A stretch of DNA of 64,000 nucleotides from Luteibacter sp. Sphag1AF (GTDB taxonomy: Bacteria; Pseudomonadota; Gammaproteobacteria; Xanthomonadales; Rhodanobacteraceae). The first letter of the stretch is position 1. Each line of letters opens with the position of its first letter. The stretch lies in NCBI RefSeq assembly GCF_014192715.1, contig NZ_JACHYH010000002.1, forward strand, positions 434,001 through 498,000, given 5' to 3'. The position numbers and the translations under genes are program-made. Shown here one piece after another: positions 1 to 64,000 of the stretch. The notes beneath the pieces were generated by a model. It was not told the DNA's origin, ran no database searches, and saw only the letters and a list, made by a program, of their open reading frames with translations.

Positions 1-399
1 ATCGGTCACATAGCTGTACATGCGAAAGCGATCCGCCCACGGTGCCTGGGTGGCATCGAGGTAGAAACCGGCACTTTCACCGAATTCCCAGTCGCCTGTG
101 GCGCCTTCATAACCCGTGTCACGCGGGCTCGTGTCGGGCATCACAAGCGCCAGTCCCAATTCCGACGCCACGCGCTGCGCACCGGCCTTGATCGTGAAGG
201 TTTCGTGGGTGCAGGTCAGGCCAGCGAGGCAATACACCACGGGCACCCTGCCCTCGGCTGCGGCCGGCGGCAGGTAGACCGCGAACCGCATCGCACCGCG
301 GGTTTCCCGGGATTCATGGCTGTAAAAGCCCTGAGTACCGCCAAAGCAGCGCTGTTCCGATGTCGTTTCGATTTGAGACACAAGTTCTTCCTTTGCCAT
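1..399 (-). CDS. fghA: S-formylglutathione hydrolase, 3' part cut off by window edge
   Basis: This is the first 133 codons of an esterase that hydrolyses S-formylglutathione to formate and glutathione, the last step of glutathione-dependent formaldehyde detoxification in the cytoplasm. The residues FYSHES near position 25, the GLTCTHETF segment near 59-67 and the MPDTSPRDTGYEGATGDWEFG stretch near 88-108 are typical of the FghA/FrmB branch of the esterase D family. The catalytic serine lies beyond the window edge and cannot be checked. The ATG at 399 is chosen because similarity to the family begins within a few residues of it. The gene is divergent from the helicase gene, with 136 bases between starts. 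The usual partner, a class III alcohol dehydrogenase, is not in view and would lie to the left. Confidence 0.88.
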   Translation of the reverse strand, partial: MAKEELVSQIETTSEQRCFGGTQGFYSHESRETRGAMRFAVYLPPAAAEGRVPVVYCLAGLTCTHETFTIKAGAQRVASELGLALVMPDTSPRDTGYEGATGDWEFGESAGFYLDATQAPWADRFRMYSYVTD

Positions 400-474
400 A
401 CCAACCCAACCCCAGAGTCTAACCTCGAATGCGACACATTCCGTCACGAAAACAAAGCGTTCGACAGTCATCAC

Positions 475-483
475 TGGTAGAAT
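475..483 (+). promoter_or_regulatory. Candidate extended -10 promoter for deaD
   Basis: TGGTAGAAT matches the extended -10 pattern TGnTAnAAT. It lies 53 bases before the chosen helicase ATG, giving a predicted leader of about 45 nt. No convincing -35 hexamer sits 17 bases upstream, which is acceptable for an extended -10 promoter. This call rests on sequence pattern only. Confidence 0.4.
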
Positions 484-535
484 AATCCCACCGCCTGGCG
501 TACAAGACGCCGGTGTGCCCCGCTTCGAGGTCGCC

Positions 536-2428
536 ATGTCATCCCCTGATTCAGATACCGCTCCGGCACAGCCCGGTTTCAGCGCGCTCGCGCTTGACGA
601 AAAAGTTATGCGCGCGCTTGCCGACGTCGGCTACGAGGTTCCCTCGCCGATCCAGGCTGCCACCATTCCTCCCCTGCTCGAAGGCCGCGACGTCATCGGT
701 CAGGCGCAGACCGGCACCGGCAAGACCGCTGCCTTCGCACTTCCCGTCCTGTCGCGCATCGATGTGCGTCCGGGCAAGCCGCAGGCGCTGGTGCTCGCGC
801 CGACGCGCGAACTGGCCATCCAGGTGGCTGAAGCCTTCCAGAAGTACGCGACGCACATGCCCGGGTTCCAGGTGCTGCCGATCTACGGCGGCCAGAGCTA
901 CGGCCCGCAGTTGCAGGGCCTCAAGCGCGGCGCACAGGTCATCGTGGGCACGCCCGGTCGCGTCATCGACCATCTGGACAAGGGCACGCTCGACCTTTCC
1001 GCCCTGCGCTTCATCGTGCTGGACGAAGCCGACGAAATGCTCCGCATGGGCTTCATCGACGACGTCGAGAAGCTGCTGCAGGCCACGCCGGCAGGTCGTC
1101 AGGTTGCACTGTTCTCCGCCACCATGCCGGCTCCCATCCGCCGCATCGCGCAGACCTACCTGAAAGACCCGGTCGAAGTCACGATCAAGAACAAGACCAC
1201 CACCGCTGCGAACATTCGCCAGCGTTATTGGTGGGTCAGCGGCGTGCACAAGCTGGACGCCCTCACCCGCATCCTCGAAGCCGAAAGCTTCGATGCGATG
1301 ATCGTGTTCGCACGCACCAAGCAGGCCACCGAAGAACTGGCCAGCAAGCTGCAGGCACGCGGTTTTGCGGCTGCCGCCATCAATGGCGACATCGCACAGG
1401 CACAGCGTGAGCGCGTGATCCAGCAGCTGAAAGACGGCAAGCTGGACATCCTGATCGCCACCGACGTTGCCGCACGCGGCCTCGACGTCGAGCGCATCAG
1501 CCACGTGCTGAACTACGACATCCCGCACGACACCGAGTCCTACGTGCACCGCATCGGCCGTACCGGTCGTGCCGGTCGCAGTGGCGAGGCCATCCTGTTC
1601 GTCACACCGCGCGAGCGTAACCTGCTGCGCGCCATCGAACGCGCCACGCGCCAGCCCATCGAACAGATGCAGCTTCCGACCATCGAAGCCGTCAACGATC
1701 ACCGCATGACCAAGTTCACGCAGAAGATCACTGACACGCTTGCCACGGGTGACCTCGGCATCTTCCAGCAGCTGGTCGAGAAGTACGAGCAGGAACACAA
1801 CATTCCCGCCATCGAGATCGCCGCCGCTCTCGCGCGCATCGCCCAGGGCGACGCACCGCTGCTGCTCGATCCCACGCCTGTGCGTCGCGAATACACCGAC
1901 CGTCCGCAGCGTGACTTCGACTCGCGCGACAGCCGCCCGGATCGTGGCGACCGCGGTGATCGTGGCGACCGCGGTGATCGTGGCGACCGCCGTGATCGCC
2001 CGCAGCGCGACAGCGAGCGTCCGCCGCGCGAAGGCATGCGCCAGCCGCGTGCGCACGTCACCGAGCACGGCAAGAAGACCTACCGCGTTGAAGTGGGTCA
2101 CGAACATGGCGTGAAGCCGGGCAACATCATCGGCGCCATCGCCAATGAAGGCGGCATCGAAGCCCAGTTCATCGGCCGCCTCAGCATCCGCGACGAACAC
2201 AGCCTGATCGACCTGCCCGATGGCATGCCGGGCGACGTGTTCACGCACCTGAAAAAGGTGTGGGTCTCGGGCCAGCAGCTGCGCATCAGCGAGTGGGACG
2301 GCACGGAACCGCCGTCGTCCTCGTCGGCACCGTCGTCCGCCCCGCGCCCGCCGCGTGGCAACTTCCGCCCGAACGGCCCGCGTCCGGCCGGTGGTGGCAA
2401 GCCGCCGCGTCGCAAGAAGGACTTCTGA
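536..2428 (+). CDS. deaD: DEAD-box ATP-dependent RNA helicase with C-terminal RNA-binding domain
   Basis: This 630-residue cytoplasmic RNA helicase probably helps ribosome assembly and RNA turnover, especially in the cold. The RecA-like core carries a Q motif near 36-40, the Walker A motif AQTGTGKT at 57-64, DEAD at 163-166, SAT at 194-196 and an HRIGRTGRAGR motif in the second domain. A DbpA/CsdA-type RNA-binding domain follows at about 500-575 (GVKPGNIIGAIANEGGI), then a basic Gly/Pro/Arg tail. Between core and RNA-binding domain is a run of RGD triplets encoded by an 18-bp tandem repeat. A GTG 21 bases upstream would also be in frame, but the ATG at 536 has a GAGG-type ribosome site just before it and fits family N-termini better. 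A strong terminator follows. DeaD is preferred over RhlE or RhlB because of the DbpA-type C-terminus. Confidence 0.93.
   Translation: MSSPDSDTAPAQPGFSALALDEKVMRALADVGYEVPSPIQAATIPPLLEGRDVIGQAQTGTGKTAAFALPVLSRIDVRPGKPQALVLAPTRELAIQVAEAFQKYATHMPGFQVLPIYGGQSYGPQLQGLKRGAQVIVGTPGRVIDHLDKGTLDLSALRFIVLDEADEMLRMGFIDDVEKLLQATPAGRQVALFSATMPAPIRRIAQTYLKDPVEVTIKNKTTTAANIRQRYWWVSGVHKLDALTRILEAESFDAMIVFARTKQATEELASKLQARGFAAAAINGDIAQAQRERVIQQLKDGKLDILIATDVAARGLDVERISHVLNYDIPHDTESYVHRIGRTGRAGRSGEAILFVTPRERNLLRAIERATRQPIEQMQLPTIEAVNDHRMTKFTQKITDTLATGDLGIFQQLVEKYEQEHNIPAIEIAAALARIAQGDAPLLLDPTPVRREYTDRPQRDFDSRDSRPDRGDRGDRGDRGDRGDRRDRPQRDSERPPREGMRQPRAHVTEHGKKTYRVEVGHEHGVKPGNIIGAIANEGGIEAQFIGRLSIRDEHSLIDLPDGMPGDVFTHLKKVWVSGQQLRISEWDGTEPPSSSSAPSSAPRPPRGNFRPNGPRPAGGGKPPRRKKDF
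1940..1993 (+). repeat. Three tandem 18-bp units inside deaD
   Basis: Three consecutive copies of an 18-bp unit beginning GATCGTGGCGACC, the last with one change, encode the RGD/RGDRGD linker of the helicase. Being a multiple of three, copy-number change here would keep the reading frame. Confidence 0.85.
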
Positions 2429-2479
2429 TCCCCGTCGACTGACCCATTCAGTCAACGCATCAGATGCTCGAACAACGAA

Positions 2480-2516
2480 CCCGTACGGTGCGCAAGCGCC
2501 GTACGGGTTTGTCGTT
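2480..2516 (+). terminator. Rho-independent terminator of deaD
   Basis: A perfect 9-bp stem (CCCGTACGG at 2480-2488 paired with CCGTACGGG at 2499-2507) with a 10-nt loop is followed by the T-rich TTTGTCGTTT. It starts 52 bases after the helicase stop codon. Confidence 0.85.
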
Positions 2517-2555
2517 TCAGGGCCATGAATCCGCGCACCGGAGCATCGGCTGCGC

Positions 2556-2578
2556 ATCGCGGGCAAGCTCGCTCCCGC
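2556..2578. repeat. REP-like element, copy 1
   Basis: The intergenic segment CATCGCGGGCAAGCTCGCTC resembles the REP core common in pseudomonads and xanthomonads. A related copy with the same GCAAGC(C/T)CGCTC core lies near 62.8 kb, also between genes. Two copies alone are weak proof of a family. Confidence 0.5.
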
Positions 2579-2580
2579 CC

Positions 2581-2928
2581 TTAACTTGCGAAGCTTTCCG
2601 GGGTCAGCGGAGGCAGGCCGTGGGCGGCACGGGCGCGGTCGCATTGAGGGCTGGGGTTGCCGTCTTCCCAGGCGGGAATCAGATCGTGACAGGGCGACGG
2701 GCGGCGCTCGTAAATGCCGCAATGCGCGGCCTCCCCGACCTTGCCCACCAGCGAACGGCAGCGCGGATGTTTCTGGTTCGTGCCGTGCATCGCCAGACGA
2801 TGCATGTCGAGCTTTTCAGTGAATTCAGGCGGCACGACGCCGCCGCCTTCCGTGTCGGCTTCCATCCAGTGGAAGGCGACGCGGAAGTGGGCGCAGCAGG
2901 CGCCGCAGGAGAGGCAGGGATGAGTCAT
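2581..2928 (-). CDS. YkgJ family cysteine-cluster protein
   Basis: This 115-residue protein opens with THPCLSCGACC (Cys5, 8, 11, 12), followed by cysteines at 57, 70, 80 and about 97. That is the CxxCGxCC...C...C arrangement of the YkgJ/UPF0153 family, thought to bind a metal or Fe-S cluster. The biochemical role is unknown. The ATG at 2928 is chosen because the cysteine cluster lies at the N-terminus in this family; longer in-frame extensions have no family-like residues. It is on the same strand as the YpfJ-like gene and 56 bases downstream of it, so the two may be co-transcribed. Confidence 0.82.
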   Translation of the reverse strand: MTHPCLSCGACCAHFRVAFHWMEADTEGGGVVPPEFTEKLDMHRLAMHGTNQKHPRCRSLVGKVGEAAHCGIYERRPSPCHDLIPAWEDGNPSPQCDRARAAHGLPPLTPESFAS

Positions 2929-2984
2929 GGGCGCGGATGGTAATGGGTTTGCCAGGCGCCTGCGTGACTGCGATCCCCACGTGG

Positions 2985-3857
2985 CTAAATGGCGCCGGAG
3001 AACGTGTTGCACGACCCCATGTCGCCGCTCTGAAGCCCCGCCTTGAACCACTTCACCCGCTGGGCTGACGTGCCATGCGTGAAGGAATCAGGCACCACCC
3101 GTCCCTGACCCTGTTCCTGAAGGCGGTCATCACCAATGGCCGTGGCGGCATTGAGGGCCGACTCCACGTCCCCCTCCTGCAACCACTGCTGGCGCTGCTG
3201 CGACTTGTTGGCCCACACACCGGCAAAGCAGTCGGCCTGCAACTCCTGACGCACCGACAACCCCGTGGCCCCCTGCAACGCGGCGCCCTGCCGGCGGGCC
3301 TGATCCACCTTGTCGAATACACCGATCAAGTTCTGCACGTGGTGACCCACCTCGTGCGCGATCACGTAGGCGCGGGCAAAGTCGCCCGACTCATGAAATT
3401 GAGACTGCATCTGCTGGAAGAAGGTCAGATCCAGATACACCCGGTGGTCTCCCGGGCAGTAGAACGGCCCGACCGCCGACGACGCCGAACCGCAGGCTGT
3501 GCGTACGCTGTTGCGGAACAGCACCAGTTGCGGGCGCTCGTAGGTCTGCCCGCGGGCCTGAAAGATCGCCGTCCAGGTGTCCTCGGTCTCGCCTAGGATC
3601 GCGCGGACGAAATCGACCTGAGGGTCGTTTTCATTGAGAGGCTGAGCCGCTTGCTGCGTCTGGCCCGGCGGTGCCGCCGCGCCCGGATCGCCCTGCCCCA
3701 GCAATGCCGTGGGGTCTTTGAAAAACACCAGTCCGAGGATGGCCAGAATCACCATGCCACCCAGACCCAGCCCGCGGCCGCCCATGCCGCCACCACCGCC
3801 GCTGCCTGTGCCGCCATCGACCACATTGTCGCTTCTACGACCCTTCTGCCAGAGCAT
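2985..3857 (-). CDS. ypfJ: YpfJ-type neutral zinc metallopeptidase
   Basis: A 290-residue membrane-anchored putative zinc peptidase. After a basic start (MLWQKGRRSDN) and a Gly-rich stretch there is one membrane segment at about 32-46, then the periplasmic domain with HEVGHH at 168-173. That contains the HExxH zinc site with Glu as general base. A further ligand candidate is the Glu of QELQADCFAGVWA. Length and layout match the YpfJ family (about 290 aa). The in vivo substrate is unknown. The start is supported by the typical M(R/L)W start of the family. Confidence 0.88.
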   Translation of the reverse strand: MLWQKGRRSDNVVDGGTGSGGGGGMGGRGLGLGGMVILAILGLVFFKDPTALLGQGDPGAAAPPGQTQQAAQPLNENDPQVDFVRAILGETEDTWTAIFQARGQTYERPQLVLFRNSVRTACGSASSAVGPFYCPGDHRVYLDLTFFQQMQSQFHESGDFARAYVIAHEVGHHVQNLIGVFDKVDQARRQGAALQGATGLSVRQELQADCFAGVWANKSQQRQQWLQEGDVESALNAATAIGDDRLQEQGQGRVVPDSFTHGTSAQRVKWFKAGLQSGDMGSCNTFSGAI

Positions 3858-3968
3858 GCGCCTCTCCCGTTGCTGATTCGTGGCCGAATTGGAGCCCTTT
3901 TCAGGCTGATGGTATCTGCCTTTCCCGTTACAGTACGCCGTCCCCTTTCCGCCCCCACAGGACGTTTC

Positions 3969-4373
3969 ATGACCAGCCAGTTACCCGCCATCGTCACCGT
4001 GCTGACGCTGATTCTGTTGTTCGCCACGTTGACAATGGTCGGCCGCGCCCGCTCCCGTTACGGTATCAAGGCGCCCGCCGTGAGTGGCGATCCCGCTTTT
4101 GAACGCGTATGGCGCGTACAGATGAACACGCTGGAAAGCGCCGTCATGTTCATTCCCGCCCTCTGGCTGGCCTCACAGTACGCCGATCCGCTCTGGGCTG
4201 GCATCGCTGGGCTGGTCTGGCTGGCCGCCCGCGTGTGGTACGCCATGGCCTACTCGCGCGACGCCTCGCGTCGCGGCCCGGCCTTCATCCTGTCGCTGGC
4301 CGCCTGGGCAGCCCTGATGGTGATGTCCGCCGGTGGTATCGGCATGGCCATCATGGAGAACAACGCGCCGTAA
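3969..4373 (+). CDS. MAPEG family membrane protein
   Basis: A 134-residue integral membrane protein with about four hydrophobic segments and the MAPEG-family signature in the first half: RVWRVQMNTLESAVMFIPALWL, with the conserved Q-N-x-x-E motif of glutathione-binding members. MAPEG proteins include glutathione transferases and peroxidases of membranes. Bacterial members of this size are mostly uncharacterised, so glutathione dependence is inferred from the family. It converges with the TerC-type gene, with only 8 bases between stop codons. Confidence 0.85.
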   Translation: MTSQLPAIVTVLTLILLFATLTMVGRARSRYGIKAPAVSGDPAFERVWRVQMNTLESAVMFIPALWLASQYADPLWAGIAGLVWLAARVWYAMAYSRDASRRGPAFILSLAAWAALMVMSAGGIGMAIMENNAP

Positions 4374-4381
4374 CCGGCGCG

Positions 4382-5953
4382 TCAGTCCTCGTCCCGCTCC
4401 AGCGCCATCACGCGAATGCGCTGGATGCGGGCGCCCTCCATCGCGGTCACTTCGAACTCCATGCCATCGCTTTCAAAGCGGTCGCCCGGCGTCGGAATGC
4501 GGCCCAGCCGCTGCAGCACGAAGCCCGCCAGCGTGGAGAAATTGCCGTCACCGGGAAGACGACGGCCCAGCAGGTGTTCAACGCGGCGCACATCCAGACT
4601 GGCGTCCAGCAACCAGGCACCATCCGGCTCACTGACCGCCGAAGGGTCACCTTCGCGGTCGTCGTCGGGGAATTCACCTGCGATCACTTCCAGCACGTCA
4701 GCCGGCGTAACCAGGCCCAGAATGCTGCCGTATTCATCGACTACCAGCGCCATCTGCAACGGCGCGCGGCGGAATTCATCGATCAGGCGCAGCACGCTCA
4801 GCGACTCCAGCACCGTGATCGGCTTGCGTACGATGCGCTCCACATCCACCCGGCCGTGATCGTTGAGGCTGGCCAGAAGGTCGCGCGACGACGCCACGCC
4901 TATCAGCTCGTCCAGGTCGCCCCGCGCCAGCGGCATCCAGTGATGCGACGACTCCCGCGACTCGCGCAGCAGCGTGTCGAAGGAATCGTCCGGGTCCATC
5001 CAGAAGATTTCCGTACGCGGGGTCATGATCGAACGCACTGGCCGCTGGGACAGGTCCAGCACGCCCTGCACCATCTCCAGCTCGTCCTTGCCGAACACGG
5101 ACGGCTCGGCGGCTTCCGACGCCTGGGTGTGCTTGGTGCCCGGTTCGTTCTCGTCGTCCGCGTTGCCACCCAGCAGACGGAGCACCGCCTTGGCCGTGCG
5201 GTCACGCATCACCCGGCCGCCCACCAGCAGCGACCGGCGGCGATTGCGGCGCATGGTCTGGTTGAACGCCTCGATCATGATCGAGAAGCCGATGGCCGCG
5301 TACAGATAGCCCTTGGGAATATGGAACCCGAAACCTTCGGCGATCAGGCTGAAACCGATCATCAGCAGGAACGAAAGACACAGGATGACGATCGTCGGCC
5401 GCGCATTGACGAAGTTGGTCAGCGGCTTGCTGGCGCTGATCATCAGGGCCATGGCGATGACCACGCCCACCATCATGATGCTGAGGTGGTCGACCATGCC
5501 CACGGCGGTGATGACCGAGTCCAGCGAGAACACGGCATCCAGAATCACGATCTGCGCCACCACCAGCCAGAAACTGGCGCGGCGGGCGCCCTTGCCATCG
5601 CCGTCGTCGGAAGCCTCCAGGCGCTCGTGGAGTTCCAGCGTGGCCTTGAACAGGAGGAAGGCGCCACCGATCACCAGGATCAGGTCACGCCAGGACAGCC
5701 CGAAACCGTTCCAGTTGAACAACGGTTGGGTCAGCGTCACCAGCCAGGACATGGCCGCCAGCAGACACAGGCGCATGACCAGCGCCAGCCCCAGGCCGAG
5801 CAGCCGCGCGTGGTCGCGCTGGCGGGCGTGCAGCTTGTCGGCGAGAATCGCGACAAACACGAGGTTGTCGATACCGAGCACGATCTCCAGAACGATAAGC
5901 GTCAGGAGACCCGCCCAGGCGGAAGGATCGGCAAGCCAGTCGAAAGCGAACAT
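4382..5953 (-). CDS. TerC-type membrane protein with CBS pair and CorC/HlyC domain
   Basis: A 523-residue inner-membrane protein of the YoaE/YegH type. Residues 1-230 form a TerC-like seven-helix domain with paired acidic motifs [11 protein letters not shown] (23-33) and [12 protein letters not shown] (139-150). A cytoplasmic region follows with a CBS pair at about 307-425 (begins [10 protein letters not shown]) and a CorC/HlyC domain at about 435-520. TerC relatives are implicated in metal (Mn, tellurite) homeostasis or export, and CBS domains often sense adenine nucleotides; the substrate here is not known. The ATG at 5953 is preferred over an upstream in-frame start because [13 protein letters not shown] matches family N-termini. 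Confidence 0.87.
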
Positions 5954-6075
5954 GGGTTGGCGCCCTGAGCGCCAGATTTCCTCCATTAGGGACGCAACAC
6001 TATACAGGTGTCGCGCGAACACGCTGTGCCATCAGGCCCGTTGCGGGATTCGGCCGGGGTCAGCTAGGGTGCCCC

Positions 6076-6876
6076 ATGACTTCATTTCCACCCCCGCTTC
6101 CTGCTCCCCTGACGCTTCACTCCATTCCCGCCCCCAACCGCCCTGCTCCGAAGGTGCTGGATGGCGTGGGGGCGATGATCTTCTATTTTATTGCCCAGCT
6201 TGGCCTGGGTCAGGTCTTCGGATGGCTGGCGCGTCTCTACGTGGGCATGAGCACCTCCGACCCGGCCCAGATTGACAGGGCGGTGCGGCAGCCGGATGTT
6301 GTGATCGTTCTGGTCGTGTGCACCCTTCTGGCCTCCTGCGTCGCCACCTACGCGCTGGTGAGGTGGCGCTGGCGCGACTGGATGCAGGTGAGCGGGCCCG
6401 GAGGCATCGGCCTGGTACGCCCTTCCGGCGGGTTCATGCTGGCGGGCTTCGTGTTTGGCACGTTTCTCCCGGTGGTCGGCGCCCTCATCACCAACATGGT
6501 GGCGCAGGATCACGAAGTGACCCAGGCGGTGAGCGAGCTGGCCGATAACGCGTCGATGGGCATGCGCTTCCTGATGCTGCCGGTCGTGGTGCTGGCCGGC
6601 CCGTTCGTCGAAGAGCTGATTTTCCGCGGCGCCCTGTACGGCACCCTTCGCGCGCGCTATACCGCGTGGATTCCCGGAACGATCTCGGCGCTCGTCTTCG
6701 GCATGGTGCACCTGCCTGACCTGTCCTGGGCCTGGTACGCGGTGCCCAACCTGGTGCTGATCGGCGCCACGTGCGCGTGGCTGCGCGAACGCAGTGGCTC
6801 GCTGTGGCCCTCGATTGCCGCCCACGCCGTCAACAATGCGCTTGCCTCCGCGGCGTGGTTCGTCGCCTCTACCTGA
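6076..6876 (+). CDS. CPBP family intramembrane glutamic protease
   Basis: A 266-residue polytopic protein of the CAAX prenyl endopeptidase/bacteriocin-processing (Abi, CPBP) family. The motif set is EELIFRG at 179-185 (Glu179/180 and Arg184), FGMVHLP (His near 212) and AHAVNNALA near 250-258, which together form the active site within the membrane. A Pro-rich N-terminal tail of about 28 residues precedes the first helix. Substrate unknown. Its stop overlaps the end of the convergent methyltransferase gene by 8 bases. Confidence 0.87.
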   Translation: MTSFPPPLPAPLTLHSIPAPNRPAPKVLDGVGAMIFYFIAQLGLGQVFGWLARLYVGMSTSDPAQIDRAVRQPDVVIVLVVCTLLASCVATYALVRWRWRDWMQVSGPGGIGLVRPSGGFMLAGFVFGTFLPVVGALITNMVAQDHEVTQAVSELADNASMGMRFLMLPVVVLAGPFVEELIFRGALYGTLRARYTAWIPGTISALVFGMVHLPDLSWAWYAVPNLVLIGATCAWLRERSGSLWPSIAAHAVNNALASAAWFVAST

Positions 6877-7480
6877 CCGGCAGCTGCGCCCGCTCCAGCG
6901 CGGCAACGTGCCGTTCCAGCCTTGGCCCCAGATAGCACTGTGAGCCACAGGGCAAAAGGCCCGCTTCGGAGAACTCCCGCAGATACCACGCGGGCGGTCG
7001 GGAAATGAAACCCTCGCGGTCGCCGCCCACATCGTCCTCTCGCGTATAAGCCTCAAGAAACGCCAGGCCTTCCAGCATCTCGCCGATACCGGTCAGGCCC
7101 GCGCGAATCTCCGCAGGCTTCAGGTAATGCAGCACATCGGTGCAAACGATGAGGTCGAAGCGGGTATCGAAACGCAGTTCGGCCAGCTGACCGAAGCGTG
7201 CCAGACCAATGTTGCGCGAACGGCCATAACGCGACACCACGTACTCGCTGGCGTCCAGCCCGCGATAGTCGATGCCCGGACGCATGGCACGCAGCACGGC
7301 GCGCCATGGCGCCTCGCCGCATCCCACGTCCAGCACATTGCGGACAGGGCGCCCCAGATAGAACTCCGCCTGCCCCAATACCATGGCGACCTTGCGCTTG
7401 AGTTCTGCGGGTGAGCGTACGGAATGGTCCGGGTGCCGGTACCACTTGTCGAAATAAGCCTGGTCGTATGTCTTTGCCAT
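6869..7480 (-). CDS. Class I SAM-dependent methyltransferase
   Basis: A 203-residue predicted methyltransferase. The SAM-binding loop VLDVGCGEAPW is at 49-59, the acidic residue after beta2 is in YRGLDAS, and motif IV is FDLIVCTDVLHYL. The shortened C-terminal half ends in a small segment rich in aromatic and basic residues. Substrate cannot be predicted. The ATG at 7480 is chosen over an upstream start because MAKTYDQAYFDKWYR is a typical N-terminus for this group. The nearest plus-strand gene begins 100 bases away and is divergent. Confidence 0.83.
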   Translation of the reverse strand: MAKTYDQAYFDKWYRHPDHSVRSPAELKRKVAMVLGQAEFYLGRPVRNVLDVGCGEAPWRAVLRAMRPGIDYRGLDASEYVVSRYGRSRNIGLARFGQLAELRFDTRFDLIVCTDVLHYLKPAEIRAGLTGIGEMLEGLAFLEAYTREDDVGGDREGFISRPPAWYLREFSEAGLLPCGSQCYLGPRLERHVAALERAQLPVR

Positions 7481-7580
7481 GGGCGTGATCTTAACGGCAA
7501 ATGCCCATACACCTCCGGCATACATCCACGGATGCAGCATCGGTTGCGCATTTGTCTTTCCATCCGTTCAAGGAGCTCCC

Positions 7581-7910
7581 ATGCCTACCATCCGCCTGCG
7601 CCTCACCGGCTCCCGCGATGCATTCGACACGATGCTGTCTGCCATTGAGGGCGTCGAGCAGGTTGACCGCGTCGAAGAAATTGATGACCTGATGAACGAG
7701 ATGCGCGACGACTCCAGCTCCAGCGAAATGTCCGACGACCTCGCCGGCTCGACCTCGTACGTGGCAGAAGTGCAGGCACCGAGAGGCAGTATGGAACTGG
7801 TGCGTCGGCTCGCCGAAGCGACCGCGCGAAACATGGAAGCGGCGCTGGAGTTCCTGGGCCCTGAAGACGATGAAATGTTCGGTCGCGATGAAGACGACGA
7901 TGATGAGTAA
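7581..7910 (+). CDS. Small acidic protein of unknown function
   Basis: A 109-residue protein preceded by a good AGGAG ribosome site 6 bases before the ATG. Residues 1-35 look like a small alpha/beta fold with ACT-like alternation (TIRLRLTGSRDAFDTMLSAIEGVEQVDRVEEI). The middle is Asp/Ser-rich and the C-terminus ends in a run of Asp and Glu (about a dozen acidic residues). No catalytic motif or membrane segment is visible. No function is assigned. It lies alone between divergent and co-directional genes, with no evident operon partner. Confidence 0.72.
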   Translation: MPTIRLRLTGSRDAFDTMLSAIEGVEQVDRVEEIDDLMNEMRDDSSSSEMSDDLAGSTSYVAEVQAPRGSMELVRRLAEATARNMEAALEFLGPEDDEMFGRDEDDDDE

Positions 7911-8046
7911 TCATTCGTAAAATCATGCGCATGGCTGGCGGATAAACGCGCGATCAGCGTTTTGCCTTCGCAGTAAACGCTGCCACCCCAACATCGTTTA
8001 GGGTTCACACGGCGCGCTCATCCGGGCGCGAATCGAAGGACTCCGA

Positions 8047-9558
8047 ATGCGATGGTTCGCCCTGCCCGCACTGCTGATGTTTCTTGCCCCGGCCGCCGCA
8101 CCTGCGGCCGACGCGCCGTTGAATCACGACGACGTGGCGTGGCTGCAGCGGGTCACCTTCGGCGCTGACGCTGCCACAGTCGCGCGCTTTCGCGAACTGG
8201 GCAAACGCCGGTTCCTCGACGAACAGCTTGATCCCAAAGGCGACGCCCTGCCGGCCAACGTGCGCGCGCAGATCATGAGCTTCGACGCCATTTCCCAGCC
8301 GCTGACCACGCAGATGGACAGCGTGCGCGACCAGTACAAGGCCATCAAGGACCTGCCTGATGGCGATGCGCAGCAGCAGGCAAAGAAGGCACTGCAAAAG
8401 CAGGGCAACGACTATGCCCAACAGGCTCAGCAAGCCCAGCTGTTGCAGGCCGTGTACGACGAGCGACAGCTGCGCGAGCAACTGGTGTGGTTCTGGCTGA
8501 ACCACTTCAGCGTCTTCCAGCAAAAAGGCCGCGTGCGCTGGCTCGTTGCCGATTATGCGCAGAACACCATCCGGCCCCACGCGCTGGGCAAGTTTCGTGA
8601 CCTGGTGATGGCCACGCTGAAAAGCCCCGCCATGCTGGAATACCTGGACAACGCCCAGAACGCTCGCGACAAGATCAACGAGAACTATGCCCGCGAGCTC
8701 ATGGAACTGCACACGCTGGGCGTCAACAGCGGCTACACCCAGGAAGACGTGCAGCAACTCGCGCGCATCCTCACCGGTGTGGGCGTGAACTTCGACAACG
8801 AACCGCGCCGGCTGCGCCCGCAATGGCAGGCGCTGTATGTTCGCGAAGGTGTGTTCGAGTTCAACCCCGCGCGCCACGACTTCGGTGACAAGGTTTTCCT
8901 CGGCCAGACCATTCACGGCAGCGGCTTTGCCGAAGTGGAAAAAGCCGTGGACCTCATCGTCAGGAGTCCCGCCTGCGCCACCTTCGTATCCACCCACCTC
9001 GCCAGGTATTTCGTCTCGGACAATCCACCCCCTGCGCTCATCGAGCACATGGCGCGCACCTTCCGGCATACCGACGGCGACATCGCCGAAGTGATGCGCA
9101 CCATGCTGACGTCGAAGGAATTTGAAGCCTCGCTGGGCAAGCGCTACAAAGACCCCACGCAATTCGTCGTATCGTCCATGCGCCTTGCTTACGAAGGCGT
9201 CGCCATTCCCAACGCCCGCCCGATGATCAACTGGCTGAACGCACTGGGTCAGGCACCGTTTGGCCGCATTACGCCCGATGGCTGGCCCCTCAGTGATACG
9301 GAGTGGTCAAGTTCCGGACAGATGTCCAAGCGCTTCGAGATTGCACGCTCCATCGGCAGCGGCGCCAATCACCTGTTTGACCTGGACGAGGACGGCAAAC
9401 GCCACACGGGCGGCTTCCCGCAGCTGGCCAGCCGCACGTACTACGACACTATCGAGCCGTTCCTCAACGCGAAGACGCGCGATGCGCTGGGCCAGTCCAG
9501 TTCGCAGCAGGAATGGAACACGTTCCTGCTTTCCTCCCCCGACTTCAACTACCACTGA
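8047..9558 (+). CDS. DUF1800 family secreted protein
   Basis: A 503-residue protein with a Sec-type signal peptide (hydrophobic core LPALLMFLAPAAAPA, cleavage near residue 20). The DUF1800 signature is visible: HDDVAWLQRVTFGAD near the mature N-terminus, LREQLVWFWLNHFSVF at about 141-156, ENYARELMELHTLGVNSGYTQEDV at about 215-238, and a GWPLSDTEW region near the C-terminus. Biochemical function is unknown. It is followed after 12 bases by a DUF1501 gene, its usual partner across bacteria, so the two are probably co-expressed and act together outside the inner membrane. Confidence 0.88.
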   Translation: MRWFALPALLMFLAPAAAPAADAPLNHDDVAWLQRVTFGADAATVARFRELGKRRFLDEQLDPKGDALPANVRAQIMSFDAISQPLTTQMDSVRDQYKAIKDLPDGDAQQQAKKALQKQGNDYAQQAQQAQLLQAVYDERQLREQLVWFWLNHFSVFQQKGRVRWLVADYAQNTIRPHALGKFRDLVMATLKSPAMLEYLDNAQNARDKINENYARELMELHTLGVNSGYTQEDVQQLARILTGVGVNFDNEPRRLRPQWQALYVREGVFEFNPARHDFGDKVFLGQTIHGSGFAEVEKAVDLIVRSPACATFVSTHLARYFVSDNPPPALIEHMARTFRHTDGDIAEVMRTMLTSKEFEASLGKRYKDPTQFVVSSMRLAYEGVAIPNARPMINWLNALGQAPFGRITPDGWPLSDTEWSSSGQMSKRFEIARSIGSGANHLFDLDEDGKRHTGGFPQLASRTYYDTIEPFLNAKTRDALGQSSSQQEWNTFLLSSPDFNYH

Positions 9559-9570
9559 GGCGAGAACCCC

Positions 9571-10761
9571 ATGGATCGTCGCCAATTTCTGCGCGCCACC
9601 GCGCTTACCCTTCCGGCCCTGACCATGGCCGGCCAGCTGTTCGCTGCACCCGCTTCCACACCACGCTTCCTGCTGGTGTTTCTGCGCGGTGGTTACGATG
9701 CGAACAATCTTCTGGTCCCCTATGGCAGCGACTTCTACTACGAGTCACGACCCAGCATCGCGCTGGCGCGGCCCGATGCCGGCAATCCATCCAGCGTTCG
9801 CGCGCTGGATGCCCACTGGGGCCTTACACCCGCGGTCGCTTCGTCGATGGGGCCGTTATGGGACAGGAAGCAACTCGCCTTCGTGCCGTTTGCTGGCACA
9901 GACGATCTGTCCCGCAGCCATTTCGAAACCCAGGACAACATTGAATCAGGCCACGCCGCCGACAGCCGGGGTGACTACAACTCCGGATTCATGGCACGCC
10001 TCTCCACGGTGCTGCGTGGCTCGTCCCCCATTGCCTTTACCGATGCACTGCCACTCAGTTTCCGTGGTGCGGGCGATGTTCCGAACATCTCGCTGAAAGG
10101 CGACGGCAAGGCCGTGTTCGACGACCGCCAGGCATCCATTCTCAGCAGCATGTATGAAGGCACGGCGCTGCATGCCGCCGCGACCGATGGCCTGCAACTT
10201 CGCCAGCAGGTGGCGAAGGATCTGCAAACCGAAATGGTCGCCGCCAGCCGTGGCGCCGTAAGTGCCAGGAACTTCGCTGCACAGACCCAGCGCATCGCCA
10301 CACTCATGCGTGACCGCTTTCGTCTGGGCTTCGTGGATGTGGGCGGTTGGGACACCCACGTGAATCAGGGCGGCGCACAGGGCCAGCTGGCCAACAACCT
10401 GGATAACCTCGGCCAGGGCCTTGGCGCGTTCGCCGATGCGCTGGGTGACGAATGGAACAACACCGTCGTGGTCGTCGTTTCCGAGTTCGGCCGCACGTTC
10501 CGCGAAAACGGTAACAAAGGCACCGATCACGGTCACGGCACCACCTACTGGGTGCTGGGCGGCAAGGTATCCGGTGGCCGCATCGCCGGTCAGCAGGTGC
10601 CGATCAACGCCGGCACCCTGCTGCAAAATCGCGACTACCCGGTGCTGAACAACTATCGCGACGTCATTGGCGGCTTGCTGAAACGTGGCTGGGGCTTGTC
10701 TGGCGACGATCTGCAAAAAGTGTTTCCAGGCTCGTCGCCACGCGATCTGGGGCTGGTGTAA
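9571..10761 (+). CDS. DUF1501 family protein, predicted Tat substrate
   Basis: A 396-residue protein that begins MDRRQFLRATALTLPAL, a twin-arginine signal (RRQFL) with cleavage near residue 27. The body belongs to DUF1501, distantly related to the alkaline-phosphatase/sulfatase superfamily. Visible motifs are FLRGGYDANNLLVPYG, VGGWDTHVNQGG and VVVSEFGRTFRENGNKGTDHGHGTT, the last rich in possible metal ligands. Function unknown. It forms a two-gene unit with the DUF1800 gene. The Tat signal suggests folding, perhaps with metal, before export. Confidence 0.88.
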   Translation: MDRRQFLRATALTLPALTMAGQLFAAPASTPRFLLVFLRGGYDANNLLVPYGSDFYYESRPSIALARPDAGNPSSVRALDAHWGLTPAVASSMGPLWDRKQLAFVPFAGTDDLSRSHFETQDNIESGHAADSRGDYNSGFMARLSTVLRGSSPIAFTDALPLSFRGAGDVPNISLKGDGKAVFDDRQASILSSMYEGTALHAAATDGLQLRQQVAKDLQTEMVAASRGAVSARNFAAQTQRIATLMRDRFRLGFVDVGGWDTHVNQGGAQGQLANNLDNLGQGLGAFADALGDEWNNTVVVVVSEFGRTFRENGNKGTDHGHGTTYWVLGGKVSGGRIAGQQVPINAGTLLQNRDYPVLNNYRDVIGGLLKRGWGLSGDDLQKVFPGSSPRDLGLV

Positions 10762-10775
10762 CAGCCCCTTGAGGA

Positions 10776-11660
10776 TCAGCTTTTCACAAGAAAGTGGCGG
10801 GCGATCTGACCATGCACCTGACCTAGGCCACGCACCATGTGCAGCGTGGCAAACAGCAGAATCACGCCTGCAAAGCCCAGTGCAATCGCACCGGGCCAGT
10901 TCACGTCGACGTGAACATTCCCGTGGAAGAAGATGTCCATGCTGTCCGCGGCGCGAGCGACCGGAGCAAGCGTGAAGGCGATCGACACCGCGATAAACGT
11001 GATGGTGAGCGTGAAATAGATGATGCCCAGTGGCAGCATCGCCAGCATGTACAGCAGCGATCCCCACGTGCGCGCATCGACGAACATGGCGCCGATGCGT
11101 GACCACAACGTGCCCTCACGTGCCGGATAAGGCGGCCGCCGCGGCATGCGCACGCCCAGCATCGACTCGACAATGCGCCCTTCCACCAGCGACAGCGCAC
11201 GCACCGTGCCGATGAACAGGATGACGAAGGGGATGCCGATAATCAGCACGGCCAGACCCGCCGAGAGGCTGATGCCAACGACCGCCCAGGTGAAATAGAA
11301 GATGCCCGTCACCAGTGCCAGCAGCATGTAGAACAGACTGCCATACGTGCGCGAGTCCATCGCCACGCCGAAGAATGCACCCCACAGGGAGCGCCGTGCC
11401 GGCGGCTTCGGCGGTCGCAGCGCGCGCTGCACGGTGACCTCGCGGCCACGATAGATTTCGGCCACTTCCTCCGGATTGCCGTAGCTGTTCACCACGTGAT
11501 CCAGCATATCGGCCTCGGAGCGATCCGGATTCTCGGCCAGTTCGGCGCGAAGATGTTCCTCGGCGTCGTAAAGCGCGTCCTGAATCAGGGCGGGGTCCTG
11601 ACCACGCAGCGCGTCGCGCAACTGGTCCAGGTATTGGGCGATGGTGCGGGGCGTGCTCAT
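10776..11660 (-). CDS. HAAS/sensor-domain membrane protein paired with PadR
   Basis: A 294-residue membrane protein. Residues 1-70 form a HAAS-type helical domain (YLDQLRDAL...YDAEEHLRAEL...YGNPEEVAEIYRGRE). Two related membrane repeats follow (each with a (R/W)T(Y/W)GSL(F/L)YML segment), matching the bacterial Sensor domain, then a final helix pair. HAAS proteins are known partners of PadR regulators and probably relay an envelope signal to them. The ATG overlaps the PadR stop by four bases (ATGA) and an AAGGAGG site precedes it, so translation is coupled. The likely regulator is the palindrome upstream of padR. Confidence 0.82.
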   Translation of the reverse strand: MSTPRTIAQYLDQLRDALRGQDPALIQDALYDAEEHLRAELAENPDRSEADMLDHVVNSYGNPEEVAEIYRGREVTVQRALRPPKPPARRSLWGAFFGVAMDSRTYGSLFYMLLALVTGIFYFTWAVVGISLSAGLAVLIIGIPFVILFIGTVRALSLVEGRIVESMLGVRMPRRPPYPAREGTLWSRIGAMFVDARTWGSLLYMLAMLPLGIIYFTLTITFIAVSIAFTLAPVARAADSMDIFFHGNVHVDVNWPGAIALGFAGVILLFATLHMVRGLGQVHGQIARHFLVKS

Positions 11661-12022
11661 GACATACCTCCTTGCAGAACGGTGTCCACGGATGCCCGCG
11701 TGGCGTGCCAGGCCGAAGTCCACTCGGCGAGCACGGCGCGACCATCTGGCGTAATCCGGTAATAACGACGGGGCGGTCCACTGATGGACGGCTCCATTTC
11801 GCTGGCAAGCAGGCCGCTGCCTTCAAGGTTGCGCAGCACGGGATAAAGCGCGCTTTGCTTGCCGGCCAGCACACTCTCCCCCGCCCCTTCCAGCTGTTTG
11901 GCGATCTGGTAGCCGTACATCGGCTCACGCGCCTTGGCGAGCACGGCCAGCAACACCAGAGAGACGGTGCCCGCCGAAAGCTCCTTCTGGAACTTTTTCA
12001 GGTGCACACCGAGATCATCCAT
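11657..12022 (-). CDS. PadR family transcriptional regulator
   Basis: A 121-residue winged-helix DNA-binding protein. The PadR signature is clear: GTVSLVLLAVLAKAREPMYGYQIAKQLE in the N-terminal half and KQSALYPVLRNLEGSGLLASE in the recognition helix/wing, followed by RRYYRITPDGRAVL and a short C-terminal dimerisation helix. It is the first gene of a two-gene operon with the HAAS/sensor protein and probably represses its own promoter through the palindrome 40 bases upstream of its start. Inducer unknown. Confidence 0.9.
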   Translation of the reverse strand: MDDLGVHLKKFQKELSAGTVSLVLLAVLAKAREPMYGYQIAKQLEGAGESVLAGKQSALYPVLRNLEGSGLLASEMEPSISGPPRRYYRITPDGRAVLAEWTSAWHATRASVDTVLQGGMS

Positions 12023-12061
12023 AAAGCCTCCCCGAGCTCACTGGCTAGGTTGGAGATCAAT

Positions 12062-12082
12062 CTAGTACGAAGTTCGCACTAG
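12062..12082. promoter_or_regulatory. 21-bp palindrome, probable PadR operator
   Basis: CTAGTACGAAGTTCGCACTAG reads almost identically on both strands (one mismatched pair around the centre base). It sits 40 bases upstream of the padR start codon, in the gap between padR and the divergent nuclease-like gene. Its position and symmetry suit autoregulation by PadR. Binding is inferred. Confidence 0.65.
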
Positions 12083-12174
12083 TGCGTGTGCTTGAAGTCA
12101 CGGGAGGTGCGGGTACTCTGCGTGTCCGGCGCTCCGGGCGCCCGGATGGACCACAGGACGGGACAGGGGATTAG

Positions 12175-13620
12175 ATGACCGACTCAATGCACTACGCCAC
12201 GCCGGAAGACATCCGGGCCGATCTTGCTGGCGCCACCAAACCGACGGTACACGAGCTTCAGGATGGATACCCGTTCTCGCTTCTGTCCGACCGCCAGTTC
12301 GAGTGCCTGCTGCACAGCATTTTTTCTGAGCACGCCGCGCAGAAAAATCATCGCTACGGTGATTTCGACACTGCGGTGCTCATGCAGGGTGTCAGCGAAC
12401 GGGGTCGCGACTGTGCCCTGCTGAAAGACGGCGTGCACGTGGGCGTGATCCAGTGCAAGCGCTACGAATCGCTCATCACGATGCCCGATGCCGTTCGCGA
12501 AATCATCAAGTTCTGCCTGCATGCCCTGGCTGATCCCCGGCTGATGCCAGACCCGGAGACATTCACATACATCTTCGCGGCATCCAAAGATTTCAACGAG
12601 CCCGCGAAATCGTTCTTCCTCTCCGTCAGCACATCGCTCGATGAAAGCAACATGCTGGCCGGATGGATCGGCGAAGTAGTCAGTCAGTACAAGGCATTCA
12701 AGAACATTGATCCGGCGCAGGTGCTTGGGGAGATCGACGCCTTGCTGCGCAAGATCACTATCCGCCTTATCGGCTTCAACGAACTGAACACGCTGATGAT
12801 CGGTCACACCGACATTCAGGACCGTTATTTCTCGGTCAGGAAGGTGGTCGACAATGCGGAAGTTCAGAAGCTTGAAAACACGATCAACAACCTGACCATG
12901 ACGCTGATGGGAAAGGATGTCCGCCGGGTACTGGATGTGCTGGGCGCCGTGCCGGAAGACCGCCGCATCGACATGGGGATACTTTCCATGTGGGGCTACC
13001 CGGAAGCCTTTATCCAGAAACTCGTGAAATCGAACGACTTCAAGGGCATCCTGTTTTCGCTGATGGACGGGAAAAACAAGCTCGACCTTCAGTTCACCGA
13101 CTTTGTCGTGGAACGCGTTCACAGCGAAATACAGGCCCATATCACCGCCAGGCGCCAGTTCTCTCCGATCACGATTTCAGGTGCAGCGCCGTATCTCGTC
13201 GGGCGCCTGCTCATGCGATGGCACCGGATTCAACAAGGCGAAGTACTCGCCACCATTGCCTCGCCGCGTACCGAAACCGATGCGCTTTCCGTGCGAAAGC
13301 GAATACTCGACAGCGGCCGCGACTTCCTGAAAGATGACTGGAGCGGATATGTTGGTGAGGGCGAGCTCCTTGAACTGAAAAAGGATCTTGCCAGGCACGT
13401 CTACGGGCGATACGCCTCCACGGAACAGATGGCGCAGACATACGACAGCGAGTGGACCACCATGTCGCCCATCCTCGATGCGATCGAACGCCGCATCGAA
13501 AAGGACTTCCCCGCCTCAACCACCGTCGTCCTTGGCCAAACCACCTGGTTTGACGACGAGGTGCGTGTGCGGGAGATATTCGATGCCATGGCGAAACTCG
13601 CCAAGCCTCCACCGACCTGA
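12175..13620 (+). CDS. Putative Mrr-like PD-(D/E)XK nuclease domain protein
   Basis: A 481-residue cytoplasmic protein. The N-terminal third resembles the Mrr/restriction endonuclease-like fold: helix with Phe42-Glu43 (RQFECLLHSIF), then SERGRDCALL with Asp79, then GVIQCKRY with Gln93-x-Lys95. That spacing matches the E...D...QxK core of type IV restriction and defence nucleases. The remaining 350 residues are mostly helical, with no recognised domain, ending in Trp/Thr-rich segments. The start codon follows an AGGGG site by about 8 bases. It is a single gene between a PadR operon and a GNAT gene. A role in foreign-DNA recognition is inferred from the active-site pattern only; the large C-terminal part could be a sensor. 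Other members of the fold are Holliday-junction or repair enzymes. Confidence 0.6.
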   Translation: MTDSMHYATPEDIRADLAGATKPTVHELQDGYPFSLLSDRQFECLLHSIFSEHAAQKNHRYGDFDTAVLMQGVSERGRDCALLKDGVHVGVIQCKRYESLITMPDAVREIIKFCLHALADPRLMPDPETFTYIFAASKDFNEPAKSFFLSVSTSLDESNMLAGWIGEVVSQYKAFKNIDPAQVLGEIDALLRKITIRLIGFNELNTLMIGHTDIQDRYFSVRKVVDNAEVQKLENTINNLTMTLMGKDVRRVLDVLGAVPEDRRIDMGILSMWGYPEAFIQKLVKSNDFKGILFSLMDGKNKLDLQFTDFVVERVHSEIQAHITARRQFSPITISGAAPYLVGRLLMRWHRIQQGEVLATIASPRTETDALSVRKRILDSGRDFLKDDWSGYVGEGELLELKKDLARHVYGRYASTEQMAQTYDSEWTTMSPILDAIERRIEKDFPASTTVVLGQTTWFDDEVRVREIFDAMAKLAKPPPT

Positions 13621-13628
13621 TACCAACC

Positions 13629-13657
13629 CGGCGGTCACCTCACGAACGACCGCCACC
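13629..13657 (+). repeat. Hairpin repeat flanking the GNAT gene, copy A
   Basis: The segment starts CGGCGGTCACCTCACGAACG and contains a GGCGGTC/GACCGCC inverted pair. A near-identical copy follows the GNAT gene, with 1 substitution in the first 20 bases. Confidence 0.65.
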
Positions 13658-13685
13658 GACAACTTCCACGACCGAGCACGACCGC

Positions 13686-14123
13686 ATGCCCACTCTTCGC
13701 CTGTCCACTCCCGCCGACGGTCCCCGTGTCATGGACATCTGGCGCAGCGCCGTGGACGCCACACATGATTTCCTGTCCAGCGACGACCGGCGCGAGATCG
13801 AGCGCGAGGTCGAACATTTCCTGCCCACGGCCCCTCTGTGGCTTGCCGTGGACGGCAATGATCGCGCCATCGGCTTCATGTTCCTTCACGAGGGACACAT
13901 GGAAGCGCTGTTCATCGACGCCAGCCAGCGTGGAACGGGTACGGGACGCGCCCTGCTCAACCATGCCCTGGCCATGCACCCGGGCCTGACCACCGACGTC
14001 AACGAGCAGAATGCCCAGGCCGTCGGCTTCTACGAACGCATGGGATTTCAACGCACGGGACGCTCGGCATCCGATAGCCAGGGGCGACCTTATCCCCTGA
14101 TCCACTTGCGCCACGGGGGCTGA
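13686..14123 (+). CDS. GNAT family N-acetyltransferase (YjaB-like)
   Basis: A 145-residue acetyltransferase. The acetyl-CoA pyrophosphate loop is QRGTGTGRAL at 81-90, followed by NEQNAQAVGFYERMGF near 106-121, the motif B region that carries the general acid Tyr. The N-terminal RLSTPADGPRVMDIWRSAVDATHDFL and the short Arg/His-rich end resemble E. coli YjaB. The acceptor is unknown. The gene is flanked on both sides by copies of the same small hairpin repeat, which suggests that it moved or was duplicated as a unit, though its base composition is not obviously foreign. Confidence 0.87.
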   Translation: MPTLRLSTPADGPRVMDIWRSAVDATHDFLSSDDRREIEREVEHFLPTAPLWLAVDGNDRAIGFMFLHEGHMEALFIDASQRGTGTGRALLNHALAMHPGLTTDVNEQNAQAVGFYERMGFQRTGRSASDSQGRPYPLIHLRHGG

Positions 14124-14130
14124 GTCGAGC

Positions 14131-14160
14131 CGGCGGTCGCCTCACGAACGACAACCGCCG
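14131..14160 (+). repeat. Hairpin repeat flanking the GNAT gene, copy B
   Basis: CGGCGGTCGCCTCACGAACG followed by ACAACCGCC. GGCGGT and ACCGCC pair to form a stem. It matches copy A before the GNAT gene and lies in the convergent gap, where it may also act as a weak transcription end. Confidence 0.65.
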
Positions 14161-14182
14161 AACTACAAACAGCCAGGCACTG

Positions 14183-15388
14183 CTACCGAAACAAAGGGCA
14201 GTCTGTAAATACGCCAGTGCCATGGCCGAAGACATCCGGCGCCGCCAGCAGCGGCTTGGTAATCATCAACGGGCAAAACGGCTGCGGCCAGCTATCCGTC
14301 GGGGCGCCAACCAGTCCGCGCATATCGGCGGCGAAGTCGTTATCGCCGTACGACGCAAGCCGTGCCAGAAGACTGTTGATGGTGGGTCTATAGTCCTGCA
14401 TTGCCATGCGCGCGCTGTTAGTGGTGCCCTCGCGCCACGCAGTGAACGCATTCTGCGCCTGCGCATTAAGATTCGGCGGGATGGGTGGTGGCGCGTCTGT
14501 CACGACGTTGTTCAACCGCTTCGCACCGCAGGTATCAATCACGGTTGCAGTACGCAGGCTGACGATCTGGTCTACCGCAGGCGAGTCACGTTTCTCATTC
14601 ATGAGTTGCCAGGTCCAGTAGGTTTGCAACTGCCCCAGACAGAACGCCCATTTATCCGTATCGCACGGATTGCAAGACGGAGGAGGAAGCGCCACCGTGG
14701 TATGGGACACGTCTGTGAGGACGGGCCGTGCCGGCAGCGTCTTCGTAAAATTGCCGAGGGTGGTAGAAACAAGCACGGTCAGAGGCTGCTCGGGCTTGCG
14801 CAAAATGACTTGCCCTACGGGTGACGGCAACGCCGCCCCCGTCCAGTCCTTGAACGAACGGGCACCGGCCACATCCATGGAAACGACTTTGCCAAGGAAG
14901 TCGGTTCGCACAGGGACGAGCTGAAGGACGGCCGTGTCATAGTCACCTGACGTCGCAGCATCAAGCGAGGCGAACAGCAACTTTCCCTGGCCACCGACAC
15001 AGGCAATGTAGGCTTGCCACGCATCGCTCGACACGAACTCCGTTCGGAACCTGTTCATCGTATCGGAGTCGAGACTCTGGGCATGCTGGCTGACATAGTC
15101 AGAGCGCTGCTGAGATGTCGATCCACTGTTTGAACCAGCGTTGCCATCCAGCTTGAATGAACCAAGAAAGCCGAACCCTCCCGACCATCCGGATGTATGG
15201 TTCTGAATCGACTCCTGGGATGCGTGCTGCAGGTCGAACAGCGCCTGCGCCATGGTCTGGCTGCTTTCGGAATAAATGATGGTCTTGAGAGCCGGGGAAA
15301 GCGGCGTGTCGCAGTTTTGCGACATGGCAACGCCCGGCGCTGCTATCCACAGCAGGATCAGCAATACGAAAACGATACGTGCACGCAT
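14183..15388 (-). CDS. Secreted protein of unknown function
   Basis: A 401-residue protein with a clear signal peptide (MRARIVFVLLILLWIAAPG, cleavage after VAMSQ or nearby). The mature part has scattered cysteines (about ten) suggesting disulphides and an oxidising compartment, a Gly/Ser-rich segment at about 65-95, a PPPSCNPCDTDKWAFC cluster near the middle and a Pro-rich stretch near 300. No enzyme motif is recognised. The ATG at 15388 is chosen over a TTG 12 bases upstream because it gives a compact signal peptide and has GGGGGA eight bases before it. It converges with the GNAT gene and has no same-strand partner. Function unassigned. Confidence 0.72.
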   Translation of the reverse strand: MRARIVFVLLILLWIAAPGVAMSQNCDTPLSPALKTIIYSESSQTMAQALFDLQHASQESIQNHTSGWSGGFGFLGSFKLDGNAGSNSGSTSQQRSDYVSQHAQSLDSDTMNRFRTEFVSSDAWQAYIACVGGQGKLLFASLDAATSGDYDTAVLQLVPVRTDFLGKVVSMDVAGARSFKDWTGAALPSPVGQVILRKPEQPLTVLVSTTLGNFTKTLPARPVLTDVSHTTVALPPPSCNPCDTDKWAFCLGQLQTYWTWQLMNEKRDSPAVDQIVSLRTATVIDTCGAKRLNNVVTDAPPPIPPNLNAQAQNAFTAWREGTTNSARMAMQDYRPTINSLLARLASYGDNDFAADMRGLVGAPTDSWPQPFCPLMITKPLLAAPDVFGHGTGVFTDCPLFR

Positions 15389-15803
15389 ACAGTCCCCCAA
15401 CGAAAGTTGTGAAACGGGTGACGGGCCAGGTTTCCGAAGTGAGCTGCGGTACTTGCGTTGCGGTTAACAGCATCCCCCGACACATCCGGCACCGCCGTCC
15501 TGTGCAAGTCGTAGCGTGAAGGATCTTACGATTCCCTCCCGGAGGAATCTGCTGGTCAAAAGATATATACCCTCGTTCGCGCGTCCCTCCAGCAGGAGGG
15601 ACGAGTCGGCCACAAACAATTATTTTTCAATACGTTGCACAGCACCCCAGGGCCGACAATGGCATGACGGGGAGCCGTGGGGAAGGCCCGGGAAGGGCGT
15701 CGTCGGGGCCGTCCCGGAAAAATCAGGCAAAATAGCCGACTGGCGCCGCCCTTCAGGCCGCATCTGGCCCGCCATTCCTTACGCTGAAACGGATCGAACC
15801 GAA
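15389..15803. other. 415-base non-coding gap with one hairpin
   Basis: No convincing gene was found between the divergent starts. The clearest structure is a perfect 9-bp stem, CGTCCCTCC (15582-15590) with GGAGGGACG (15595-15603) and a 4-base loop. It is followed by an A/T-rich stretch near 15620 (AACAATTATTTTTCAATACG) that could hold promoter elements for the downstream SDR gene. No hexamer pair is convincing. Confidence 0.5.
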
Positions 15804-17384
15804 GTGAACACGAATACTGCCCCCCTGCCCGCGCAGGACGACGGGGAACTCTCGCTTGTGGAGCGCCTGCGCGCTGCTACCGAGTTGCTTGAAGCTGTCG
15901 CCGCCGATCCGCAGATGCTGGAACAGGTTTCCGGGCAGGAGCGCGGTCGCCTGCATCAGGCCGTGGCCAGCGTGTACGACCCCGATCCGGTCGCCCGGCG
16001 TGTGAAGCTCAAGGCGGCAGAAAAGGCGCGCTATGCGGAAAAGATCCGCGCCGATGACGAGGTACTGGACAACACAGGCATTCGCGCGCTGCGCCGCAAG
16101 CCGGTATTCAGCACACCCAACGTGTTTGCGCCGGTGGGCTTCGATCCGCAGGACATCCATCCGGATGTGGACGCCAGCAAGCCGCGTGAATCCACGCTGC
16201 CGCAGCACTGCTATGTGTGCAAGACGCGCTATACCACGATCCACTTCTTCTACGACCAGCTGTGTCCCGAGTGCGCTGCGTTCAACTACATCAAGCGCAC
16301 CGAGAACGCCGACCTTACCGGTCGTGTTGCATTGCTCACGGGTGGTCGCGTCAAGATCGGTTACCAGGCAGGCCTCAAGCTGCTGCGTGCAGGTGCCGAA
16401 CTGATCGTGACCACGCGTTTCCCGCGTGATTCCGCTGCCCGCTATGCGCAGGAACCGGACTTCGCCCAGTGGAAGGATCGCCTGCAGATTTATGGCCTGG
16501 ACCTGCGCCACACGCCCAGTGTGGAAGCGTTCTGTCAGGAACTGATCGCCACACGTCCGCGCCTGGATTTCATCATCAACAATGCCTGCCAGACCGTGCG
16601 CCGTCCGCCGGACTTCTACGCGCACATGATGGAAGGCGAAACTGCGGCACTTCACGACTTGCCGGCAGAAGTACGTGCCCTGGTCGGTGACTACGAAGGC
16701 ATGCGCGGTGCCGACATTCTCGGCACGGGCGAGGCAGCTGGCACCGGCATGGCCGCCTCGGGTACCCCGCTTCCCGGCCTGACCCGCGCCGCCGAACTGT
16801 CACAGGTTCCACTGCTGCCTGAAGAACTTCTGGCTCAGCAGCACCTGTTTCCCGAAGGCCGCCTCGACCAGGACCTTCAGCAGGTAGACCTGCGTGAACG
16901 CAATTCGTGGCGACTGCTGATGGCTGAAGTGCCATCGGTGGAACTGCTGGAAGTGCAGCTGGTAAACGCGATTGCGCCGTTCCTCATCAACGCGCGCCTG
17001 AAGCCGCTGATGCTGCGCACGCCGGAGCGGGACAAGCACATCGTGAATGTGTCCGCGATGGAAGGCCAGTTCTACCGCAGCTTCAAGACCACCCGCCATC
17101 CGCACACCAACATGGCCAAGGCCGCGCTGAACATGATGACGCGCACCTCTGCCACGGACTACCAGAACGACGGCATCCACATGAACAGCGTGGATACCGG
17201 CTGGGTCACCGACGAAGATCCGGCCGCGCTGGCTGCGAAGAAGGTGCTGGAAGAACGCTTCCATCCGCCGCTGGATATCGTGGACGGCGCCGCGCGCATC
17301 GTGGACCCCATCATCCACGGCATCAACTCCGGCGAGCACGTGTGGGGCCAGTTCCTCAAGGACTATAAGCCGACCGACTGGTAA
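15804..17384 (+). CDS. SDR family protein with zinc ribbon and altered catalytic site
   Basis: A 526-residue cytoplasmic protein. Residues 130-160 hold a zinc ribbon (HCYVCKTRY with Cys136/139 and CPECAAF with Cys154/157). A short-chain dehydrogenase fold begins at about 172, with TGGRVKIG (179-186) as the nucleotide loop and IINNACQTVRR as the NNAG-type motif. The sequence where YxxxK is expected reads HPHTNMAKAALNM, so the Lys is kept but the Tyr four residues earlier is a Thr. An insert of about 100 residues separates the NNA region from the VNVSAMEGQFY segment. The GTG start is chosen because the upstream open frame has no family-like residues; no strong ribosome site is visible, so the start is uncertain. 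Substrate and cofactor use are unknown. Confidence 0.75.
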   Translation: MNTNTAPLPAQDDGELSLVERLRAATELLEAVAADPQMLEQVSGQERGRLHQAVASVYDPDPVARRVKLKAAEKARYAEKIRADDEVLDNTGIRALRRKPVFSTPNVFAPVGFDPQDIHPDVDASKPRESTLPQHCYVCKTRYTTIHFFYDQLCPECAAFNYIKRTENADLTGRVALLTGGRVKIGYQAGLKLLRAGAELIVTTRFPRDSAARYAQEPDFAQWKDRLQIYGLDLRHTPSVEAFCQELIATRPRLDFIINNACQTVRRPPDFYAHMMEGETAALHDLPAEVRALVGDYEGMRGADILGTGEAAGTGMAASGTPLPGLTRAAELSQVPLLPEELLAQQHLFPEGRLDQDLQQVDLRERNSWRLLMAEVPSVELLEVQLVNAIAPFLINARLKPLMLRTPERDKHIVNVSAMEGQFYRSFKTTRHPHTNMAKAALNMMTRTSATDYQNDGIHMNSVDTGWVTDEDPAALAAKKVLEERFHPPLDIVDGAARIVDPIIHGINSGEHVWGQFLKDYKPTDW

Positions 17385-17390
17385 TGACCT

Positions 17391-17412
17391 GCGGCACCGC
17401 CCGCGGTGCCGC
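17391..17412 (+). terminator. Hairpin after the SDR gene
   Basis: GCGGCACCGC and GCGGTGCCGC form a 9-10-bp stem with a 2-4-base loop, starting 7 bases after the stop codon. There is no T-run, so termination is possible but not certain. Confidence 0.45.
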
Positions 17413-17457
17413 GACTCTGCTACTTTCCCCTGGGTGAAAAACACCCAAGGGGAACCC

Positions 17458-18393
17458 ATGCTGAAACGCACCTGCCTCGCCTTCGCCCTGACCACCGCCC
17501 TTCTGGCGGGCCCGGCTCTTGCCGACGAGGCCAAGAAAGCCAACGCAACGCCCACGGCCAGGGAGCTGCTGGCCAAGGCCAGCCCCGCCGAATGGCGCAC
17601 GCCCGATCCGCAGAACCTCGTGTACATGGACCTGCCGCAGGGCCGCGTCATCATCGAGCTGGCGCAGGACTGGTCGCCGGAGCATGCGGCCAACATCCGC
17701 ACGCTTATCCGCGAGCATTATTTCGACGGCACGGCCGTCATTCGCGTGCAGGACAACTTCGTCACCCAGTGGGGCGACCCCGATGGCGACGACAAGGCCA
17801 AGGCAAAGAGCATCGGCTCTGCCAAAGAGACCCTGCCACCGGAATTCGTGCGCAAGCTGGACAAGTCGATCCCGTTCACCCGCCTGCCCGATGGCGACGT
17901 GTACGCGCCCGAGGTCGGCTTCTCACAGGGCTTTCCCGCAGCCCGTGACACGGCACACGGCCAGGCCTGGCTGACCCATTGCTACGGTGCCGTGGGCGTG
18001 GCGCGCGACGTGGGCGCGGAAACCGGCAATGGCAGCTCGCTGTACGCCATCATCGGACAGGCGCCGCGCAATCTGGATCGCAATCTGGCCGTGGCCGGTC
18101 GCGTGATTCAGGGCATGCAGATCCTCTCTGCGTATCCGCGCGGTGGCGAGCCGATGGGCTTTTACGACAAGCCCGAACAGCGCGTCACCATCAAGACGGT
18201 GCGCCTGGCCGCCGATGTGCCCGAAGCCGAGCGCACCCCGATTCAGGTACTTCGCACCGACAGCAAGACCTTTGCGGCCGTGATCGACGCCAAGCGCAAC
18301 CGCAAGGATTCCTTCTACACGTTGCCTGCCGGAAAAATCGACATCTGCAATATCTCGATTCCGGTTCGCGACCCGTCGAAGGCCGCGCCGTAA
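17458..18393 (+). CDS. Periplasmic cyclophilin-type peptidyl-prolyl isomerase
   Basis: A 311-residue exported protein. The signal peptide is MLKRTCLAFALTTALLAGPALA (23 residues). The cyclophilin fold follows: YMDLPQGRVIIELAQDWSPEHAANIRTLIREHYFDGTAVIRVQDNFVTQWGD, with Phe-Asp-Gly-Thr then Arg at the active site, and the GSSLYAIIGQAPRNLDRNLAVAGRVIQGM region. It is larger than the 160-190 aa PpiA type, because of an insert with PPEFVRKLDKSIPFTRLPDGDVYAPE and a C-terminal extension. It probably assists folding of periplasmic or outer-membrane proteins. The ATG at 17458 is chosen since the signal peptide starts there and AAGGGG precedes it. It converges with the GYF_2/RDD gene after 8 bases. Confidence 0.87.
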   Translation: MLKRTCLAFALTTALLAGPALADEAKKANATPTARELLAKASPAEWRTPDPQNLVYMDLPQGRVIIELAQDWSPEHAANIRTLIREHYFDGTAVIRVQDNFVTQWGDPDGDDKAKAKSIGSAKETLPPEFVRKLDKSIPFTRLPDGDVYAPEVGFSQGFPAARDTAHGQAWLTHCYGAVGVARDVGAETGNGSSLYAIIGQAPRNLDRNLAVAGRVIQGMQILSAYPRGGEPMGFYDKPEQRVTIKTVRLAADVPEAERTPIQVLRTDSKTFAAVIDAKRNRKDSFYTLPAGKIDICNISIPVRDPSKAAP

Positions 18394-18401
18394 CGCATGG
18401 A

Positions 18402-19199
18402 TCAGTGATGCTTTCCCCACCAGGAAAGCATCCCCTGCATCACGCACACAAGGATAGTCACCGCTGTCGCGACAAAAGCGCGGCCGGGGCCCCACACGGC
18501 GTGTGTCACCACCAGGCCCTGGCCTTCATCCCAGGGCGTGTGGCCTTCCTCGGTCAGCAGCCGGTACGACAGCGCCGGGCAGATCAGGCCAAGGATCGGA
18601 AGGCTCAGGCCCATGCCCTGAGCCACCAGCCACAGGGTGCGCCGGAATGCCTGATTCGCCGAAGGAAGACCGCCGTCCACGCGGCGGACGCGGATACCAA
18701 ATACCCAGCGCGCCGGGGTCGTGCCAAACACCGACAGGCACATGACCTCGATCGGAATCCACACAAGCGTGAGCAACAGTCCCGACACCAGCGGCACCTG
18801 TGCCAGGTGGACAACGCGGCTGGCCAGCGGGTGCGAGATCATGGCAATGACGAAAACCACCACGAAAAAAGTGGCCAGACCGCTCGTCGCAATGTCCACC
18901 ACTTTTGCGATGTAGCGGCGCCACGGATGTGTTTTGGGCAATATGCGCGCGTTGTCAGCACCGAAGCGAGTCGCATTCGATGCATCCACCGTCGACTCGC
19001 CATCGACAGCTGGCAGCATGACTGACTGATTCAACACGGCGCTGTAGGGAGCCCAGTCCGGCATGCCCTGGCACCACACCAGCGTGCCGTCGTCCACGTC
19101 ACCGTAGCGATACAACGCAAGAAGATTCGCCTCGGTCACCGGCCCCGCCTGCTGCCGGTCACGATTGACGTAGTACCAGACTGCCACCTCACCCGTCAT
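18402..19199 (-). CDS. GYF_2-RDD membrane protein
   Basis: A 265-residue protein. Residues 5-58 form a GYF_2 domain (WYYVNRDRQQAGPVTEANLLALYRYGDVDDGTLVW...MPDWAPY), which binds short peptides. An RDD domain follows (RRYIAKVVDIATSGL near 94, then helices, with GTTPARWVFGIRVRRVDGG and ALSYRLLTEEGHTPWDEGQGLVV). RDD proteins are presumed transporters or ion-handling proteins, and the cargo here is unknown. Two ATGs lie six bases apart; the second (19199) sits 8 bases after an AGGGGG site while the first is only 2 bases from it, so the second is chosen. It is the last gene of a minus-strand block. Confidence 0.83.
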   Translation of the reverse strand: MTGEVAVWYYVNRDRQQAGPVTEANLLALYRYGDVDDGTLVWCQGMPDWAPYSAVLNQSVMLPAVDGESTVDASNATRFGADNARILPKTHPWRRYIAKVVDIATSGLATFFVVVFVIAMISHPLASRVVHLAQVPLVSGLLLTLVWIPIEVMCLSVFGTTPARWVFGIRVRRVDGGLPSANQAFRRTLWLVAQGMGLSLPILGLICPALSYRLLTEEGHTPWDEGQGLVVTHAVWGPGRAFVATAVTILVCVMQGMLSWWGKHH

Positions 19200-19355
19200 T
19201 GCCATTGCCCCCTGTTGCGTTGGCGGGGCGGGCGCGAGCGAGCGGTGACACTGCCACCACCACGCGCAACAGACACAGCAGCCCCTTCAAGGCGCGGCAC
19301 AGCGTGCCACACAGCTCACCGGCGCGAGCTTACCTCAGTAGTCGCGACACACGCA

Positions 19356-20171
19356 TCACTGGCCCGGCGCGATCACGCCTTCGCGAATGGCACGCAGAGT
19401 GGACTTCATCTGCGCCTCGCCCGCAGGGCCGAGGCGGATCATGAATTTCTGTCCTGCCGACAACGACTGCAACGACGGATCGGCGAATTCGTAAGCGGCT
19501 TTGGGATGAACCAGCGCGACAGGACCGTGCGGCTCAGGCGCGGCAAGCAGATGATCTATCACTGCCACCAGGCGGTCGTTGAAATAGCCGTCCGCATAAC
19601 CGAGGTCGCGATAAGACTGCTGGAACAGCGGATAGTACCGCTTGTACCAGCTCACGACGGCCTTGGGATTCATCCTCTTGGCCACGTACAGATACGTGGC
19701 ATAGCGTTCGCCGTTGTGTTCGGATAGCACAGCCTGTCCGTTGTCGTCATGGGACGCGACGAAGCTGCCTGTGGGCGTGCGCAGCGGAAGCAAGTTCAAG
19801 CCCACGCTCTGCTTCGGCAGCGCATCCACCGTAGCGACGATGCGCGGCACGATGTGTTCGGGCACCAGCAAGGTCTTCAGCGCATCATCACCGGCCATGG
19901 CGAGCAGCGATGCCAGCACGGCACTATCGCTGCTTTCCAGTGGCGGCAGCGCCACTGTCGATGCCCCTGCGGGTGCTTCGTTGATGGGGTGTTGTATGCC
20001 CGTTGGGCTCTGGGCTGCGGTTGCGGTGGATGACGACGACGGTAACGTTACGGCCGTGGAAGACGGGCTGGCGGCCTTCTCCTTCTGCCAGATCAGCCAC
20101 GCCGCACCCACGGCGGCCAGAATCACGACACCCCACAACAGAACCACGGCACCCGACGATTGCTTGCTCAT
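19356..20171 (-). CDS. DUF3014 family membrane-anchored protein
   Basis: A 271-residue protein with one N-terminal membrane segment (about 9-27), a Ser/Thr/Pro/Ala-rich linker to about 70, and then a DUF3014 domain. The domain's key residues include LLAMAGDDALKTLLVPEHIVPRIVATVDALPKQ and a YLYVAKRMNPKAVVSWYKRYYPLFQQSYRDLGY region near the middle. Function of the family is unknown; the layout indicates a periplasmic domain held by an anchor. The ATG at 20171 is the one nearest the membrane segment; two in-frame ATGs upstream add only six residues. It lies 156 bases before the GYF_2-RDD gene and 88 after the second RDD gene on the same strand. Confidence 0.85.
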   Translation of the reverse strand: MSKQSSGAVVLLWGVVILAAVGAAWLIWQKEKAASPSSTAVTLPSSSSTATAAQSPTGIQHPINEAPAGASTVALPPLESSDSAVLASLLAMAGDDALKTLLVPEHIVPRIVATVDALPKQSVGLNLLPLRTPTGSFVASHDDNGQAVLSEHNGERYATYLYVAKRMNPKAVVSWYKRYYPLFQQSYRDLGYADGYFNDRLVAVIDHLLAAPEPHGPVALVHPKAAYEFADPSLQSLSAGQKFMIRLGPAGEAQMKSTLRAIREGVIAPGQ

Positions 20172-20259
20172 TTGCATTGCCCATATCAAAACCCAACCCC
20201 GAATCAGACTGATCCCGGGGCCGATGGTTCAATGGCCAGATGTGTGCAAGCTCGGCCGG

Positions 20260-21270
20260 TCAGGGTTCGATCGTGTAATCGCGGAAGCGAGCACCGCGCA
20301 TGATGCCCATGTCGTAGCCGTACATCAGGCGGACAGGAAGATTTTCATCAAGGCCGCATCCCTCCTGCTTCGCCTTGTCGCGCACCAGACGCTTTGCCAG
20401 TGCCTCCTGCTCGATGCCAGGGCCACGCAGTACGAATTTCGCTGACACGCAGATCTTCTCCACCCCGCCCTTGGCTGGCGCGGGCGTCGGCGTGGGTTTA
20501 GCTTCGCCCGATGGCTTGTCGGCTTTTTTGGGCTTGGTCTCCATCCATCCCGCGAGGACCACTGGCGTGCCTTCCGGCGCCGCGCCATCGGCCAGCTGAG
20601 ATTGGGACAAACCGGCGAACCGAACCGCTACCGGAAAGCCAGACAGCACAACCGCTGCGCAAATGACGACGATGCCGGCAACGTAGTAAAGGTGCGGACG
20701 CCATGTAGACACGCCGGGCATCGGGTAGTGCCAGGTGTCTTCCCGGACCACAAACGCGCCAGTGACAAGATCGTGCAATCCCTGTCGCGTGCGGCGGTTG
20801 ATCACCAGAAGATACAGCGACCCAACGGCCAGACCACCCATCACGCCATCGAACACGCGCTGCCAGAGTGGCGCATCCTTCAGGATCATCGCCGTGCCGC
20901 AAAGCACGAAGGGAGTCATCAGTACGAAGGCACGCAGAAGCGACTTGCCAAGGGGAAGCTCGTCACCCCTGGCATCCACGACGCGAAGCTCCAGCGCCCT
21001 CTGTCCCAGCGTGCAGGCGCCCCATCGCTTGCTGGTCGTCAAGCCGATGTAGAGCGTGGCAATCACCAGGCCGATAAGTCTCGCCCAGATGCCCAGGCCC
21101 GCCAATTGATCGAAGAAAACCGCACCGATGATGAGGCCCAGCACATTCAGCACCACAGCATCGATCACGAACGAGAAGAAGCGGCGAAAAATGCCAGCCA
21201 TGCGCACAGACGTTGCCGCCGGCTTCGCAGCAGCCTTGCGACGTCGCCACGGAACAAGGGACGGACTCAT
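20260..21270 (-). CDS. RDD family membrane protein
   Basis: A 336-residue protein with a basic N-terminus (WRRRKAAAKPA). The RDD domain spans about 20-175: RRFFSFVIDAVVLNVLGLII in helix 1, SKRWGACTLGQRALELRVVDARG, and INRRTRQGLHDLVTGAFVV at its end. A further helix near 195-215 leads to a C-terminal Pro/Lys-rich linker (KPKKADKPSG, PTPTPAPAKGG) and a soluble domain with two cysteines. Cargo unknown. Its start overlaps the VOC gene's stop by four bases (ATGA), so the two are translationally coupled. Confidence 0.84.
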   Translation of the reverse strand: MSPSLVPWRRRKAAAKPAATSVRMAGIFRRFFSFVIDAVVLNVLGLIIGAVFFDQLAGLGIWARLIGLVIATLYIGLTTSKRWGACTLGQRALELRVVDARGDELPLGKSLLRAFVLMTPFVLCGTAMILKDAPLWQRVFDGVMGGLAVGSLYLLVINRRTRQGLHDLVTGAFVVREDTWHYPMPGVSTWRPHLYYVAGIVVICAAVVLSGFPVAVRFAGLSQSQLADGAAPEGTPVVLAGWMETKPKKADKPSGEAKPTPTPAPAKGGVEKICVSAKFVLRGPGIEQEALAKRLVRDKAKQEGCGLDENLPVRLMYGYDMGIMRGARFRDYTIEP

Positions 21271-21656
21271 GCGCCCACCGGCGAACAGATTTCGAGCAGA
21301 CAGCCGTTGAGGTCGCGCACGTACGATACCTTCTGGCCCCAGGGCTTCACTTCCACCGGATGCACGGGAACAGCGCCCGCAGCAATCGCACGCTCATAGG
21401 CCGACTCCGGCTCGTCCGTCACCAGGCACAGCTCGATACCCGCCGCCATCTTTTCAGGAAGATTCGGCCGAACCGGAATGCCAACGCCTGCGGACATGCC
21501 GTGCGCTGCGAAAGCCAGCGCCGTGCTGCCCGTTTCCATCTCGGCGTACTGCCCGCTCTCATGCACGAAGCGGCGTTCGAGGCCAAAAGCGCGCTCATAG
21601 AAATCAACCGTCGCCTCGACGTCCGCGACATAAACCAGCGTATAACCCAGACGCAT
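21267..21656 (-). CDS. VOC family (glyoxalase-like) protein
   Basis: A 129-residue single VOC-fold protein with two beta-alpha-beta-beta-beta modules: LVYVADVEATVDFYERAFGLERRF at the N-terminus and IELCLVTDEPESAYERAIAAGAVPVHPVEVKPWGQKVSYVRDLNGCLLEICSP at the C-terminus. The final Glu of LLEIC is the usual metal ligand. Substrate unknown; the group includes glyoxalases, bleomycin-binding proteins and many uncharacterised lyases. It is coupled to the RDD gene downstream by an ATGA overlap and lies 28 bases after the esterase gene on the same strand. Confidence 0.86.
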   Translation of the reverse strand: MRLGYTLVYVADVEATVDFYERAFGLERRFVHESGQYAEMETGSTALAFAAHGMSAGVGIPVRPNLPEKMAAGIELCLVTDEPESAYERAIAAGAVPVHPVEVKPWGQKVSYVRDLNGCLLEICSPVGA

Positions 21657-21684
21657 GCGTTCAAGCTCCGTGCAATAAGTAGAT

Positions 21685-22512
21685 TCAGTGGCCGACCGGA
21701 TAAGCCGCTTTCAACGCGGATTCTTCAGATGCCCGATAGATCGTGTCGTGGTGCTCGGCGGGACGCGGCTCATAGACCAGCCTCAGGCCCGGCAACTTCG
21801 CCTGCTTCAGCGCCCTGGCGAACGTCGCGACGTGAGGTGCGATGGTGTCCTCATCCGCTGACGTCAGATAAACAAGGCGCACGGCGGCCTGCTTCGTTTT
21901 CAACTTGTCCAGTGGCCCCGCAGCCAGCGCTGCGTTGTTCCACCAGAGGCTGGGACTGATCGCGATGTACACGTCAAACAGCGACGGTTGTCGGACCAGC
22001 GTCTCGACAACGAAAAGGCCCGCCAGCGATTCACCGATCAGGCCCCGCTGTTTCGTCGTGCGATAGTGGCTTTCGACGTGCGGAATCAGCTGCCCGGCAA
22101 TGAACGCGCGGAAATTTGCGGATCCACCGACACGTGGCGCAATGGCTTTGTCAGATGCCACCGTGGTCGGACCTGTCATGTCCCTGCGGCGCTCGGTGTT
22201 CTCTATGCCCACGATCAGCACGGGTGCCATCTCGCCGGCACGAATGAGCTTGTCTGCCATTTCGGCAACGTGCGGGAAATCTTCCTGAAGGCCGCCGTCG
22301 GGCATGTACAGCACCGGGTACGACAGGCCGGACGTCGCGTAACCGGGCGGGGTGTAAACCACCATATGACGATCTTCCGCCGGTACGGTGGAGTGCACGG
22401 TGAAGGTGTCCACGCCCGGCACCGGTACGTCTGCCAGCGCCTGCGCACACGGCCCTGCGGCCAGCACGGCCAGTGCCATCCTGACCATGACCTGTTTCAC
22501 ACCCATGCGCAT
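21685..22512 (-). CDS. Secreted esterase of the esterase-D/IroE-like alpha/beta hydrolase family
   Basis: A 275-residue exported esterase. The signal peptide runs to about residue 28 (MVRMALAVLAAGPCAQALA). Features include YPVLYMPDGGLQEDF near 66-80, VLIVGIENTERRRDMTGP near 98-115, the nucleophile elbow GESLAG with Ser162, and a C-terminal HHDTIYRASE segment with the candidate catalytic His. Relatives include IroE and BesA, which act on siderophores, but many members simply cleave acyl or carboxyl esters. No siderophore gene is nearby, so a siderophore role is not supported. The start overlaps the upstream gene's stop by one base (TGATG), indicating coupling. Confidence 0.85.
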   Translation of the reverse strand: MRMGVKQVMVRMALAVLAAGPCAQALADVPVPGVDTFTVHSTVPAEDRHMVVYTPPGYATSGLSYPVLYMPDGGLQEDFPHVAEMADKLIRAGEMAPVLIVGIENTERRRDMTGPTTVASDKAIAPRVGGSANFRAFIAGQLIPHVESHYRTTKQRGLIGESLAGLFVVETLVRQPSLFDVYIAISPSLWWNNAALAAGPLDKLKTKQAAVRLVYLTSADEDTIAPHVATFARALKQAKLPGLRLVYEPRPAEHHDTIYRASEESALKAAYPVGH

Positions 22513-23831
22513 CAACGTTCCTTCGGCAAAGACCACCCGTCCACCCAGCCGGAGCCCGGACCATGCGGCGAAATAAGCAGACTGCGGCCATCGTCGGAGA
22601 CGCGCAAGTGACGTGAGTCATCCACGTGCATCCATGCGGGACGGGCAGCCAGGCGCTGATCGAGCGACTGTCCCGGGGCCGGGTGCTGCGCGAGCCACAG
22701 GATCGTCGCGCCCATCCGCAGCGACGCTACGATGTCTTCGTCCCGATTGAGGGTCGATTCATGCATCGGCGCACCGATCTGCATGAGGACGATGCCGAAT
22801 GAGTTGGAAACAGCGTCGAATGCGTCCGGATGCACAAACCACTCACCCGGGGTAATCGGCTGGTCCATGAGCAAGCGGGACAACCCTGCCTCCGAGCAGG
22901 CAGCGGCATAGCGTGGGGCGGCCAGCCGACGACTGTGCTCCAGCGACATTTTCCACCGATCCGTCCACGGCAGGTCCGCTTTCCAGAGATCGGGTGAGAG
23001 TGTCTTGTTGAAGTCAAACTGCATCAGCGCGCAGCGATCCACGTCGCTGACGGTCAGCGGGGAGAATGCCCTGGTGCAACTGGCAGGCAATGGCTGACCC
23101 TCCGGGGCCTCGCTCAGCATGTCCGCGAACAGATGTGTCGCCTGGGACATGGTCATCCCGCCGAGGATATTGACCACAGAAGCATTCGTGCCTTTACGCA
23201 GACGCCTGCGGGTTTCGATCTGCGTACAGACACTGTCAAAGGCCCGGTCGAATTTGCCGTCCACAAAATCAAGCGCGGCGGATGTCGACCACAAACCACG
23301 GGAGTCCGAACTGGAAACGAGAAAATCTGCGGTGGGCCCCTCGGTCAGGTCAGACCACACGTAGTCGTAGCCGGCAAGCGCCCGCTCGTGCTCCAGTCTT
23401 ACATGATGCCTGGCCAGAGAGGCACGCACGGTGTCCTGATTCTGGCGCACCTTCGCAAGACAGTGCTGGTCGCGAGCGAGGCAGAGTCCATCGCTTTCCA
23501 CCGGCCGGGGCAAGGATGGATACGGCACCGCGGGCTTGTACCAATGCTCCGGCGTAGCGGTCAGCATGTCGAACGTCAGCCAGTGCAGCGCGCGTGGCCG
23601 CTCAGCGGCGTATACCTGGTCAATCTTGTCGGCAGGCACATCCACGTTGGAGAAAAACAACGCGCTGAACGCGTTGCGCCCCTGCGTCGGCTGCGACGGA
23701 CGCGCCAGCAACGAAAGCGCCTCGATCTGCTCCGCCGTGGGAGGACGCAACCGTCCCCACGCGAACATGCCACCCAGTACAAACAGGCACAACGCAAGCA
23801 AGCCACCCACCACCGCCGCAAAACGCTTCAT
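22512..23831 (-). CDS. Membrane-anchored protein of unknown function
   Basis: A 439-residue protein with one N-terminal membrane segment (about 4-24), then a periplasmic domain of over 400 residues. Recognisable local features are a RPPTAEQIEALSLLARPSQPTQGRNAFSALFF segment, a cysteine pair (CLARDQHCLAK) and a long helical body with LFADMLSEAPEG and AACSEAGLSRLLMDQPITPGEWF. No domain is recognised. An AGGGGGAGA site precedes the ATG by seven bases, supporting the start. It is the first gene of the minus-strand run leading into the esterase, VOC and RDD genes. Function is unassigned. Confidence 0.7.
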   Translation of the reverse strand: MKRFAAVVGGLLALCLFVLGGMFAWGRLRPPTAEQIEALSLLARPSQPTQGRNAFSALFFSNVDVPADKIDQVYAAERPRALHWLTFDMLTATPEHWYKPAVPYPSLPRPVESDGLCLARDQHCLAKVRQNQDTVRASLARHHVRLEHERALAGYDYVWSDLTEGPTADFLVSSSDSRGLWSTSAALDFVDGKFDRAFDSVCTQIETRRRLRKGTNASVVNILGGMTMSQATHLFADMLSEAPEGQPLPASCTRAFSPLTVSDVDRCALMQFDFNKTLSPDLWKADLPWTDRWKMSLEHSRRLAAPRYAAACSEAGLSRLLMDQPITPGEWFVHPDAFDAVSNSFGIVLMQIGAPMHESTLNRDEDIVASLRMGATILWLAQHPAPGQSLDQRLAARPAWMHVDDSRHLRVSDDGRSLLISPHGPGSGWVDGWSLPKER

Positions 23832-23996
23832 CCGATGTCTCCCCCTGTCCCTGCGCCCTTCGGGAGGCGCTCCCTCCGGCGTTATCCACAACCGGTGTGG
23901 ACAGCCGCTGCATAAGCATGTGGATAACCCGCAATCTCCCTTCCCCGGCGGGCACTTGCATTGTGCTGCTTAAAAAACAGCCATTCCCGACTCGTG

Positions 23997-24890
23997 TCAG
24001 TCCGCTGCTGAAACAAACGAAATGATCAACGCCACTACATCACCATCTTCCACGATCTTCCGGTGGCCCAGCCCCGTCGTACGCACCAGCCGCGCGCCCG
24101 GCCACAGCGATTCATAAAGTTCGCCCTCCGCCAGCGGCACGTCGCGATCCTTTGCGTCGTGAACAATCATCACCTTCTGATGGCGACGCGGGGCGTGCAA
24201 CGACACATGGAGGTCTTCGATAGCCACCTGCGTGCGCTCGGCCAGCAGCCTGTGCAATTCCGGTCGAAGCCGGTCTGCCAGACGGACGAAACGGGCGAAG
24301 CGGCGCGTTGCCGCTTCCGGGTCGGCCGCAGGCGCGATCAGTACCACGCGCTCCGCACTCCACCCATCACCCAACGCCAGCGTCACCGCCGCACCACCCA
24401 GCGAATGGGCGATCACCGCGTGCGCATTCCCGTAGTGGCGCCCCACCGCCGCTGCCGTGCGGGCGAAGTCGGGCAGCGTGCACAGCGTGCCGGCGCTGCA
24501 ACCATGCCCGGGCTGGTCAAACGCCACCGCCGCGAAACCCAGTGCCTGCAAACGTGCGGCCCAGGCCTCGAAACGCAGCCCGAAACTCGACCATCCGTGC
24601 ACCAGCAGCACATAGGGCTGACGGGCCGGATCACCCCATACGTAACTGGCAATCGCCTCGCCATTCACATCCAGGGTTTCCCGACGCGCGCGGGTCACCG
24701 GCAGCGCGGCGGCTGCGCGCGTCCGGCTGCTGGGCAGCGGCGTCTGGAACAGCGTTGCCGCGTGAGCCACGGTGCGCGCGGGTCGCAAGCGGCTGCCCAG
24801 CCGATAGGCGGCACGCAGGCCCAGCAGCGTGGCGATGTCGCGCAGGCGAAAACGCGGCGCAGGTCGGGTGGATGTGTTGGCGGAAGTCAT
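23997..24890 (-). CDS. Alpha/beta hydrolase
   Basis: A 297-residue cytoplasmic hydrolase. The oxyanion-hole motif is LVHGWSSFG at 96-104, the nucleophile elbow AHSLGG has Ser163, the Asp candidate is in VIHDAKDRDVPL (MIVHDAKD), and the C-terminal His lies in TTGLGHRKIV. The N-terminal 60 residues are basic and hydrophobic, without a clear signal peptide, and could associate with the membrane. Likely an esterase, lipase or thioesterase; substrate unknown. It is divergent from the YXWGXW gene and has a hairpin-forming inverted repeat upstream. Confidence 0.85.
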   Translation of the reverse strand: MTSANTSTRPAPRFRLRDIATLLGLRAAYRLGSRLRPARTVAHAATLFQTPLPSSRTRAAAALPVTRARRETLDVNGEAIASYVWGDPARQPYVLLVHGWSSFGLRFEAWAARLQALGFAAVAFDQPGHGCSAGTLCTLPDFARTAAAVGRHYGNAHAVIAHSLGGAAVTLALGDGWSAERVVLIAPAADPEAATRRFARFVRLADRLRPELHRLLAERTQVAIEDLHVSLHAPRRHQKVMIVHDAKDRDVPLAEGELYESLWPGARLVRTTGLGHRKIVEDGDVVALIISFVSAAD

Positions 24891-24917
24891 GTCCGCCTAT
24901 TGTGGCGCGCATGGCCC

Positions 24918-24941
24918 ACGGGACCAACCGGCCGGTCCCGT
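24918..24941. repeat. Inverted repeat between divergent genes
   Basis: ACGGGACC and GGTCCCGT form a perfect 8-bp stem with an 8-base loop. It lies 28 bases upstream of the hydrolase start and about 100 before the YXWGXW start. It could be an operator or leader hairpin. No further evidence. Confidence 0.4.
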
Positions 24942-25044
24942 CACAAACATGAACGGTCCACGCAGGCCATCGTCAACGGCGGCGCCTGCCCGCCGTTTTC
25001 GACACTGACTCCGCGACCGCGGAGGTGACGAGGAGATTCATCCC

Positions 25045-25392
25045 ATGACCACTCTCACTGCCAGAATTGCCCTCATGGCCGCACTTGGCCTTGGTGTTGG
25101 CGCCGTGGCCTATACGCCACCTGCCGCCGCCCAGGGCTATGTGTCGGTGACCGTCGGCACCCGCCCGCCACCGCCGCGTTTTGAGCGTGTCCCACCGCCG
25201 CGCTATGGCTACATATGGGCTCCGGGCTACTGGAACTGGGTCGGCAGCCGCTACGTCTGGGTGGGCGGACGCTGGTACGGAGCACGTCCCGGCTACATTT
25301 ACCGCCCGCCGGTCTACCGTCCATACGGTCACGCATGGCGCTACGAGCGCGAGCGCTGGGACCGCGATCCGCACTGGCACGGTCGCCGTTAA
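25045..25392 (+). CDS. YXWGXW-repeat secreted protein
   Basis: A 115-residue protein. A signal peptide ends near residue 29 (AAA before QGYVSV). The mature part has the YxWxxGYW motif YIWAPGYWNWV and a second VWVGGRWYGARPGYIYRPP segment, followed by an Arg/Trp/His-rich tail. Proteins of this family are short, secreted, and cell-surface or periplasmic in proteobacteria; function unknown. A GGAGGTGACGAGGAG region upstream of the ATG gives ample ribosome binding. A strong terminator follows. Confidence 0.84.
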   Translation: MTTLTARIALMAALGLGVGAVAYTPPAAAQGYVSVTVGTRPPPPRFERVPPPRYGYIWAPGYWNWVGSRYVWVGGRWYGARPGYIYRPPVYRPYGHAWRYERERWDRDPHWHGRR

Positions 25393-25460
25393 TTCACCCC
25401 GTTGCTGCGGCGCACCTACAAAGCGCGCCCGCAAGGTCTAAACTACGCAGCTGAACACCT

Positions 25461-25491
25461 CGCCCCGGCCCCTGCCGGGGCGAATTTTTTT
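25461..25491 (+). terminator. Rho-independent terminator
   Basis: CGCCCCGG pairs with CCGGGGCG across a CCCCTG loop and is followed by AATTTTTTT. It ends the YXWGXW transcript and isolates the leucine dehydrogenase gene. Confidence 0.88.
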
Positions 25492-25583
25492 GTCGTTCCA
25501 CCGCGCTGGCCGTCCCCACGCCCGGCATTCACCTGCAAGCGGCCGATTAAAGGTCGCTGAATGTTTACTGGAGTCTGCGTTCG

Positions 25584-26687
25584 ATGATTTTCGAAACCAT
25601 CGCCCAAACCGGTCACGAAGAAGTCGTCTTCTGCCATAACAAAGACGCTGGCCTGAAGGCCATCATCGCGATCCACAATACGGTGCTCGGTCCTTCGCTG
25701 GGCGGCCTGCGCATGTGGCCGTACAAGACCGAGCAGGATGCGGTCAACGACGTGCTGCGCCTCTCGCGCGGCATGACCTACAAGAACGCCGTGGCCGGTC
25801 TGAACCTGGGTGGCGGCAAGGCCGTCATCATCGGCGATCCCTCCAAGGACAAGTCCGAAGCGCTGTTCCGCGCCTTCGGCCGTTTCGTCAACTCGCTCAA
25901 CGGCCGCTACATCACGGCAGAAGACGTGGGCATCGACGTCAACGACATGGAATATGTGTTCCGTGAAACCGAATACGTAACCGGTGTGCACCAGGTGCAC
26001 GGCGGTTCGGGCGACCCGTCGCCGTTCACCGCATTCGGCTCGCTGCAGGGCCTGATGGCTGCGCTGCAGTTCAAGCACGGCAACGAAGATGTGGGCAAGT
26101 ACAGCTACGCCGTGCAGGGCTGCGGCCACGTCGGCAGCGAATTCATCAAGCTGCTGCGCGAGCAGGGCGCAAAGGTGTTCGTCACCGACATCAACAAGGA
26201 TGCCGTGCAGCGCTGCGTCGACGAACTGGGCTGCGAAGCCGTGGGCCTGGACGAAATCTACGACGTCGACGCTGACGTCTACAGCCCGTGCGCCCTGGGT
26301 GGCACGCTCAACGAGCAGACCATCGACCGCATCAAGGCGAAGATCATCTGCGGCGCCGCAAACAACCAGCTGGCCACCGACGCCATCGGCGACGAACTGG
26401 CCCGCCGTGGCGTTGTCTACGCTCCGGATTACGCCGTCAACGCCGGTGGCGTGATGAACGTGTCGCTGGAAATCGACGGCTACAACCGCGAGCGCGCCAT
26501 GCGCATGATGCGCACGATCTACTACAACGTCGGTCGCATCTTCGAAATCTCCGCCCGCGACAACATCCCGACCTACAAGGCCGCGGATCGCATGGCAGAA
26601 GAGCGCATCAGCGCCATCGGCAAGATCCGCCTGCCCCACATGGGCAACGGCGCTCCCCGCTTCCAGGGCCGCATGCGCGGTCAGTAA
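25584..26687 (+). CDS. Leucine dehydrogenase (Glu/Leu/Phe/Val dehydrogenase family)
   Basis: A 367-residue NAD-dependent amino-acid dehydrogenase that deaminates leucine (and Val/Ile) to the 2-oxo acid in the cytoplasm. The glycine-rich segment LGGLRMWPY at 39-47 and the two active-site lysines, Lys67 (GMTYKNAVAG) and Lys79 (NLGGGKAVIIG), match leucine dehydrogenase, where the equivalents are Lys68 and Lys80 in the Bacillus enzyme. The NAD-binding region has GCGHVGSEF near 179-187. Length and absence of a glutamate-type second domain favour leucine over glutamate dehydrogenase. A leucine-catabolism set (isovaleryl-CoA dehydrogenase, methylcrotonyl-CoA carboxylase beta) lies 19-25 kb away and would use the product. 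Confidence 0.87.
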   Translation: MIFETIAQTGHEEVVFCHNKDAGLKAIIAIHNTVLGPSLGGLRMWPYKTEQDAVNDVLRLSRGMTYKNAVAGLNLGGGKAVIIGDPSKDKSEALFRAFGRFVNSLNGRYITAEDVGIDVNDMEYVFRETEYVTGVHQVHGGSGDPSPFTAFGSLQGLMAALQFKHGNEDVGKYSYAVQGCGHVGSEFIKLLREQGAKVFVTDINKDAVQRCVDELGCEAVGLDEIYDVDADVYSPCALGGTLNEQTIDRIKAKIICGAANNQLATDAIGDELARRGVVYAPDYAVNAGGVMNVSLEIDGYNRERAMRMMRTIYYNVGRIFEISARDNIPTYKAADRMAEERISAIGKIRLPHMGNGAPRFQGRMRGQ

Positions 26688-26751
26688 TGGGTGGGGTCCG
26701 CTGGAGCGAACCGCCCTCCAGAAGTTGGGCAGTTCGAGCCAGAAGCCAAAG

Positions 26752-26787
26752 GCCCGAGTCCGGCACTACGCCGGGCTCGGGCTTTTC
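26752..26787 (+). terminator. Rho-independent terminator of leucine dehydrogenase
   Basis: GCCCGAGTCCGGC (26752-26764) pairs with GCCGGGCTCGGGC (26770-26782) with one mismatch and is followed by TTTTC. It begins 64 bases after the stop codon. Confidence 0.82.
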
Positions 26788-26927
26788 AGTCTGAGCTTGA
26801 AGTCGAGACCGAAGCAAAGGTGGCCGGGACGCCGATCTGGTGCTGGGGTAGCACCCACTGAAGGACGTCCTCGCGCGAAAGTTCTGAACCAGACCCGGCG
26901 ATTGGAGCTGAGTCTGGCGATGCAAAA

Positions 26928-27083
26928 CTAGTGCATTCCGCCGTGCGTCATTACCGGACCCTGCAATTGCACCTGGTCCTGTGCGGCCTGCAGGCTCTGC
27001 GCCTGTTGTTGCTGTTGCGCCTGCTGGAAATGCTGCATGGCTTCTGGCCATTTAGCTGCGCCTCCTGTTCGCTCAGAGACCAT
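26928..27083 (-). CDS. Tiny Gln-rich protein, possible remnant of a secreted effector gene
   Basis: A 51-residue frame. Its ATG at 27083 overlaps the end of the upstream secreted-protein gene by 11 bases, as in coupled gene pairs. The sequence reads MVSERTGGAAKWPEAM, then a glutamine-rich stretch (QHFQQAQQQQQAQSLQAAQDQVQLQ) and ends GPVMTHGGMH. The Gln-rich tail resembles the C-terminal end of XVIPCD domains, which direct effectors of Xanthomonadales type IV secretion systems. If so, this may be an effector gene that lost its middle while keeping start and tail. The resemblance is compositional and may be chance. It could instead be an independent small protein or non-coding. Confidence 0.4.
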   Translation of the reverse strand: MVSERTGGAAKWPEAMQHFQQAQQQQQAQSLQAAQDQVQLQGPVMTHGGMH

Positions 27084-27747
27084 CCGTGGTTTGCAATGCG
27101 CGGAAGCATTCATTCCCATTGGGCGCTACCACCAGGTCGCTGCCAATCACCGTGAGTACGACATCGTTCTTCACAAAGTCCACGGAGTCCACATTGCCAA
27201 TTTCGGAGCGACGAAACCGCTCAACGAACCCATGGGCCACGAGCTGTTGACGCAAGGCGTCCAGGCTCAGCACGCAGATGGGCGTGGGGTCCGCCCTCCG
27301 GTCCTGATTGAAAAGCCAGAACTCGAAGCCACGCTTCATGATTTTGTTGGACGGCGTCACCTTCAGTCCGTACTTCCAGCCGCCCCCGAGGTCTGGACTC
27401 ATGTAAATCGAATCCTCCTCGCGCGGGGTGAGCGGCACGCCAAAGCATTGCCCAACGTGCTCTGCAGTGAACTCTTCGCTTGCCGTGAGATGGGTCAAAA
27501 AGTCGACCAGGGCTTGGGTCACGCGAACGGCATCTGCCGAACGGTGTGGCGCGGCAGCGGTCATACAAGCTCCTTGCGGGGATGGGCTGAACGACAATGT
27601 GGGGGTGGGCGCCGAGACGGGGCGCGCAGCATCGGCGCTCCGGGCGGGCGGTGCACCTGGGGGTGAGGCGGCGGACGCCAGGGCAACTGGACCGAACAGG
27701 CCGGCGACCAGCAGCACGGCGCGACAGGCGTAACGCAGGTAATTCAT
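27073..27747 (-). CDS. Secreted protein of unknown function, possible effector-immunity protein
   Basis: A 224-residue exported protein. The signal peptide is MNYLRYACRAVLLVAGLFGPVALASA, with cleavage near residue 26. A Pro/Ala/Ser linker (about 27-58) leads to a folded domain beginning CMTAAAPHRSADAVRVTQALVDFLTHLTASEEF. The domain has three cysteines and ends CFRALQTTDGL. A YMSPDLGGGWKYGLKVT segment and PICVLSLDALRQQLVAHGFVER lie in the middle. The last segment is reminiscent of periplasmic immunity (X-Tfi) proteins found beside type IV effectors in Xanthomonadales, but this is impression, not a domain match. The ATG at 27747 is chosen as the first start before the signal peptide. The next gene downstream overlaps it. 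Confidence 0.62.
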   Translation of the reverse strand: MNYLRYACRAVLLVAGLFGPVALASAASPPGAPPARSADAARPVSAPTPTLSFSPSPQGACMTAAAPHRSADAVRVTQALVDFLTHLTASEEFTAEHVGQCFGVPLTPREEDSIYMSPDLGGGWKYGLKVTPSNKIMKRGFEFWLFNQDRRADPTPICVLSLDALRQQLVAHGFVERFRRSEIGNVDSVDFVKNDVVLTVIGSDLVVAPNGNECFRALQTTDGL

Positions 27748-28370
27748 GCGCTCGGCATCCTCGACTCCTTGAGATGGGCGCGGGGGCGACCCTCGGCTGA
27801 GGGCATCATAGCGGCCCCGCTGGGCCACTGCATGGCGACGGGAACACGGTTTCGGCAACCTTCCGCCACCAGTCATCCATCATCGGACGCGCAGCCCAGA
27901 ACAGCATCGGGCGCTCACCGGCAACGCGAAAGCCCGCACTTCCCCGGGTCGTCATCCAACACGACTGCTATACCTCAACGCAGGTGTCACCCTAAATCAG
28001 GACGGGTCAGGCCAACGCCACGCTGCGCTTGCCCCCGAATCGCTCCCGGCCCTTCCCTCTCGTTAATCGGTCGCCACCCGCGAAGGGGTCAGGGCCTACA
28101 AACCTCCACGGGCGGGGACTACCGCCACCTGATCCAACGAGCCCCACCTACACATCCTCGGCCGGATACATCTGTTACAATTCAACGGTTAGCGAGGATT
28201 TACTCAGGCTTGTCCCGGCTGCCACGTCCTCGAAATAGGGGGCCCGTTTCACGGGCATCAATAGAACTTCACACTTTCGAGGGGCGACACGTCCCCTGGA
28301 CCACGTCGTGCCCGCCTGGCGCCATGGGCGACGTAAACAGGGAACGCGAGCGAAGAAAGGGACATCAAGC
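27748..28370. other. 623-base upstream region of the aryl polyene operon
   Basis: No convincing gene was found between the secreted-protein gene and the first acyl carrier protein gene. Open frames here are short and start without ribosome sites. It holds a candidate promoter at 28173-28181 and leaves a predicted leader of about 180 nt before the ACP start. It is the longest intergenic stretch in the window, as expected for a regulated operon. Confidence 0.6.
28173..28181 (+). promoter_or_regulatory. Candidate extended -10 promoter of the aryl polyene operon
   Basis: TGTTACAAT matches the extended -10 pattern TGnTAnAAT, in an AT-rich island of an otherwise GC-rich gap. No clear -35 is visible. 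It would drive the whole 28.4-42.3 kb operon. Confidence 0.45.
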
Positions 28371-28640
28371 ATGACCACCGACACGGCTGAAGCCTTAAGC
28401 AACGACGACATCCTGGCCCGCCTGAAGGAAGTGCTCAACGGCACGTTCGAGATCGACCCGGCACGGGTCACCCTCGATGCGCACCTGTTCACCGACCTTG
28501 AGCTGGACAGCATCGACGCCATCGACCTCGCCATCCAGGTGCAGGACATGACCGGCGCACGCATCAAGCCCGAAGATTTCAAGAGCGTCCGTACCGTCGG
28601 CGACGTTGTCGCCACCGTGCGCACCCTGATCGAACGCTGA
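28371..28640 (+). CDS. Aryl polyene acyl carrier protein 1
   Basis: An 89-residue ACP. The phosphopantetheine site is LELDSIDAIDLA, with Ser47. The protein is acidic and helical, as expected. It is the first gene of the aryl polyene (xanthomonadin-like) operon, corresponding to one of the two carrier proteins (ApeE/ApeF in E. coli; XanC in Xanthomonas) that hold the growing polyene. The ATG at 28371 follows GAAAGGGACATCAAGC; an in-frame upstream start is rejected as it adds only Arg/Lys-rich residues. The next gene begins 11 bases after the stop. Confidence 0.88.
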   Translation: MTTDTAEALSNDDILARLKEVLNGTFEIDPARVTLDAHLFTDLELDSIDAIDLAIQVQDMTGARIKPEDFKSVRTVGDVVATVRTLIER

Positions 28641-28651
28641 GCGGCAAGTCC

Positions 28652-29428
28652 ATGTCGGCCGACGGCGCCACCGTGGCGCATCGTTTCGCGCCCTGTGCGC
28701 TGATTCCGATCTACAACCATAAAGAAACCATCACCCGCACCGTGCAAGCGTTGCGCGCGCACGGGCTGCCGGTGGTGATCGTGGATGACGGCAGCGACGC
28801 GCCCACCCGCGACGTGCTGGACACGCTGGTTGCCGACACCCCGCAGGTCACGCTCATCCGGCTTGCCCGGAATCAGGGCAAGGGCCGCGCGCTCTGCGCC
28901 GGCCTGATTGCGGCGCACGACGCAGGTTTTACCCACGCGCTGCAAATCGACGCCGATGGCCAGCACGACGTTGCCGACGTGCCCGCCTTTCTTGCCGCAT
29001 CCCAGGCGCGTCCCGCTGCCATGGTCTGTGGCAAGGCGCTGTACGACGACAGCGTGCCGCGCGCCCGCCTGTATGGCCGCTACCTCACGCATGTTTTCGT
29101 CTGGCTGGAAACGCTGTCCTTCGACATTGCAGATTCGATGTGCGGCTATCGCCTGTATCCGCTGGAAGCCACGCGTGCCGAAATCGCGCGCGCCCCGCTT
29201 CCGGCACGCATGGACTTCGACACCGAAATCGCCGTGCGCCTGCACTGGCGCGGCGTGCCCGCGCTGAATCTGCCCACCCGGGTCATCTACCCGGAAAACG
29301 GGCTCTCCCATTTCCGCATGCTGCGCGACAACGCGCGCATCACCGCCATGCACACGCGACTGGTGCTCGGCATGCTGATCCGCGCGCCGCGCATCCTGGG
29401 TCGCCGTCTCTCCGGAGCTTTCCGCTGA
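28652..29428 (+). CDS. Aryl polyene glycosyltransferase, GT2 family
   Basis: A 258-residue family 2 glycosyltransferase. Motifs are VIVDDGSDA at 43-51 (nucleotide-sugar binding) and LQIDADGQHD at 98-106 (metal-binding DxD region). MCGYRLYP and MDFDTEIAVRLHWRGV lie in the second half. It probably transfers a sugar or sugar-phosphate to the polyene lipid, as GT2 enzymes in other aryl polyene clusters are believed to do; sugar unknown. Its stop overlaps the LolA-like gene's start (TGATG). Confidence 0.86.
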   Translation: MSADGATVAHRFAPCALIPIYNHKETITRTVQALRAHGLPVVIVDDGSDAPTRDVLDTLVADTPQVTLIRLARNQGKGRALCAGLIAAHDAGFTHALQIDADGQHDVADVPAFLAASQARPAAMVCGKALYDDSVPRARLYGRYLTHVFVWLETLSFDIADSMCGYRLYPLEATRAEIARAPLPARMDFDTEIAVRLHWRGVPALNLPTRVIYPENGLSHFRMLRDNARITAMHTRLVLGMLIRAPRILGRRLSGAFR

Positions 29429-30051
29429 TGCGTTATCTGCTGCTTTTCCTGCTCTGCCTGCTGCCCGTGGGCCTGGCCCATGCCGATGCCACGGCGCCGC
29501 GTCCCGCCCTGCTCGATCAGGTGCTGCAACAGCTGGCGCGACACGGCAAGGTGCGCGCGAACTTTACCCAGACGCGCGAGAACCCCGCGCTCGCCCAGCC
29601 TCAGGCAAGCCACGGCGACCTGCTCTTCGTGGTCGGCCACGGCATGATCTGGCACATGCGCGAACCTCTGGAAGACACGCTGGTCATGACGCCTTCCGGT
29701 GCATCGCGTATCGACGCCAACGGCGACATCGCTCCCGTACGTGACGGCAACCGGGGCGTCACCCAGGTGTCGCAGATGCTGCAATCCATGCTGGCTGGCA
29801 ACGCGGACGAGCCGTTGCGCCAGTTCGACGTCACCGTCGAGGGATCGCTCGCTCACTGGAGCATGCGGTTCACACCCCGCCAGTCGCGCATGGCAAAAGT
29901 GCTGGCCGCCATCCAGTTGAGTGGCAACGAATATCTCCAGGCCATCGACGTGGAGCTGCGCAGTGGCGAAGCCACCCGCATCCGCTTCGAAAACACGCGC
30001 GACGCCGGTGAACTCACGGGCGTGGAACAGCGGGCGCTTGGCGGCCCATGA
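29428..30051 (+). CDS. LolA-like outer-membrane lipoprotein carrier protein
   Basis: A 207-residue exported protein with a signal peptide ending near residue 19 (LCLLPVGLAHADA). The mature part has the LolA-like beginning LLDQVLQQLARHGKVRANFTQTREN and a GDLLFVVGHGMIWHMREP segment. The family corresponds to ApeM in aryl polyene clusters, predicted to ferry the finished product across the periplasm to the outer membrane. The ATG at 29428 shares a base with the glycosyltransferase stop; the ATGA overlap at its end couples it to the MMPL exporter. Confidence 0.84.
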   Translation: MRYLLLFLLCLLPVGLAHADATAPRPALLDQVLQQLARHGKVRANFTQTRENPALAQPQASHGDLLFVVGHGMIWHMREPLEDTLVMTPSGASRIDANGDIAPVRDGNRGVTQVSQMLQSMLAGNADEPLRQFDVTVEGSLAHWSMRFTPRQSRMAKVLAAIQLSGNEYLQAIDVELRSGEATRIRFENTRDAGELTGVEQRALGGP

Positions 30052-32408
30052 TGCGCCTGACACCCGGCCTCCGTGCGAGCCTGTTCGGGCTGGGTGCGCT
30101 CGTACTCACGCTGCTGGGCGCGTGGCTGCTGTTCGGTCGCGGCACCTCGCCATTGCAGACCGACCTGCTGGCCATGCTGCCGCCCACCGAGCGGCAGCCG
30201 GTCGCGGAAGAAGCCGTGGAGCGTCTTTCGCGCGCCAGCGGTGATCGCCTCGTATTTCTTCTGGCCAGCAAGAACGATGACGACGCCAAAGACGCTGCAC
30301 GCACATTCGGTGCGGCGCTTGCGGGCAAGCCTGGCATCGCCAGTGCCATTGCCGAACTGCCGCCGTTTGATCTGGATCAGCTGACCACGCCGTTCCTGCC
30401 GTTCCGCTTCCACCTGCTGACCGCCGCAGATCGCGCGCTTTGGCAGGCGCCGTCTCCTGACGTGGCCGGAATGCTCACCCGGCGCCTCAACGAGCCGTTC
30501 GGTGCAGGCATCGGCACACGTCTCACCGACGATCCGTTCGGCACGTTGCAGCACTGGCTCAACACCCAGCCATTCAATCGCAGCACCCTGATTCCCGAAG
30601 ACGACCTGCTGACGGCACACCGTGGCGACACGACCTACGTGATGGTCATCGCCACGCTGGCCGGATCGTCGTACGACGATCAGATCCAGCGCCCCGCGCT
30701 CGCCTCGGTAGAGGCCGCCACACACACAGTCACGGCCGCGCATCCGGACGTGCACATCCTGCGCACTGGCACAATGTTCTACGCCGCCGCCGCACGCGCG
30801 GGCGCCGAGCGCGATGTGCACGTGGTCGGCATCGCCTCCACCGTGGGCATCGCACTGCTGCTGATTGGCGTGTTCCGCTCGCCACGGCCGCTGCTGCTCG
30901 CGTTTCTTTCGACCGCCATTGGCGTGATTGCAGCGATCACCATCACCATTGCGATCTTCGGCCAGTTGCATCTGCTGACGCTGGTGTTCGGCGCCGCGTT
31001 GCTGGGCGAAGCGGTGGACTACTCCATCCAGTACCTGTGCGCACGTGCCAACGCAGCGCAGGCGTGGAACGCCGAAGCCGGCGTGCGACAGGTTCGGCCG
31101 GCGTTGCTTCTCGCCCTTGCCACGTCGCTTCTGGGCTACGCACTGCTTGGCATGGTGCCGTTCCCCGCGCTTCGTCAGATGGCATGCTTTGCCATCGTCG
31201 GCATGCTGGTCGCCTGTTTCAGCGTGCTCTGGCTGCTGCCGGCACTGGCCAGGCCCGCAGCACGCCGACCCGTATCGCCTGCGCTATCGCGCATCGCGCT
31301 GTCGTGGCAACGCCCCGTCAGCACGCTGGCGCAGGCACGTCGCGGACTGGTCGTTCTCGGCGTGCTTGTAGTGGCCGCCGCGCCAGGCTGGTGCCTGCTG
31401 GACCATGACGACGACATTCACCTGCTGATTTCGCCGCCCGCCGTGCTGGAGCAGGACACCCGCGACATCGCCAGCATTGCCGGCATGGGCACGGGCAGCC
31501 AGTTCTACCTCGTGCAGGGCGACACCGTGGAGCAGACGCTGCAACACGAGGAAGCGCTGACGGCACGCTTGCAGGCGATGATCGAAGCGAAACAGCTCGA
31601 TGCATGGACAGGCGTGACCACCATGCTTCCCTCGGCGCAGCGCCAGCAGTCCAACAGGGATGCCTTCGCACGCGTCCTTGAAAACCGTTCCGTTCTTGCG
31701 GACGCCGCCGAAAAAGCCGGCTTCCGCGCTGGTGCACTGGATGCCTTCGCCAACGCGTGGCCCGGTCGCCCGATGACGCTGGACGACTGGATGGCGATGC
31801 CCGTCTCCATGCCGTTCCATTATCTGTGGATGGGCCAGCGTGGCCACGCGTTTGCCAGCATCGTGCTACCCCAGGGACAGGACGACTCCGCACAACTGGC
31901 CGCTGCGGCCGACGGCCTTCCCGGCATCACGTTCGTGGACAAGCCGGCCAGTGTTTCCGCACTGTTTGGCCGCTATCGCGGCTACGCCGATGTATGGCTG
32001 GGTGCCGCCCTGCTGCTGGTGGGCGTCGCCTTTGCCTGGCGTTACGGCTTGCGCGCCGCGCCGCGCGTGCTTGCGCCGCCGTTGCTCGGCATTGGCCTCA
32101 CACTGGCCGCACTGGGTTATCTCGGGCAGCCACTCACCCTCTTCCACGTCATGGCCTTGATGCTGGTGCTGGGTGTGGGCGCGAATTACGCCGTATTCCT
32201 GCGCGAAGGCGAGCCACATACCGCGCAGCGTCCGGGTGCCGCCTATGCCGGCGTGCTCCTTTCGGCCATCACTGCCCTGTTGTCGTTTGGCCTGCTGGCA
32301 TTGAGTACGATGCCGGCCCTTCGTCACTTCGGTACCACCCTGCTTCTGGGTATCGGCTTCACCGTGCTTCTGGCACCGGTCAGCCTGCCCCGCGAGACTT
32401 CCCGATGA
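30048..32408 (+). CDS. MMPL family exporter of the aryl polyene operon
   Basis: A 786-residue inner-membrane RND/MMPL transporter with a duplicated layout. Each half has a periplasmic domain, then a helix bundle: helices at about 12-30 and 250-400 in the first half, 420-440 and 650-780 in the second. Conserved membrane motifs include GAALLGEAVDYSIQYLCAR near 312-330 and GVGANYAVFLREGE near 708-721. It matches ApeN-type exporters, moving the aryl polyene or its lipid to the periplasm for the LolA-like carrier. It overlaps both neighbours by ATGA (30048-30051 and 32405-32408). Confidence 0.88.
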   Translation: MMRLTPGLRASLFGLGALVLTLLGAWLLFGRGTSPLQTDLLAMLPPTERQPVAEEAVERLSRASGDRLVFLLASKNDDDAKDAARTFGAALAGKPGIASAIAELPPFDLDQLTTPFLPFRFHLLTAADRALWQAPSPDVAGMLTRRLNEPFGAGIGTRLTDDPFGTLQHWLNTQPFNRSTLIPEDDLLTAHRGDTTYVMVIATLAGSSYDDQIQRPALASVEAATHTVTAAHPDVHILRTGTMFYAAAARAGAERDVHVVGIASTVGIALLLIGVFRSPRPLLLAFLSTAIGVIAAITITIAIFGQLHLLTLVFGAALLGEAVDYSIQYLCARANAAQAWNAEAGVRQVRPALLLALATSLLGYALLGMVPFPALRQMACFAIVGMLVACFSVLWLLPALARPAARRPVSPALSRIALSWQRPVSTLAQARRGLVVLGVLVVAAAPGWCLLDHDDDIHLLISPPAVLEQDTRDIASIAGMGTGSQFYLVQGDTVEQTLQHEEALTARLQAMIEAKQLDAWTGVTTMLPSAQRQQSNRDAFARVLENRSVLADAAEKAGFRAGALDAFANAWPGRPMTLDDWMAMPVSMPFHYLWMGQRGHAFASIVLPQGQDDSAQLAAAADGLPGITFVDKPASVSALFGRYRGYADVWLGAALLLVGVAFAWRYGLRAAPRVLAPPLLGIGLTLAALGYLGQPLTLFHVMALMLVLGVGANYAVFLREGEPHTAQRPGAAYAGVLLSAITALLSFGLLALSTMPALRHFGTTLLLGIGFTVLLAPVSLPRETSR

Positions 32409-32443
32409 ACACTGCATTCGCACTACGGAGTAACCGCCCATGA
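32405..32443 (+). CDS. 12-codon mini-ORF bridging the MMPL and first KS genes
   Basis: The ATG at 32405 overlaps the MMPL stop (ATGA), and its TGA at 32441-32443 overlaps the ketosynthase ATG at 32440 (ATGA). It encodes MNTAFALRSNRP. A CGGAG ribosome site for the ketosynthase lies inside it. It may act as a translational relay rather than make a functional peptide. It may also arise by chance, since a downstream ATGA always offers a stop in one frame. Confidence 0.45.
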   Translation: MNTAFALRSNRP

Positions 32444-33666
32444 AACGCGTCGTTGTCACGGGCATGGGCGGCATCACTCCACTGGGTAAAGACTGGGACA
32501 CCATCGAAGCCCGGCTTCGCGCGGGTCACAATGCGGTGCGCCGCATGCACGAATGGGACTACTTCGATTCCCTGAACGGGCGCCTCGGCTGTCCTGTGGA
32601 CGACTTCGTGCTGCCGGACTGGCCGCGTCGCCACCTGCGCTCGATGGGCCGCGTCGCCCGCCTCGCCGTCGCCGCCAGCGAGCTGGCGTTGCGCGACGCC
32701 GGCCTCGAAGGCAATCCGGATATCAGCGATGGACGCATGGGCGTGGCCTATGGCTCGTCCGGCGGCAGCATCGAACCGGCACGCACCATTGGTCACATGC
32801 TGGAAACCGGCTCGATGCAGGGCGTCACTGCCACCAGCTACATCCAGATGATGTCGCACACCACGGCGGTGAACATCGGAGTGTTCTTCGGCCTGAAGGG
32901 CCGCATCATTCCCACCTCCAGCGCGTGCACCTCGGGCAGCCAGGCCATCGGCTACGGCTACGAGGCCATCCAGCAGGGCAAGCAGACCCTGATGGTCTGC
33001 GGTGGCGCGGAAGAACTCTCCGGCCCTGGCGCAGCGGTGTTCGACACGCTGTTCGCCACCAGCACCCGCAACGACGAGCCGTCGCTGACGCCCCGGCCGT
33101 TTGATGCCAGGCGCGATGGCCTGGTGGTGGGCGAAGGCGCTGCCACGCTGGTGCTTGAAGAATACGAACACGCGAAGGCACGCGGCGCGCACATTTATGC
33201 GGAAGTCATCGGCTTCGGCTGCAACTCCGACGGCGCGCACATCACCCAGCCCACTCGCGAAACCATGGCCGCCGCCATGCGCATGGCCCTGGCGGATGCG
33301 TCGCTCGCACCGGAAGCCATCGGTTACATCAGCGCCCATGGCACCGCCACCGATCGCGGAGACGTGGCAGAGAGCCATGCCACCGCCAGCGTGCTCGGCA
33401 CGGACGTGCCCATCAGTTCGATGAAAAGCTATGTCGGCCACACGTTGGGTGCCTGCGGTGCACTGGAATCGTGGTGGGCCATCCAGATGATGCGTGAGGG
33501 CTGGTTCGCTCCCACCATCAACCTGACCCAGCCCGATCCCGAATGCGCACCGCTGGATTACGTGACCGGCGAAGGACGCGCGATCCGCACCGATCACGTC
33601 ATGAACAACAACTTTGCCTTCGGCGGCATCAACACGTCGCTGATCTTCAAGGCGTACCACGGATGA
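32440..33666 (+). CDS. Beta-ketoacyl-ACP synthase 1 (FabF-like)
   Basis: A 408-residue ketosynthase. The triad is complete: Cys163 (SSACTSGSQ), His300 (SAHGTATD) and His334 (VGHTLGACG). It condenses malonyl-ACP with acyl-ACP to extend the polyene. It resembles ApeR/ApeO ketosynthases. A chain-length-factor-like gene two genes downstream may pair with it or with the second KS. The stop overlaps the next start (ATGA). Confidence 0.88.
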   Translation: MKRVVVTGMGGITPLGKDWDTIEARLRAGHNAVRRMHEWDYFDSLNGRLGCPVDDFVLPDWPRRHLRSMGRVARLAVAASELALRDAGLEGNPDISDGRMGVAYGSSGGSIEPARTIGHMLETGSMQGVTATSYIQMMSHTTAVNIGVFFGLKGRIIPTSSACTSGSQAIGYGYEAIQQGKQTLMVCGGAEELSGPGAAVFDTLFATSTRNDEPSLTPRPFDARRDGLVVGEGAATLVLEEYEHAKARGAHIYAEVIGFGCNSDGAHITQPTRETMAAAMRMALADASLAPEAIGYISAHGTATDRGDVAESHATASVLGTDVPISSMKSYVGHTLGACGALESWWAIQMMREGWFAPTINLTQPDPECAPLDYVTGEGRAIRTDHVMNNNFAFGGINTSLIFKAYHG

Positions 33667-34862
33667 AGCGCGTGGTCGTCACCGGCATGGGCGCGGTGTC
33701 CTGTCTGGGTACAGGCGCCGATGCGCTGCTGGACGGCTTGTTCGCCGGGCGCAGCGGCATCGTGCACGTACCGGCATTCACTGAGCTTGGCATGCGTTGC
33801 CAGGTGGGCGCGCCGGTCGATGCAGGACTGCTGGACGAAGCTCCGCGCAAACTGCGCCGTTACCTCTCGACGCCGGCCACGTATGCGTGGCACGCCATGC
33901 GCGAAGCCATCGCACAGTCCGGACTGGAAGACACATCGCTGGCAGGGCGCGACTGCGGCCTGCTCATGGGTGGCAATGCCGCGCTCAGTGAACATGAGGC
34001 TGCCTTGCACGCGCATCGCACGCGCGGCATCTCACGCATGTCGCCATTCACGGTGCCGCGTTGCATGACCAGCGCGCTACCGGCCAGCCTGGCGCACGCA
34101 TTCGGCATCGGTGGGCGCAGCTATCTGCTGAGTTCAGCCTGCGCCAGCGGCGCGCATGCGATAGGCCAGGCCATGGAACTGATTCAGCTGGGTCGACAGA
34201 ACATCGTCATCTGCGGTGGCGCCGAAGAGCTCGACGAAAAAACCGCCATGTGTTTCGACGTGATGGGTGCGCTGTCTGCCAGCGGCGTGTCGCGCCCGTA
34301 TGACGAGCAGCGTGATGGCTTCGTGCCGGGTGCGGGCGCTGCCGTACTGGTGCTTGAATCCCTCGAACATGCCACCGCGCGCGGCGCGACCGTCCTGGCT
34401 GAGCTCGTCGGCTATGGTGCCGCCAACGATGCGCAAAGCATGGTGCAACCGGGCGTCGACGGCATCGCGGAAGCCATGCGTCAGGCGCTGGAACAATCCG
34501 GCGCCACTCCCGATTACATCAACACGCACGCATGCTCCACACCGCAGGGCGACCTGATGGAGTGGCAGGCCATCCACGCCGTGTTTGCTGAACTTGGCCA
34601 CACGGTACCGGGCATCTCATCCATCAAGGGCGGTATCGGCCACGCTCCGGGTGCAGCGGGTGCCCTCGACGCCGTGGCGTGCATCGGCATGATGCAGCGT
34701 CAGTCCGTCCCGGGCATGGCCATCGCACAGCGCGAGGCGGCATTTGCATCGACGCCACTGCTGACCGGCACGACTGCGGCAACGCTCCGCACCGTGCTGA
34801 GCAACAGCTTCGGCTTCGGCGGCAGCTGCGCAACGCTGGTTTTCCGGAGGGAGGCGGCGTGA
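33663..34862 (+). CDS. Beta-ketoacyl-ACP synthase 2
   Basis: A 399-residue ketosynthase. Cys160 (SSACASGAH), His289 (NTHACSTPQGD) and His327 (GGIGHAPGAAG) complete the triad. The usual HGTxTxxND at His1 is replaced by HACSTPQGD, a substitution shared with other KS-type proteins of aryl polyene clusters. Residues around PFTVPRCMTSALPA at 128-141 are typical of FabB/FabF enzymes. The next gene encodes a likely KS-like partner, its start overlapping this stop by GTGA. Confidence 0.87.
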   Translation: MKRVVVTGMGAVSCLGTGADALLDGLFAGRSGIVHVPAFTELGMRCQVGAPVDAGLLDEAPRKLRRYLSTPATYAWHAMREAIAQSGLEDTSLAGRDCGLLMGGNAALSEHEAALHAHRTRGISRMSPFTVPRCMTSALPASLAHAFGIGGRSYLLSSACASGAHAIGQAMELIQLGRQNIVICGGAEELDEKTAMCFDVMGALSASGVSRPYDEQRDGFVPGAGAAVLVLESLEHATARGATVLAELVGYGAANDAQSMVQPGVDGIAEAMRQALEQSGATPDYINTHACSTPQGDLMEWQAIHAVFAELGHTVPGISSIKGGIGHAPGAAGALDAVACIGMMQRQSVPGMAIAQREAAFASTPLLTGTTAATLRTVLSNSFGFGGSCATLVFRREAA

Positions 34863-35596
34863 TCGACATCCAGATTGACGCATGGCGCGCGTGGGCACCG
34901 GGCATTGACGCCGATGCCGCCTGGCGCGACTGGGCAAGTGCACCGCGCGCGCTGATCGACAGCGGCCAGCAACCGTCATGCGCGTTCATTCCCGCGATGC
35001 AACGCCGTCGCCTGAGCCGGCTGGCGCGCATCACGATGGATGTCGCCTGGCCGCTGTGTGCCGACGACGAACAACTGCCGTTCGTCTTTGCATCGCGTCA
35101 TGGCGAAACGCCGCGCACGTTCGCGCTGCTGGAAGACATCGGCCGCGATCAGCCCCTGTCGCCGACCCAGTTCGGCCTGTCGGTGCACAACGCCATCGCC
35201 GGACAATGGTCGATTCTGCGTGGGCAGAAAGGCGAATCGGTCGCGCTGGCCGGCGAAGGCGACACCTTCGAGCACGCCATGCTGGAAGCGGCGGCGCTCC
35301 TTCACGAAGGCGCGCCGTCCGCGCTGGTCGTCATGGCAGAGGAACAGCCCGCCGAAGCGCTGCGGTCGTGGATCGACGATGTACCGTTCTCCTATGCCGT
35401 CGCACTGCGCGTGTCGTTGCCCGACGCCTCCTCATCGGCTACCCGCTGGCGCCTCAGCCTGCACGCCAACGACGCCGATGCCCGGCCCGGTGCATGGCCA
35501 AATGCACTGGATTTTCTGCGCGCTTTGCATGACCCTCACGCGCCCGTTCAACATGCATGGAGATCACGCCAATGGAAGTGGCACCGACTACCGTGA
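34859..35596 (+). CDS. Chain-length-factor-like truncated ketosynthase
   Basis: A 245-residue protein with a KS N-terminal-domain fold (Pfam beta-ketoacyl synthase N-terminal type 2), lacking the catalytic Cys and both active-site His. Key features are WASAPRALIDSG near 25-36, MQRRRLSRLARITMDVAWPL near 45-65 and SPTQFGLSVHNAIAGQWSI near 103-121. Such proteins (ApeC in E. coli) partner a catalytic KS in aryl polyene synthesis and set chain length. The GTG start overlaps the KS2 stop and is the only start that gives the family N-terminus. The 25-base overlap with the next gene suggests coupling. Confidence 0.8.
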   Translation: MIDIQIDAWRAWAPGIDADAAWRDWASAPRALIDSGQQPSCAFIPAMQRRRLSRLARITMDVAWPLCADDEQLPFVFASRHGETPRTFALLEDIGRDQPLSPTQFGLSVHNAIAGQWSILRGQKGESVALAGEGDTFEHAMLEAAALLHEGAPSALVVMAEEQPAEALRSWIDDVPFSYAVALRVSLPDASSSATRWRLSLHANDADARPGAWPNALDFLRALHDPHAPVQHAWRSRQWKWHRLP

Positions 35597-36360
35597 CCCG
35601 GCGCACCAACGCCTATCCGCTGCGCCTGGTGTCCACGGCGCTGAGCTTCGCTTTTTTCGGTATGGGCGGGCTGTTGCTGCGAGCGCTCATCCTGCCCGTG
35701 GTGTGCCGTTGGCCGGGCAGTCCCGAAGTGCGCCGTCGCCGCGCCCGACGCACGGTCGGCTGGGCGTTCTGGCTGCACTATCGCTTCATGATCGCCAGCG
35801 GTGTCCTGCACTTCCGCTTTGAAGGCAAGGAGCGCCTGGGCAAGCCCGGGCAGATGATCGTGGCCAACCATCCGTCGCTGATCGACGTGGTGTTTCTTCT
35901 GGGCAACATCCGCGACGCCAACTGCATCGTGAAGCGCAGCCTCTGGCGCAATCCGTTCATGCGTGGGCCCATCAGCACGGCACAGTACATCAGCAACAGC
36001 GGCGGCCCGGAAATGCTGGACGAAGCGGCACAGGTCCTCGCCGATGGCCAGGCTCTGCTCGTGTTTCCCGAAGGCACCCGCACCACGCCGGGTACCGCAC
36101 CCTGCTTTCATCGTGGCGCCGCAGCCATTGCACTGCGCAGCGCGCGGATCGTCACGCCCGTATTCATCACCGTCACCCCGTCGATGCTGACCAAGGCCGA
36201 GCCCTGGTACCGCATTCCGCATCGCCGCCCCACCGTCACCATTCGGGTGGGCGAGGACATCGAGGTTGCCACCTTCAGAGAATCAGCGCCCCTGCCGATA
36301 GCGTCGCGCCGGCTCAACGATCAGTTGCACGACCTCTACGCAAGGGAACTGGGTACATGA
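35572..36360 (+). CDS. Lysophospholipid acyltransferase family protein
   Basis: A 262-residue acyltransferase with a hydrophobic N-terminal segment at 20-42. The catalytic HX4D motif is NHPSLID, with His100 and Asp105; the substrate-binding motif FPEGTR lies near 162. It belongs to the PlsC superfamily (ApeD-like) and probably esterifies the polyene acid onto a lipid. The ATG at 35572, with GGAGA 8 bases upstream, is preferred over an in-frame ATG at 35557 that lies on that ribosome site. The stop overlaps the next start by ATGA. Confidence 0.84.
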   Translation: MEVAPTTVTRRTNAYPLRLVSTALSFAFFGMGGLLLRALILPVVCRWPGSPEVRRRRARRTVGWAFWLHYRFMIASGVLHFRFEGKERLGKPGQMIVANHPSLIDVVFLLGNIRDANCIVKRSLWRNPFMRGPISTAQYISNSGGPEMLDEAAQVLADGQALLVFPEGTRTTPGTAPCFHRGAAAIALRSARIVTPVFITVTPSMLTKAEPWYRIPHRRPTVTIRVGEDIEVATFRESAPLPIASRRLNDQLHDLYARELGT

Positions 36361-36626
36361 CCGATCTTGAACGCGACATTGCCCAACTGATCATCGACAC
36401 ACTGAATCTCGAAGAGACCACCGTGGCGGACATCCCCGCGGACCTGCCACTGTTCGGCCAGGGTCTCGGGCTGGATTCGGTGGATGCCCTGGAACTGGCG
36501 CTGGCGCTGCAAAATGTCTATGGCATCAAGCTGGCCGCCGACTCGCGTGATGCGCGCCAGCATTTCGCCACTGTCGGCAACATGGCCCGGTTCGTTGAAG
36601 CACAGCGCCTGCCATGCAACGACTGA
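36357..36626 (+). CDS. Aryl polyene acyl carrier protein 2
   Basis: An 89-residue ACP. The phosphopantetheine motif is GLDSVDALEL, with Ser41. Unlike ACP 1, it lies mid-operon beside the acyltransferase and the chimeric membrane/dehydratase gene, which suggests it serves a different step, such as the primer or the product transfer. The stop overlaps the next gene's start by 13 bases. Confidence 0.87.
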   Translation: MTDLERDIAQLIIDTLNLEETTVADIPADLPLFGQGLGLDSVDALELALALQNVYGIKLAADSRDARQHFATVGNMARFVEAQRLPCND

Positions 36627-37801
36627 GCTCACTCATCCTGGCCGTGGTTGGCGTGCTGTATCCCTTCATCGTGTATTTCGGGATGGAGCACATGTCCACG
36701 CCGCTGTTCGCGATGCTGCTGGGCGCCATCTGGCTGATTCGCGCACCTGCACTGATGCGCCAGCCCGGTGGTCGCTGGATGCTGGGAGCGGCACTGGTTT
36801 ACTGCATGTTTCTTGCCGTCAGCGGTGAGTCGGTGGTGCTGCGCTGGTATCCCAGCCTGATCTGCGCGCTGCTGCTGTGCGCCTTCGGACTCAGCCTGCG
36901 CTACGGGCCGCCGATGATCGAACGCATCGCGCGGGTGACCGAACCGGACCTGCCTCCGGCTGCCGTGCGTTACACACGCAAGGTCACCTGGGTCTGGGCG
37001 GGCTTTTTCGCGTTCAATGCGATCACCTCCGGCGTGCTCGCCGTGTATTCGCCGCTGAATCTGTGGACGCTGTACAACGGCATCATCGCCTACTCGATCA
37101 TGGGCGTGCTGTTTGCCGGCGAGTGGCTGCTGCGCCAGCGGTTGCGTCGACGCATCAGTGACGCACCCATGAATGCCGCGGCACAACGCCTGGCGACGCA
37201 TCCATGGGTCGAGCAGGCCCATGCGGGCTATGCGGGAAAGCTCGGGGCGGGCATGGTCGTGCTGCTGTCTGCGGCCGGTCGCATGGCACTGCTGCGCCAC
37301 GGCCGCAAAGGACTGGTCAGCGAGCTATCCACGCAGGCCGTCGATCCGGCAGACACCGAGCTGTCCGCACCGCGCATGTGGCGCTTTCCGGATGCGTTGC
37401 CGTCCGTGGTCACGCGCCGTCATGTCGATACCTGCCTGCGCCAGCCGCTGCCGGTGGCGCCGGTTATCCTCGCCGAGCGCAGCACGGAGTCAGGTCACGT
37501 GCTGGAACTGGCACTGCCGCTGGATCTCGCCTGCTTCGCCGATCACTTCCCCGAGGCTCCCGTGTTGCCGGGCGTCGTGCAGGTGGGCTGGGCGCTGGAT
37601 TTCGCGGCTGCGCGCCTTGGTACGCCCCGGCAATGCCGCAGCATGGATGCGCTGAAGTTCCAGAGCCTGCTGCGACCCGGGGATCGTGTGGACCTGGAGC
37701 TGACCCACGACGCCGAAAAGCAGCGCCTCACCTTCGCGTGGCGCCGTGGACAGACCCACTATTCCTCCGCACGAATGCAACTGGAGACCGTGGGTGTCTG
37801 A
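36614..37801 (+). CDS. Chimera of ApeG-type membrane protein, AMP-ligase stub and ApeI-type dehydratase
   Basis: A 395-residue protein. Residues 1-182 are a polytopic COG4648 (ApeG-type) membrane protein ending RQRLRRR. Residues about 190-275 resemble the C-terminal subdomain of aryl polyene AMP-ligases (HPWVEQAHAGYAGKLGAGMVVLL, LLRHGRKGLVSEL, RMWRFPDALP), but the N-terminal adenylation core is absent and the catalytic Lys region (usually NxxGK) reads SVVTRRHVDTC. Residues 280-395 are an ApeI-like hot-dog dehydratase with HFPEAPVLPG (His311). The join is near 37160-37185. The most likely history is an in-frame deletion removing most of a ligase gene and fusing its neighbours. The last part probably still acts as dehydratase; the ligase cannot. 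Confidence 0.78.
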   Translation: MQRLSSLILAVVGVLYPFIVYFGMEHMSTPLFAMLLGAIWLIRAPALMRQPGGRWMLGAALVYCMFLAVSGESVVLRWYPSLICALLLCAFGLSLRYGPPMIERIARVTEPDLPPAAVRYTRKVTWVWAGFFAFNAITSGVLAVYSPLNLWTLYNGIIAYSIMGVLFAGEWLLRQRLRRRISDAPMNAAAQRLATHPWVEQAHAGYAGKLGAGMVVLLSAAGRMALLRHGRKGLVSELSTQAVDPADTELSAPRMWRFPDALPSVVTRRHVDTCLRQPLPVAPVILAERSTESGHVLELALPLDLACFADHFPEAPVLPGVVQVGWALDFAAARLGTPRQCRSMDALKFQSLLRPGDRVDLELTHDAEKQRLTFAWRRGQTHYSSARMQLETVGV

Positions 37802-38741
37802 TCCCGCCGATGGCAGCCTGCACTGGGCCGCACAGCGCGAGCGTGGCAACTTCATGGCCATCAAGCTCACCGCCTGGGCGGTGCGCTCGTTTGGCCGCCG
37901 CACCATGACGCCCCTGCTCTACGCCATCGTCTTCTATTTCTTCGCCACCGGCCGCACGGCACGGCGGCACATCCGTCTTTACCAGAAGCACCTGGCTGAC
38001 TGGAGCGGACGCCCCGGGCTCGCTCCGCGCACAGGCAGCGTCTTCGCCCAGTTCATGCGCTTTGGCGAATGCCTGCTTGATCGCCTGGATGCATGGCGAG
38101 GCAAGCTCGGCCCCGCCGACGTGGACATGCACGACCCGTCCGGCGTGCGCGATGCGCTGCGCGCCAGTGGCAATGGCGTGCGTGGCCAGATTCTGGTCTG
38201 CACGCACCTGGGCAATCTCGATGTTTGCCGCGCCATGGCCGAGGCCGGGGAGCGCGTGCCGCTGAACGTGCTGGTGCACACCCGCAACGCCGTGCATTTC
38301 AATCGCGTGATGAATGAGGCAGGCGACCACGGCATGCGCCTCATCCAGGTCAGCGACCTGGACACCGCCGTGATGATGGACCTGTCGCAGCGCCTTGCGC
38401 GCGGCGAATGGATTGCCATCGCCGGCGACCGTATTCCGTTGCACGGGGGCCGCAGCGTCACCGTCGATTTTCTCGGGCGCCCCGCCGCCTTCCCGCAGGG
38501 CCCATGGCTGGTGGCCAGCCTGCTGCGCTGCCAGACCAACCTCATCTGCTGCCTCAAGATCAAAGGCCGCTACCGCATCCATCTGGAACGTGGCCCGGAC
38601 GCCTCGGCGTGGGACCGCCGCGAGCGCGATGCGCGTATCAGCGAATCGGTGCGCGGTTATGCCCACTGGCTGGGCCAGCGCTGCCTCGATGCGCCACACC
38701 AGTGGTTCAATTTCCACCATTACTGGAACGACAAGGACTAA
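37794..38741 (+). CDS. LpxL/HtrB-type lipid acyltransferase
   Basis: A 315-residue inner-membrane acyltransferase. The N-terminal segment WAAQRERGNFMAIKLTAWAVRSFGRRTMTPLLYAIVFYFFATG matches LpxL-like proteins; a CTHLGNLDVCR segment supplies the HX4D motif, and a late FPQGPWLVASLLRCQT region follows. It is the second acyltransferase of the operon, probably transferring an acyl or polyene chain to the lipid anchor. The GTG at 37794 is chosen over an internal ATG because its N-terminus matches the family and GGAG lies 7 bases upstream. It overlaps the upstream gene by 8 bases. Confidence 0.83.
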   Translation: MSDPADGSLHWAAQRERGNFMAIKLTAWAVRSFGRRTMTPLLYAIVFYFFATGRTARRHIRLYQKHLADWSGRPGLAPRTGSVFAQFMRFGECLLDRLDAWRGKLGPADVDMHDPSGVRDALRASGNGVRGQILVCTHLGNLDVCRAMAEAGERVPLNVLVHTRNAVHFNRVMNEAGDHGMRLIQVSDLDTAVMMDLSQRLARGEWIAIAGDRIPLHGGRSVTVDFLGRPAAFPQGPWLVASLLRCQTNLICCLKIKGRYRIHLERGPDASAWDRRERDARISESVRGYAHWLGQRCLDAPHQWFNFHHYWNDKD

Positions 38742-38745
38742 GCCC

Positions 38746-39168
38746 ATGCGAGCCAGCGGCGTACTGCGTGCGCAGATTTCTGTCGACGTGCCCTTCTTCG
38801 ATGTCGACTCGATGGATGTGGTCTGGCACGGCCACTACGTGAAGTATCTTGAACTGGCACGTTGCGCGCTGCTGGACGACCTGGGCCACAACTACGCCCA
38901 GATGCGCGCAGCGGGTTTCGTGTGGCCCATCATCGACATGCAGCTGCGCTACGTGCGCGCTGCGCGCTTCGGTCAGAAGATCACCGTTCGCGCCGACCTC
39001 ATCGAATGGCGCAACCGACTGAAAATCCATTATCTCATCAGCGACGAGGCAAGCGGCGAGCGACTGACGCTTGCAAGCACCGTGCAGGTCGCGGTCAACG
39101 GCGCTGGCGAGTTGCAGCTGGAATCCCCCGCTGTATTCATCGACGCCGTGGAGCGCCGGATCGCATGA
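38746..39168 (+). CDS. 4-hydroxybenzoyl-CoA thioesterase-type protein (hot-dog)
   Basis: A 140-residue acyl-ACP or acyl-CoA thioesterase of the 4HBT hot-dog type. The signature is FDVDSMDVVWHGHYVKYLELARCALL, with the catalytic Asp near 19-22. It probably releases or edits ACP-bound polyene intermediates (ApeK-like). The ATG at 38746 is four bases after the preceding stop; its own stop overlaps a mini-ORF (ATGA). Active-site residues are intact. Confidence 0.87.
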   Translation: MRASGVLRAQISVDVPFFDVDSMDVVWHGHYVKYLELARCALLDDLGHNYAQMRAAGFVWPIIDMQLRYVRAARFGQKITVRADLIEWRNRLKIHYLISDEASGERLTLASTVQVAVNGAGELQLESPAVFIDAVERRIA

Positions 39169-39206
39169 CTTCCCTTCCTCTCATCTGCACGGCTGCCCTC
39201 CCATGA
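39165..39206 (+). CDS. 13-codon mini-ORF bridging the thioesterase and methyltransferase genes
   Basis: The ATG at 39165 overlaps the thioesterase stop (ATGA), and its TGA overlaps the methyltransferase ATG at 39203 (ATGA). It encodes MTSLPLICTAALP. No purine-rich ribosome site precedes the methyltransferase ATG (the upstream bases are pyrimidine-rich), so ribosomes reaching it through this mini-ORF could matter. A chance arrangement cannot be excluded. Confidence 0.45.
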   Translation: MTSLPLICTAALP

Positions 39207-39925
39207 AGTACGCCAGCGCTACCTACGTTGAAGAAACCCGCCTGGGATTCATCTTTCTTCGCACGCACACCTGGCAGCACCACGTGCTTCGCGTGGCCAT
39301 CAATGACCTGAAACGCGTCATCGGCGAACCGCTGCCGCAAGGCGGCTGTCTGGTGGACGTGGGGTGTGGTCAGGGCCGCTCGTTCCGTCACCTGCGCGAT
39401 ACGTTCCGCCCGGATCGCCTGATCGGGCTGGACGCCGACCCGCACAGCGTGGATCTTTCGCGGGCCGAAGCGAAGCGAGAGAACATTCCCGTCGAGTTGA
39501 TCGTGGGAGACTGCGCGCACATTCAATTGCCTGACGCCACCGCAGACATCATCTTCTGTCACCAGACGTTCCATCATCTGGTGGAGCAGGAACGCGCGCT
39601 GGACGAGTTCTGGCGTGTGCTCAAGCCGGGCGGCCTGCTGCTGTTTGCCGAGTCGACCAAGGCCTATATCGACACGTGGGTGATCCGCTGGTTCTTCCGC
39701 CATCCGATGCATGTGCAAAAGAGCGCGGACGAATATCTGGACATGCTGCGTGGTCGCGGCTTTGTCTTCGAACCGTCGGCTGTATCGCTGCCCTATCTGT
39801 GGTGGAGCCGTTCGCGTGATTTCGGTCTGCTGGAGCGCTGGGGCATCAAGGCAGCGCCGCCGGTAGGGCAGCGCGAGGAAACCCTGGTCAATGTCGCGGC
39901 ACGAAAGCCGCTCGACGCCACGTGA
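39203..39925 (+). CDS. SAM-dependent methyltransferase of the aryl polyene operon
   Basis: A 240-residue class I methyltransferase. The SAM loop is LVDVGCGQGRS near 49-59, with the acidic residue in IGLDADPHSVDL, and motif IV is ADIIFCHQTFHHL. It ends in an AAPPVGQREETLVNVAARK segment. It probably methylates the aryl head group or its ring substituent, as in other aryl polyene clusters; position unknown. The gene's stop overlaps the next start by GTGA. It has no Shine-Dalgarno-like sequence of its own. Confidence 0.82.
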   Translation: MKYASATYVEETRLGFIFLRTHTWQHHVLRVAINDLKRVIGEPLPQGGCLVDVGCGQGRSFRHLRDTFRPDRLIGLDADPHSVDLSRAEAKRENIPVELIVGDCAHIQLPDATADIIFCHQTFHHLVEQERALDEFWRVLKPGGLLLFAESTKAYIDTWVIRWFFRHPMHVQKSADEYLDMLRGRGFVFEPSAVSLPYLWWSRSRDFGLLERWGIKAAPPVGQREETLVNVAARKPLDAT

Positions 39926-41109
39926 AAACGTATCTGAATGCGCTGGGAGTGGTGTGCGCGCTGGGACAGAACAAGTCCAGCGTGGCCGAGGCCCTTTTTG
40001 CAGGCGAACGCGGTGGCGTTCGCTCCACGCCCGGCTGGATGCCAGCCCGTCAGGTGGCGCTGGCGCATGCGCCGCATACGCTGAACGCCCTCCCGGCCGG
40101 TACGGCGACGTGGCGCGACAACCGCAACAATCGCCTCCTGCTTGCCGCGGCACGCGACATCGAGGTAGACGTACGCGACGCCGTAAGCCGCTTCGGCGCC
40201 TCGCGCATCGGCGTGGTGATCGGCAGCAGCACCACCGGCATCGAAGACGCCACGCGTGCCATCGCGCAGCGCGAACGCGACGGCGAGTGGCCCGCTGACT
40301 ACCACTATGCCCATCAGGAACTGGGTGCGCCTGCGGCCGTACTGGCCGACCATTTCCAGCTGAGTGGCCCGGCGTATGGCATCTCCACGGCGTGCACATC
40401 CAGCGCACGCGCCATGCTGAGCGCCCGTCGCCTGTTGCGCATGGGCGTGTGCGATGCCGTGATCTGCGGCGGCGCCGACACATTGTGCCGCCTGGCCATT
40501 CACGGCTTTCATGCACTGGAAGCCGTGGACAGCGACACCTGCCGCCCCTTCTCGCGTGAACGCGGCGGCATCAACATCGGCGAAGCGGCCGCCCTGTTCC
40601 TCATGACGCGCGAACCTGCGCGGGTGGAACTGGCCGGCGGCGGCGCCAGCTCAGATGCCTGGCATCTTTCCTCGCCAGACCCGCAGGGCCACGGCGCCTT
40701 GCAAGCCATGGAGCGCGCACTGGCCAGCGCGGGCATCGCAGCCCACGCCATCGACTACATCAACCTGCACGGCACGGCGACCGAGCATAACGACGCCATG
40801 GAAAGCATCGCCGTCGCGCGGCTGTTCGGTCAGGTGCCCTGCTCGTCCACCAAGGCCATCACCGGACACACGCTGGGCGCGGCAGGTGCACTGGAAGCCG
40901 CATTCTGCTGGCTGTCCCTGAATGACACCGCCGCCGCGCGCCGCCTGCCGCCGCACGTCTGGGATGGTCTGGCCGATGCCGCGCTACCCGCTTTGCGCTT
41001 CACCGACGCGAGCAGCCGCCTGCCTGAAGGCGGCCGCCGCTATCTGATGAGCAATTCCTTCGCGTTTGGCGGCAATAATGCGAGCCTGATTCTGGCGGAT
41101 GCTGCGTGA
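39922..41109 (+). CDS. Beta-ketoacyl-ACP synthase 3
   Basis: A 395-residue FabF-type ketosynthase. The triad is Cys158 (STACTSSARA), His283 (NLHGTATEHND) and His316 (TGHTLGAAG). It is closer to the canonical FabF/ApeO pattern than KS2. GTG start overlaps the methyltransferase stop. With KS1, KS2 and the chain-length-factor-like protein this makes four KS-fold genes in the operon. Confidence 0.88.
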   Translation: MKTYLNALGVVCALGQNKSSVAEALFAGERGGVRSTPGWMPARQVALAHAPHTLNALPAGTATWRDNRNNRLLLAAARDIEVDVRDAVSRFGASRIGVVIGSSTTGIEDATRAIAQRERDGEWPADYHYAHQELGAPAAVLADHFQLSGPAYGISTACTSSARAMLSARRLLRMGVCDAVICGGADTLCRLAIHGFHALEAVDSDTCRPFSRERGGINIGEAAALFLMTREPARVELAGGGASSDAWHLSSPDPQGHGALQAMERALASAGIAAHAIDYINLHGTATEHNDAMESIAVARLFGQVPCSSTKAITGHTLGAAGALEAAFCWLSLNDTAAARRLPPHVWDGLADAALPALRFTDASSRLPEGGRRYLMSNSFAFGGNNASLILADAA

Positions 41110-41579
41110 TGTCCTGGCCCATCGAACAATTGCTGCCGCACGCCGGCGCCATGATCCTGCTGGACGAACTCATCGAGTGCGAAATCGAACGCGTCGTGTG
41201 CACGCGCCGGGTGCAGCGCGGTGCCGCCTTCACGGATCGCGATGGCCTTCCGGCATGGGCAGGCATCGAACTCATGGCGCAGACCATCGCGGCATGGAAC
41301 GGCTACAACGCCCGCGTGGCAGGCCAGCCCGTGCGTCCCGGCTTCCTGCTGGGCACGCGCAGCTACCGCTGCAACGTGCAACATTTTCCCATCGGCACTG
41401 AGCTTCGCATCGAAGCCGTGCGCGGCTTCCACGACGACGAAGGCATGGCCGCGTTCATCTGCCGCATCGAGGCCCAGGACATGCTGGCCGAAGCACGCCT
41501 GACCGTGTTCAGTCCGCCGGATGCCAGCGTCCTGCTCGACCCCGAAACAAACATCATCAAGGAGCCAACTCATGGCTGA
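41109..41579 (+). CDS. ApeP-type 3-hydroxyacyl-ACP dehydratase (hot-dog)
   Basis: A 156-residue dehydratase. It begins MSWPIEQLLPHAGAMILLDEL, where LPHAGAM is typical of FabA/FabZ-like enzymes in aryl polyene clusters, and continues PAWAGIELMAQTIAAWNGYNARVAGQPVRPGFLLGTRSY. With the ketoreductase it creates each double bond of the polyene. The ATG at 41109 overlaps the KS3 stop (TGATG). It overlaps the ketoreductase gene by 8 bases. Confidence 0.85.
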   Translation: MSWPIEQLLPHAGAMILLDELIECEIERVVCTRRVQRGAAFTDRDGLPAWAGIELMAQTIAAWNGYNARVAGQPVRPGFLLGTRSYRCNVQHFPIGTELRIEAVRGFHDDEGMAAFICRIEAQDMLAEARLTVFSPPDASVLLDPETNIIKEPTHG

Positions 41580-42300
41580 CACCATTCTGGTTACCGGCTC
41601 CAGCCGGGGCATCGGTCGCGCCATCGCGCTGCGCCTGGCGCGCGCCGGATACGACATCGTGCTGCACTGCCGTTCGCGTCGCGACGAAGCGGAAGCCGTG
41701 CAGGAGGAGATCAGCGCGCTGGGGCGCGATGCCCGCATCCTGCAATTCGACATCTCTGACCGTGCCGCCTGCGCACAGACGCTGGAAGCCGATGTGGCCG
41801 CACACGGTGCGTACTACGGCGTGGTGTGCAACGCGGGCCTGACTCGCGACGGCGCCTTCCCGGCACTGACCGGCGACGACTGGGACCAGGTGCTGCGCAC
41901 CAACCTCGACGGCTTCTACAACGTGCTGCATCCGCTGGTCATGCCCATGATCCGCCGCCGTGCGGCCGGCCGGATCGTCTGCATCACGTCCGTGTCCGGC
42001 ATCATCGGCAATCGCGGGCAGGTCAATTACAGCGCGTCCAAAGCGGGCGTGATCGGCGCAGCCAAGGCCCTGGCGGTGGAACTGGCCAAGCGCAGGATCA
42101 CCGTGAACTGCGTGGCTCCGGGCCTCATCGACACAGACATGGTGGACGCCGAACTGCCGCTGGAGGAAATCCTTGCAATGATCCCCATGCAGCGCATGGG
42201 CAACGTGGAAGAAGTAGCCGCCACGGTGCAGTTCCTCGTCAGTCCCGACGCTGGCTACATCACCCGCCAGGTCATCGCGGTGAATGGCGGCCTCTGCTGA
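41572..42300 (+). CDS. 3-oxoacyl-ACP reductase (FabG/ApeQ-type)
   Basis: A 242-residue short-chain dehydrogenase. The NADPH loop is TGSSRGIG at 8-15, the catalytic Ser140 (CITSVSG), Tyr153 and Lys157 (YSASK) are all present, and the end is the FabG-like NGGL. It reduces the 3-oxo group of ACP-bound polyene intermediates and forms the KS/KR/DH module with its neighbours. An AAGGAG site lies just upstream of the ATG. It is the last biosynthetic gene of the operon; the FUSC gene begins 29 bases later. Confidence 0.9.
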   Translation: MADTILVTGSSRGIGRAIALRLARAGYDIVLHCRSRRDEAEAVQEEISALGRDARILQFDISDRAACAQTLEADVAAHGAYYGVVCNAGLTRDGAFPALTGDDWDQVLRTNLDGFYNVLHPLVMPMIRRRAAGRIVCITSVSGIIGNRGQVNYSASKAGVIGAAKALAVELAKRRITVNCVAPGLIDTDMVDAELPLEEILAMIPMQRMGNVEEVAATVQFLVSPDAGYITRQVIAVNGGLC

Positions 42301-42329
42301 CGTCACGGATTTCGCGTTAGGCTCGACCC

Positions 42330-44459
42330 ATGAGCCCCCTGTTTGCCCAGCGTCTGTCTGCGGTCGTCGAGTCTGACCGGCTGGCCGATGTGGTGCGCGT
42401 GCTGCTGGCTCTGGGAGGCGTACTGCTCTGGTGTGCCATCCACGGGCCACGTACCGCCGCCATTCCGGCGCTGCTGGGCGCCATCGCCTGCGCGCTGGCT
42501 GAAACCGACGACGCATGGCGCGGCCGCCTGCGAGGATTGGCCGTCACGCTTGGATGTTTTGCCGTGGCGGCCATCGTGGTGCGCTGGCTGATCGCCACGC
42601 CGTGGCTTTTTGCGCTTGCCCTGCCGGCAGGAGCTTTCGGCCTGGTGATGCTGGGTGCCATCAGCGGGCGATACGCCACGATTGCCGCCGCCACGCTCAT
42701 CCTGTCGGTCTACACGATGATCGACACCGACACGGCGGGCACATCCGGCATGAACTGGGCGGGCACGGTGCACCTGCTGGGAGGCGCGGCCTGGTACGGC
42801 GTGCTGTCGTTGCTGTGGAGCGTTCTGGCGCCGCAGCGTGCGCTACGCCTGTCGCTGGCACGGGTTTTCCAGGCGCTGGCCGCACAACTGGAAATCAAGG
42901 CTGCGCTGTTTGAGCCCGTGCACGACCTGGATCGCCATGCGCTGAACGTGACGCTGGCACAACGCAACGCGCGTACCGTTGAGGCGATGAACGAAGCGCG
43001 CACCGCCCTGCTCGACCGCATGGGAAGGCGCCAGCCCCGTGGCCGCATGGCGCAGCGATTGCGTCTGTATTTCACCGCACAGGACATCCACGAGCGCATC
43101 AGCTCCGCGCACTACCCATACGACGCACTTGCCGACGCCCTGTTTCACAGTGACATCCTGTTCCGCTTCGGCCGCCTTCTCCGCCTCCAGGCGCAGGCAT
43201 GCCGGCAACGTGCGGACGAAATCAGGCGCACGTTGCCACTGGGATCACTCGCGCTGCCACACGCCGCGCTGGACGACGTGCGTGCCGCGATCGCGCACCA
43301 CGGAGAACCCCGCGATTCGTCCATCGAGGAAGCGCTGGCCGGATTGCTGCGCAATACCGAGCGCCTGCAAGCCGCACTGGAAACCGAGAGCGACGGCGTA
43401 CGCGAGGTCGACTACACGCTGCAAAATCCGGACCCACCCACCATGCGCGACGCATGGCGTCGCGTGCAGGTCCAGGCAACGCCCCGCTCCATGCGGTTTC
43501 GTCACGCCGTACGGCTTGCCGCCGGCATGCTGGCCGGGTACGCATTGCTGCTGGCGGTTCATCCCAATCACGGCTACTGGATACTGCTGACGACGCTCTT
43601 CGTATGCCAGCCCGGTTACGGCGCCACACGCCGGCGGCTCATACAACGCGTGGGTGGCACGCTGGCTGGCCTGCTCGCGGGATGGGCGCTGCTGCACCTG
43701 CTGCCGGGCGGCGACTGGCGACTACCCGTGATCGTCCTGTCCGGCGCAGCATTCTTCGCGTTTCGCCACAAGCGCTACACGCTGGCCACGGCAAGCATCA
43801 CGCTCTTCGTGCTGCTGTGCTTCGATCAGACGGGTGCGGGCTATACGGCGATAGGTCCACGCCTTGTCGACACATTGATGGGGGCAGCCATCGCAGCGCT
43901 CGCGCTGCACTTCGTGCTGCCGGACTGGCACGCGCGACGACTGGAAGACCTTCTTGCCGACAGCCTGGCCGCCGATGCGATCTACCTGCGGCGCATCGCC
44001 CATCAATATGTGAGGGGAAAAGTGGATGATCTTGCGTATCGCGTTGCGCGCCGGGATGCTCATAACGCGCACGCCGCGCTTGCAGGCTCCGTCACCGAAA
44101 TGCTGGCCGAGCCTGTGCATTCGCGTGAACGTGGCGAAGTAGCACTGCGGCTGGTGACGGTGTCGCAGTCGGTGCTGGCGCATCTGTCCACGCTGGGTTC
44201 GCACCGGGAAGCGCTTCCTGCCGGCGTGGATGCGGAATCAACACTCGCGGATGTGGAAGCGCTTGCAGCGCACTTTTCCAGACTGGCCGCTGCCGCCCGC
44301 AGTCATGGTGTCGTCGCGCCGTGCGCTGGCGCGGCATGGGTCACCGAACTGGATGAACACGCCAGCACCCGGACAGGCCTCGTCCGCCTGCTGGCCCTGC
44401 AATGCGCCCTGCTGGCCCGCGATGCCGACCGCTTCGCGGCTCTGGTAACCGAACTGTGA
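42330..44459 (+). CDS. FUSC/YccS-type inner-membrane protein
   Basis: A 709-residue protein with a two-part layout of membrane helix block, soluble region, second membrane helix block, soluble end: helices at about 18-155, a cytoplasmic middle (about 165-385), helices at about 390-525, then a soluble tail. The [44 protein letters not shown] segment is the FUSC family signature. It resembles YccS/YhfK. Such proteins are implicated in fusaric-acid or aromatic-acid efflux; the link to aryl polyene is only by position. Transport of an aryl precursor or by-product is a reasonable inference. Confidence 0.82.
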
Positions 44460-44568
44460 ATGCACTCTCCCGTATGGGAAAAGCGATGCTCTTTGTGCGT
44501 TGCGCCAAGGCTTGCCGGGGCCGGCGCGGTACGATGGGCAGCTTTTTCCTTCTTCTGGAGCTTCCTCC

Positions 44569-45726
44569 ATGCGCCCGTTTCCCCTCGGCGACGATCTCGA
44601 CACTCTGCGCGAAAGCGTCCATGCCTTCGCCGAAAAAGAGATTGCCCCACGCGCGGATCGTATCGACCGCGACAATCTGTTCCCGGAAGATCTCTGGGCG
44701 AAGTTCGGTGACATGGGCCTTCTGGGCATCACCATCCCCAGCGAATACGGCGGCAGTGATCTGGGCTTCCTTGCGCACATGGTCGCCATGGAAGAAATTT
44801 CCCGCGCGTCTGGCTCGGTAGGTCTCTCCTACGGCGCGCACTCCAACCTGTGCGTGCAGAACATCTATCACAACGGCAACGAAGCGCAGCGCCGGAAATA
44901 CCTTCCCAAACTCGCCAGTGGCGAGTGGATCGGTGCATTGGCCATGAGCGAGCCGGGCGCCGGCTCCGACGTGGTCGGCTCGATGAGCTGCCGCGCCGAG
45001 CTGGTGGGTGACGTCTGGGTCGCCAACGGCACGAAGATGTGGATCACCAACGGCCCCGACGCCAACGTGCTGCTGGTCTACATGCGCACGGCGCCGCGCG
45101 CGGCGGGCAGCCGCTGCATGACGGCCTTCATCGTCGAGAAGGGCATGAAGGGCTTCTCCACCGCGCAAAAGCTCGACAAGCTCGGCATGCGCGGCTCGAA
45201 CACGTGCGAACTGGTGTTCGAGAACTGCGAAATCCCCGCTGAGAACATCGTGGGTGAAGTGAACGAAGGCGTGCGCGTACTGATGGGTGGCCTGGATACC
45301 GAGCGCCTCGTGCTGTCCGGCGGACCCATCGGCCTCATGCAGGCAGCCGTGGATCTCACCCTGCCGTATGTGCGTGAGCGCAAGCAGTTCAACGCACCCA
45401 TCGGCACGTTCGGCATGATGCAGGCGAAGGTCGCCGACATGTACACGGCGCTGCAATCGTCGCGCGGTTTTGCGTATATGGTCGCGCAGCAGTTTGACGC
45501 GGGCATCAAGTCACGTATCGACCCGGCCGCGTGCCTGCTCAATGCATCCACCAATGCCGTGAAGGTCGCCCTCGAAGCGATCCAGGCGCTGGGCGGCAAC
45601 GGCTACATCAATGAATTTCCGGCCGGCCGCATCCTGCGTGATGCCAAGCTCTATGAAATCGGCGCGGGCACGAATGAAATCCGCCGTATGCTGATTGGCC
45701 GCGAGCTGTTCCACGGCAAGTCCTGA
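44569..45726 (+). CDS. liuA: Isovaleryl-CoA dehydrogenase
   Basis: A 385-residue flavin enzyme oxidising isovaleryl-CoA to 3-methylcrotonyl-CoA in leucine degradation. The substrate-class residue is Glu245 in [12 protein letters not shown], at the position used as base by isovaleryl-CoA dehydrogenases, rather than the Glu near the end used by most acyl-CoA dehydrogenases. Other family motifs are [13 protein letters not shown] near 123-135, WITNG at 158-162, and [16 protein letters not shown]. The ATG at 44569 has TGGAG a few bases upstream. The gene stands 109 bases after the FUSC gene. Its pathway partners are further downstream, split by an autotransporter gene. Confidence 0.9.
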
Positions 45727-45734
45727 TCCGCAAC

Positions 45735-45766
45735 ATCCTCCTGCGCACCACGGTGCGCAGGAGGAT
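45735..45766. terminator. Strong hairpin between convergent genes
   Basis: ATCCTCCTGCGCACC pairs perfectly with GGTGCGCAGGAGGAT (a 14-15-bp stem with a 2-4-base loop) in the gap between liuA and the autotransporter gene. It lacks a T-run on either strand, so it is a likely bidirectional hairpin, possibly limiting read-through or protecting 3' ends. Confidence 0.55.
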
Positions 45767-45775
45767 AAGCGGCTG

Positions 45776-48580
45776 TTACCAGTTCATCCGGAACGTGGCG
45801 CTGGCCGAGCGGGAGTTGTCGCGATCCGCCAGGCGCTGGTCCACATTGAATCCCAGCTGCGTGCGCTCGTTGAGATCCCAGCCCAGCGTCATGCCCGCCG
45901 TACCCGCACGGCGCGACAGGCCAATACCTTCCACGGGCGCCCACTGCGACACACCGGTATAACGCGCCGAGAACACTTCCCCGCGCGTGGCAAACGCGTT
46001 CTGCCAGCCCAGGCGCGCATCCAGGCGAAGCTTGCCCCACGAGGTAAGCCACGAGCGTCCGCCGCGAACACCTACGCCTGCCTGCCAGCGCGACGTTGTC
46101 TGCGCGTTGGCACTCAGGCCAAAGCCATCGCCACCGGATTCAGAGAACGCCGAACGACGGATGCTGGCGTACTGCATGTTCATGAACGGCGTGAACGAGA
46201 ACGCGTCCGTTTGTCCCTGATAGCCGAATTCGCCATATGCCACGTTGTAACGGCCGGTGGCATCGCTGCCAACGAACGCGGCCTGCTCACCGAACTGGAG
46301 CGTGCGCTGCATGTTTTCGCGGTAGCTGCCGAAGCCCACGCGACCCACGCCGTACCAGCTGCCGCTGCGCGTTCCGGCGTAAAGCATGCCTTCCGTGCCG
46401 CGGCTGCTGCGACGGTCAGCGCTGCCGGTCAGCTGCCCCGTGGTGTTGTTCTGCCCCACAGCCATGCCGATAAAGCCGGTGCTGCCCAGGCGGATATCCG
46501 TGCCGACCAGCGCGCCATTGAGCGCAAACGACACATTGCCGAAGCCACCCCGGCTCATGCTCCCCTGCTGGCCCAGCGACTGCGTCCACGCACCCACCGG
46601 ATTCGCGTTGTTCATCCGGTCGAAATGCGCCATCAACGCATCGTTGCTGGCGTCGATGCCTGCCAGCGTGACGGCGGTGCTGGCCGCGTGCAACTGACCG
46701 GACAGCGACTCAAGCGACGCCTGAGCCACCTGCGTGGTCGGCGACTGCTGGATTGCGCCCGCCGCGATGAGCATGTTCTCGTTGAGCGACGCGCTCCCTG
46801 CGGGGGCCGCAAGGCTCTGGTTGATCTGCTGGAACGCGCCATCCAGACGCTGCGCCGACGATAGGGCGGCCGACGACCCGGACATGCTCTGCGATGCTAC
46901 TTTCGTGACGCTCAGTTGGCTCGTATTGACCCACACTTCCTTGGGGAGGTATTGCAGCTGGCTGGTCAGAAACACGCCCTGCGCGAGCGTCGTGGTGGCG
47001 AACTTGCCGTTCACGAATCCAGTGGTGGTCAGCACCGACTGATGCGACGTCACCGTGTATCCGGTCACGGCGCCCGCCACATAGAAATCGCCCCCCAGCG
47101 TCGCCGAGCCACTAACGATCAGCGGCGCACCAAGAAGCTGCGACAGCCGGCCCGTGGACGACTGCGTGTAATTGCCCGCGATATGAACCGCCGCCTGATC
47201 CGTCTGCAACGTGCCGTTATTCACCACGGTGCCACCGATATCGGCGCGCGCGATCAGCGTGCCGCCCTTATCGAGATTCACCTGGCCGGGCACTGCGTGC
47301 GCGGAATCCACGATGGAAGCGGCGCCGATATAGGTCGGGCTCGTGTATGTGTTGTTGCCGGTGAGCGTCAGCGTGCCCGCGCCGGATACCTGAAGCCCGC
47401 CGGTGCCACTGAGGTCGTTGGCAAACGTGTAGTTCCGCCCGCCCATCGTGGCCTGGAAAATGCCGTTGACCAGCTGACCCGGGCCGCGCACCGCTCGCCC
47501 GACGTTGACTGCGCCGTAGCCAAACACGGCATCGGGCCCGGGCGCGCCAAGATCGGTAGCCGTGCCCAGCAGCGTGGTGACGATCGACTGGTTGGAAAAC
47601 GTGGGAAACGCGCTCCACACCACGGCAGCGGCGCCCGACACCTGCGGTGCGGCCAGCGACGTGCCGGTCCACTTCAGGTAACTGACGGAGGAGGTCGTGT
47701 CATTCGTGCCGCTGGTGACCACGGTGCCCTGTGCGGCGAGACAGTAATTGCGCGCGATGCCGCATGCGTTGGAATACGAGGCCAGCTTCGTCGGGTCCGT
47801 TTCGTCCAGTGCGACAACGGTCAGCCAGCTGCCGATCAGCTGGCCATTGGCGCGCGCAGGCAGCGCCGCGACGTCCGAGGGATTGGCTTTGCCATCATTG
47901 CCCGCGGCAAACACCACAATGCCGCCACCGGCAAATTTGGAATACGCGTTGACGAAGCTCTGCGTGGTCGTGGTGCTTGAGGCATCCCAATACACACCAC
48001 CCCATGAGTTGTTCATCACGCGGGCGCCCGCGTTGTACAGATTCTCGTTGACCTGCTGCAACGGGTCAGCCGAGGTGACCTGGTTGCCCTGGCCCGAACC
48101 GTCGTCCGTGGGCGCCTTGTCGGAAATGATGCGCGCCGAAATGATCGTCGCACCCGGGGCCACGCCCCCGGCAAATTGTCCGAACGCCTTGCCGGCGGCA
48201 ATTTCCGCCACGGCCGTGCCGTGACCCACCACGTCATCGACGTTGAGGTTATTGGTCGAGGGATCGACGTAATTGACGTTGGAGGTGACCCGTCCCGCCA
48301 GGGTGGGCTGATTGCGCATGACGCCGGAGTCGACGATGCCGATGGTCACACCTGCGCCGGTAAATCCCGCCGCCTGCGCGGCAGCGGCGTTGGTCTGCAC
48401 GATCTGTGCGTTGTAGGCAGGGTTGGAAACGTTGGGAACCGTGGGCGCCACCACCACACCACCACCCACACTGCCGTTCATGGAAACGCCGCCACCACCG
48501 CCGCCGCAGCCGGAAAGGCCCACGACAAGACCAATTGCCAATACCAGCTCCCGCTGGCGCAACGAACTTACTGCGTTCAA
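45776..48580 (-). CDS. Subtilisin-like autotransporter protease, predicted lipoprotein
   Basis: A protein of about 934 residues. The N-terminal segment RELVLAIGLVVGLSGC has a lipobox (LSGC, Cys25), followed by a Gly-rich linker. The subtilisin domain carries Asp84 (GIVDSGV), His120 (VVGHGTAVA) and Ser308 (GTSLAAPQVSG). A beta-helix passenger with an LTLTGNNTYT-type repeat follows, then an autotransporter beta-barrel over the last 270 residues, ending in FRMNW. The layout resembles NalP-type lipidated autotransporter proteases. The TTG start at 48580 is preferred: AGGGG lies 6-7 bases upstream and it makes a compact lipoprotein signal. Longer starts exist. It probably cleaves surface proteins on or near the cell. 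Confidence 0.8.
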   Translation of the reverse strand: MNAVSSLRQRELVLAIGLVVGLSGCGGGGGGVSMNGSVGGGVVVAPTVPNVSNPAYNAQIVQTNAAAAQAAGFTGAGVTIGIVDSGVMRNQPTLAGRVTSNVNYVDPSTNNLNVDDVVGHGTAVAEIAAGKAFGQFAGGVAPGATIISARIISDKAPTDDGSGQGNQVTSADPLQQVNENLYNAGARVMNNSWGGVYWDASSTTTTQSFVNAYSKFAGGGIVVFAAGNDGKANPSDVAALPARANGQLIGSWLTVVALDETDPTKLASYSNACGIARNYCLAAQGTVVTSGTNDTTSSVSYLKWTGTSLAAPQVSGAAAVVWSAFPTFSNQSIVTTLLGTATDLGAPGPDAVFGYGAVNVGRAVRGPGQLVNGIFQATMGGRNYTFANDLSGTGGLQVSGAGTLTLTGNNTYTSPTYIGAASIVDSAHAVPGQVNLDKGGTLIARADIGGTVVNNGTLQTDQAAVHIAGNYTQSSTGRLSQLLGAPLIVSGSATLGGDFYVAGAVTGYTVTSHQSVLTTTGFVNGKFATTTLAQGVFLTSQLQYLPKEVWVNTSQLSVTKVASQSMSGSSAALSSAQRLDGAFQQINQSLAAPAGSASLNENMLIAAGAIQQSPTTQVAQASLESLSGQLHAASTAVTLAGIDASNDALMAHFDRMNNANPVGAWTQSLGQQGSMSRGGFGNVSFALNGALVGTDIRLGSTGFIGMAVGQNNTTGQLTGSADRRSSRGTEGMLYAGTRSGSWYGVGRVGFGSYRENMQRTLQFGEQAAFVGSDATGRYNVAYGEFGYQGQTDAFSFTPFMNMQYASIRRSAFSESGGDGFGLSANAQTTSRWQAGVGVRGGRSWLTSWGKLRLDARLGWQNAFATRGEVFSARYTGVSQWAPVEGIGLSRRAGTAGMTLGWDLNERTQLGFNVDQRLADRDNSRSASATFRMNW

Positions 48581-48848
48581 AAGTATTCCCCTGGCTGACT
48601 TCAATGTCTGCGTTCGCGCTGAAACCGGCCGCGTCGCCCCTGCGCGGAGGATGCCACAGCGCATGCCACAAGTTGCGAAAAATCCGGCAACCCTGTGACG
48701 CCGCTCACTTTCTTCGCTGCACCGCAACATTGGCGTGACGAGCGCGACATCCGCCGTGTCGTTTGCCGCCCGCAGTCTCCCGCTGCGATACTTCCGCAGT
48801 TACCCGCACCCTTTCCGGTTGCGGCCATCTGAGTACCACGGAGTTCCC

Positions 48849-50030
48849 ATGTCCGACGCCAACGTTGTCATCGCGGGTGCCAAGCGCACCGCCATCGGTT
48901 CTTTCCTCGGCCAGTTCACCGGCGTTCCCACGCCCAGGCTGGGCGCCATCGCCATTCGCGCTGCGCTGGCGCAGTCGGGTATCGATGGCAAGGACGTCAG
49001 CGAGGTGATCATGGGTTGCGTGCTGCCCGGTAATCTCGGCCAGGCCCCTGCGCGCCAGGCGTCACTTGAAGCGGGCCTGCCCACCAGCACTGGCTGCACC
49101 ACCATCAACAAGGTGTGCGGTTCGGGCATGAAGGCCGTGATGCTCGCACACGACCTCATCAAGGCCGGTTCGGCCAGCATCGTGGTCGCCGGCGGCATGG
49201 AATCCATGACCAATGCGCCGCACATGGTCAATGCACGCACGGGCATCCGCTACGGCGATGGCCAGCTTGTGGACCATATGGCGTGGGATGGTCTGACCAA
49301 TCCGTACGACGGCAAGGCCATGGGCGTGTTTGGTGAAAGCTGCGCGGACAAGTACCACTTCACGCGCGAGGAGCAGGATGCCTTCGCCATCGAATCGGTT
49401 CGCCGTGCGCAGGCCGCACAGCAGTCCAGCGCATTCGCCGACGAAATCGTTCCCGTCACCGTGCAGGGTCGCAAGGGCTCGCAGGACTTCAGCGAAGACG
49501 AACAGCCGGGCCGTTCCGACATCGCCAGGATTCCTACCCTGAAAGCCGCGTTCCGCAAGGAAAACGGCACCATTACAGCAGCAAGCTCCTCCAGCATTTC
49601 CGACGGCGCTGCCGCGCTGATCGTGCTGGGCGAAGACGATGCCCGTGCTCGCGGCATCACGCCGCTGGCCCGCGTGGTGGCCCATGCCACCCATTCGCAG
49701 GAGCCGGAATGGTTCACCACCGCGCCTGTGGGCGCGATCCAGAAGCTGCTGGAGAAGGCTGGCTGGTCGGTGGGCGATGTGGATCTTTTTGAAATCAATG
49801 AAGCGTTTGCCGTCGTTCCGATGGCTGTTATGCGCGAACTCGACATTCCTCACGAAAAGGTGAATGTCCATGGTGGCGCCTGTGCCCTGGGCCATCCGAT
49901 TGGGGCGAGCGGCGCGCGGATCATCGTCACTCTTCTCAATGCGTTGACGGCCCGTGGGGCAAAAAGGGGTGTCGCCGCGCTTTGCATCGGCGGTGGCGAG
50001 GCAACAGCGATCGCTATCGAACGACTGTAA
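48849..50030 (+). CDS. Acetyl-CoA C-acetyltransferase (thiolase)
   Basis: A 393-residue thiolase. The three active-site residues are Cys90 ([11 protein letters not shown]), His349 ([14 protein letters not shown]) and Cys379 (ALCIGGGEA). [12 protein letters not shown], near the C-terminal third, is the usual NEAFA motif. The likely reaction is the reversible condensation of two acetyl-CoA or cleavage of acetoacetyl-CoA, consistent with the end of leucine catabolism. The ATG at 48849 is chosen; upstream residues in the same frame look unlike a thiolase. The 118 bases before the ribosome site are divergent from the autotransporter. Confidence 0.88.
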
Positions 50031-50051
50031 ACACGGCGTCCGCTTTAATTC

Positions 50052-50108
50052 GATAAACAGAAAACGGTCAATTAATTAACGCACGCCCCGGTTTATCGAC
50101 GGTTTATC
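50052..50108. promoter_or_regulatory. Three GTTTATC motifs upstream of the Ala-rich lipoprotein
   Basis: CGATAAAC at 50051-50058 is the reverse complement of GTTTATCG; GGTTTATC recurs at 50090-50097 and 50101-50108, the last two 11 bases apart (one helical turn). The array lies in a 196-base AT-rich gap before the lipoprotein start. It may bind a regulator. No consensus is assigned. Confidence 0.4.
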
Positions 50109-50226
50109 AGGATGGCTACTTTTTAATGCCCCCTGAAGCGCTTTCAGTAAATCGGTAGCGAACCATGAACGACTACGCTATTAATACGCCCGCCTGACGG
50201 CATTCCACGGTTAAGGAGAAACAAAA

Positions 50227-50619
50227 ATGAATTTGACGCGTACCCTTCTCGCCTCTGCGCTCGTCGCGCTTCTGGCAGCATGCAGCAACGGCGCGCAGGA
50301 TTCCGCGCAGGATGCCCAGAAGCAGGCTGCTGATGCCCAGCAGCAGGCGGACAAGGCACAGCAGGCTGCTGATTCGGCAACCAACCAGGCCACCAGCCAG
50401 GCTGCCACCCAGGCACAGACCGCTGCTGACGACGCCAACAAGGCCGCCAGCCAGGCTCAGGCCGCTGCTGCCAATGCATCCTCGACGGGCGGCGCTGCTG
50501 CTGACGCTGCCAAGGATGCTGCATCGAACGCAGCCGACCAGGCTGGCAACGCGAAGGACGCAGCGAAGGAAGCTGCCGACAACGCGAAGAGCGCTGCTGA
50601 CGACGCCAAGAAGAACTAA
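50227..50619 (+). CDS. Ala-rich coiled-coil lipoprotein
   Basis: A 130-residue lipoprotein. The signal MNLTRTLLASALVALLAAC ends at the lipobox LAAC (Cys19). The mature part is Ala/Gln/Asp/Lys-rich, with repeated A-D-x-A-K/Q-type heptads consistent with a long helix like Lpp or its stress-related relatives. It probably sits in the outer-membrane periplasmic leaflet and spans part of the periplasm. It ends in KKN, reminiscent of the Lpp C-terminal Lys, but linkage to peptidoglycan is not certain. AAGGAG precedes the ATG. A strong terminator follows, so it is a single-gene unit. Confidence 0.8.
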   Translation: MNLTRTLLASALVALLAACSNGAQDSAQDAQKQAADAQQQADKAQQAADSATNQATSQAATQAQTAADDANKAASQAQAAAANASSTGGAAADAAKDAASNAADQAGNAKDAAKEAADNAKSAADDAKKN

Positions 50620-50646
50620 GCGTCTTAAGTTCAGTGTGCAATACGA

Positions 50647-50677
50647 ACCGGCTGCCTTCGGGCGGCCGGTTTTTTTA
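50647..50677 (+). terminator. Rho-independent terminator of the lipoprotein gene
   Basis: ACCGGCTGCC pairs with GGCGGCCGGT (one mismatch or G-U pair) across a TTCG tetraloop and is followed by a TTTTTTT run. Stem begins 28 bases after the stop codon. Confidence 0.88.
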
Positions 50678-50802
50678 TGCGCGCGACCGTGCGGCTGGCA
50701 CCACCGTTCTGCCACCCGCTTCACCCTTCCCGTTGTGCCCCGCAGCGTTAACCCTACCCGCCGCACCGCTATGATGTGCGTTTAGCCTGATCGCGAACGC
50801 CC

Positions 50803-52410
50803 ATGCCTACGCTCACCTCCGCGCTCGATCCCCGTTCACCCTACTTCATCGCGGCCAGCCAGCGTCTGCGCGCCTTGACTGACGATTTGCGTGAAACCCT
50901 GCGCAAGACAGCCGAAGGTGGTGGCGCCAAAGCACGTGAGAAGCATGAGGCGCGGGGCAAGCTGCTTCCCCGTGAGCGCATTCGCGCCCTGCTGGACCCG
51001 GGCTCGCCCTTTCTGGAAATTGCGCCACTGGCCGCGCACGGCATGTACGACGACGCGGCCCCCGCCGCGGGCCTGATTGCCGGCATTGGCCGGGTTCGGG
51101 GTCAGGAAGTGATGGTGCTGGCCAACGATGCCACCGTCAAAGGCGGCACGTACTTTCCCATGACCGTGAAGAAGCATCTGCGCGCGCAGGAAGTGGCGAT
51201 GGAAAATCGCCTGCCCTGCGTGTACCTGGTGGATTCCGGCGGTGCCTTCCTGCCGCTTCAGGACGAAGTGTTTCCTGATCGCGAGCACTTCGGCCGTATC
51301 TTCTACAACCAGGCCCGCATGAGTGCGCAGGGCATCGCGCAGATCGCGGTGGTCATGGGTTCGTGCACGGCGGGCGGTGCGTATGTGCCCGCCATGAGCG
51401 ACGAAACCATCATCGTGCGTGAGCAGGGCACCATCTTTCTCGGTGGCCCGCCGCTGGTGAAGGCGGCCACGGGCGAAGTGGTGGATGCCGAAGCGCTCGG
51501 TGGCGCGGACGTGCACACCTCGGTTTCCGGCGTGGCCGACCACTATGCAGAGAATGACGCGCACGCGCTCTCCATCGCGCGCGACATCGTGGGCAGCCTG
51601 AATCGCGTGAAGCACGTACCGGTTGCGTTGCAGCCGGTGATCGAGCCGCGCTATCCGGCCAACGAACTGTATGGCGTGATTCCCGAGGACACCCGTCGCC
51701 CGTTCGATATCCGGGAAATCATCGCGCGCATTGTCGATGATTCCGAATTCCACGAATTCAAGGCGCGCTACGGCAAGACGCTGGTCACCGGCTTCGCGCA
51801 CATTCACGGCTATCCTGTGGGCATCGTGGCCAATAACGGCATTCTGTTCGGCGAATCCGCGCAAAAAGGCGCGCACTTCATCGAGCTGTGCAATCAGCGC
51901 AATGTGCCGCTGGTATTCCTGCAAAACATCACCGGCTTCATGGTCGGCCGCAAGTACGAAAACGGCGGCATCGCGAAAGACGGCGCCAAGATGGTCACGG
52001 CCGTCGCCTGCTCGCATGTGCCCAAGTTCACCGTCGTCATTGGCGGCAGCTTCGGCGCGGGCAATTACGCCATGTGCGGCCGTGCCTATGGTGCGCGCTT
52101 CCTGTGGATGTGGCCGAATGCGCGCATCAGTGTCATGGGCGGCGAGCAGGCAGCCTCCGTGCTGGCCACCGTGCGTCGTGACGGCATCGAGGCCGCTGGC
52201 GGACAGTGGAGCGCTGAGGAAGAAGCGGCGTTCAAGGCACCGATCCGCGATCAGTATGAACATCAGGGGCACCCCTATTACGCCAGCGCGCGTCTGTGGG
52301 ACGACGGCATCATTGATCCGGCCGATACCCGCCGGGTGCTGGGGCTGGCGATCTCCGCCTCGCTCAATGCGCCCATCGAGCAGGGACGATTCGGTGTCTT
52401 CCGCATGTGA
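50803..52410 (+). CDS. liuB: Methylcrotonyl-CoA carboxylase, carboxyltransferase (beta) subunit
   Basis: A 535-residue carboxyltransferase that carboxylates 3-methylcrotonyl-CoA during leucine degradation. Family motifs include [34 protein letters not shown] near 140-174, [16 protein letters not shown] near 210-225, [15 protein letters not shown] near 371-385 and [42 protein letters not shown] near 414-455. These match MccB/LiuB rather than propionyl-CoA carboxylase beta. The biotin-carrying alpha subunit (LiuD), enoyl hydratase (LiuC) and lyase (LiuE) that normally follow are not in this window; xseA follows instead. Confidence 0.9.
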
Positions 52411-52437
52411 CAAGGCGCCAGAAGGCATTGGAGACAT

Positions 52438-52458
52438 TGGTTTAGCTCAGCTGGCTAA
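52438..52458 (+). other. tRNA D-arm-like sequence fragment
   Basis: TGGTTTAGCTCAGCTGGCTA matches the 5' D-arm of many bacterial tRNAs. It lies between liuB and xseA. No anticodon arm, T-arm (GGTTCGAATCC) or closing acceptor strand follows, so it is not an intact tRNA. It may be a degraded or mobile-element-captured tRNA end, or chance. Confidence 0.35.
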
Positions 52459-52507
52459 GTCACTGCCCCATCGACATTCCTTGTCGCCGTGCTAACCTCG
52501 GCGACCC

Positions 52508-53851
52508 ATGTCCGAGCACCACGATCCCGCAAGCCCGCACGTCCTCACGCCTACCGGTCTGAACCGGCTGGTGCGCGACTTGCTGGAAGACGCCCTGGGC
52601 ACGGTGTGGATCGAAGGCGAGTTGTCCAATGTCGCTCGCCCTGCCTCGGGCCATGTGTACTTCACGTTGAAGGATGCTGGCGCGCAGGTGCGTTGCGCCA
52701 TGTTCCGCACAGCCGCTTCACGACTCCGCTTCAAGGCGGTGGATGGCCTGCATGTACTCATTCGCGCGAAGGTCGGGCTGTATGAGGCGCGCGGTGAATT
52801 CCAGCTCGTGGCCGAGCACATGGAGCTGGCCGGAGAAGGCGCGCTGCAACGCGAGTTCGAGCAACTGAAGGCACGCCTCGGCGCCGAAGGCCTGTTCGAC
52901 ACCGCCCGCAAACGCGAACTGCCGCCCTTCCCGCGCCGCATCGGCGTCATTACCTCGGCGACCGGTGCCGCAGTCCGCGACGTATTGAGCGTGCTTGGCC
53001 GCCGCCTCCCCATCGCGGAGGTGGATGTGCTTCCCGTGCCCGTGCAGGGACGCGAAGCGCCACCGGCCATTGCCGCCATGCTGCGTCGCGCGTCGGCCAG
53101 CGGACATTACGACGTGCTGCTGCTCACCCGCGGCGGTGGTTCGCTGGAAGATCTCTGGGCTTTCAACGACGAAGCCGTGGCACGCGCCATTCACGCCAGC
53201 GCTGTGCCTGTGGTGTCGGCGGTGGGCCATGAAGTGGACTTCACCATTGCCGACTTCGTGGCCGATCTCCGTGCCGCCACGCCGTCCGCTGCCGCCGAGT
53301 TGCTGGTGCCTGATGGCGCTGATCTTGAACGCCGCCTGGAACGCCTGCGCCAGCGCATGGCCACGTTGATGTCGCGCCGTCTGCAAGCGCAGGCCCAGCG
53401 CGCGGATCATCTGCGGGCGCGCCTTCAGGCTCAACGCCCGCAGGCAAGGCTCGCTCGCGATGCGCAGCGTCTGGACGCCCTGCGTCAGCGCCTGCTGCGT
53501 GCCGTGTCGCAGGCCAATGCGCTGCGTGCCGCACGACTGGACCGACTGCACGGCCGTCTGCTCGCGCAACATCCCCGACAGAAGCTGCTGCCCTGGCAGC
53601 GACGCATCACCGAATTGCAGATGCGTCTGCGTTCTGCGATGGAACGGCGCATCGAACGGGACCGCGCCCGACTGACCCAACAGGCACGCACCCTGCACGC
53701 CGTGAGCCCGCTGGCCACGCTGGAGCGCGGCTACGCCATCGTGCTGGACAGCCACGAACGCGTGGTGCGCCAGGCCGATAACGTCGCGCCGGGCGATGCG
53801 CTGAAAGTGATGCTGGCCCAGGGCCAGATGACGGTCGTCCGCAAGGACTGA
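52508..53851 (+). CDS. xseA: Exodeoxyribonuclease VII large subunit
   Basis: A 447-residue subunit of the enzyme that degrades single-stranded DNA from both ends. The N-terminal OB-fold is GTVWIEGELSNVARPASGHVYFTLKDAGAQVRCAMFR near 34-70. The catalytic domain contains RIGVITSATGAAVRDVLSVLGRR near 142-164, a LLTRGGGSLEDLWAFNDEAVARAI segment near 204-227 and the VVSAVGHEVDFTIADFVADLRAATPSAAAE motif near 236-265. A long coiled-coil follows to about 400. The small subunit gene xseB is not in view. Confidence 0.92.
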   Translation: MSEHHDPASPHVLTPTGLNRLVRDLLEDALGTVWIEGELSNVARPASGHVYFTLKDAGAQVRCAMFRTAASRLRFKAVDGLHVLIRAKVGLYEARGEFQLVAEHMELAGEGALQREFEQLKARLGAEGLFDTARKRELPPFPRRIGVITSATGAAVRDVLSVLGRRLPIAEVDVLPVPVQGREAPPAIAAMLRRASASGHYDVLLLTRGGGSLEDLWAFNDEAVARAIHASAVPVVSAVGHEVDFTIADFVADLRAATPSAAAELLVPDGADLERRLERLRQRMATLMSRRLQAQAQRADHLRARLQAQRPQARLARDAQRLDALRQRLLRAVSQANALRAARLDRLHGRLLAQHPRQKLLPWQRRITELQMRLRSAMERRIERDRARLTQQARTLHAVSPLATLERGYAIVLDSHERVVRQADNVAPGDALKVMLAQGQMTVVRKD

Positions 53852-53923
53852 CCCGGTCACGCCGGCTGAACGAGCCGTGCCGGATCATTCATCTCCACTC
53901 TTCCCCTGTCTTACGAGGCGATC

Positions 53924-55354
53924 ATGCTCGATAAGAGTTATCCCTATTACGTGGCCAACAAGCCATACGCCCCCAATACCGATCTTGCCGTTACCGACAA
54001 GTATTCCGGGGAAATAGCCGCACGTGTGGCCATGCCGGACGATGCCGCCGTGGAAAAGGCCATTGCCGCCGCTGTCGCCGCGACCGGCCCCATGAAGGCG
54101 TTCAAGCCCTATCAGCGCCAGGCCGTACTGGAGCACTGTGTTCGGCGTTTCGGCGAGCGCCAGGACGAACTGGCCTATGCCCTGTGCGTGGAGGCGGGCA
54201 AACCCATCAAGGATGCGAAGGGCGAAGTGGTTCGCCTGATTGAGACATTCAAGATCGCCGCCGAAGAATCCGTGCGCATTAACGGCGAAACCATAAATCT
54301 TGAAATTTCCGCGCGCAGTGCGGGCTATCACGGCTACACCAGGCGCGTGCCGATTGGCCCCGTGGCATTCATCACGCCATTCAATTTCCCCCTTAACCTG
54401 GTTGCGCACAAAGTGGCACCTGCCATCGCGGCCGGCTGTCCCTTCGTGCTGAAACCTGCTGAGCGCACGCCGCTTGGCGCGCTGATCATCGGCCAGATTC
54501 TCGCCGAGACAGATCTTCCCGAAGGGGCGTTTTCCGTATTGCCGCTGGAAGGTCGCGCCGCCTCGCCCCTGGTCACCGATCCGCGCCTGAAAATGCTGTC
54601 GTTCACCGGCGGCCTCATCGGCTGGGATTTGCGCGCACAGGCCGGGCACAAGAAAGTGACCCTGGAACTCGGCGGCAACGCCGCGTGCATCGTCGATGGC
54701 GATCAGGGTGCGCAGCTGGACAAGGTCGTGGAACGCATCGTTTTCGGCGCTTACTACCAGTCCGGACAGAGCTGCATCAGCGTGCAGCGCATCCTCGCCC
54801 ACGCGGCCATTTACGACGAACTGAAATCCCGGCTGGTCACTGCCGTCAAGGCGCTGAAATCCGGCGACCCGAAAGACTCCAGCACCTTCCTCGGTCCCAT
54901 GATCGACGAGGCTGCCGCCACCCGACTTGCCTCGTGGGTGGAAGAAGCGCGCAGTGCCGGCGCCACCGTGCTGTGTGGCGGTGGACGCAAAGGCGCCATG
55001 CTGGAGGCCACGCTGCTTGAAAACGTGCCGCACGACGCACGCGTGCAGCGTCAGGAAGTTTTCGGCCCGGTCGCCCTGATGCAGCGCGTGGAAAACTTCG
55101 ACGAAGCGATCCGCGTGGCCAATGACTCGGATTTCGGACTTCAGGCCGGCGTCTTCACCAACGACCTGCGCCATGCGATGCGCGCATGGGACGAACTGGA
55201 ACAGGGTGGCGTCATCGTCAACGACATCCCCAGTTTCCGCGTGGACAACATGCCTTACGGCGGCGCGAAGTCGTCCGGACTCGGTCTGGAGGGCGTGCGC
55301 TACGCCATCGAAGACATGACTGAATTGCGCCTGATGGTAATTCGCGACATCTGA
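53924..55354 (+). CDS. Aldehyde dehydrogenase
   Basis: A 476-residue NAD(P)-dependent aldehyde dehydrogenase. Catalytic Cys284 (SGQSCIS), general base Glu248 (LELGGN) and the substrate Asn154 (TPFNFPLN) are intact, with the FTGG region near 227-230. The sequence resembles lactaldehyde/glyceraldehyde-type ALDHs rather than the ALDH7 type. Substrate not predictable. ACGAGG lies 8-13 bases before the ATG. A hairpin follows the stop codon. Confidence 0.86.
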   Translation: MLDKSYPYYVANKPYAPNTDLAVTDKYSGEIAARVAMPDDAAVEKAIAAAVAATGPMKAFKPYQRQAVLEHCVRRFGERQDELAYALCVEAGKPIKDAKGEVVRLIETFKIAAEESVRINGETINLEISARSAGYHGYTRRVPIGPVAFITPFNFPLNLVAHKVAPAIAAGCPFVLKPAERTPLGALIIGQILAETDLPEGAFSVLPLEGRAASPLVTDPRLKMLSFTGGLIGWDLRAQAGHKKVTLELGGNAACIVDGDQGAQLDKVVERIVFGAYYQSGQSCISVQRILAHAAIYDELKSRLVTAVKALKSGDPKDSSTFLGPMIDEAAATRLASWVEEARSAGATVLCGGGRKGAMLEATLLENVPHDARVQRQEVFGPVALMQRVENFDEAIRVANDSDFGLQAGVFTNDLRHAMRAWDELEQGGVIVNDIPSFRVDNMPYGGAKSSGLGLEGVRYAIEDMTELRLMVIRDI

Positions 55355-55370
55355 CACATAACCTGCAACA

Positions 55371-55398
55371 GCGCCAGCTCAAGCTGGCGCAGTACTTT
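55371..55398 (+). terminator. Hairpin after the aldehyde dehydrogenase gene
   Basis: GCGCCAGC (55371-55378) pairs with GCTGGCGC (55383-55390) with a TCAA loop, followed by AGTACTTT. The T-rich stretch is short, so termination may be partial. Confidence 0.5.
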
Positions 55399-55412
55399 CC
55401 TGAGGCTAGCGG

Positions 55413-56840
55413 ATGACAACCCTCATTTTCCTCCAGGGCTGGAGCGTCACCGACACTTCCACTTACGGCCAGTTGCCCGCCGCCATGCGTGATCGTGTGG
55501 CGCAGCAAGGTGGCACGCTCACCACGCTGGACATTCACCTGGCCGAATACATCACGTTCGTGGATGCGGTGACCATGGACGACATCGTGCGCGCGTTCGA
55601 CAGCGCATTGCGAAAACTGAACCTTCCCAACGGGGAGTTCGACTGCATCGCCCATTCCACGGGAGGGCCGGTCGTCATGGCATGGCTGCGCGCGCAACAC
55701 GACAAGCCGTCGCTGTACGCGCCGCTGAAGTTGCGCCACCTGATGATGCTGGCACCGGCGCATTTTGGTTCCGCACTGGCCCAGTTGGGCAAAGGCGCGC
55801 TCGGCCGTCTGAAAGCCTGGTTTGGTGGCGTTGAGCCCGGCCAGCGCGTGCTCGACTGGCTGGAGCTGGGCAGCGACGAATCACTGAGACAGAACATCGA
55901 CCTGATCCACGGCACCGACTTCTCCCTCAGCGGTACGTATCTTTTTGGCCTGATCGGCGACCGCCCTGACCGCAAACTCTACGACGTCATCAACTCCTAC
56001 ACCGGCGAAGATGGCTCCGATGGCGTCGTGCGGCTGGCCGCGGCGAACCTCAACGCCACGCATGCGGTGCTGGCGCAGGACCCGGTGACGATGCAGTTCT
56101 CCGTCACGGTAAAGCGCTCACCCCGCACCGCGTTTCGCCTGATGCCCGGCCTTGCCCACACGGGGAATCACGGGATCATGGCCGGCACACCCACGCCTTC
56201 GATCACGGTGGACACGCTGCTGCGGTGTCTTGCCGTGAATTCCCAGGCGAGCTACGCCGCGTTGTGCGATGCGTTTGCCAACGAGAATGCCGCGCGCGAC
56301 GCCGACAAAGTCGAACTGGAACCTGCGGGCATTTTTTCTCCGCGCGTGCACATTCACGATCCGCGCAGCATGCTGATTCTGCGTCTCGCCGATGACCGCT
56401 CTGAGCCGCTGCCCGACGCGCAGTTTCAATTAACCGCAGGTCCCGACGCCAGCGAGAACGAATTGCCGCAAGGCTTCATGCTGGACCGGCAGGCCAATTC
56501 ACAAAGCGCTGGCGTGGTGACACTGTTTCTCAATTACGACGTGATGGCAGGCGACGCAGCCGTCACCGATCCACGCGATTCAAGCAAGACATTGCGCCAG
56601 GCGCTGGTCGGCCATCGACCGTATGGCGCACGCGTGGCGCCGAAAGATCTGAGCGGACTGGTCCACCACCTGGTCGGCGTGACCGCAACCGACAGCGATT
56701 TGCTGGACAGCATGGGCCCGCATGAAACCACGGTGGTTGACGTCGTACTAGCCCGCCGCGTGACCGAAGGGGTGTTCCGCTTCACGTCCAATCTGGCCCC
56801 GGAAGATTTCCGCCAGCCCGTGCAGGGTGCGGATCTGTAG
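55413..56840 (+). CDS. Lipase-like alpha/beta hydrolase with C-terminal beta-rich domain
   Basis: A 475-residue protein. The N-terminal third is an alpha/beta hydrolase: oxyanion region LIFLQGWSVTDTSTYG at 4-19, nucleophile elbow IAHSTGGPV with Ser82, and a likely His in HTGNHGIMAGTPT near 249. The AHSTGG form is common in lipases. From about 300 on there is a second region (RVHIHDPRSMLILRLADD, PLPDAQFQLTAGP, FRFTSNLAPEDFRQPV) with beta-strand-like alternation and no recognised domain. Substrate unknown; a lipid or acyl ester is likely. The tRNA-Arg gene starts 5 bases beyond its stop on the other strand. Confidence 0.72.
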   Translation: MTTLIFLQGWSVTDTSTYGQLPAAMRDRVAQQGGTLTTLDIHLAEYITFVDAVTMDDIVRAFDSALRKLNLPNGEFDCIAHSTGGPVVMAWLRAQHDKPSLYAPLKLRHLMMLAPAHFGSALAQLGKGALGRLKAWFGGVEPGQRVLDWLELGSDESLRQNIDLIHGTDFSLSGTYLFGLIGDRPDRKLYDVINSYTGEDGSDGVVRLAAANLNATHAVLAQDPVTMQFSVTVKRSPRTAFRLMPGLAHTGNHGIMAGTPTPSITVDTLLRCLAVNSQASYAALCDAFANENAARDADKVELEPAGIFSPRVHIHDPRSMLILRLADDRSEPLPDAQFQLTAGPDASENELPQGFMLDRQANSQSAGVVTLFLNYDVMAGDAAVTDPRDSSKTLRQALVGHRPYGARVAPKDLSGLVHHLVGVTATDSDLLDSMGPHETTVVDVVLARRVTEGVFRFTSNLAPEDFRQPVQGADL

Positions 56841-56845
56841 ACAGA

Positions 56846-56922
56846 TGGTGACCCCGGCGCGATTCGAACGCGCGACCTGCCGCTTAGGAGGCGACCGCTC
56901 TATCCAGCTGAGCTACGGGGTC
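56846..56922 (-). tRNA. tRNA-Arg (anticodon CCT)
   Basis: The 77-nt gene on the minus strand has a 7-bp acceptor stem (GACCCCG/CGGGGTC), D-arm GCTCAGCTGGATAGAGC, anticodon loop CTCCTAA with CCT, and T-arm GCGCGTTCGAATCGCGC. It has an encoded CCA. CCT reads AGG (Arg). There is no integrase or direct repeat beside it. Confidence 0.93.
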
Positions 56923-56981
56923 ATCGCCCGAAGGATAGCGGGGAACAGCGTATCGGGAAAGGCTGAGGATCTGGCGCAGCC

Positions 56982-57248
56982 TCAATGCTGGAGGGTGCCT
57001 ACAGGCAGCAGCGTCGGATCGAGCGGACGTTTCACGTCGCCGCCGAAAGCCCGGCGCACGCCATCGGCGCCTTCCACAGCCACGAGGGCGCGGGTGGAGT
57101 CGTGCTCAACGTGCGCAGCCCGGTTCATGGCAAAGCGCAACGCGTCCACCCGCGAGGGGAACTGCGCAACCACGCGATTGTCCTGGCGCACGTCCCACGC
57201 CCGATTTTCATTGGGGCGATAGGGGATGTCGAATACAACCGTCGGCAT
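56982..57248 (-). CDS. DUF2188-like small protein
   Basis: An 88-residue protein beginning MPTVVFDIPYRPNENRAWDVRQDNRVVAQFPSRVDALRFAMNRA, with alternating strands and a helix as in DUF2188/YxxWDV-type proteins, ending with VEGADGVRRAFGGD. Function unknown. AAAGGA precedes the ATG at 57248 by seven bases. A longer in-frame extension upstream looks non-coding. Confidence 0.65.
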   Translation of the reverse strand: MPTVVFDIPYRPNENRAWDVRQDNRVVAQFPSRVDALRFAMNRAAHVEHDSTRALVAVEGADGVRRAFGGDVKRPLDPTLLPVGTLQH

Positions 57249-57453
57249 GAGAAGTCCTTTGAAATCTCGGAGAACACGGTGCCAGCATGAACTTGCGGGT
57301 GTCGTTGGCGGGTCTGCTGGCGCGCTTATCTCCGCGACACTTCCGTGACATTCGTGCACGTCGCGCCGCACAACGGGGTCTTACCACCCGTTTGCTAGAA
57401 TCGCGGTTTTACCAAGGCCGGAAGTCATCCTCCGCGCCCCCACAGGAGCCGTC

Positions 57454-58989
57454 ATGTCCGCAAAGATCCTTGAGTCGCTCGGTCTGTCCGCCAATGAATC
57501 GGGCACCTATCTGGGCCGGGGCCAGTGGTCGTCCACGAAGGACGCCGGCACGCTCAGCCCGACCAACCCCGCCACCGGCGAGGTCATTGCCACCGTTCAG
57601 GCCAGCAGCGCCGCCGATTACGAGACCATCGTCCAGCGCGCTCAGGAAGCCTACGCGGTATGGCGCACCACCCCGGCACCGCGCCGCGGTGAAGCCGTCC
57701 GCCTGTGCGGTGAAGCACTGCGCAAGCACAAAGACGCCCTCGGCTCGCTGGTCGCCCTGGAAATGGGCAAGATCAAGCCCGAAGGCGACGGCGAAGTGCA
57801 GGAAATGATCGACATCGCCGATTTTGCCGTTGGCCAGAGCCGCATGCTCTACGGCTACACCATGCATTCGGAGCGCCCCGGCCACCGCATGTATGAACAG
57901 TGGCACCCGATCGGCCTGGTCGGCATCGTCAGCGCTTTCAACTTCCCCGTGGCCGTGTGGAGCTGGAATGCGTTCCTTGCCGCCATCTGCGGCGACATCT
58001 GCATCTGGAAGCCGTCGCCCAAGACGCCGCTGTCCGCCATCGCCACGATGAAGATCTGCAACGAAGCCCTGAACGATGCCGGTTTCCCGGACATCTTCTT
58101 CCTGTTCAACGACGCAGGCACCGAACTGGCGCAGACGTTCGTTGACGACAAGCGCATTCCGCTCATCAGCTTCACCGGCTCGACCAAGGTGGGCCGCATG
58201 GTCGGTGAGCGCGTTGCAAGACGCATGGGTCGCAGCCTGCTCGAACTGGGCGGCAACAACGCCATCGTGCTGGATCGCAGCGCCGATCTGAAGCTGGCCA
58301 TCCCGGCCATCGTCTTCGGCGCCGTGGGTACCTGCGGCCAGCGCTGCACGTCCACGCGCCGCGTGCTGGTGCACGAGTCGATCTACGACAACGTGCTGGA
58401 CACGCTGGTCAAGGCATACGGCCAGGTCGAGCAGAAAATCGGCGATCCCACCGACGCCGCCACGCTGATGGGCCCACTCAACAGCCCGGAAGCCGTGAAG
58501 GCCTACCTCGACGCCATCGAGAAGGCAAAGGCTGCCGGCGGCACCGTTCGCACAGGTGGCAAGGCCCTCACCGACCGCAAGGGCAACTTCGTGCTGCCCA
58601 CGATCATCACCGGCCTGGACAACTCCAGCGACGTGGTGCAAACGGAAACCTTCGCGCCCATCCTCTACGTCATGCCGTTCAAGACGCTGGATGAAGCCAT
58701 CGCTATGCAGAACGCCGTGCCGCAGGGTCTGTCCTCCTCGATCTTCACCCAGGATCTGAAGGGCGCCGAGCAGTACCTGTCGGCAGCCGGTTCCGATTGC
58801 GGCATCGCCAACGTCAACATCGGCACGTCCGGTGCAGAAATCGGCGGCGCGTTTGGTGGCGAGAAAGAAACCGGTGGTGGCCGTGAATCCGGCTCCGACG
58901 CATGGAAGGTCTACATGCGCCGCCAGACCAACACCATCAACTACTCCGATGCGCTGCCGCTCGCCCAGGGCATCAAGTTCGACTTCTGA
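57454..58989 (+). CDS. L-piperidine-6-carboxylate/alpha-aminoadipic semialdehyde dehydrogenase (ALDH7 type)
   Basis: A 511-residue NAD-dependent aldehyde dehydrogenase of the ALDH7/AmaB type, acting in lysine (pipecolate) catabolism. Catalytic Cys298 lies in [22 protein letters not shown], the ALDH7 signature; Glu264 (LELGGNN) and the [12 protein letters not shown] region near 161-172 are intact. A strong AGGAG site is 6 bases before the ATG. Its stop overlaps the SDR gene's start (TGATG), so the two may be co-expressed. A role in lysine degradation is inferred from the family. Confidence 0.86.
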
Positions 58990-59759
58990 TGATGGCAACG
59001 CACGCAACCATGCCGGGACTGATCGGCAAGCGGGTGATCGTCGCCGGCGGCAGCAAGGGCATCGGGCGTTCCATTGCCGTAGCCTTCGCCGCCGCGGGCG
59101 CGGATGTGTCCGTCTGCGCGCGCGGTGAAGCCGCTCTTGCGGAAGTCACCTGGCAGATCGCCCAGCATGGTGTGCGTGCGCATGCGTCGTCCTGTGACCT
59201 TGCCGATCCGGCCGCCATCGACCGCTACGTGGCCGAAGCAGCCGAAGCGCTCGGGGGCATCGACATCCTGGTGAACAACGCCACCGGCTACGGCATGAGC
59301 AATGACGAAGACGGCTGGGCCAGAAGCATCAACGTCGACCTGATGGCAGCGGTGCGCACCTCGCGCGCCGCCCTGCCATGGCTGCGCGATGGCCGCGATC
59401 CGTGCATCCTGCACACCGTGTCGATCTCGGCGTTCTACGCCAGCCCTCGCAGTGCGCCGTATGCGGCGATCAAGGCCGCCGTGTCCCACTACGCCATGTC
59501 GCAGGCACTGGAACTCGCACCCACCGGCATTCGCGTGAACGCCATTGCACCCGGTTCCGTCGAATTTGAAGACGGCCTCTGGGAGCGCCGCAGAAGCACC
59601 GATCCGGAGCTTTACGAACGCACGCTGGCAAGCATTCCTTTCGGCCGGTTTGGCCGTCCGGAAGACATCGCCGGCGCCGCACTTTTCCTGGCCTCGCCGC
59701 TGGCCGGCTGGATCACCGGACAGACACTGGCAGTAGACGGCGGTCAGATCCTTACCTGA
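58989..59759 (+). CDS. Short-chain dehydrogenase/reductase
   Basis: A 256-residue SDR. NAD(P) loop GGSKGIG at 20-26, NNATG near 97-101, Ser of VSISAF, and YAAIK with Tyr and Lys four apart are all present. The C-terminus ends AVDGGQILT. Substrate unknown. The start overlaps the ALDH7 stop (TGATG; a second ATG follows directly). Confidence 0.86.
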   Translation: MMATHATMPGLIGKRVIVAGGSKGIGRSIAVAFAAAGADVSVCARGEAALAEVTWQIAQHGVRAHASSCDLADPAAIDRYVAEAAEALGGIDILVNNATGYGMSNDEDGWARSINVDLMAAVRTSRAALPWLRDGRDPCILHTVSISAFYASPRSAPYAAIKAAVSHYAMSQALELAPTGIRVNAIAPGSVEFEDGLWERRRSTDPELYERTLASIPFGRFGRPEDIAGAALFLASPLAGWITGQTLAVDGGQILT

Positions 59760-59770
59760 AGGGCTGTGCC

Positions 59771-60547
59771 ATGAATGACCTGCGCTCGACCGAACGCTTC
59801 TCCGACCGCGTGGAAGACTACGTCCGCTACCGGCCAGACTATCCGCACGCACTGATCGACTGGCTGGCACATCTGGGTGTCACGGCAGACTGGATCGTGG
59901 CCGACATCGGTGCGGGCACTGGCATCTCCAGCCGCATGTTCCTCGATGAGGAACACACCGTGATCGCCGTGGAGCCCAACGCCCCCATGCGTGCAGCCGC
60001 CGTGCAGTGGCTGGGCAGCGACCCGCGCTTTCGTGCCGTGGATGGCACGGCAGAAGCCACCGGCCTGCCCGACGGCAGCGTCGACCTGGTCACCGTCGCC
60101 CAGGCATTCCACTGGTTTGACCAGGCCAGCACCAAACGCGAATTCCACCGGATACTGAGCCCGCGTGGCCTCGTAGCGGTGTTCTGGAACTCCCGCAGGC
60201 TGGTCGGCACGCCCTTTCTGGAAGGCTACGAGCGCCTTCTTCTCGAATACGGCAACGACTATGTGAGCGTGGCCGAGCGCTATGCCGACGACGACACCAT
60301 GGCCGAATGGTTTGGCGACGGCTATCGGGGCATGGCCTCTTTCCCGCACACCCAGAAGCTGGATTTCGATGCCCTGAAGGGGCGTCTGCTATCGTCCTCC
60401 TACGCGCCCCGCCCCGGCCACATCAACTACGAGCCGATGCTTTACGCTCTGCGCGACCTGTACGACGCCTGCGCCAGCGATGGCGGCGTCGACTTCGACT
60501 ACGACACCCGCATTTTTGCGGGCTCGGTACACCCAGCCTCATCCTGA
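59771..60547 (+). CDS. Class I SAM-dependent methyltransferase
   Basis: A 258-residue methyltransferase. SAM-binding motif [12 protein letters not shown] near 43-54, IAVEPNAPM with the acidic residue, and [16 protein letters not shown] near 103-118. The HWFD segment and [20 protein letters not shown] region are typical of the UbiE/methyltransferase type-11 group acting on small molecules. Substrate unknown. It stands 11 bases after the SDR gene and 11 before pyrD, in the same direction, so it may be in the same transcript. Confidence 0.83.
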
Positions 60548-60558
60548 CGGACCCACCG

Positions 60559-61587
60559 ATGTACGACCTGATCCGACCGCTACTGTTCGCGCTGGACGCC
60601 GAGACGGCCCATGGGCTCACCCTCTATCTGTCTGATGTAGCGCATCGCAGCGAGCTGTCCCGCTGGATCGCCAGACCGCCGGCTGCCCTGCCCGTGCGCG
60701 CATTCGGCATCGACTTCCCCAATCCCGTCGGCCTGGCCGCCGGTCTGGACAAAAATGCCGATCACCTGGACGGCCTTGCCGCCATGGGCTTCGGCTTCGT
60801 GGAAGTCGGCACCGTCACGCCGCGCCCCCAGGCAGGCAACGACAAGCCGCGCATGTTCCGCCTTCCGCAGCACGAAGCCGTCATCAACCGGCTGGGCTTC
60901 AACAATGCGGGCGTGGATGCGCTGGTACGCAACGTCGAGCGCGCGTCATTCCGCGGCGTGCTGGGCATCAACATCGGCAAGAACAAAGACACCCCCAACG
61001 AAAACGCTGTCGACGACTATCTGCACTGCCTTGATCGCGTGTATCCGCTGGCCAGCTACATCACCGTCAACATTTCTTCGCCCAATACCCAGGGCCTGCG
61101 CGATCTGCAGGAAGAAGACACGCTGCGCCGCTTCATCGGCACGCTGCGTGAGCGCCAGGAACAACTGGCCGGTCAGCACGGCGCACGCAAACCCATGCTG
61201 CTGAAAATCGCTCCTGATCTTGCGGAAGCCGAACTGGACGCCATCGCCGAAGTACTGCTGTCGGCCAGCGTCGATGGCGTCATCTGCACCAACACGACCA
61301 TCGCCCGCGATGCCGTCGCAGGTGATCCGCATGCGGGAGAAACCGGTGGCCTGTCCGGGCGCCCTCTTTTCCAGCGCTCCACTGAAGTGCTGCGCGGCAT
61401 GTCGCGCCGCCTCGGTGGCAAGGTTGGCATCGTCGGCGTGGGTGGCATTCTTGATGGCGATGGCGCCGCAGAAAAAATCGCCGCAGGTGCCTCCCTCGTG
61501 CAGCTCTACTCCGGCCTTGTCTATCGCGGCCCGAAACTCGTGGCCGAGGCCGTCGAGGAAATCCGTCGTCAGCAGGTGTCCGCATGA
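60559..61587 (+). CDS. pyrD: Dihydroorotate dehydrogenase (quinone), class 2
   Basis: A 342-residue membrane-associated enzyme oxidising dihydroorotate to orotate in pyrimidine synthesis, with quinone as electron acceptor. N-terminal helix segment [20 protein letters not shown] is typical of class 2 enzymes. FMN-binding [37 protein letters not shown] and the catalytic serine in [13 protein letters not shown] (Ser174, aligned with Ser175 of E. coli) are present. Length matches class 2. The ATG at 60559 is chosen from family alignment. It overlaps murB by ATGA. Confidence 0.93.
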
Positions 61588-62627
61588 ACAACGAACCGGT
61601 CGACATGGGCGGCTTCACGCTCGCCAGCGACGCACCGCTGGGCACGCGCAACACCCTGCGTGTGGATGCACGTGCAAAGCTTCTGGCCGAAGTGCGCGAT
61701 CCCACCAGACTGCCTGAACTGCTCACCTACCCCGCCGTCAAGGACGGCAAGGTGCTCGTGCTTGGCGAAGGCAGCAACGTGCTGCTGGCAGGTGACTACA
61801 ACGGCACCGTCGTGGTGATGGCAACCCGTGGCGTTGAAACCATCCAGCGCGACGACCGCGTACTGCTGCGCGTGGCCGCCGGCGAACGCTGGGACGACTT
61901 CGTGCGCTGGTCACTTGGCCAGGGTTATGCGGGACTTGAAAACCTCATCCTCATTCCCGGCACCGTGGGCGCGGCACCCATCCAGAACATCGGCGCCTAT
62001 GGCGTGGAAGTTGCCGAGTTTGTCGACAGCGTGGAAGCGTGGGACACCCACGCAAACCAATTCGTGATCCTGGATCGTGCGCAGTGCGCATTCTCCTATC
62101 GCCATTCCAGCTTCAAGGCGCAGGCCGGCCGCTGGATCATCACCGCCGTCACCTTTGCCCTGCCACGCGAACGCCCTCTCAACATGGACTACGCAGGCAT
62201 CGGTGAAGAACTGGAACGCATGGGCGTACCGAAGCCCGCGCCCTTCCACGTCGCCGAAGCCGTCGTCCGCCTGCGCAGCCGCAAGCTGCCCGACCCCGCG
62301 GTCATTGGCAATGCGGGCAGCTTCTTCAAGAACCCCATCGTCAGCTCGGCCACGGCAGATGCGCTCGCCCTCGCCCACCCCGGCCTGCCCGTCTGGCCGC
62401 ACGCCGGAGGCACCGCCAAACTCTCCGCTGCGTGGCTGATCGAAGCCTCAGGCTTCAAAGGCCAGCGCGACGGCGATGCAGGCATCTCCAACCGCCACGC
62501 CCTTGTACTGGTCAACCACGGCAAGGCCACCGGCCCCGAACTGCTGGGCTTCGCCCGCAAAATCATGAGCTCCGTGGAAGCCCGCTTCGGCGTCCGCCTG
62601 GAACCCGAACCGCTGGTGGTCTCCTGA
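61584..62627 (+). CDS. murB: UDP-N-acetylenolpyruvoylglucosamine reductase
   Basis: A 347-residue flavoenzyme completing UDP-MurNAc synthesis for peptidoglycan. FAD-binding residues [18 protein letters not shown] near 53-70 and the [15 protein letters not shown] region near 129-143 are present. [10 protein letters not shown] near 246-255 carries the active-site Ser, and the C-terminal Glu lies near the end. Length and the Tyr-loop/insert pattern suit type I MurB, as in other gammaproteobacteria. It is translationally coupled to pyrD by ATGA. Confidence 0.93.
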
Positions 62628-62784
62628 GACGTCAGTGATCTGCTGCACCAAGCCGCAGTACCCGGAGAAAGGCATCCGCCGCCCTCATCGGGAGCGGTAG
62701 GAGCGCGAGGGCCTTCGGGCGGAAAAGGCCCCGCAGCGGTGGCCGGCAGGGATGCCGCCTTCTCGTGCCTCACCGTGCTTTTCG

Positions 62785-62813
62785 CAGCCGCGAGCAAGCC
62801 CGCTCGCCAACAC
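62785..62813. repeat. REP-like element, copy 2
   Basis: CAGCCGCGAGCAAGCCCGCTC then GCCAACACC. The core GAGCAAGCCCGCTC matches copy 1 near 2.57 kb (GGGCAAGCTCGCTC) at 12 of 14 positions. It lies in the 192-base gap after murB, beside the MFS exporter's stop. Confidence 0.5.
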
Positions 62814-62819
62814 CCACGA

Positions 62820-64000
62820 TCAAGCCTTGCGGCGACGCTCCACGTCGGGAAGAAACAGCGCGAAGATGCCGATCAGCGGAAGATACGCGCACAACTGGTA
62901 GACGAAGTCGATGCCGTGGCTGTCGGCCAGTCGGCCCAGCAATGCGGCGCCAATGCCGCCCATGCCGAACGCAAAGCCGAAGAACAATCCCGAAATCATG
63001 CCCACACGACCGGGCACCAGCTCCTGCGCGTAAACCAGAATCGCTGAGAACGCCGACGCCAGTACCAGTCCGATCACCACGCTGAGCGCCGCCGTGGCAA
63101 ACAGGCCCACATGGGGAAGCAGCAGCGTGAATGGCGCCACGCCGAGGATCGAAATCCAGATCACGTACTTGCGTCCAATGCGATCACCCACGGGCCCGCC
63201 AATCACCGAACCTGCCGCTACCGAGAACAGAAAAACAAACAGATACGTCTGCGCACTGGGCACCGAAACACCGAAGCGGTGAATCAGATAAAACGTGTAA
63301 TAGCTGCTCAGGCTGGTCAGATAAAAATACTTCGAGAACACCAGCACTCCGAGCACCGACAGCGCGAACGCCACCTTGCCGCGTGACAGCACCACACCGC
63401 CCTCACGCTGCTTGCGCGACACACCGCGTGTTGCGTGATTCAGCGCGTACCAGCGACTGATCTGCAACAACACGACGATGGCCAGCAACGCCGCCAGTGA
63501 GAACCACGCCACGCTGCCCCGACCGTGCGGCACGATGAACCAGGCGGCCAGAAGAGGACCGACTGAAGACCCCGCATTGCCGCCCAACTGGAACAGCGAC
63601 TGCGCCAACCCATGCCGTCCACCCGACGCCATGCGCGCCACACGCGACGACTCCGGATGGAAAACCGACGATCCCGTCCCCACCAGCCCGGCGGCCACCA
63701 GCAGCACGCCATACGTGGGCGCCACCGCCAGCAACAGCAGACCCACCAGCGTAAAGCCCATGCCGATCGGCAGCGAATACGGCATCGGCCTGCGATCCGT
63801 CACCATGCCGACCACCGGTTGCAGCAGCGACGCCGTCACCTGATACGTCAGCGTGATAATGCCGATCTGTCCGAAACTCAGATGAAAACCCGTCTTCAGG
63901 ATCGGATAAATCGCCAGAATCAACGACTGCATCATGTCGTTGAGGAAATGGGCAAAACTGATCCCACCAATCACGCCAAACGCCGTGCCTTCAGCCACCG
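62820..64000 (-). CDS. MFS exporter, fosmidomycin-resistance (Fsr) type, 5' end beyond window
   Basis: At least 392 residues of a 12-helix major facilitator exporter. The visible start region GVIGGISFAHFLNDMMQSLILAIYPILKTGFHLSFGQIGIITLTYQ matches Fsr-type fosmidomycin-resistance exporters. GMVTDRRPMPYS near residue 60 and GGPVGDRIGRKYVIW near the middle are the two cytoplasmic loop motifs. The protein ends with a short Arg/Lys tail (ERRRKA). A GTG-type codon near 63998 could be the start but the frame stays open to the edge, so the gene is treated as 5'-partial. Export of fosmidomycin-like or other small toxins is inferred. Confidence 0.84.
   Translation of the reverse strand, partial: VAEGTAFGVIGGISFAHFLNDMMQSLILAIYPILKTGFHLSFGQIGIITLTYQVTASLLQPVVGMVTDRRPMPYSLPIGMGFTLVGLLLLAVAPTYGVLLVAAGLVGTGSSVFHPESSRVARMASGGRHGLAQSLFQLGGNAGSSVGPLLAAWFIVPHGRGSVAWFSLAALLAIVVLLQISRWYALNHATRGVSRKQREGGVVLSRGKVAFALSVLGVLVFSKYFYLTSLSSYYTFYLIHRFGVSVPSAQTYLFVFLFSVAAGSVIGGPVGDRIGRKYVIWISILGVAPFTLLLPHVGLFATAALSVVIGLVLASAFSAILVYAQELVPGRVGMISGLFFGFAFGMGGIGAALLGRLADSHGIDFVYQLCAYLPLIGIFALFLPDVERRRKA

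Follow-up and report, generated by a model that had tools for sequence, protein, structure and literature searches.

The gene at 36614..37801 (+) of the window, that is, of the whole 64-kb stretch of Luteibacter sp. Sphag1AF DNA analysed here (part of a genome of 4.18 Mb in 18 contigs), raises the question of how an aryl polyene pigment cluster came to carry a primer-activating AMP-ligase reduced to its C-terminal subdomain, or lid, and whether such a pathway can still be alive. The reading frame is open over 395 residues and encodes, in this order, an ApeG domain, a ligase lid remnant spanning approximately residues 184-280 and an ApeI dehydratase:

36614..37159, + strand: membrane domain of ApeG type (COG4648), residues 1-182, with roughly six hydrophobic segments by hydropathy and then the basic stretch LLRQRLRRRI
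37160..37171, + strand: fusion joint, residues 183-186, DAPM
37163..37453, + strand: remnant of the AMP-ligase C-terminal lid, residues 184-280, without the catalytic lysine motif
37454..37798, + strand: ApeI-type dehydratase domain, residues 281-395; HFP..PVLPG motif retained

The two outer domains were those named in the original prediction. Residues 1-182 belong to the ApeG / COG4648 family, as judged by homology to ApeG in hhalign (E 7e-29) and by 50% identity to E. coli ApeG over 75-180. The dehydratase scored above the cut-off of the Pfam ApeI-like model and showed a hotdog fold and the His of the HFP motif, although its start is drawn at 281 instead of 280. The segment between them, taken beforehand as the C-terminal subdomain of an AMP-ligase (about residues 190-275), was confirmed as such by three approaches. 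Profile comparison identified the ligase C-terminal subdomain with an E value of 5e-12, BLAST matched the segment to intact Pseudomonas ligases, and the predicted structure of the lid was confident (pLDDT 92.9, pTM 0.87) and aligned with solved ligase lids. A middle segment unrelated to ligases is thereby ruled out. Pfam models run on the lid alone did not detect the ligase C-terminal subdomain, and membership of the ANL C-terminal subdomain, in the sense of fold only, is based on the sequence profile and the predicted fold. Profile comparison of the lid with XanA2-like ligases gave a weak match; together with the strong ligase-subdomain match, this suggests an origin of the lid in the ApeH-like branch.

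As predicted, the adenylation core is absent and the lysine motif is degenerate. A motif search did not find the (S/T)SG(S/T)(S/T)G loop of the core in the window protein, while the loop was present in all ligase-dehydratase fusions (21/21) and XanA2-like ligases (14/14) compared. Similarly, the catalytic lysine motif was matched by 14/14 XanA2-like ligases and 18/21 ligase-dehydratase fusions, with K435 invariant across all 21 of the latter, and by none of the 22 lid-dehydratase sequences, the window's among them. The window protein has neither of the two hallmarks of a functional ANL AMP-ligase of the ApeH/XanA2 type, core and catalytic lysine motif. Unfused lid-dehydratase proteins start at approximately column 350 of the ligase profile, which we take to lie just past the hinge, so that the whole lid and little else would have been retained.

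The original prediction attributed this architecture to one in-frame deletion. We compared related loci, calling an ApeG of the window type at E ≤1e-70. Such a protein occurs in 50 of 147 Rhodanobacteraceae genomes, and the architecture was read for 42 of these: 11 were fused, all of the same genus, 11 had ApeG and lid-dehydratase as two genes, and 20 had ApeG and dehydratase with no lid, which indicates that the lid is dispensable. Of 12 genomes of the genus, counting that of the window, 11 carry the fusion, which rules out a strain-level deletion or an assembly error. Among the 31 unfused loci of the family, 29 have a possible start codon that overlaps the ApeG stop by 4 nt, other starts being possible too, and two have one directly after the stop. 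Across the 155 loci that were classified (some genomes occur in both locus collections; five short duplicates were dropped beforehand), 80 had ligase core and dehydratase in one frame after the ApeG gene, including Pseudomonas and the family genome G004; the others were 27 lid-dehydratase, 25 dehydratase only, 19 fused and 4 unclassed. Eight named loci among the best 80 had the same fusion, all of them from Luteibacter. The search for an in-cluster ligase in the family yielded two genes: an intact one in G004 and, in G099 (locus L041), a ligase-dehydratase gene whose lid region contains a frame shift, which may be a sequencing error or early decay. We also observed a lid-dehydratase gene at ~7000-7702 of locus L042 (G011), with no ApeG gene found in the surrounding 14 kb.

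A tree was built from the ApeG and dehydratase columns (76 distinct rows, including 21 of the 80 ligase loci; unrooted, quick method). The core and the fusion each required a single change on it and the lid required six, at least four of them forced by starred branches. On this tree, loss of the core appears as one event that preceded the divergence of the Rhodanobacteraceae genera examined; the ApeG fusion appears as a separate single event confined to Luteibacter; and the lid would have been dropped four to six further times, a number that is uncertain given the quick tree method and the long branches flagged in it. The presence of the core in Pseudomonas, in other Xanthomonadales families and in E. 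coli is the basis for reading its change as a loss and not a gain. A single deletion is contradicted by these data, since core loss and fusion are separate changes and since other genera share the core loss yet keep ApeG and lid-dehydratase as two genes, nearly all overlapping.

We then considered whether the surrounding pathway might be dead, as the original prediction had allowed. By gene content the window cluster is of APE type, with the following genes around the fused one:

28308..28640, + strand: ApeF-type ACP (49% to ApeF; PP-binding)
28652..29428, + strand: family 2 glycosyltransferase
29428..30051, + strand: LolA-like carrier (approximate start; domain inside ORF 29140-30051)
30048..32408, + strand: MMPL exporter
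32440..33666, + strand: ketosynthase
33660..34862, + strand: ketosynthase
34859..35596, + strand: ApeC-like protein (Ketoacyl-synt_2; ApeC name by analogy; approximate start)
35557..36360, + strand: acyltransferase, ApeD position
36357..36626, + strand: ApeE-type ACP (56% to ApeE; NF006617 above cut-off)
37746..38741, + strand: LpxL-like acyltransferase (drawn from the first start codon of its ORF; translation probably begins further downstream)
38744..39168, + strand: thioesterase, 4HBT type (approximate start; inside ORF 38395-39168)
39205..39925, + strand: SAM methyltransferase (approximate start; inside ORF 39071-39925)
39922..41109, + strand: ketosynthase
41106..41579, + strand: ApeP-like dehydratase (Pfam ApeP-like, 1.3e-18)
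41569..42300, + strand: ketoreductase, FabG2 type

The cluster genes that were scanned are open and have the expected domains. The ApeF-type ACP is located at the start of the cluster, apart from the ApeE-type ACP; the two stand side by side in 31 different loci of the order that carry the ligase, as they do in E. coli. Loss of one ACP together with the core is ruled out by the ApeF-type gene at 28308-28640. At loci L019 and L020 of two same-genus genomes (G112, G033), where ~1.5 kb upstream was covered, no ApeE-type ACP was found directly upstream of the fused gene.

Selection on the fused gene was assessed with 14 Luteibacter sequences (91 pairs). Ratios of mean pN to mean pS were 0.25 for ApeG, 0.30 for the lid and 0.40 for the dehydratase; because synonymous change is high in most pairs, they are a comparison between segments and not exact rates. 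In pairs involving the window's own sequence, lid and dehydratase had similar ratios. These values indicate that purifying selection acts on all three segments in Luteibacter, on the lid about as strongly as on the dehydratase domain, if not more so; the pathway therefore hardly looks dead. A dead pathway with a decaying gene would account for the loss of the activation core, but in view of the purifying selection on all three segments, the open cluster genes and the conservation of the fusion across the genus, we regard it as highly improbable, and the suggestion of a dead pathway finds no support in either the cluster genes or the lid. Recent decay is contradicted by the shared fusion and by the constraint on the lid. 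The picture of a single deletion in a possibly dead pathway gives way, at the level of sequence, to that of a shared, stepwise and constrained architecture. The same data bear on whether the lid is a passive relic, kept only because its removal from a fused or coupled gene would rarely be neutral. Repeated loss of the lid elsewhere, with the dehydratase kept, favours this explanation, which is compatible with activation in trans, whereas the lower pN/pS of the lid than of the dehydratase and its confident predicted fold argue against it; on balance we find it rather unlikely.

If the pathway is alive, its primer would need activation by an enzyme from elsewhere, as the original prediction had pointed out. 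An intact candidate was found on contig C1. The genome has nine matches to the AMP-binding family, including a stand-alone ligase of 457 aa (C1:1080954-1082324) with core and lysine motifs intact, which is 27% identical to the ligase-dehydratase profile over 413 aligned columns and 26% identical to E. coli ApeH. In view of its neighbourhood, among other things, we presume it to be XanA2-like, XanA2 being the name of Xcc4015. A second, xanthomonadin-type cluster is located 22-35 kb from this ligase (C1, ~1046400-1058900), on another contig than the window. According to tblastn, it contains a ketosynthase, a glycosyltransferase, an ACP, an LpxL-type acyltransferase and an MMPL exporter like those of the window. 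Domain searches added a flavin halogenase and a protein with a chorismatase domain. Independently, Table 1 of PMC11165876 gives two such clusters, one xanthomonadin-I-like and the other a second arylpolyene cluster, for each of the five strains of Luteibacter mycovicinus. Xcc4015 is described as essential for pigment, and its homologue ArcT as activating 3-HBA in vitro (PMC3949708); for ApeH, adenylation of 4-HBA and its loading onto ACP are described (PMC8253772).

At E 1e-20, a XanA2-like ligase was detected in 142 of 147 Rhodanobacteraceae genomes and in 49 of the 50 that bear the window ApeG type. Since this ApeG type is missing from 93 of those 142 genomes, presence of the ligase does not by itself tie it to window-type clusters. 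The five genomes without it, all of whose candidates were scored, are G004 and G099, where the in-cluster ligase gene is the only match, and G020, G023 and G097, where nothing better than 2e-6 was found. G020 has an eroded cluster with no lid (locus L057) and 30 AMP-binding matches; none of its 50 scored candidates reached 1e-20, the best being a piece of a long open frame of 1933 aa at 4e-6, which leaves one cluster without an evident activator. Among 299 genomes of the order, with the best 4-5 candidates per genome scored, a ligase-dehydratase was present in 37 (E <1e-100) and a XanA2-like ligase in 144 (E ≤1e-50). The two were never found together (0/299; Fisher p 3e-12, uncorrected for kinship). 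This mutual exclusion fits interchangeable activation systems and may in part be a matter of lineages; G020 does not fit. The original prediction had named an intact ligase elsewhere in related genomes, together with a conserved and distinct middle domain, as counting against it. Both were found, and the part concerning homology to ligases stands.

An altered polyene, made without a free aromatic primer activated by an ANL ligase, for which the ketosynthases would start from acyl-CoA or fatty acyl-ACP so that the cluster needs no ligase, would accommodate G020 as well as a gene order unlike that of ligase-bearing clusters, with the ApeF-type ACP away from the ApeE-type one. However, both ACP types, the ketosynthase and dehydratase genes and the methyltransferase remain, and nearly all such genomes have a ligase able in principle to serve them. 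We consider this alternative improbable. Activation in trans is the mechanism that we infer to be the likeliest; homology, order of events, constraint and the presence of substitute genes are the elements supported directly by sequence comparison.

The gene is probably the product of a two-step ApeG-lid-ApeI fusion whose core would have been expendable through a XanA2-like ligase serving both clusters. The ancestral operon would have consisted of apeG and, after it, a gene for a ligase-dehydratase. Deletion of the adenylation core (~350 residues) in the ancestor of the Rhodanobacteraceae clusters would then have left a self-contained lid ahead of the dehydratase and a start still overlapping the apeG stop. 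Later, in Luteibacter, the apeG and lid-dehydratase genes would have been joined in frame. In our view, loss of the core was possible because a chorismatase and an intact stand-alone ligase are available in the same cell: the xanthomonadin-type cluster and the XanA2-like ligase would make and activate hydroxybenzoate, and this ligase would also load the ApeE-type ACP of the window cluster. The cluster would then encode a second polyene pathway that is live, in which the fused protein would be a dehydratase anchored in the membrane and bearing a non-catalytic lid. The lid itself may dock the ACP, may make the connection between membrane domain and dehydratase more rigid, or may simply be left over; its constraint speaks against this third possibility, and its repeated loss elsewhere against its being necessary. 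ANL lids dock the carrier protein in the thiolation state. A tentative and rather doubtful proposal is that the lid, once half of an active site, has become a non-catalytic adaptor: a free-standing ANL C-terminal subdomain that can still dock the carrier protein and, through its fusion to ApeG, keeps the ACP close to the membrane-bound dehydratase.

Direct comparison with the APE cluster of E. coli CFT073 (ApeG-ApeH-ApeI) identified homologues of ApeG, ApeI, ApeE and ApeF here. The E. coli apeG and apeH genes overlap by four bases, like those of ApeG and lid-dehydratase in most unfused relatives, but E. coli has a complete ligase of 452 aa in ApeH and a separate gene for ApeI, whereas the window has the lid only, fused on both sides. 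The E. coli gene names were assigned by order in Table 1 of PMC8253772. The ligase-dehydratase fusions in APE-type clusters of Pseudomonas and Xanthomonadales (~560-570 aa) occupy the same place after apeG with the same order of lid and dehydratase but keep the core and the catalytic lysine, both missing from the window gene. The xanthomonadin cluster with XanA2 (Xcc4015)/ArcT has its counterpart in the cluster on the other contig, distinct from the window gene. A lid-only aryl polyene ligase, in truncated or fused form, was not named in the portions of the literature covered by our searches, which took in few subscription journals. The loci compared form a stepwise series around one bacterial family, from full ligase to lid alone to none, and nearly all of these genomes also carry a candidate for the replacement enzyme. 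They make it possible to test whether two polyene pigment systems can share one primer-activating enzyme and whether an ANL lid is of any use without its catalytic body. Elsewhere in the window, 45776-48730 (-) encodes a large protein that, from its translation read by eye, combines a part resembling subtilisin-like proteases with a C-terminus like that of autotransporters.
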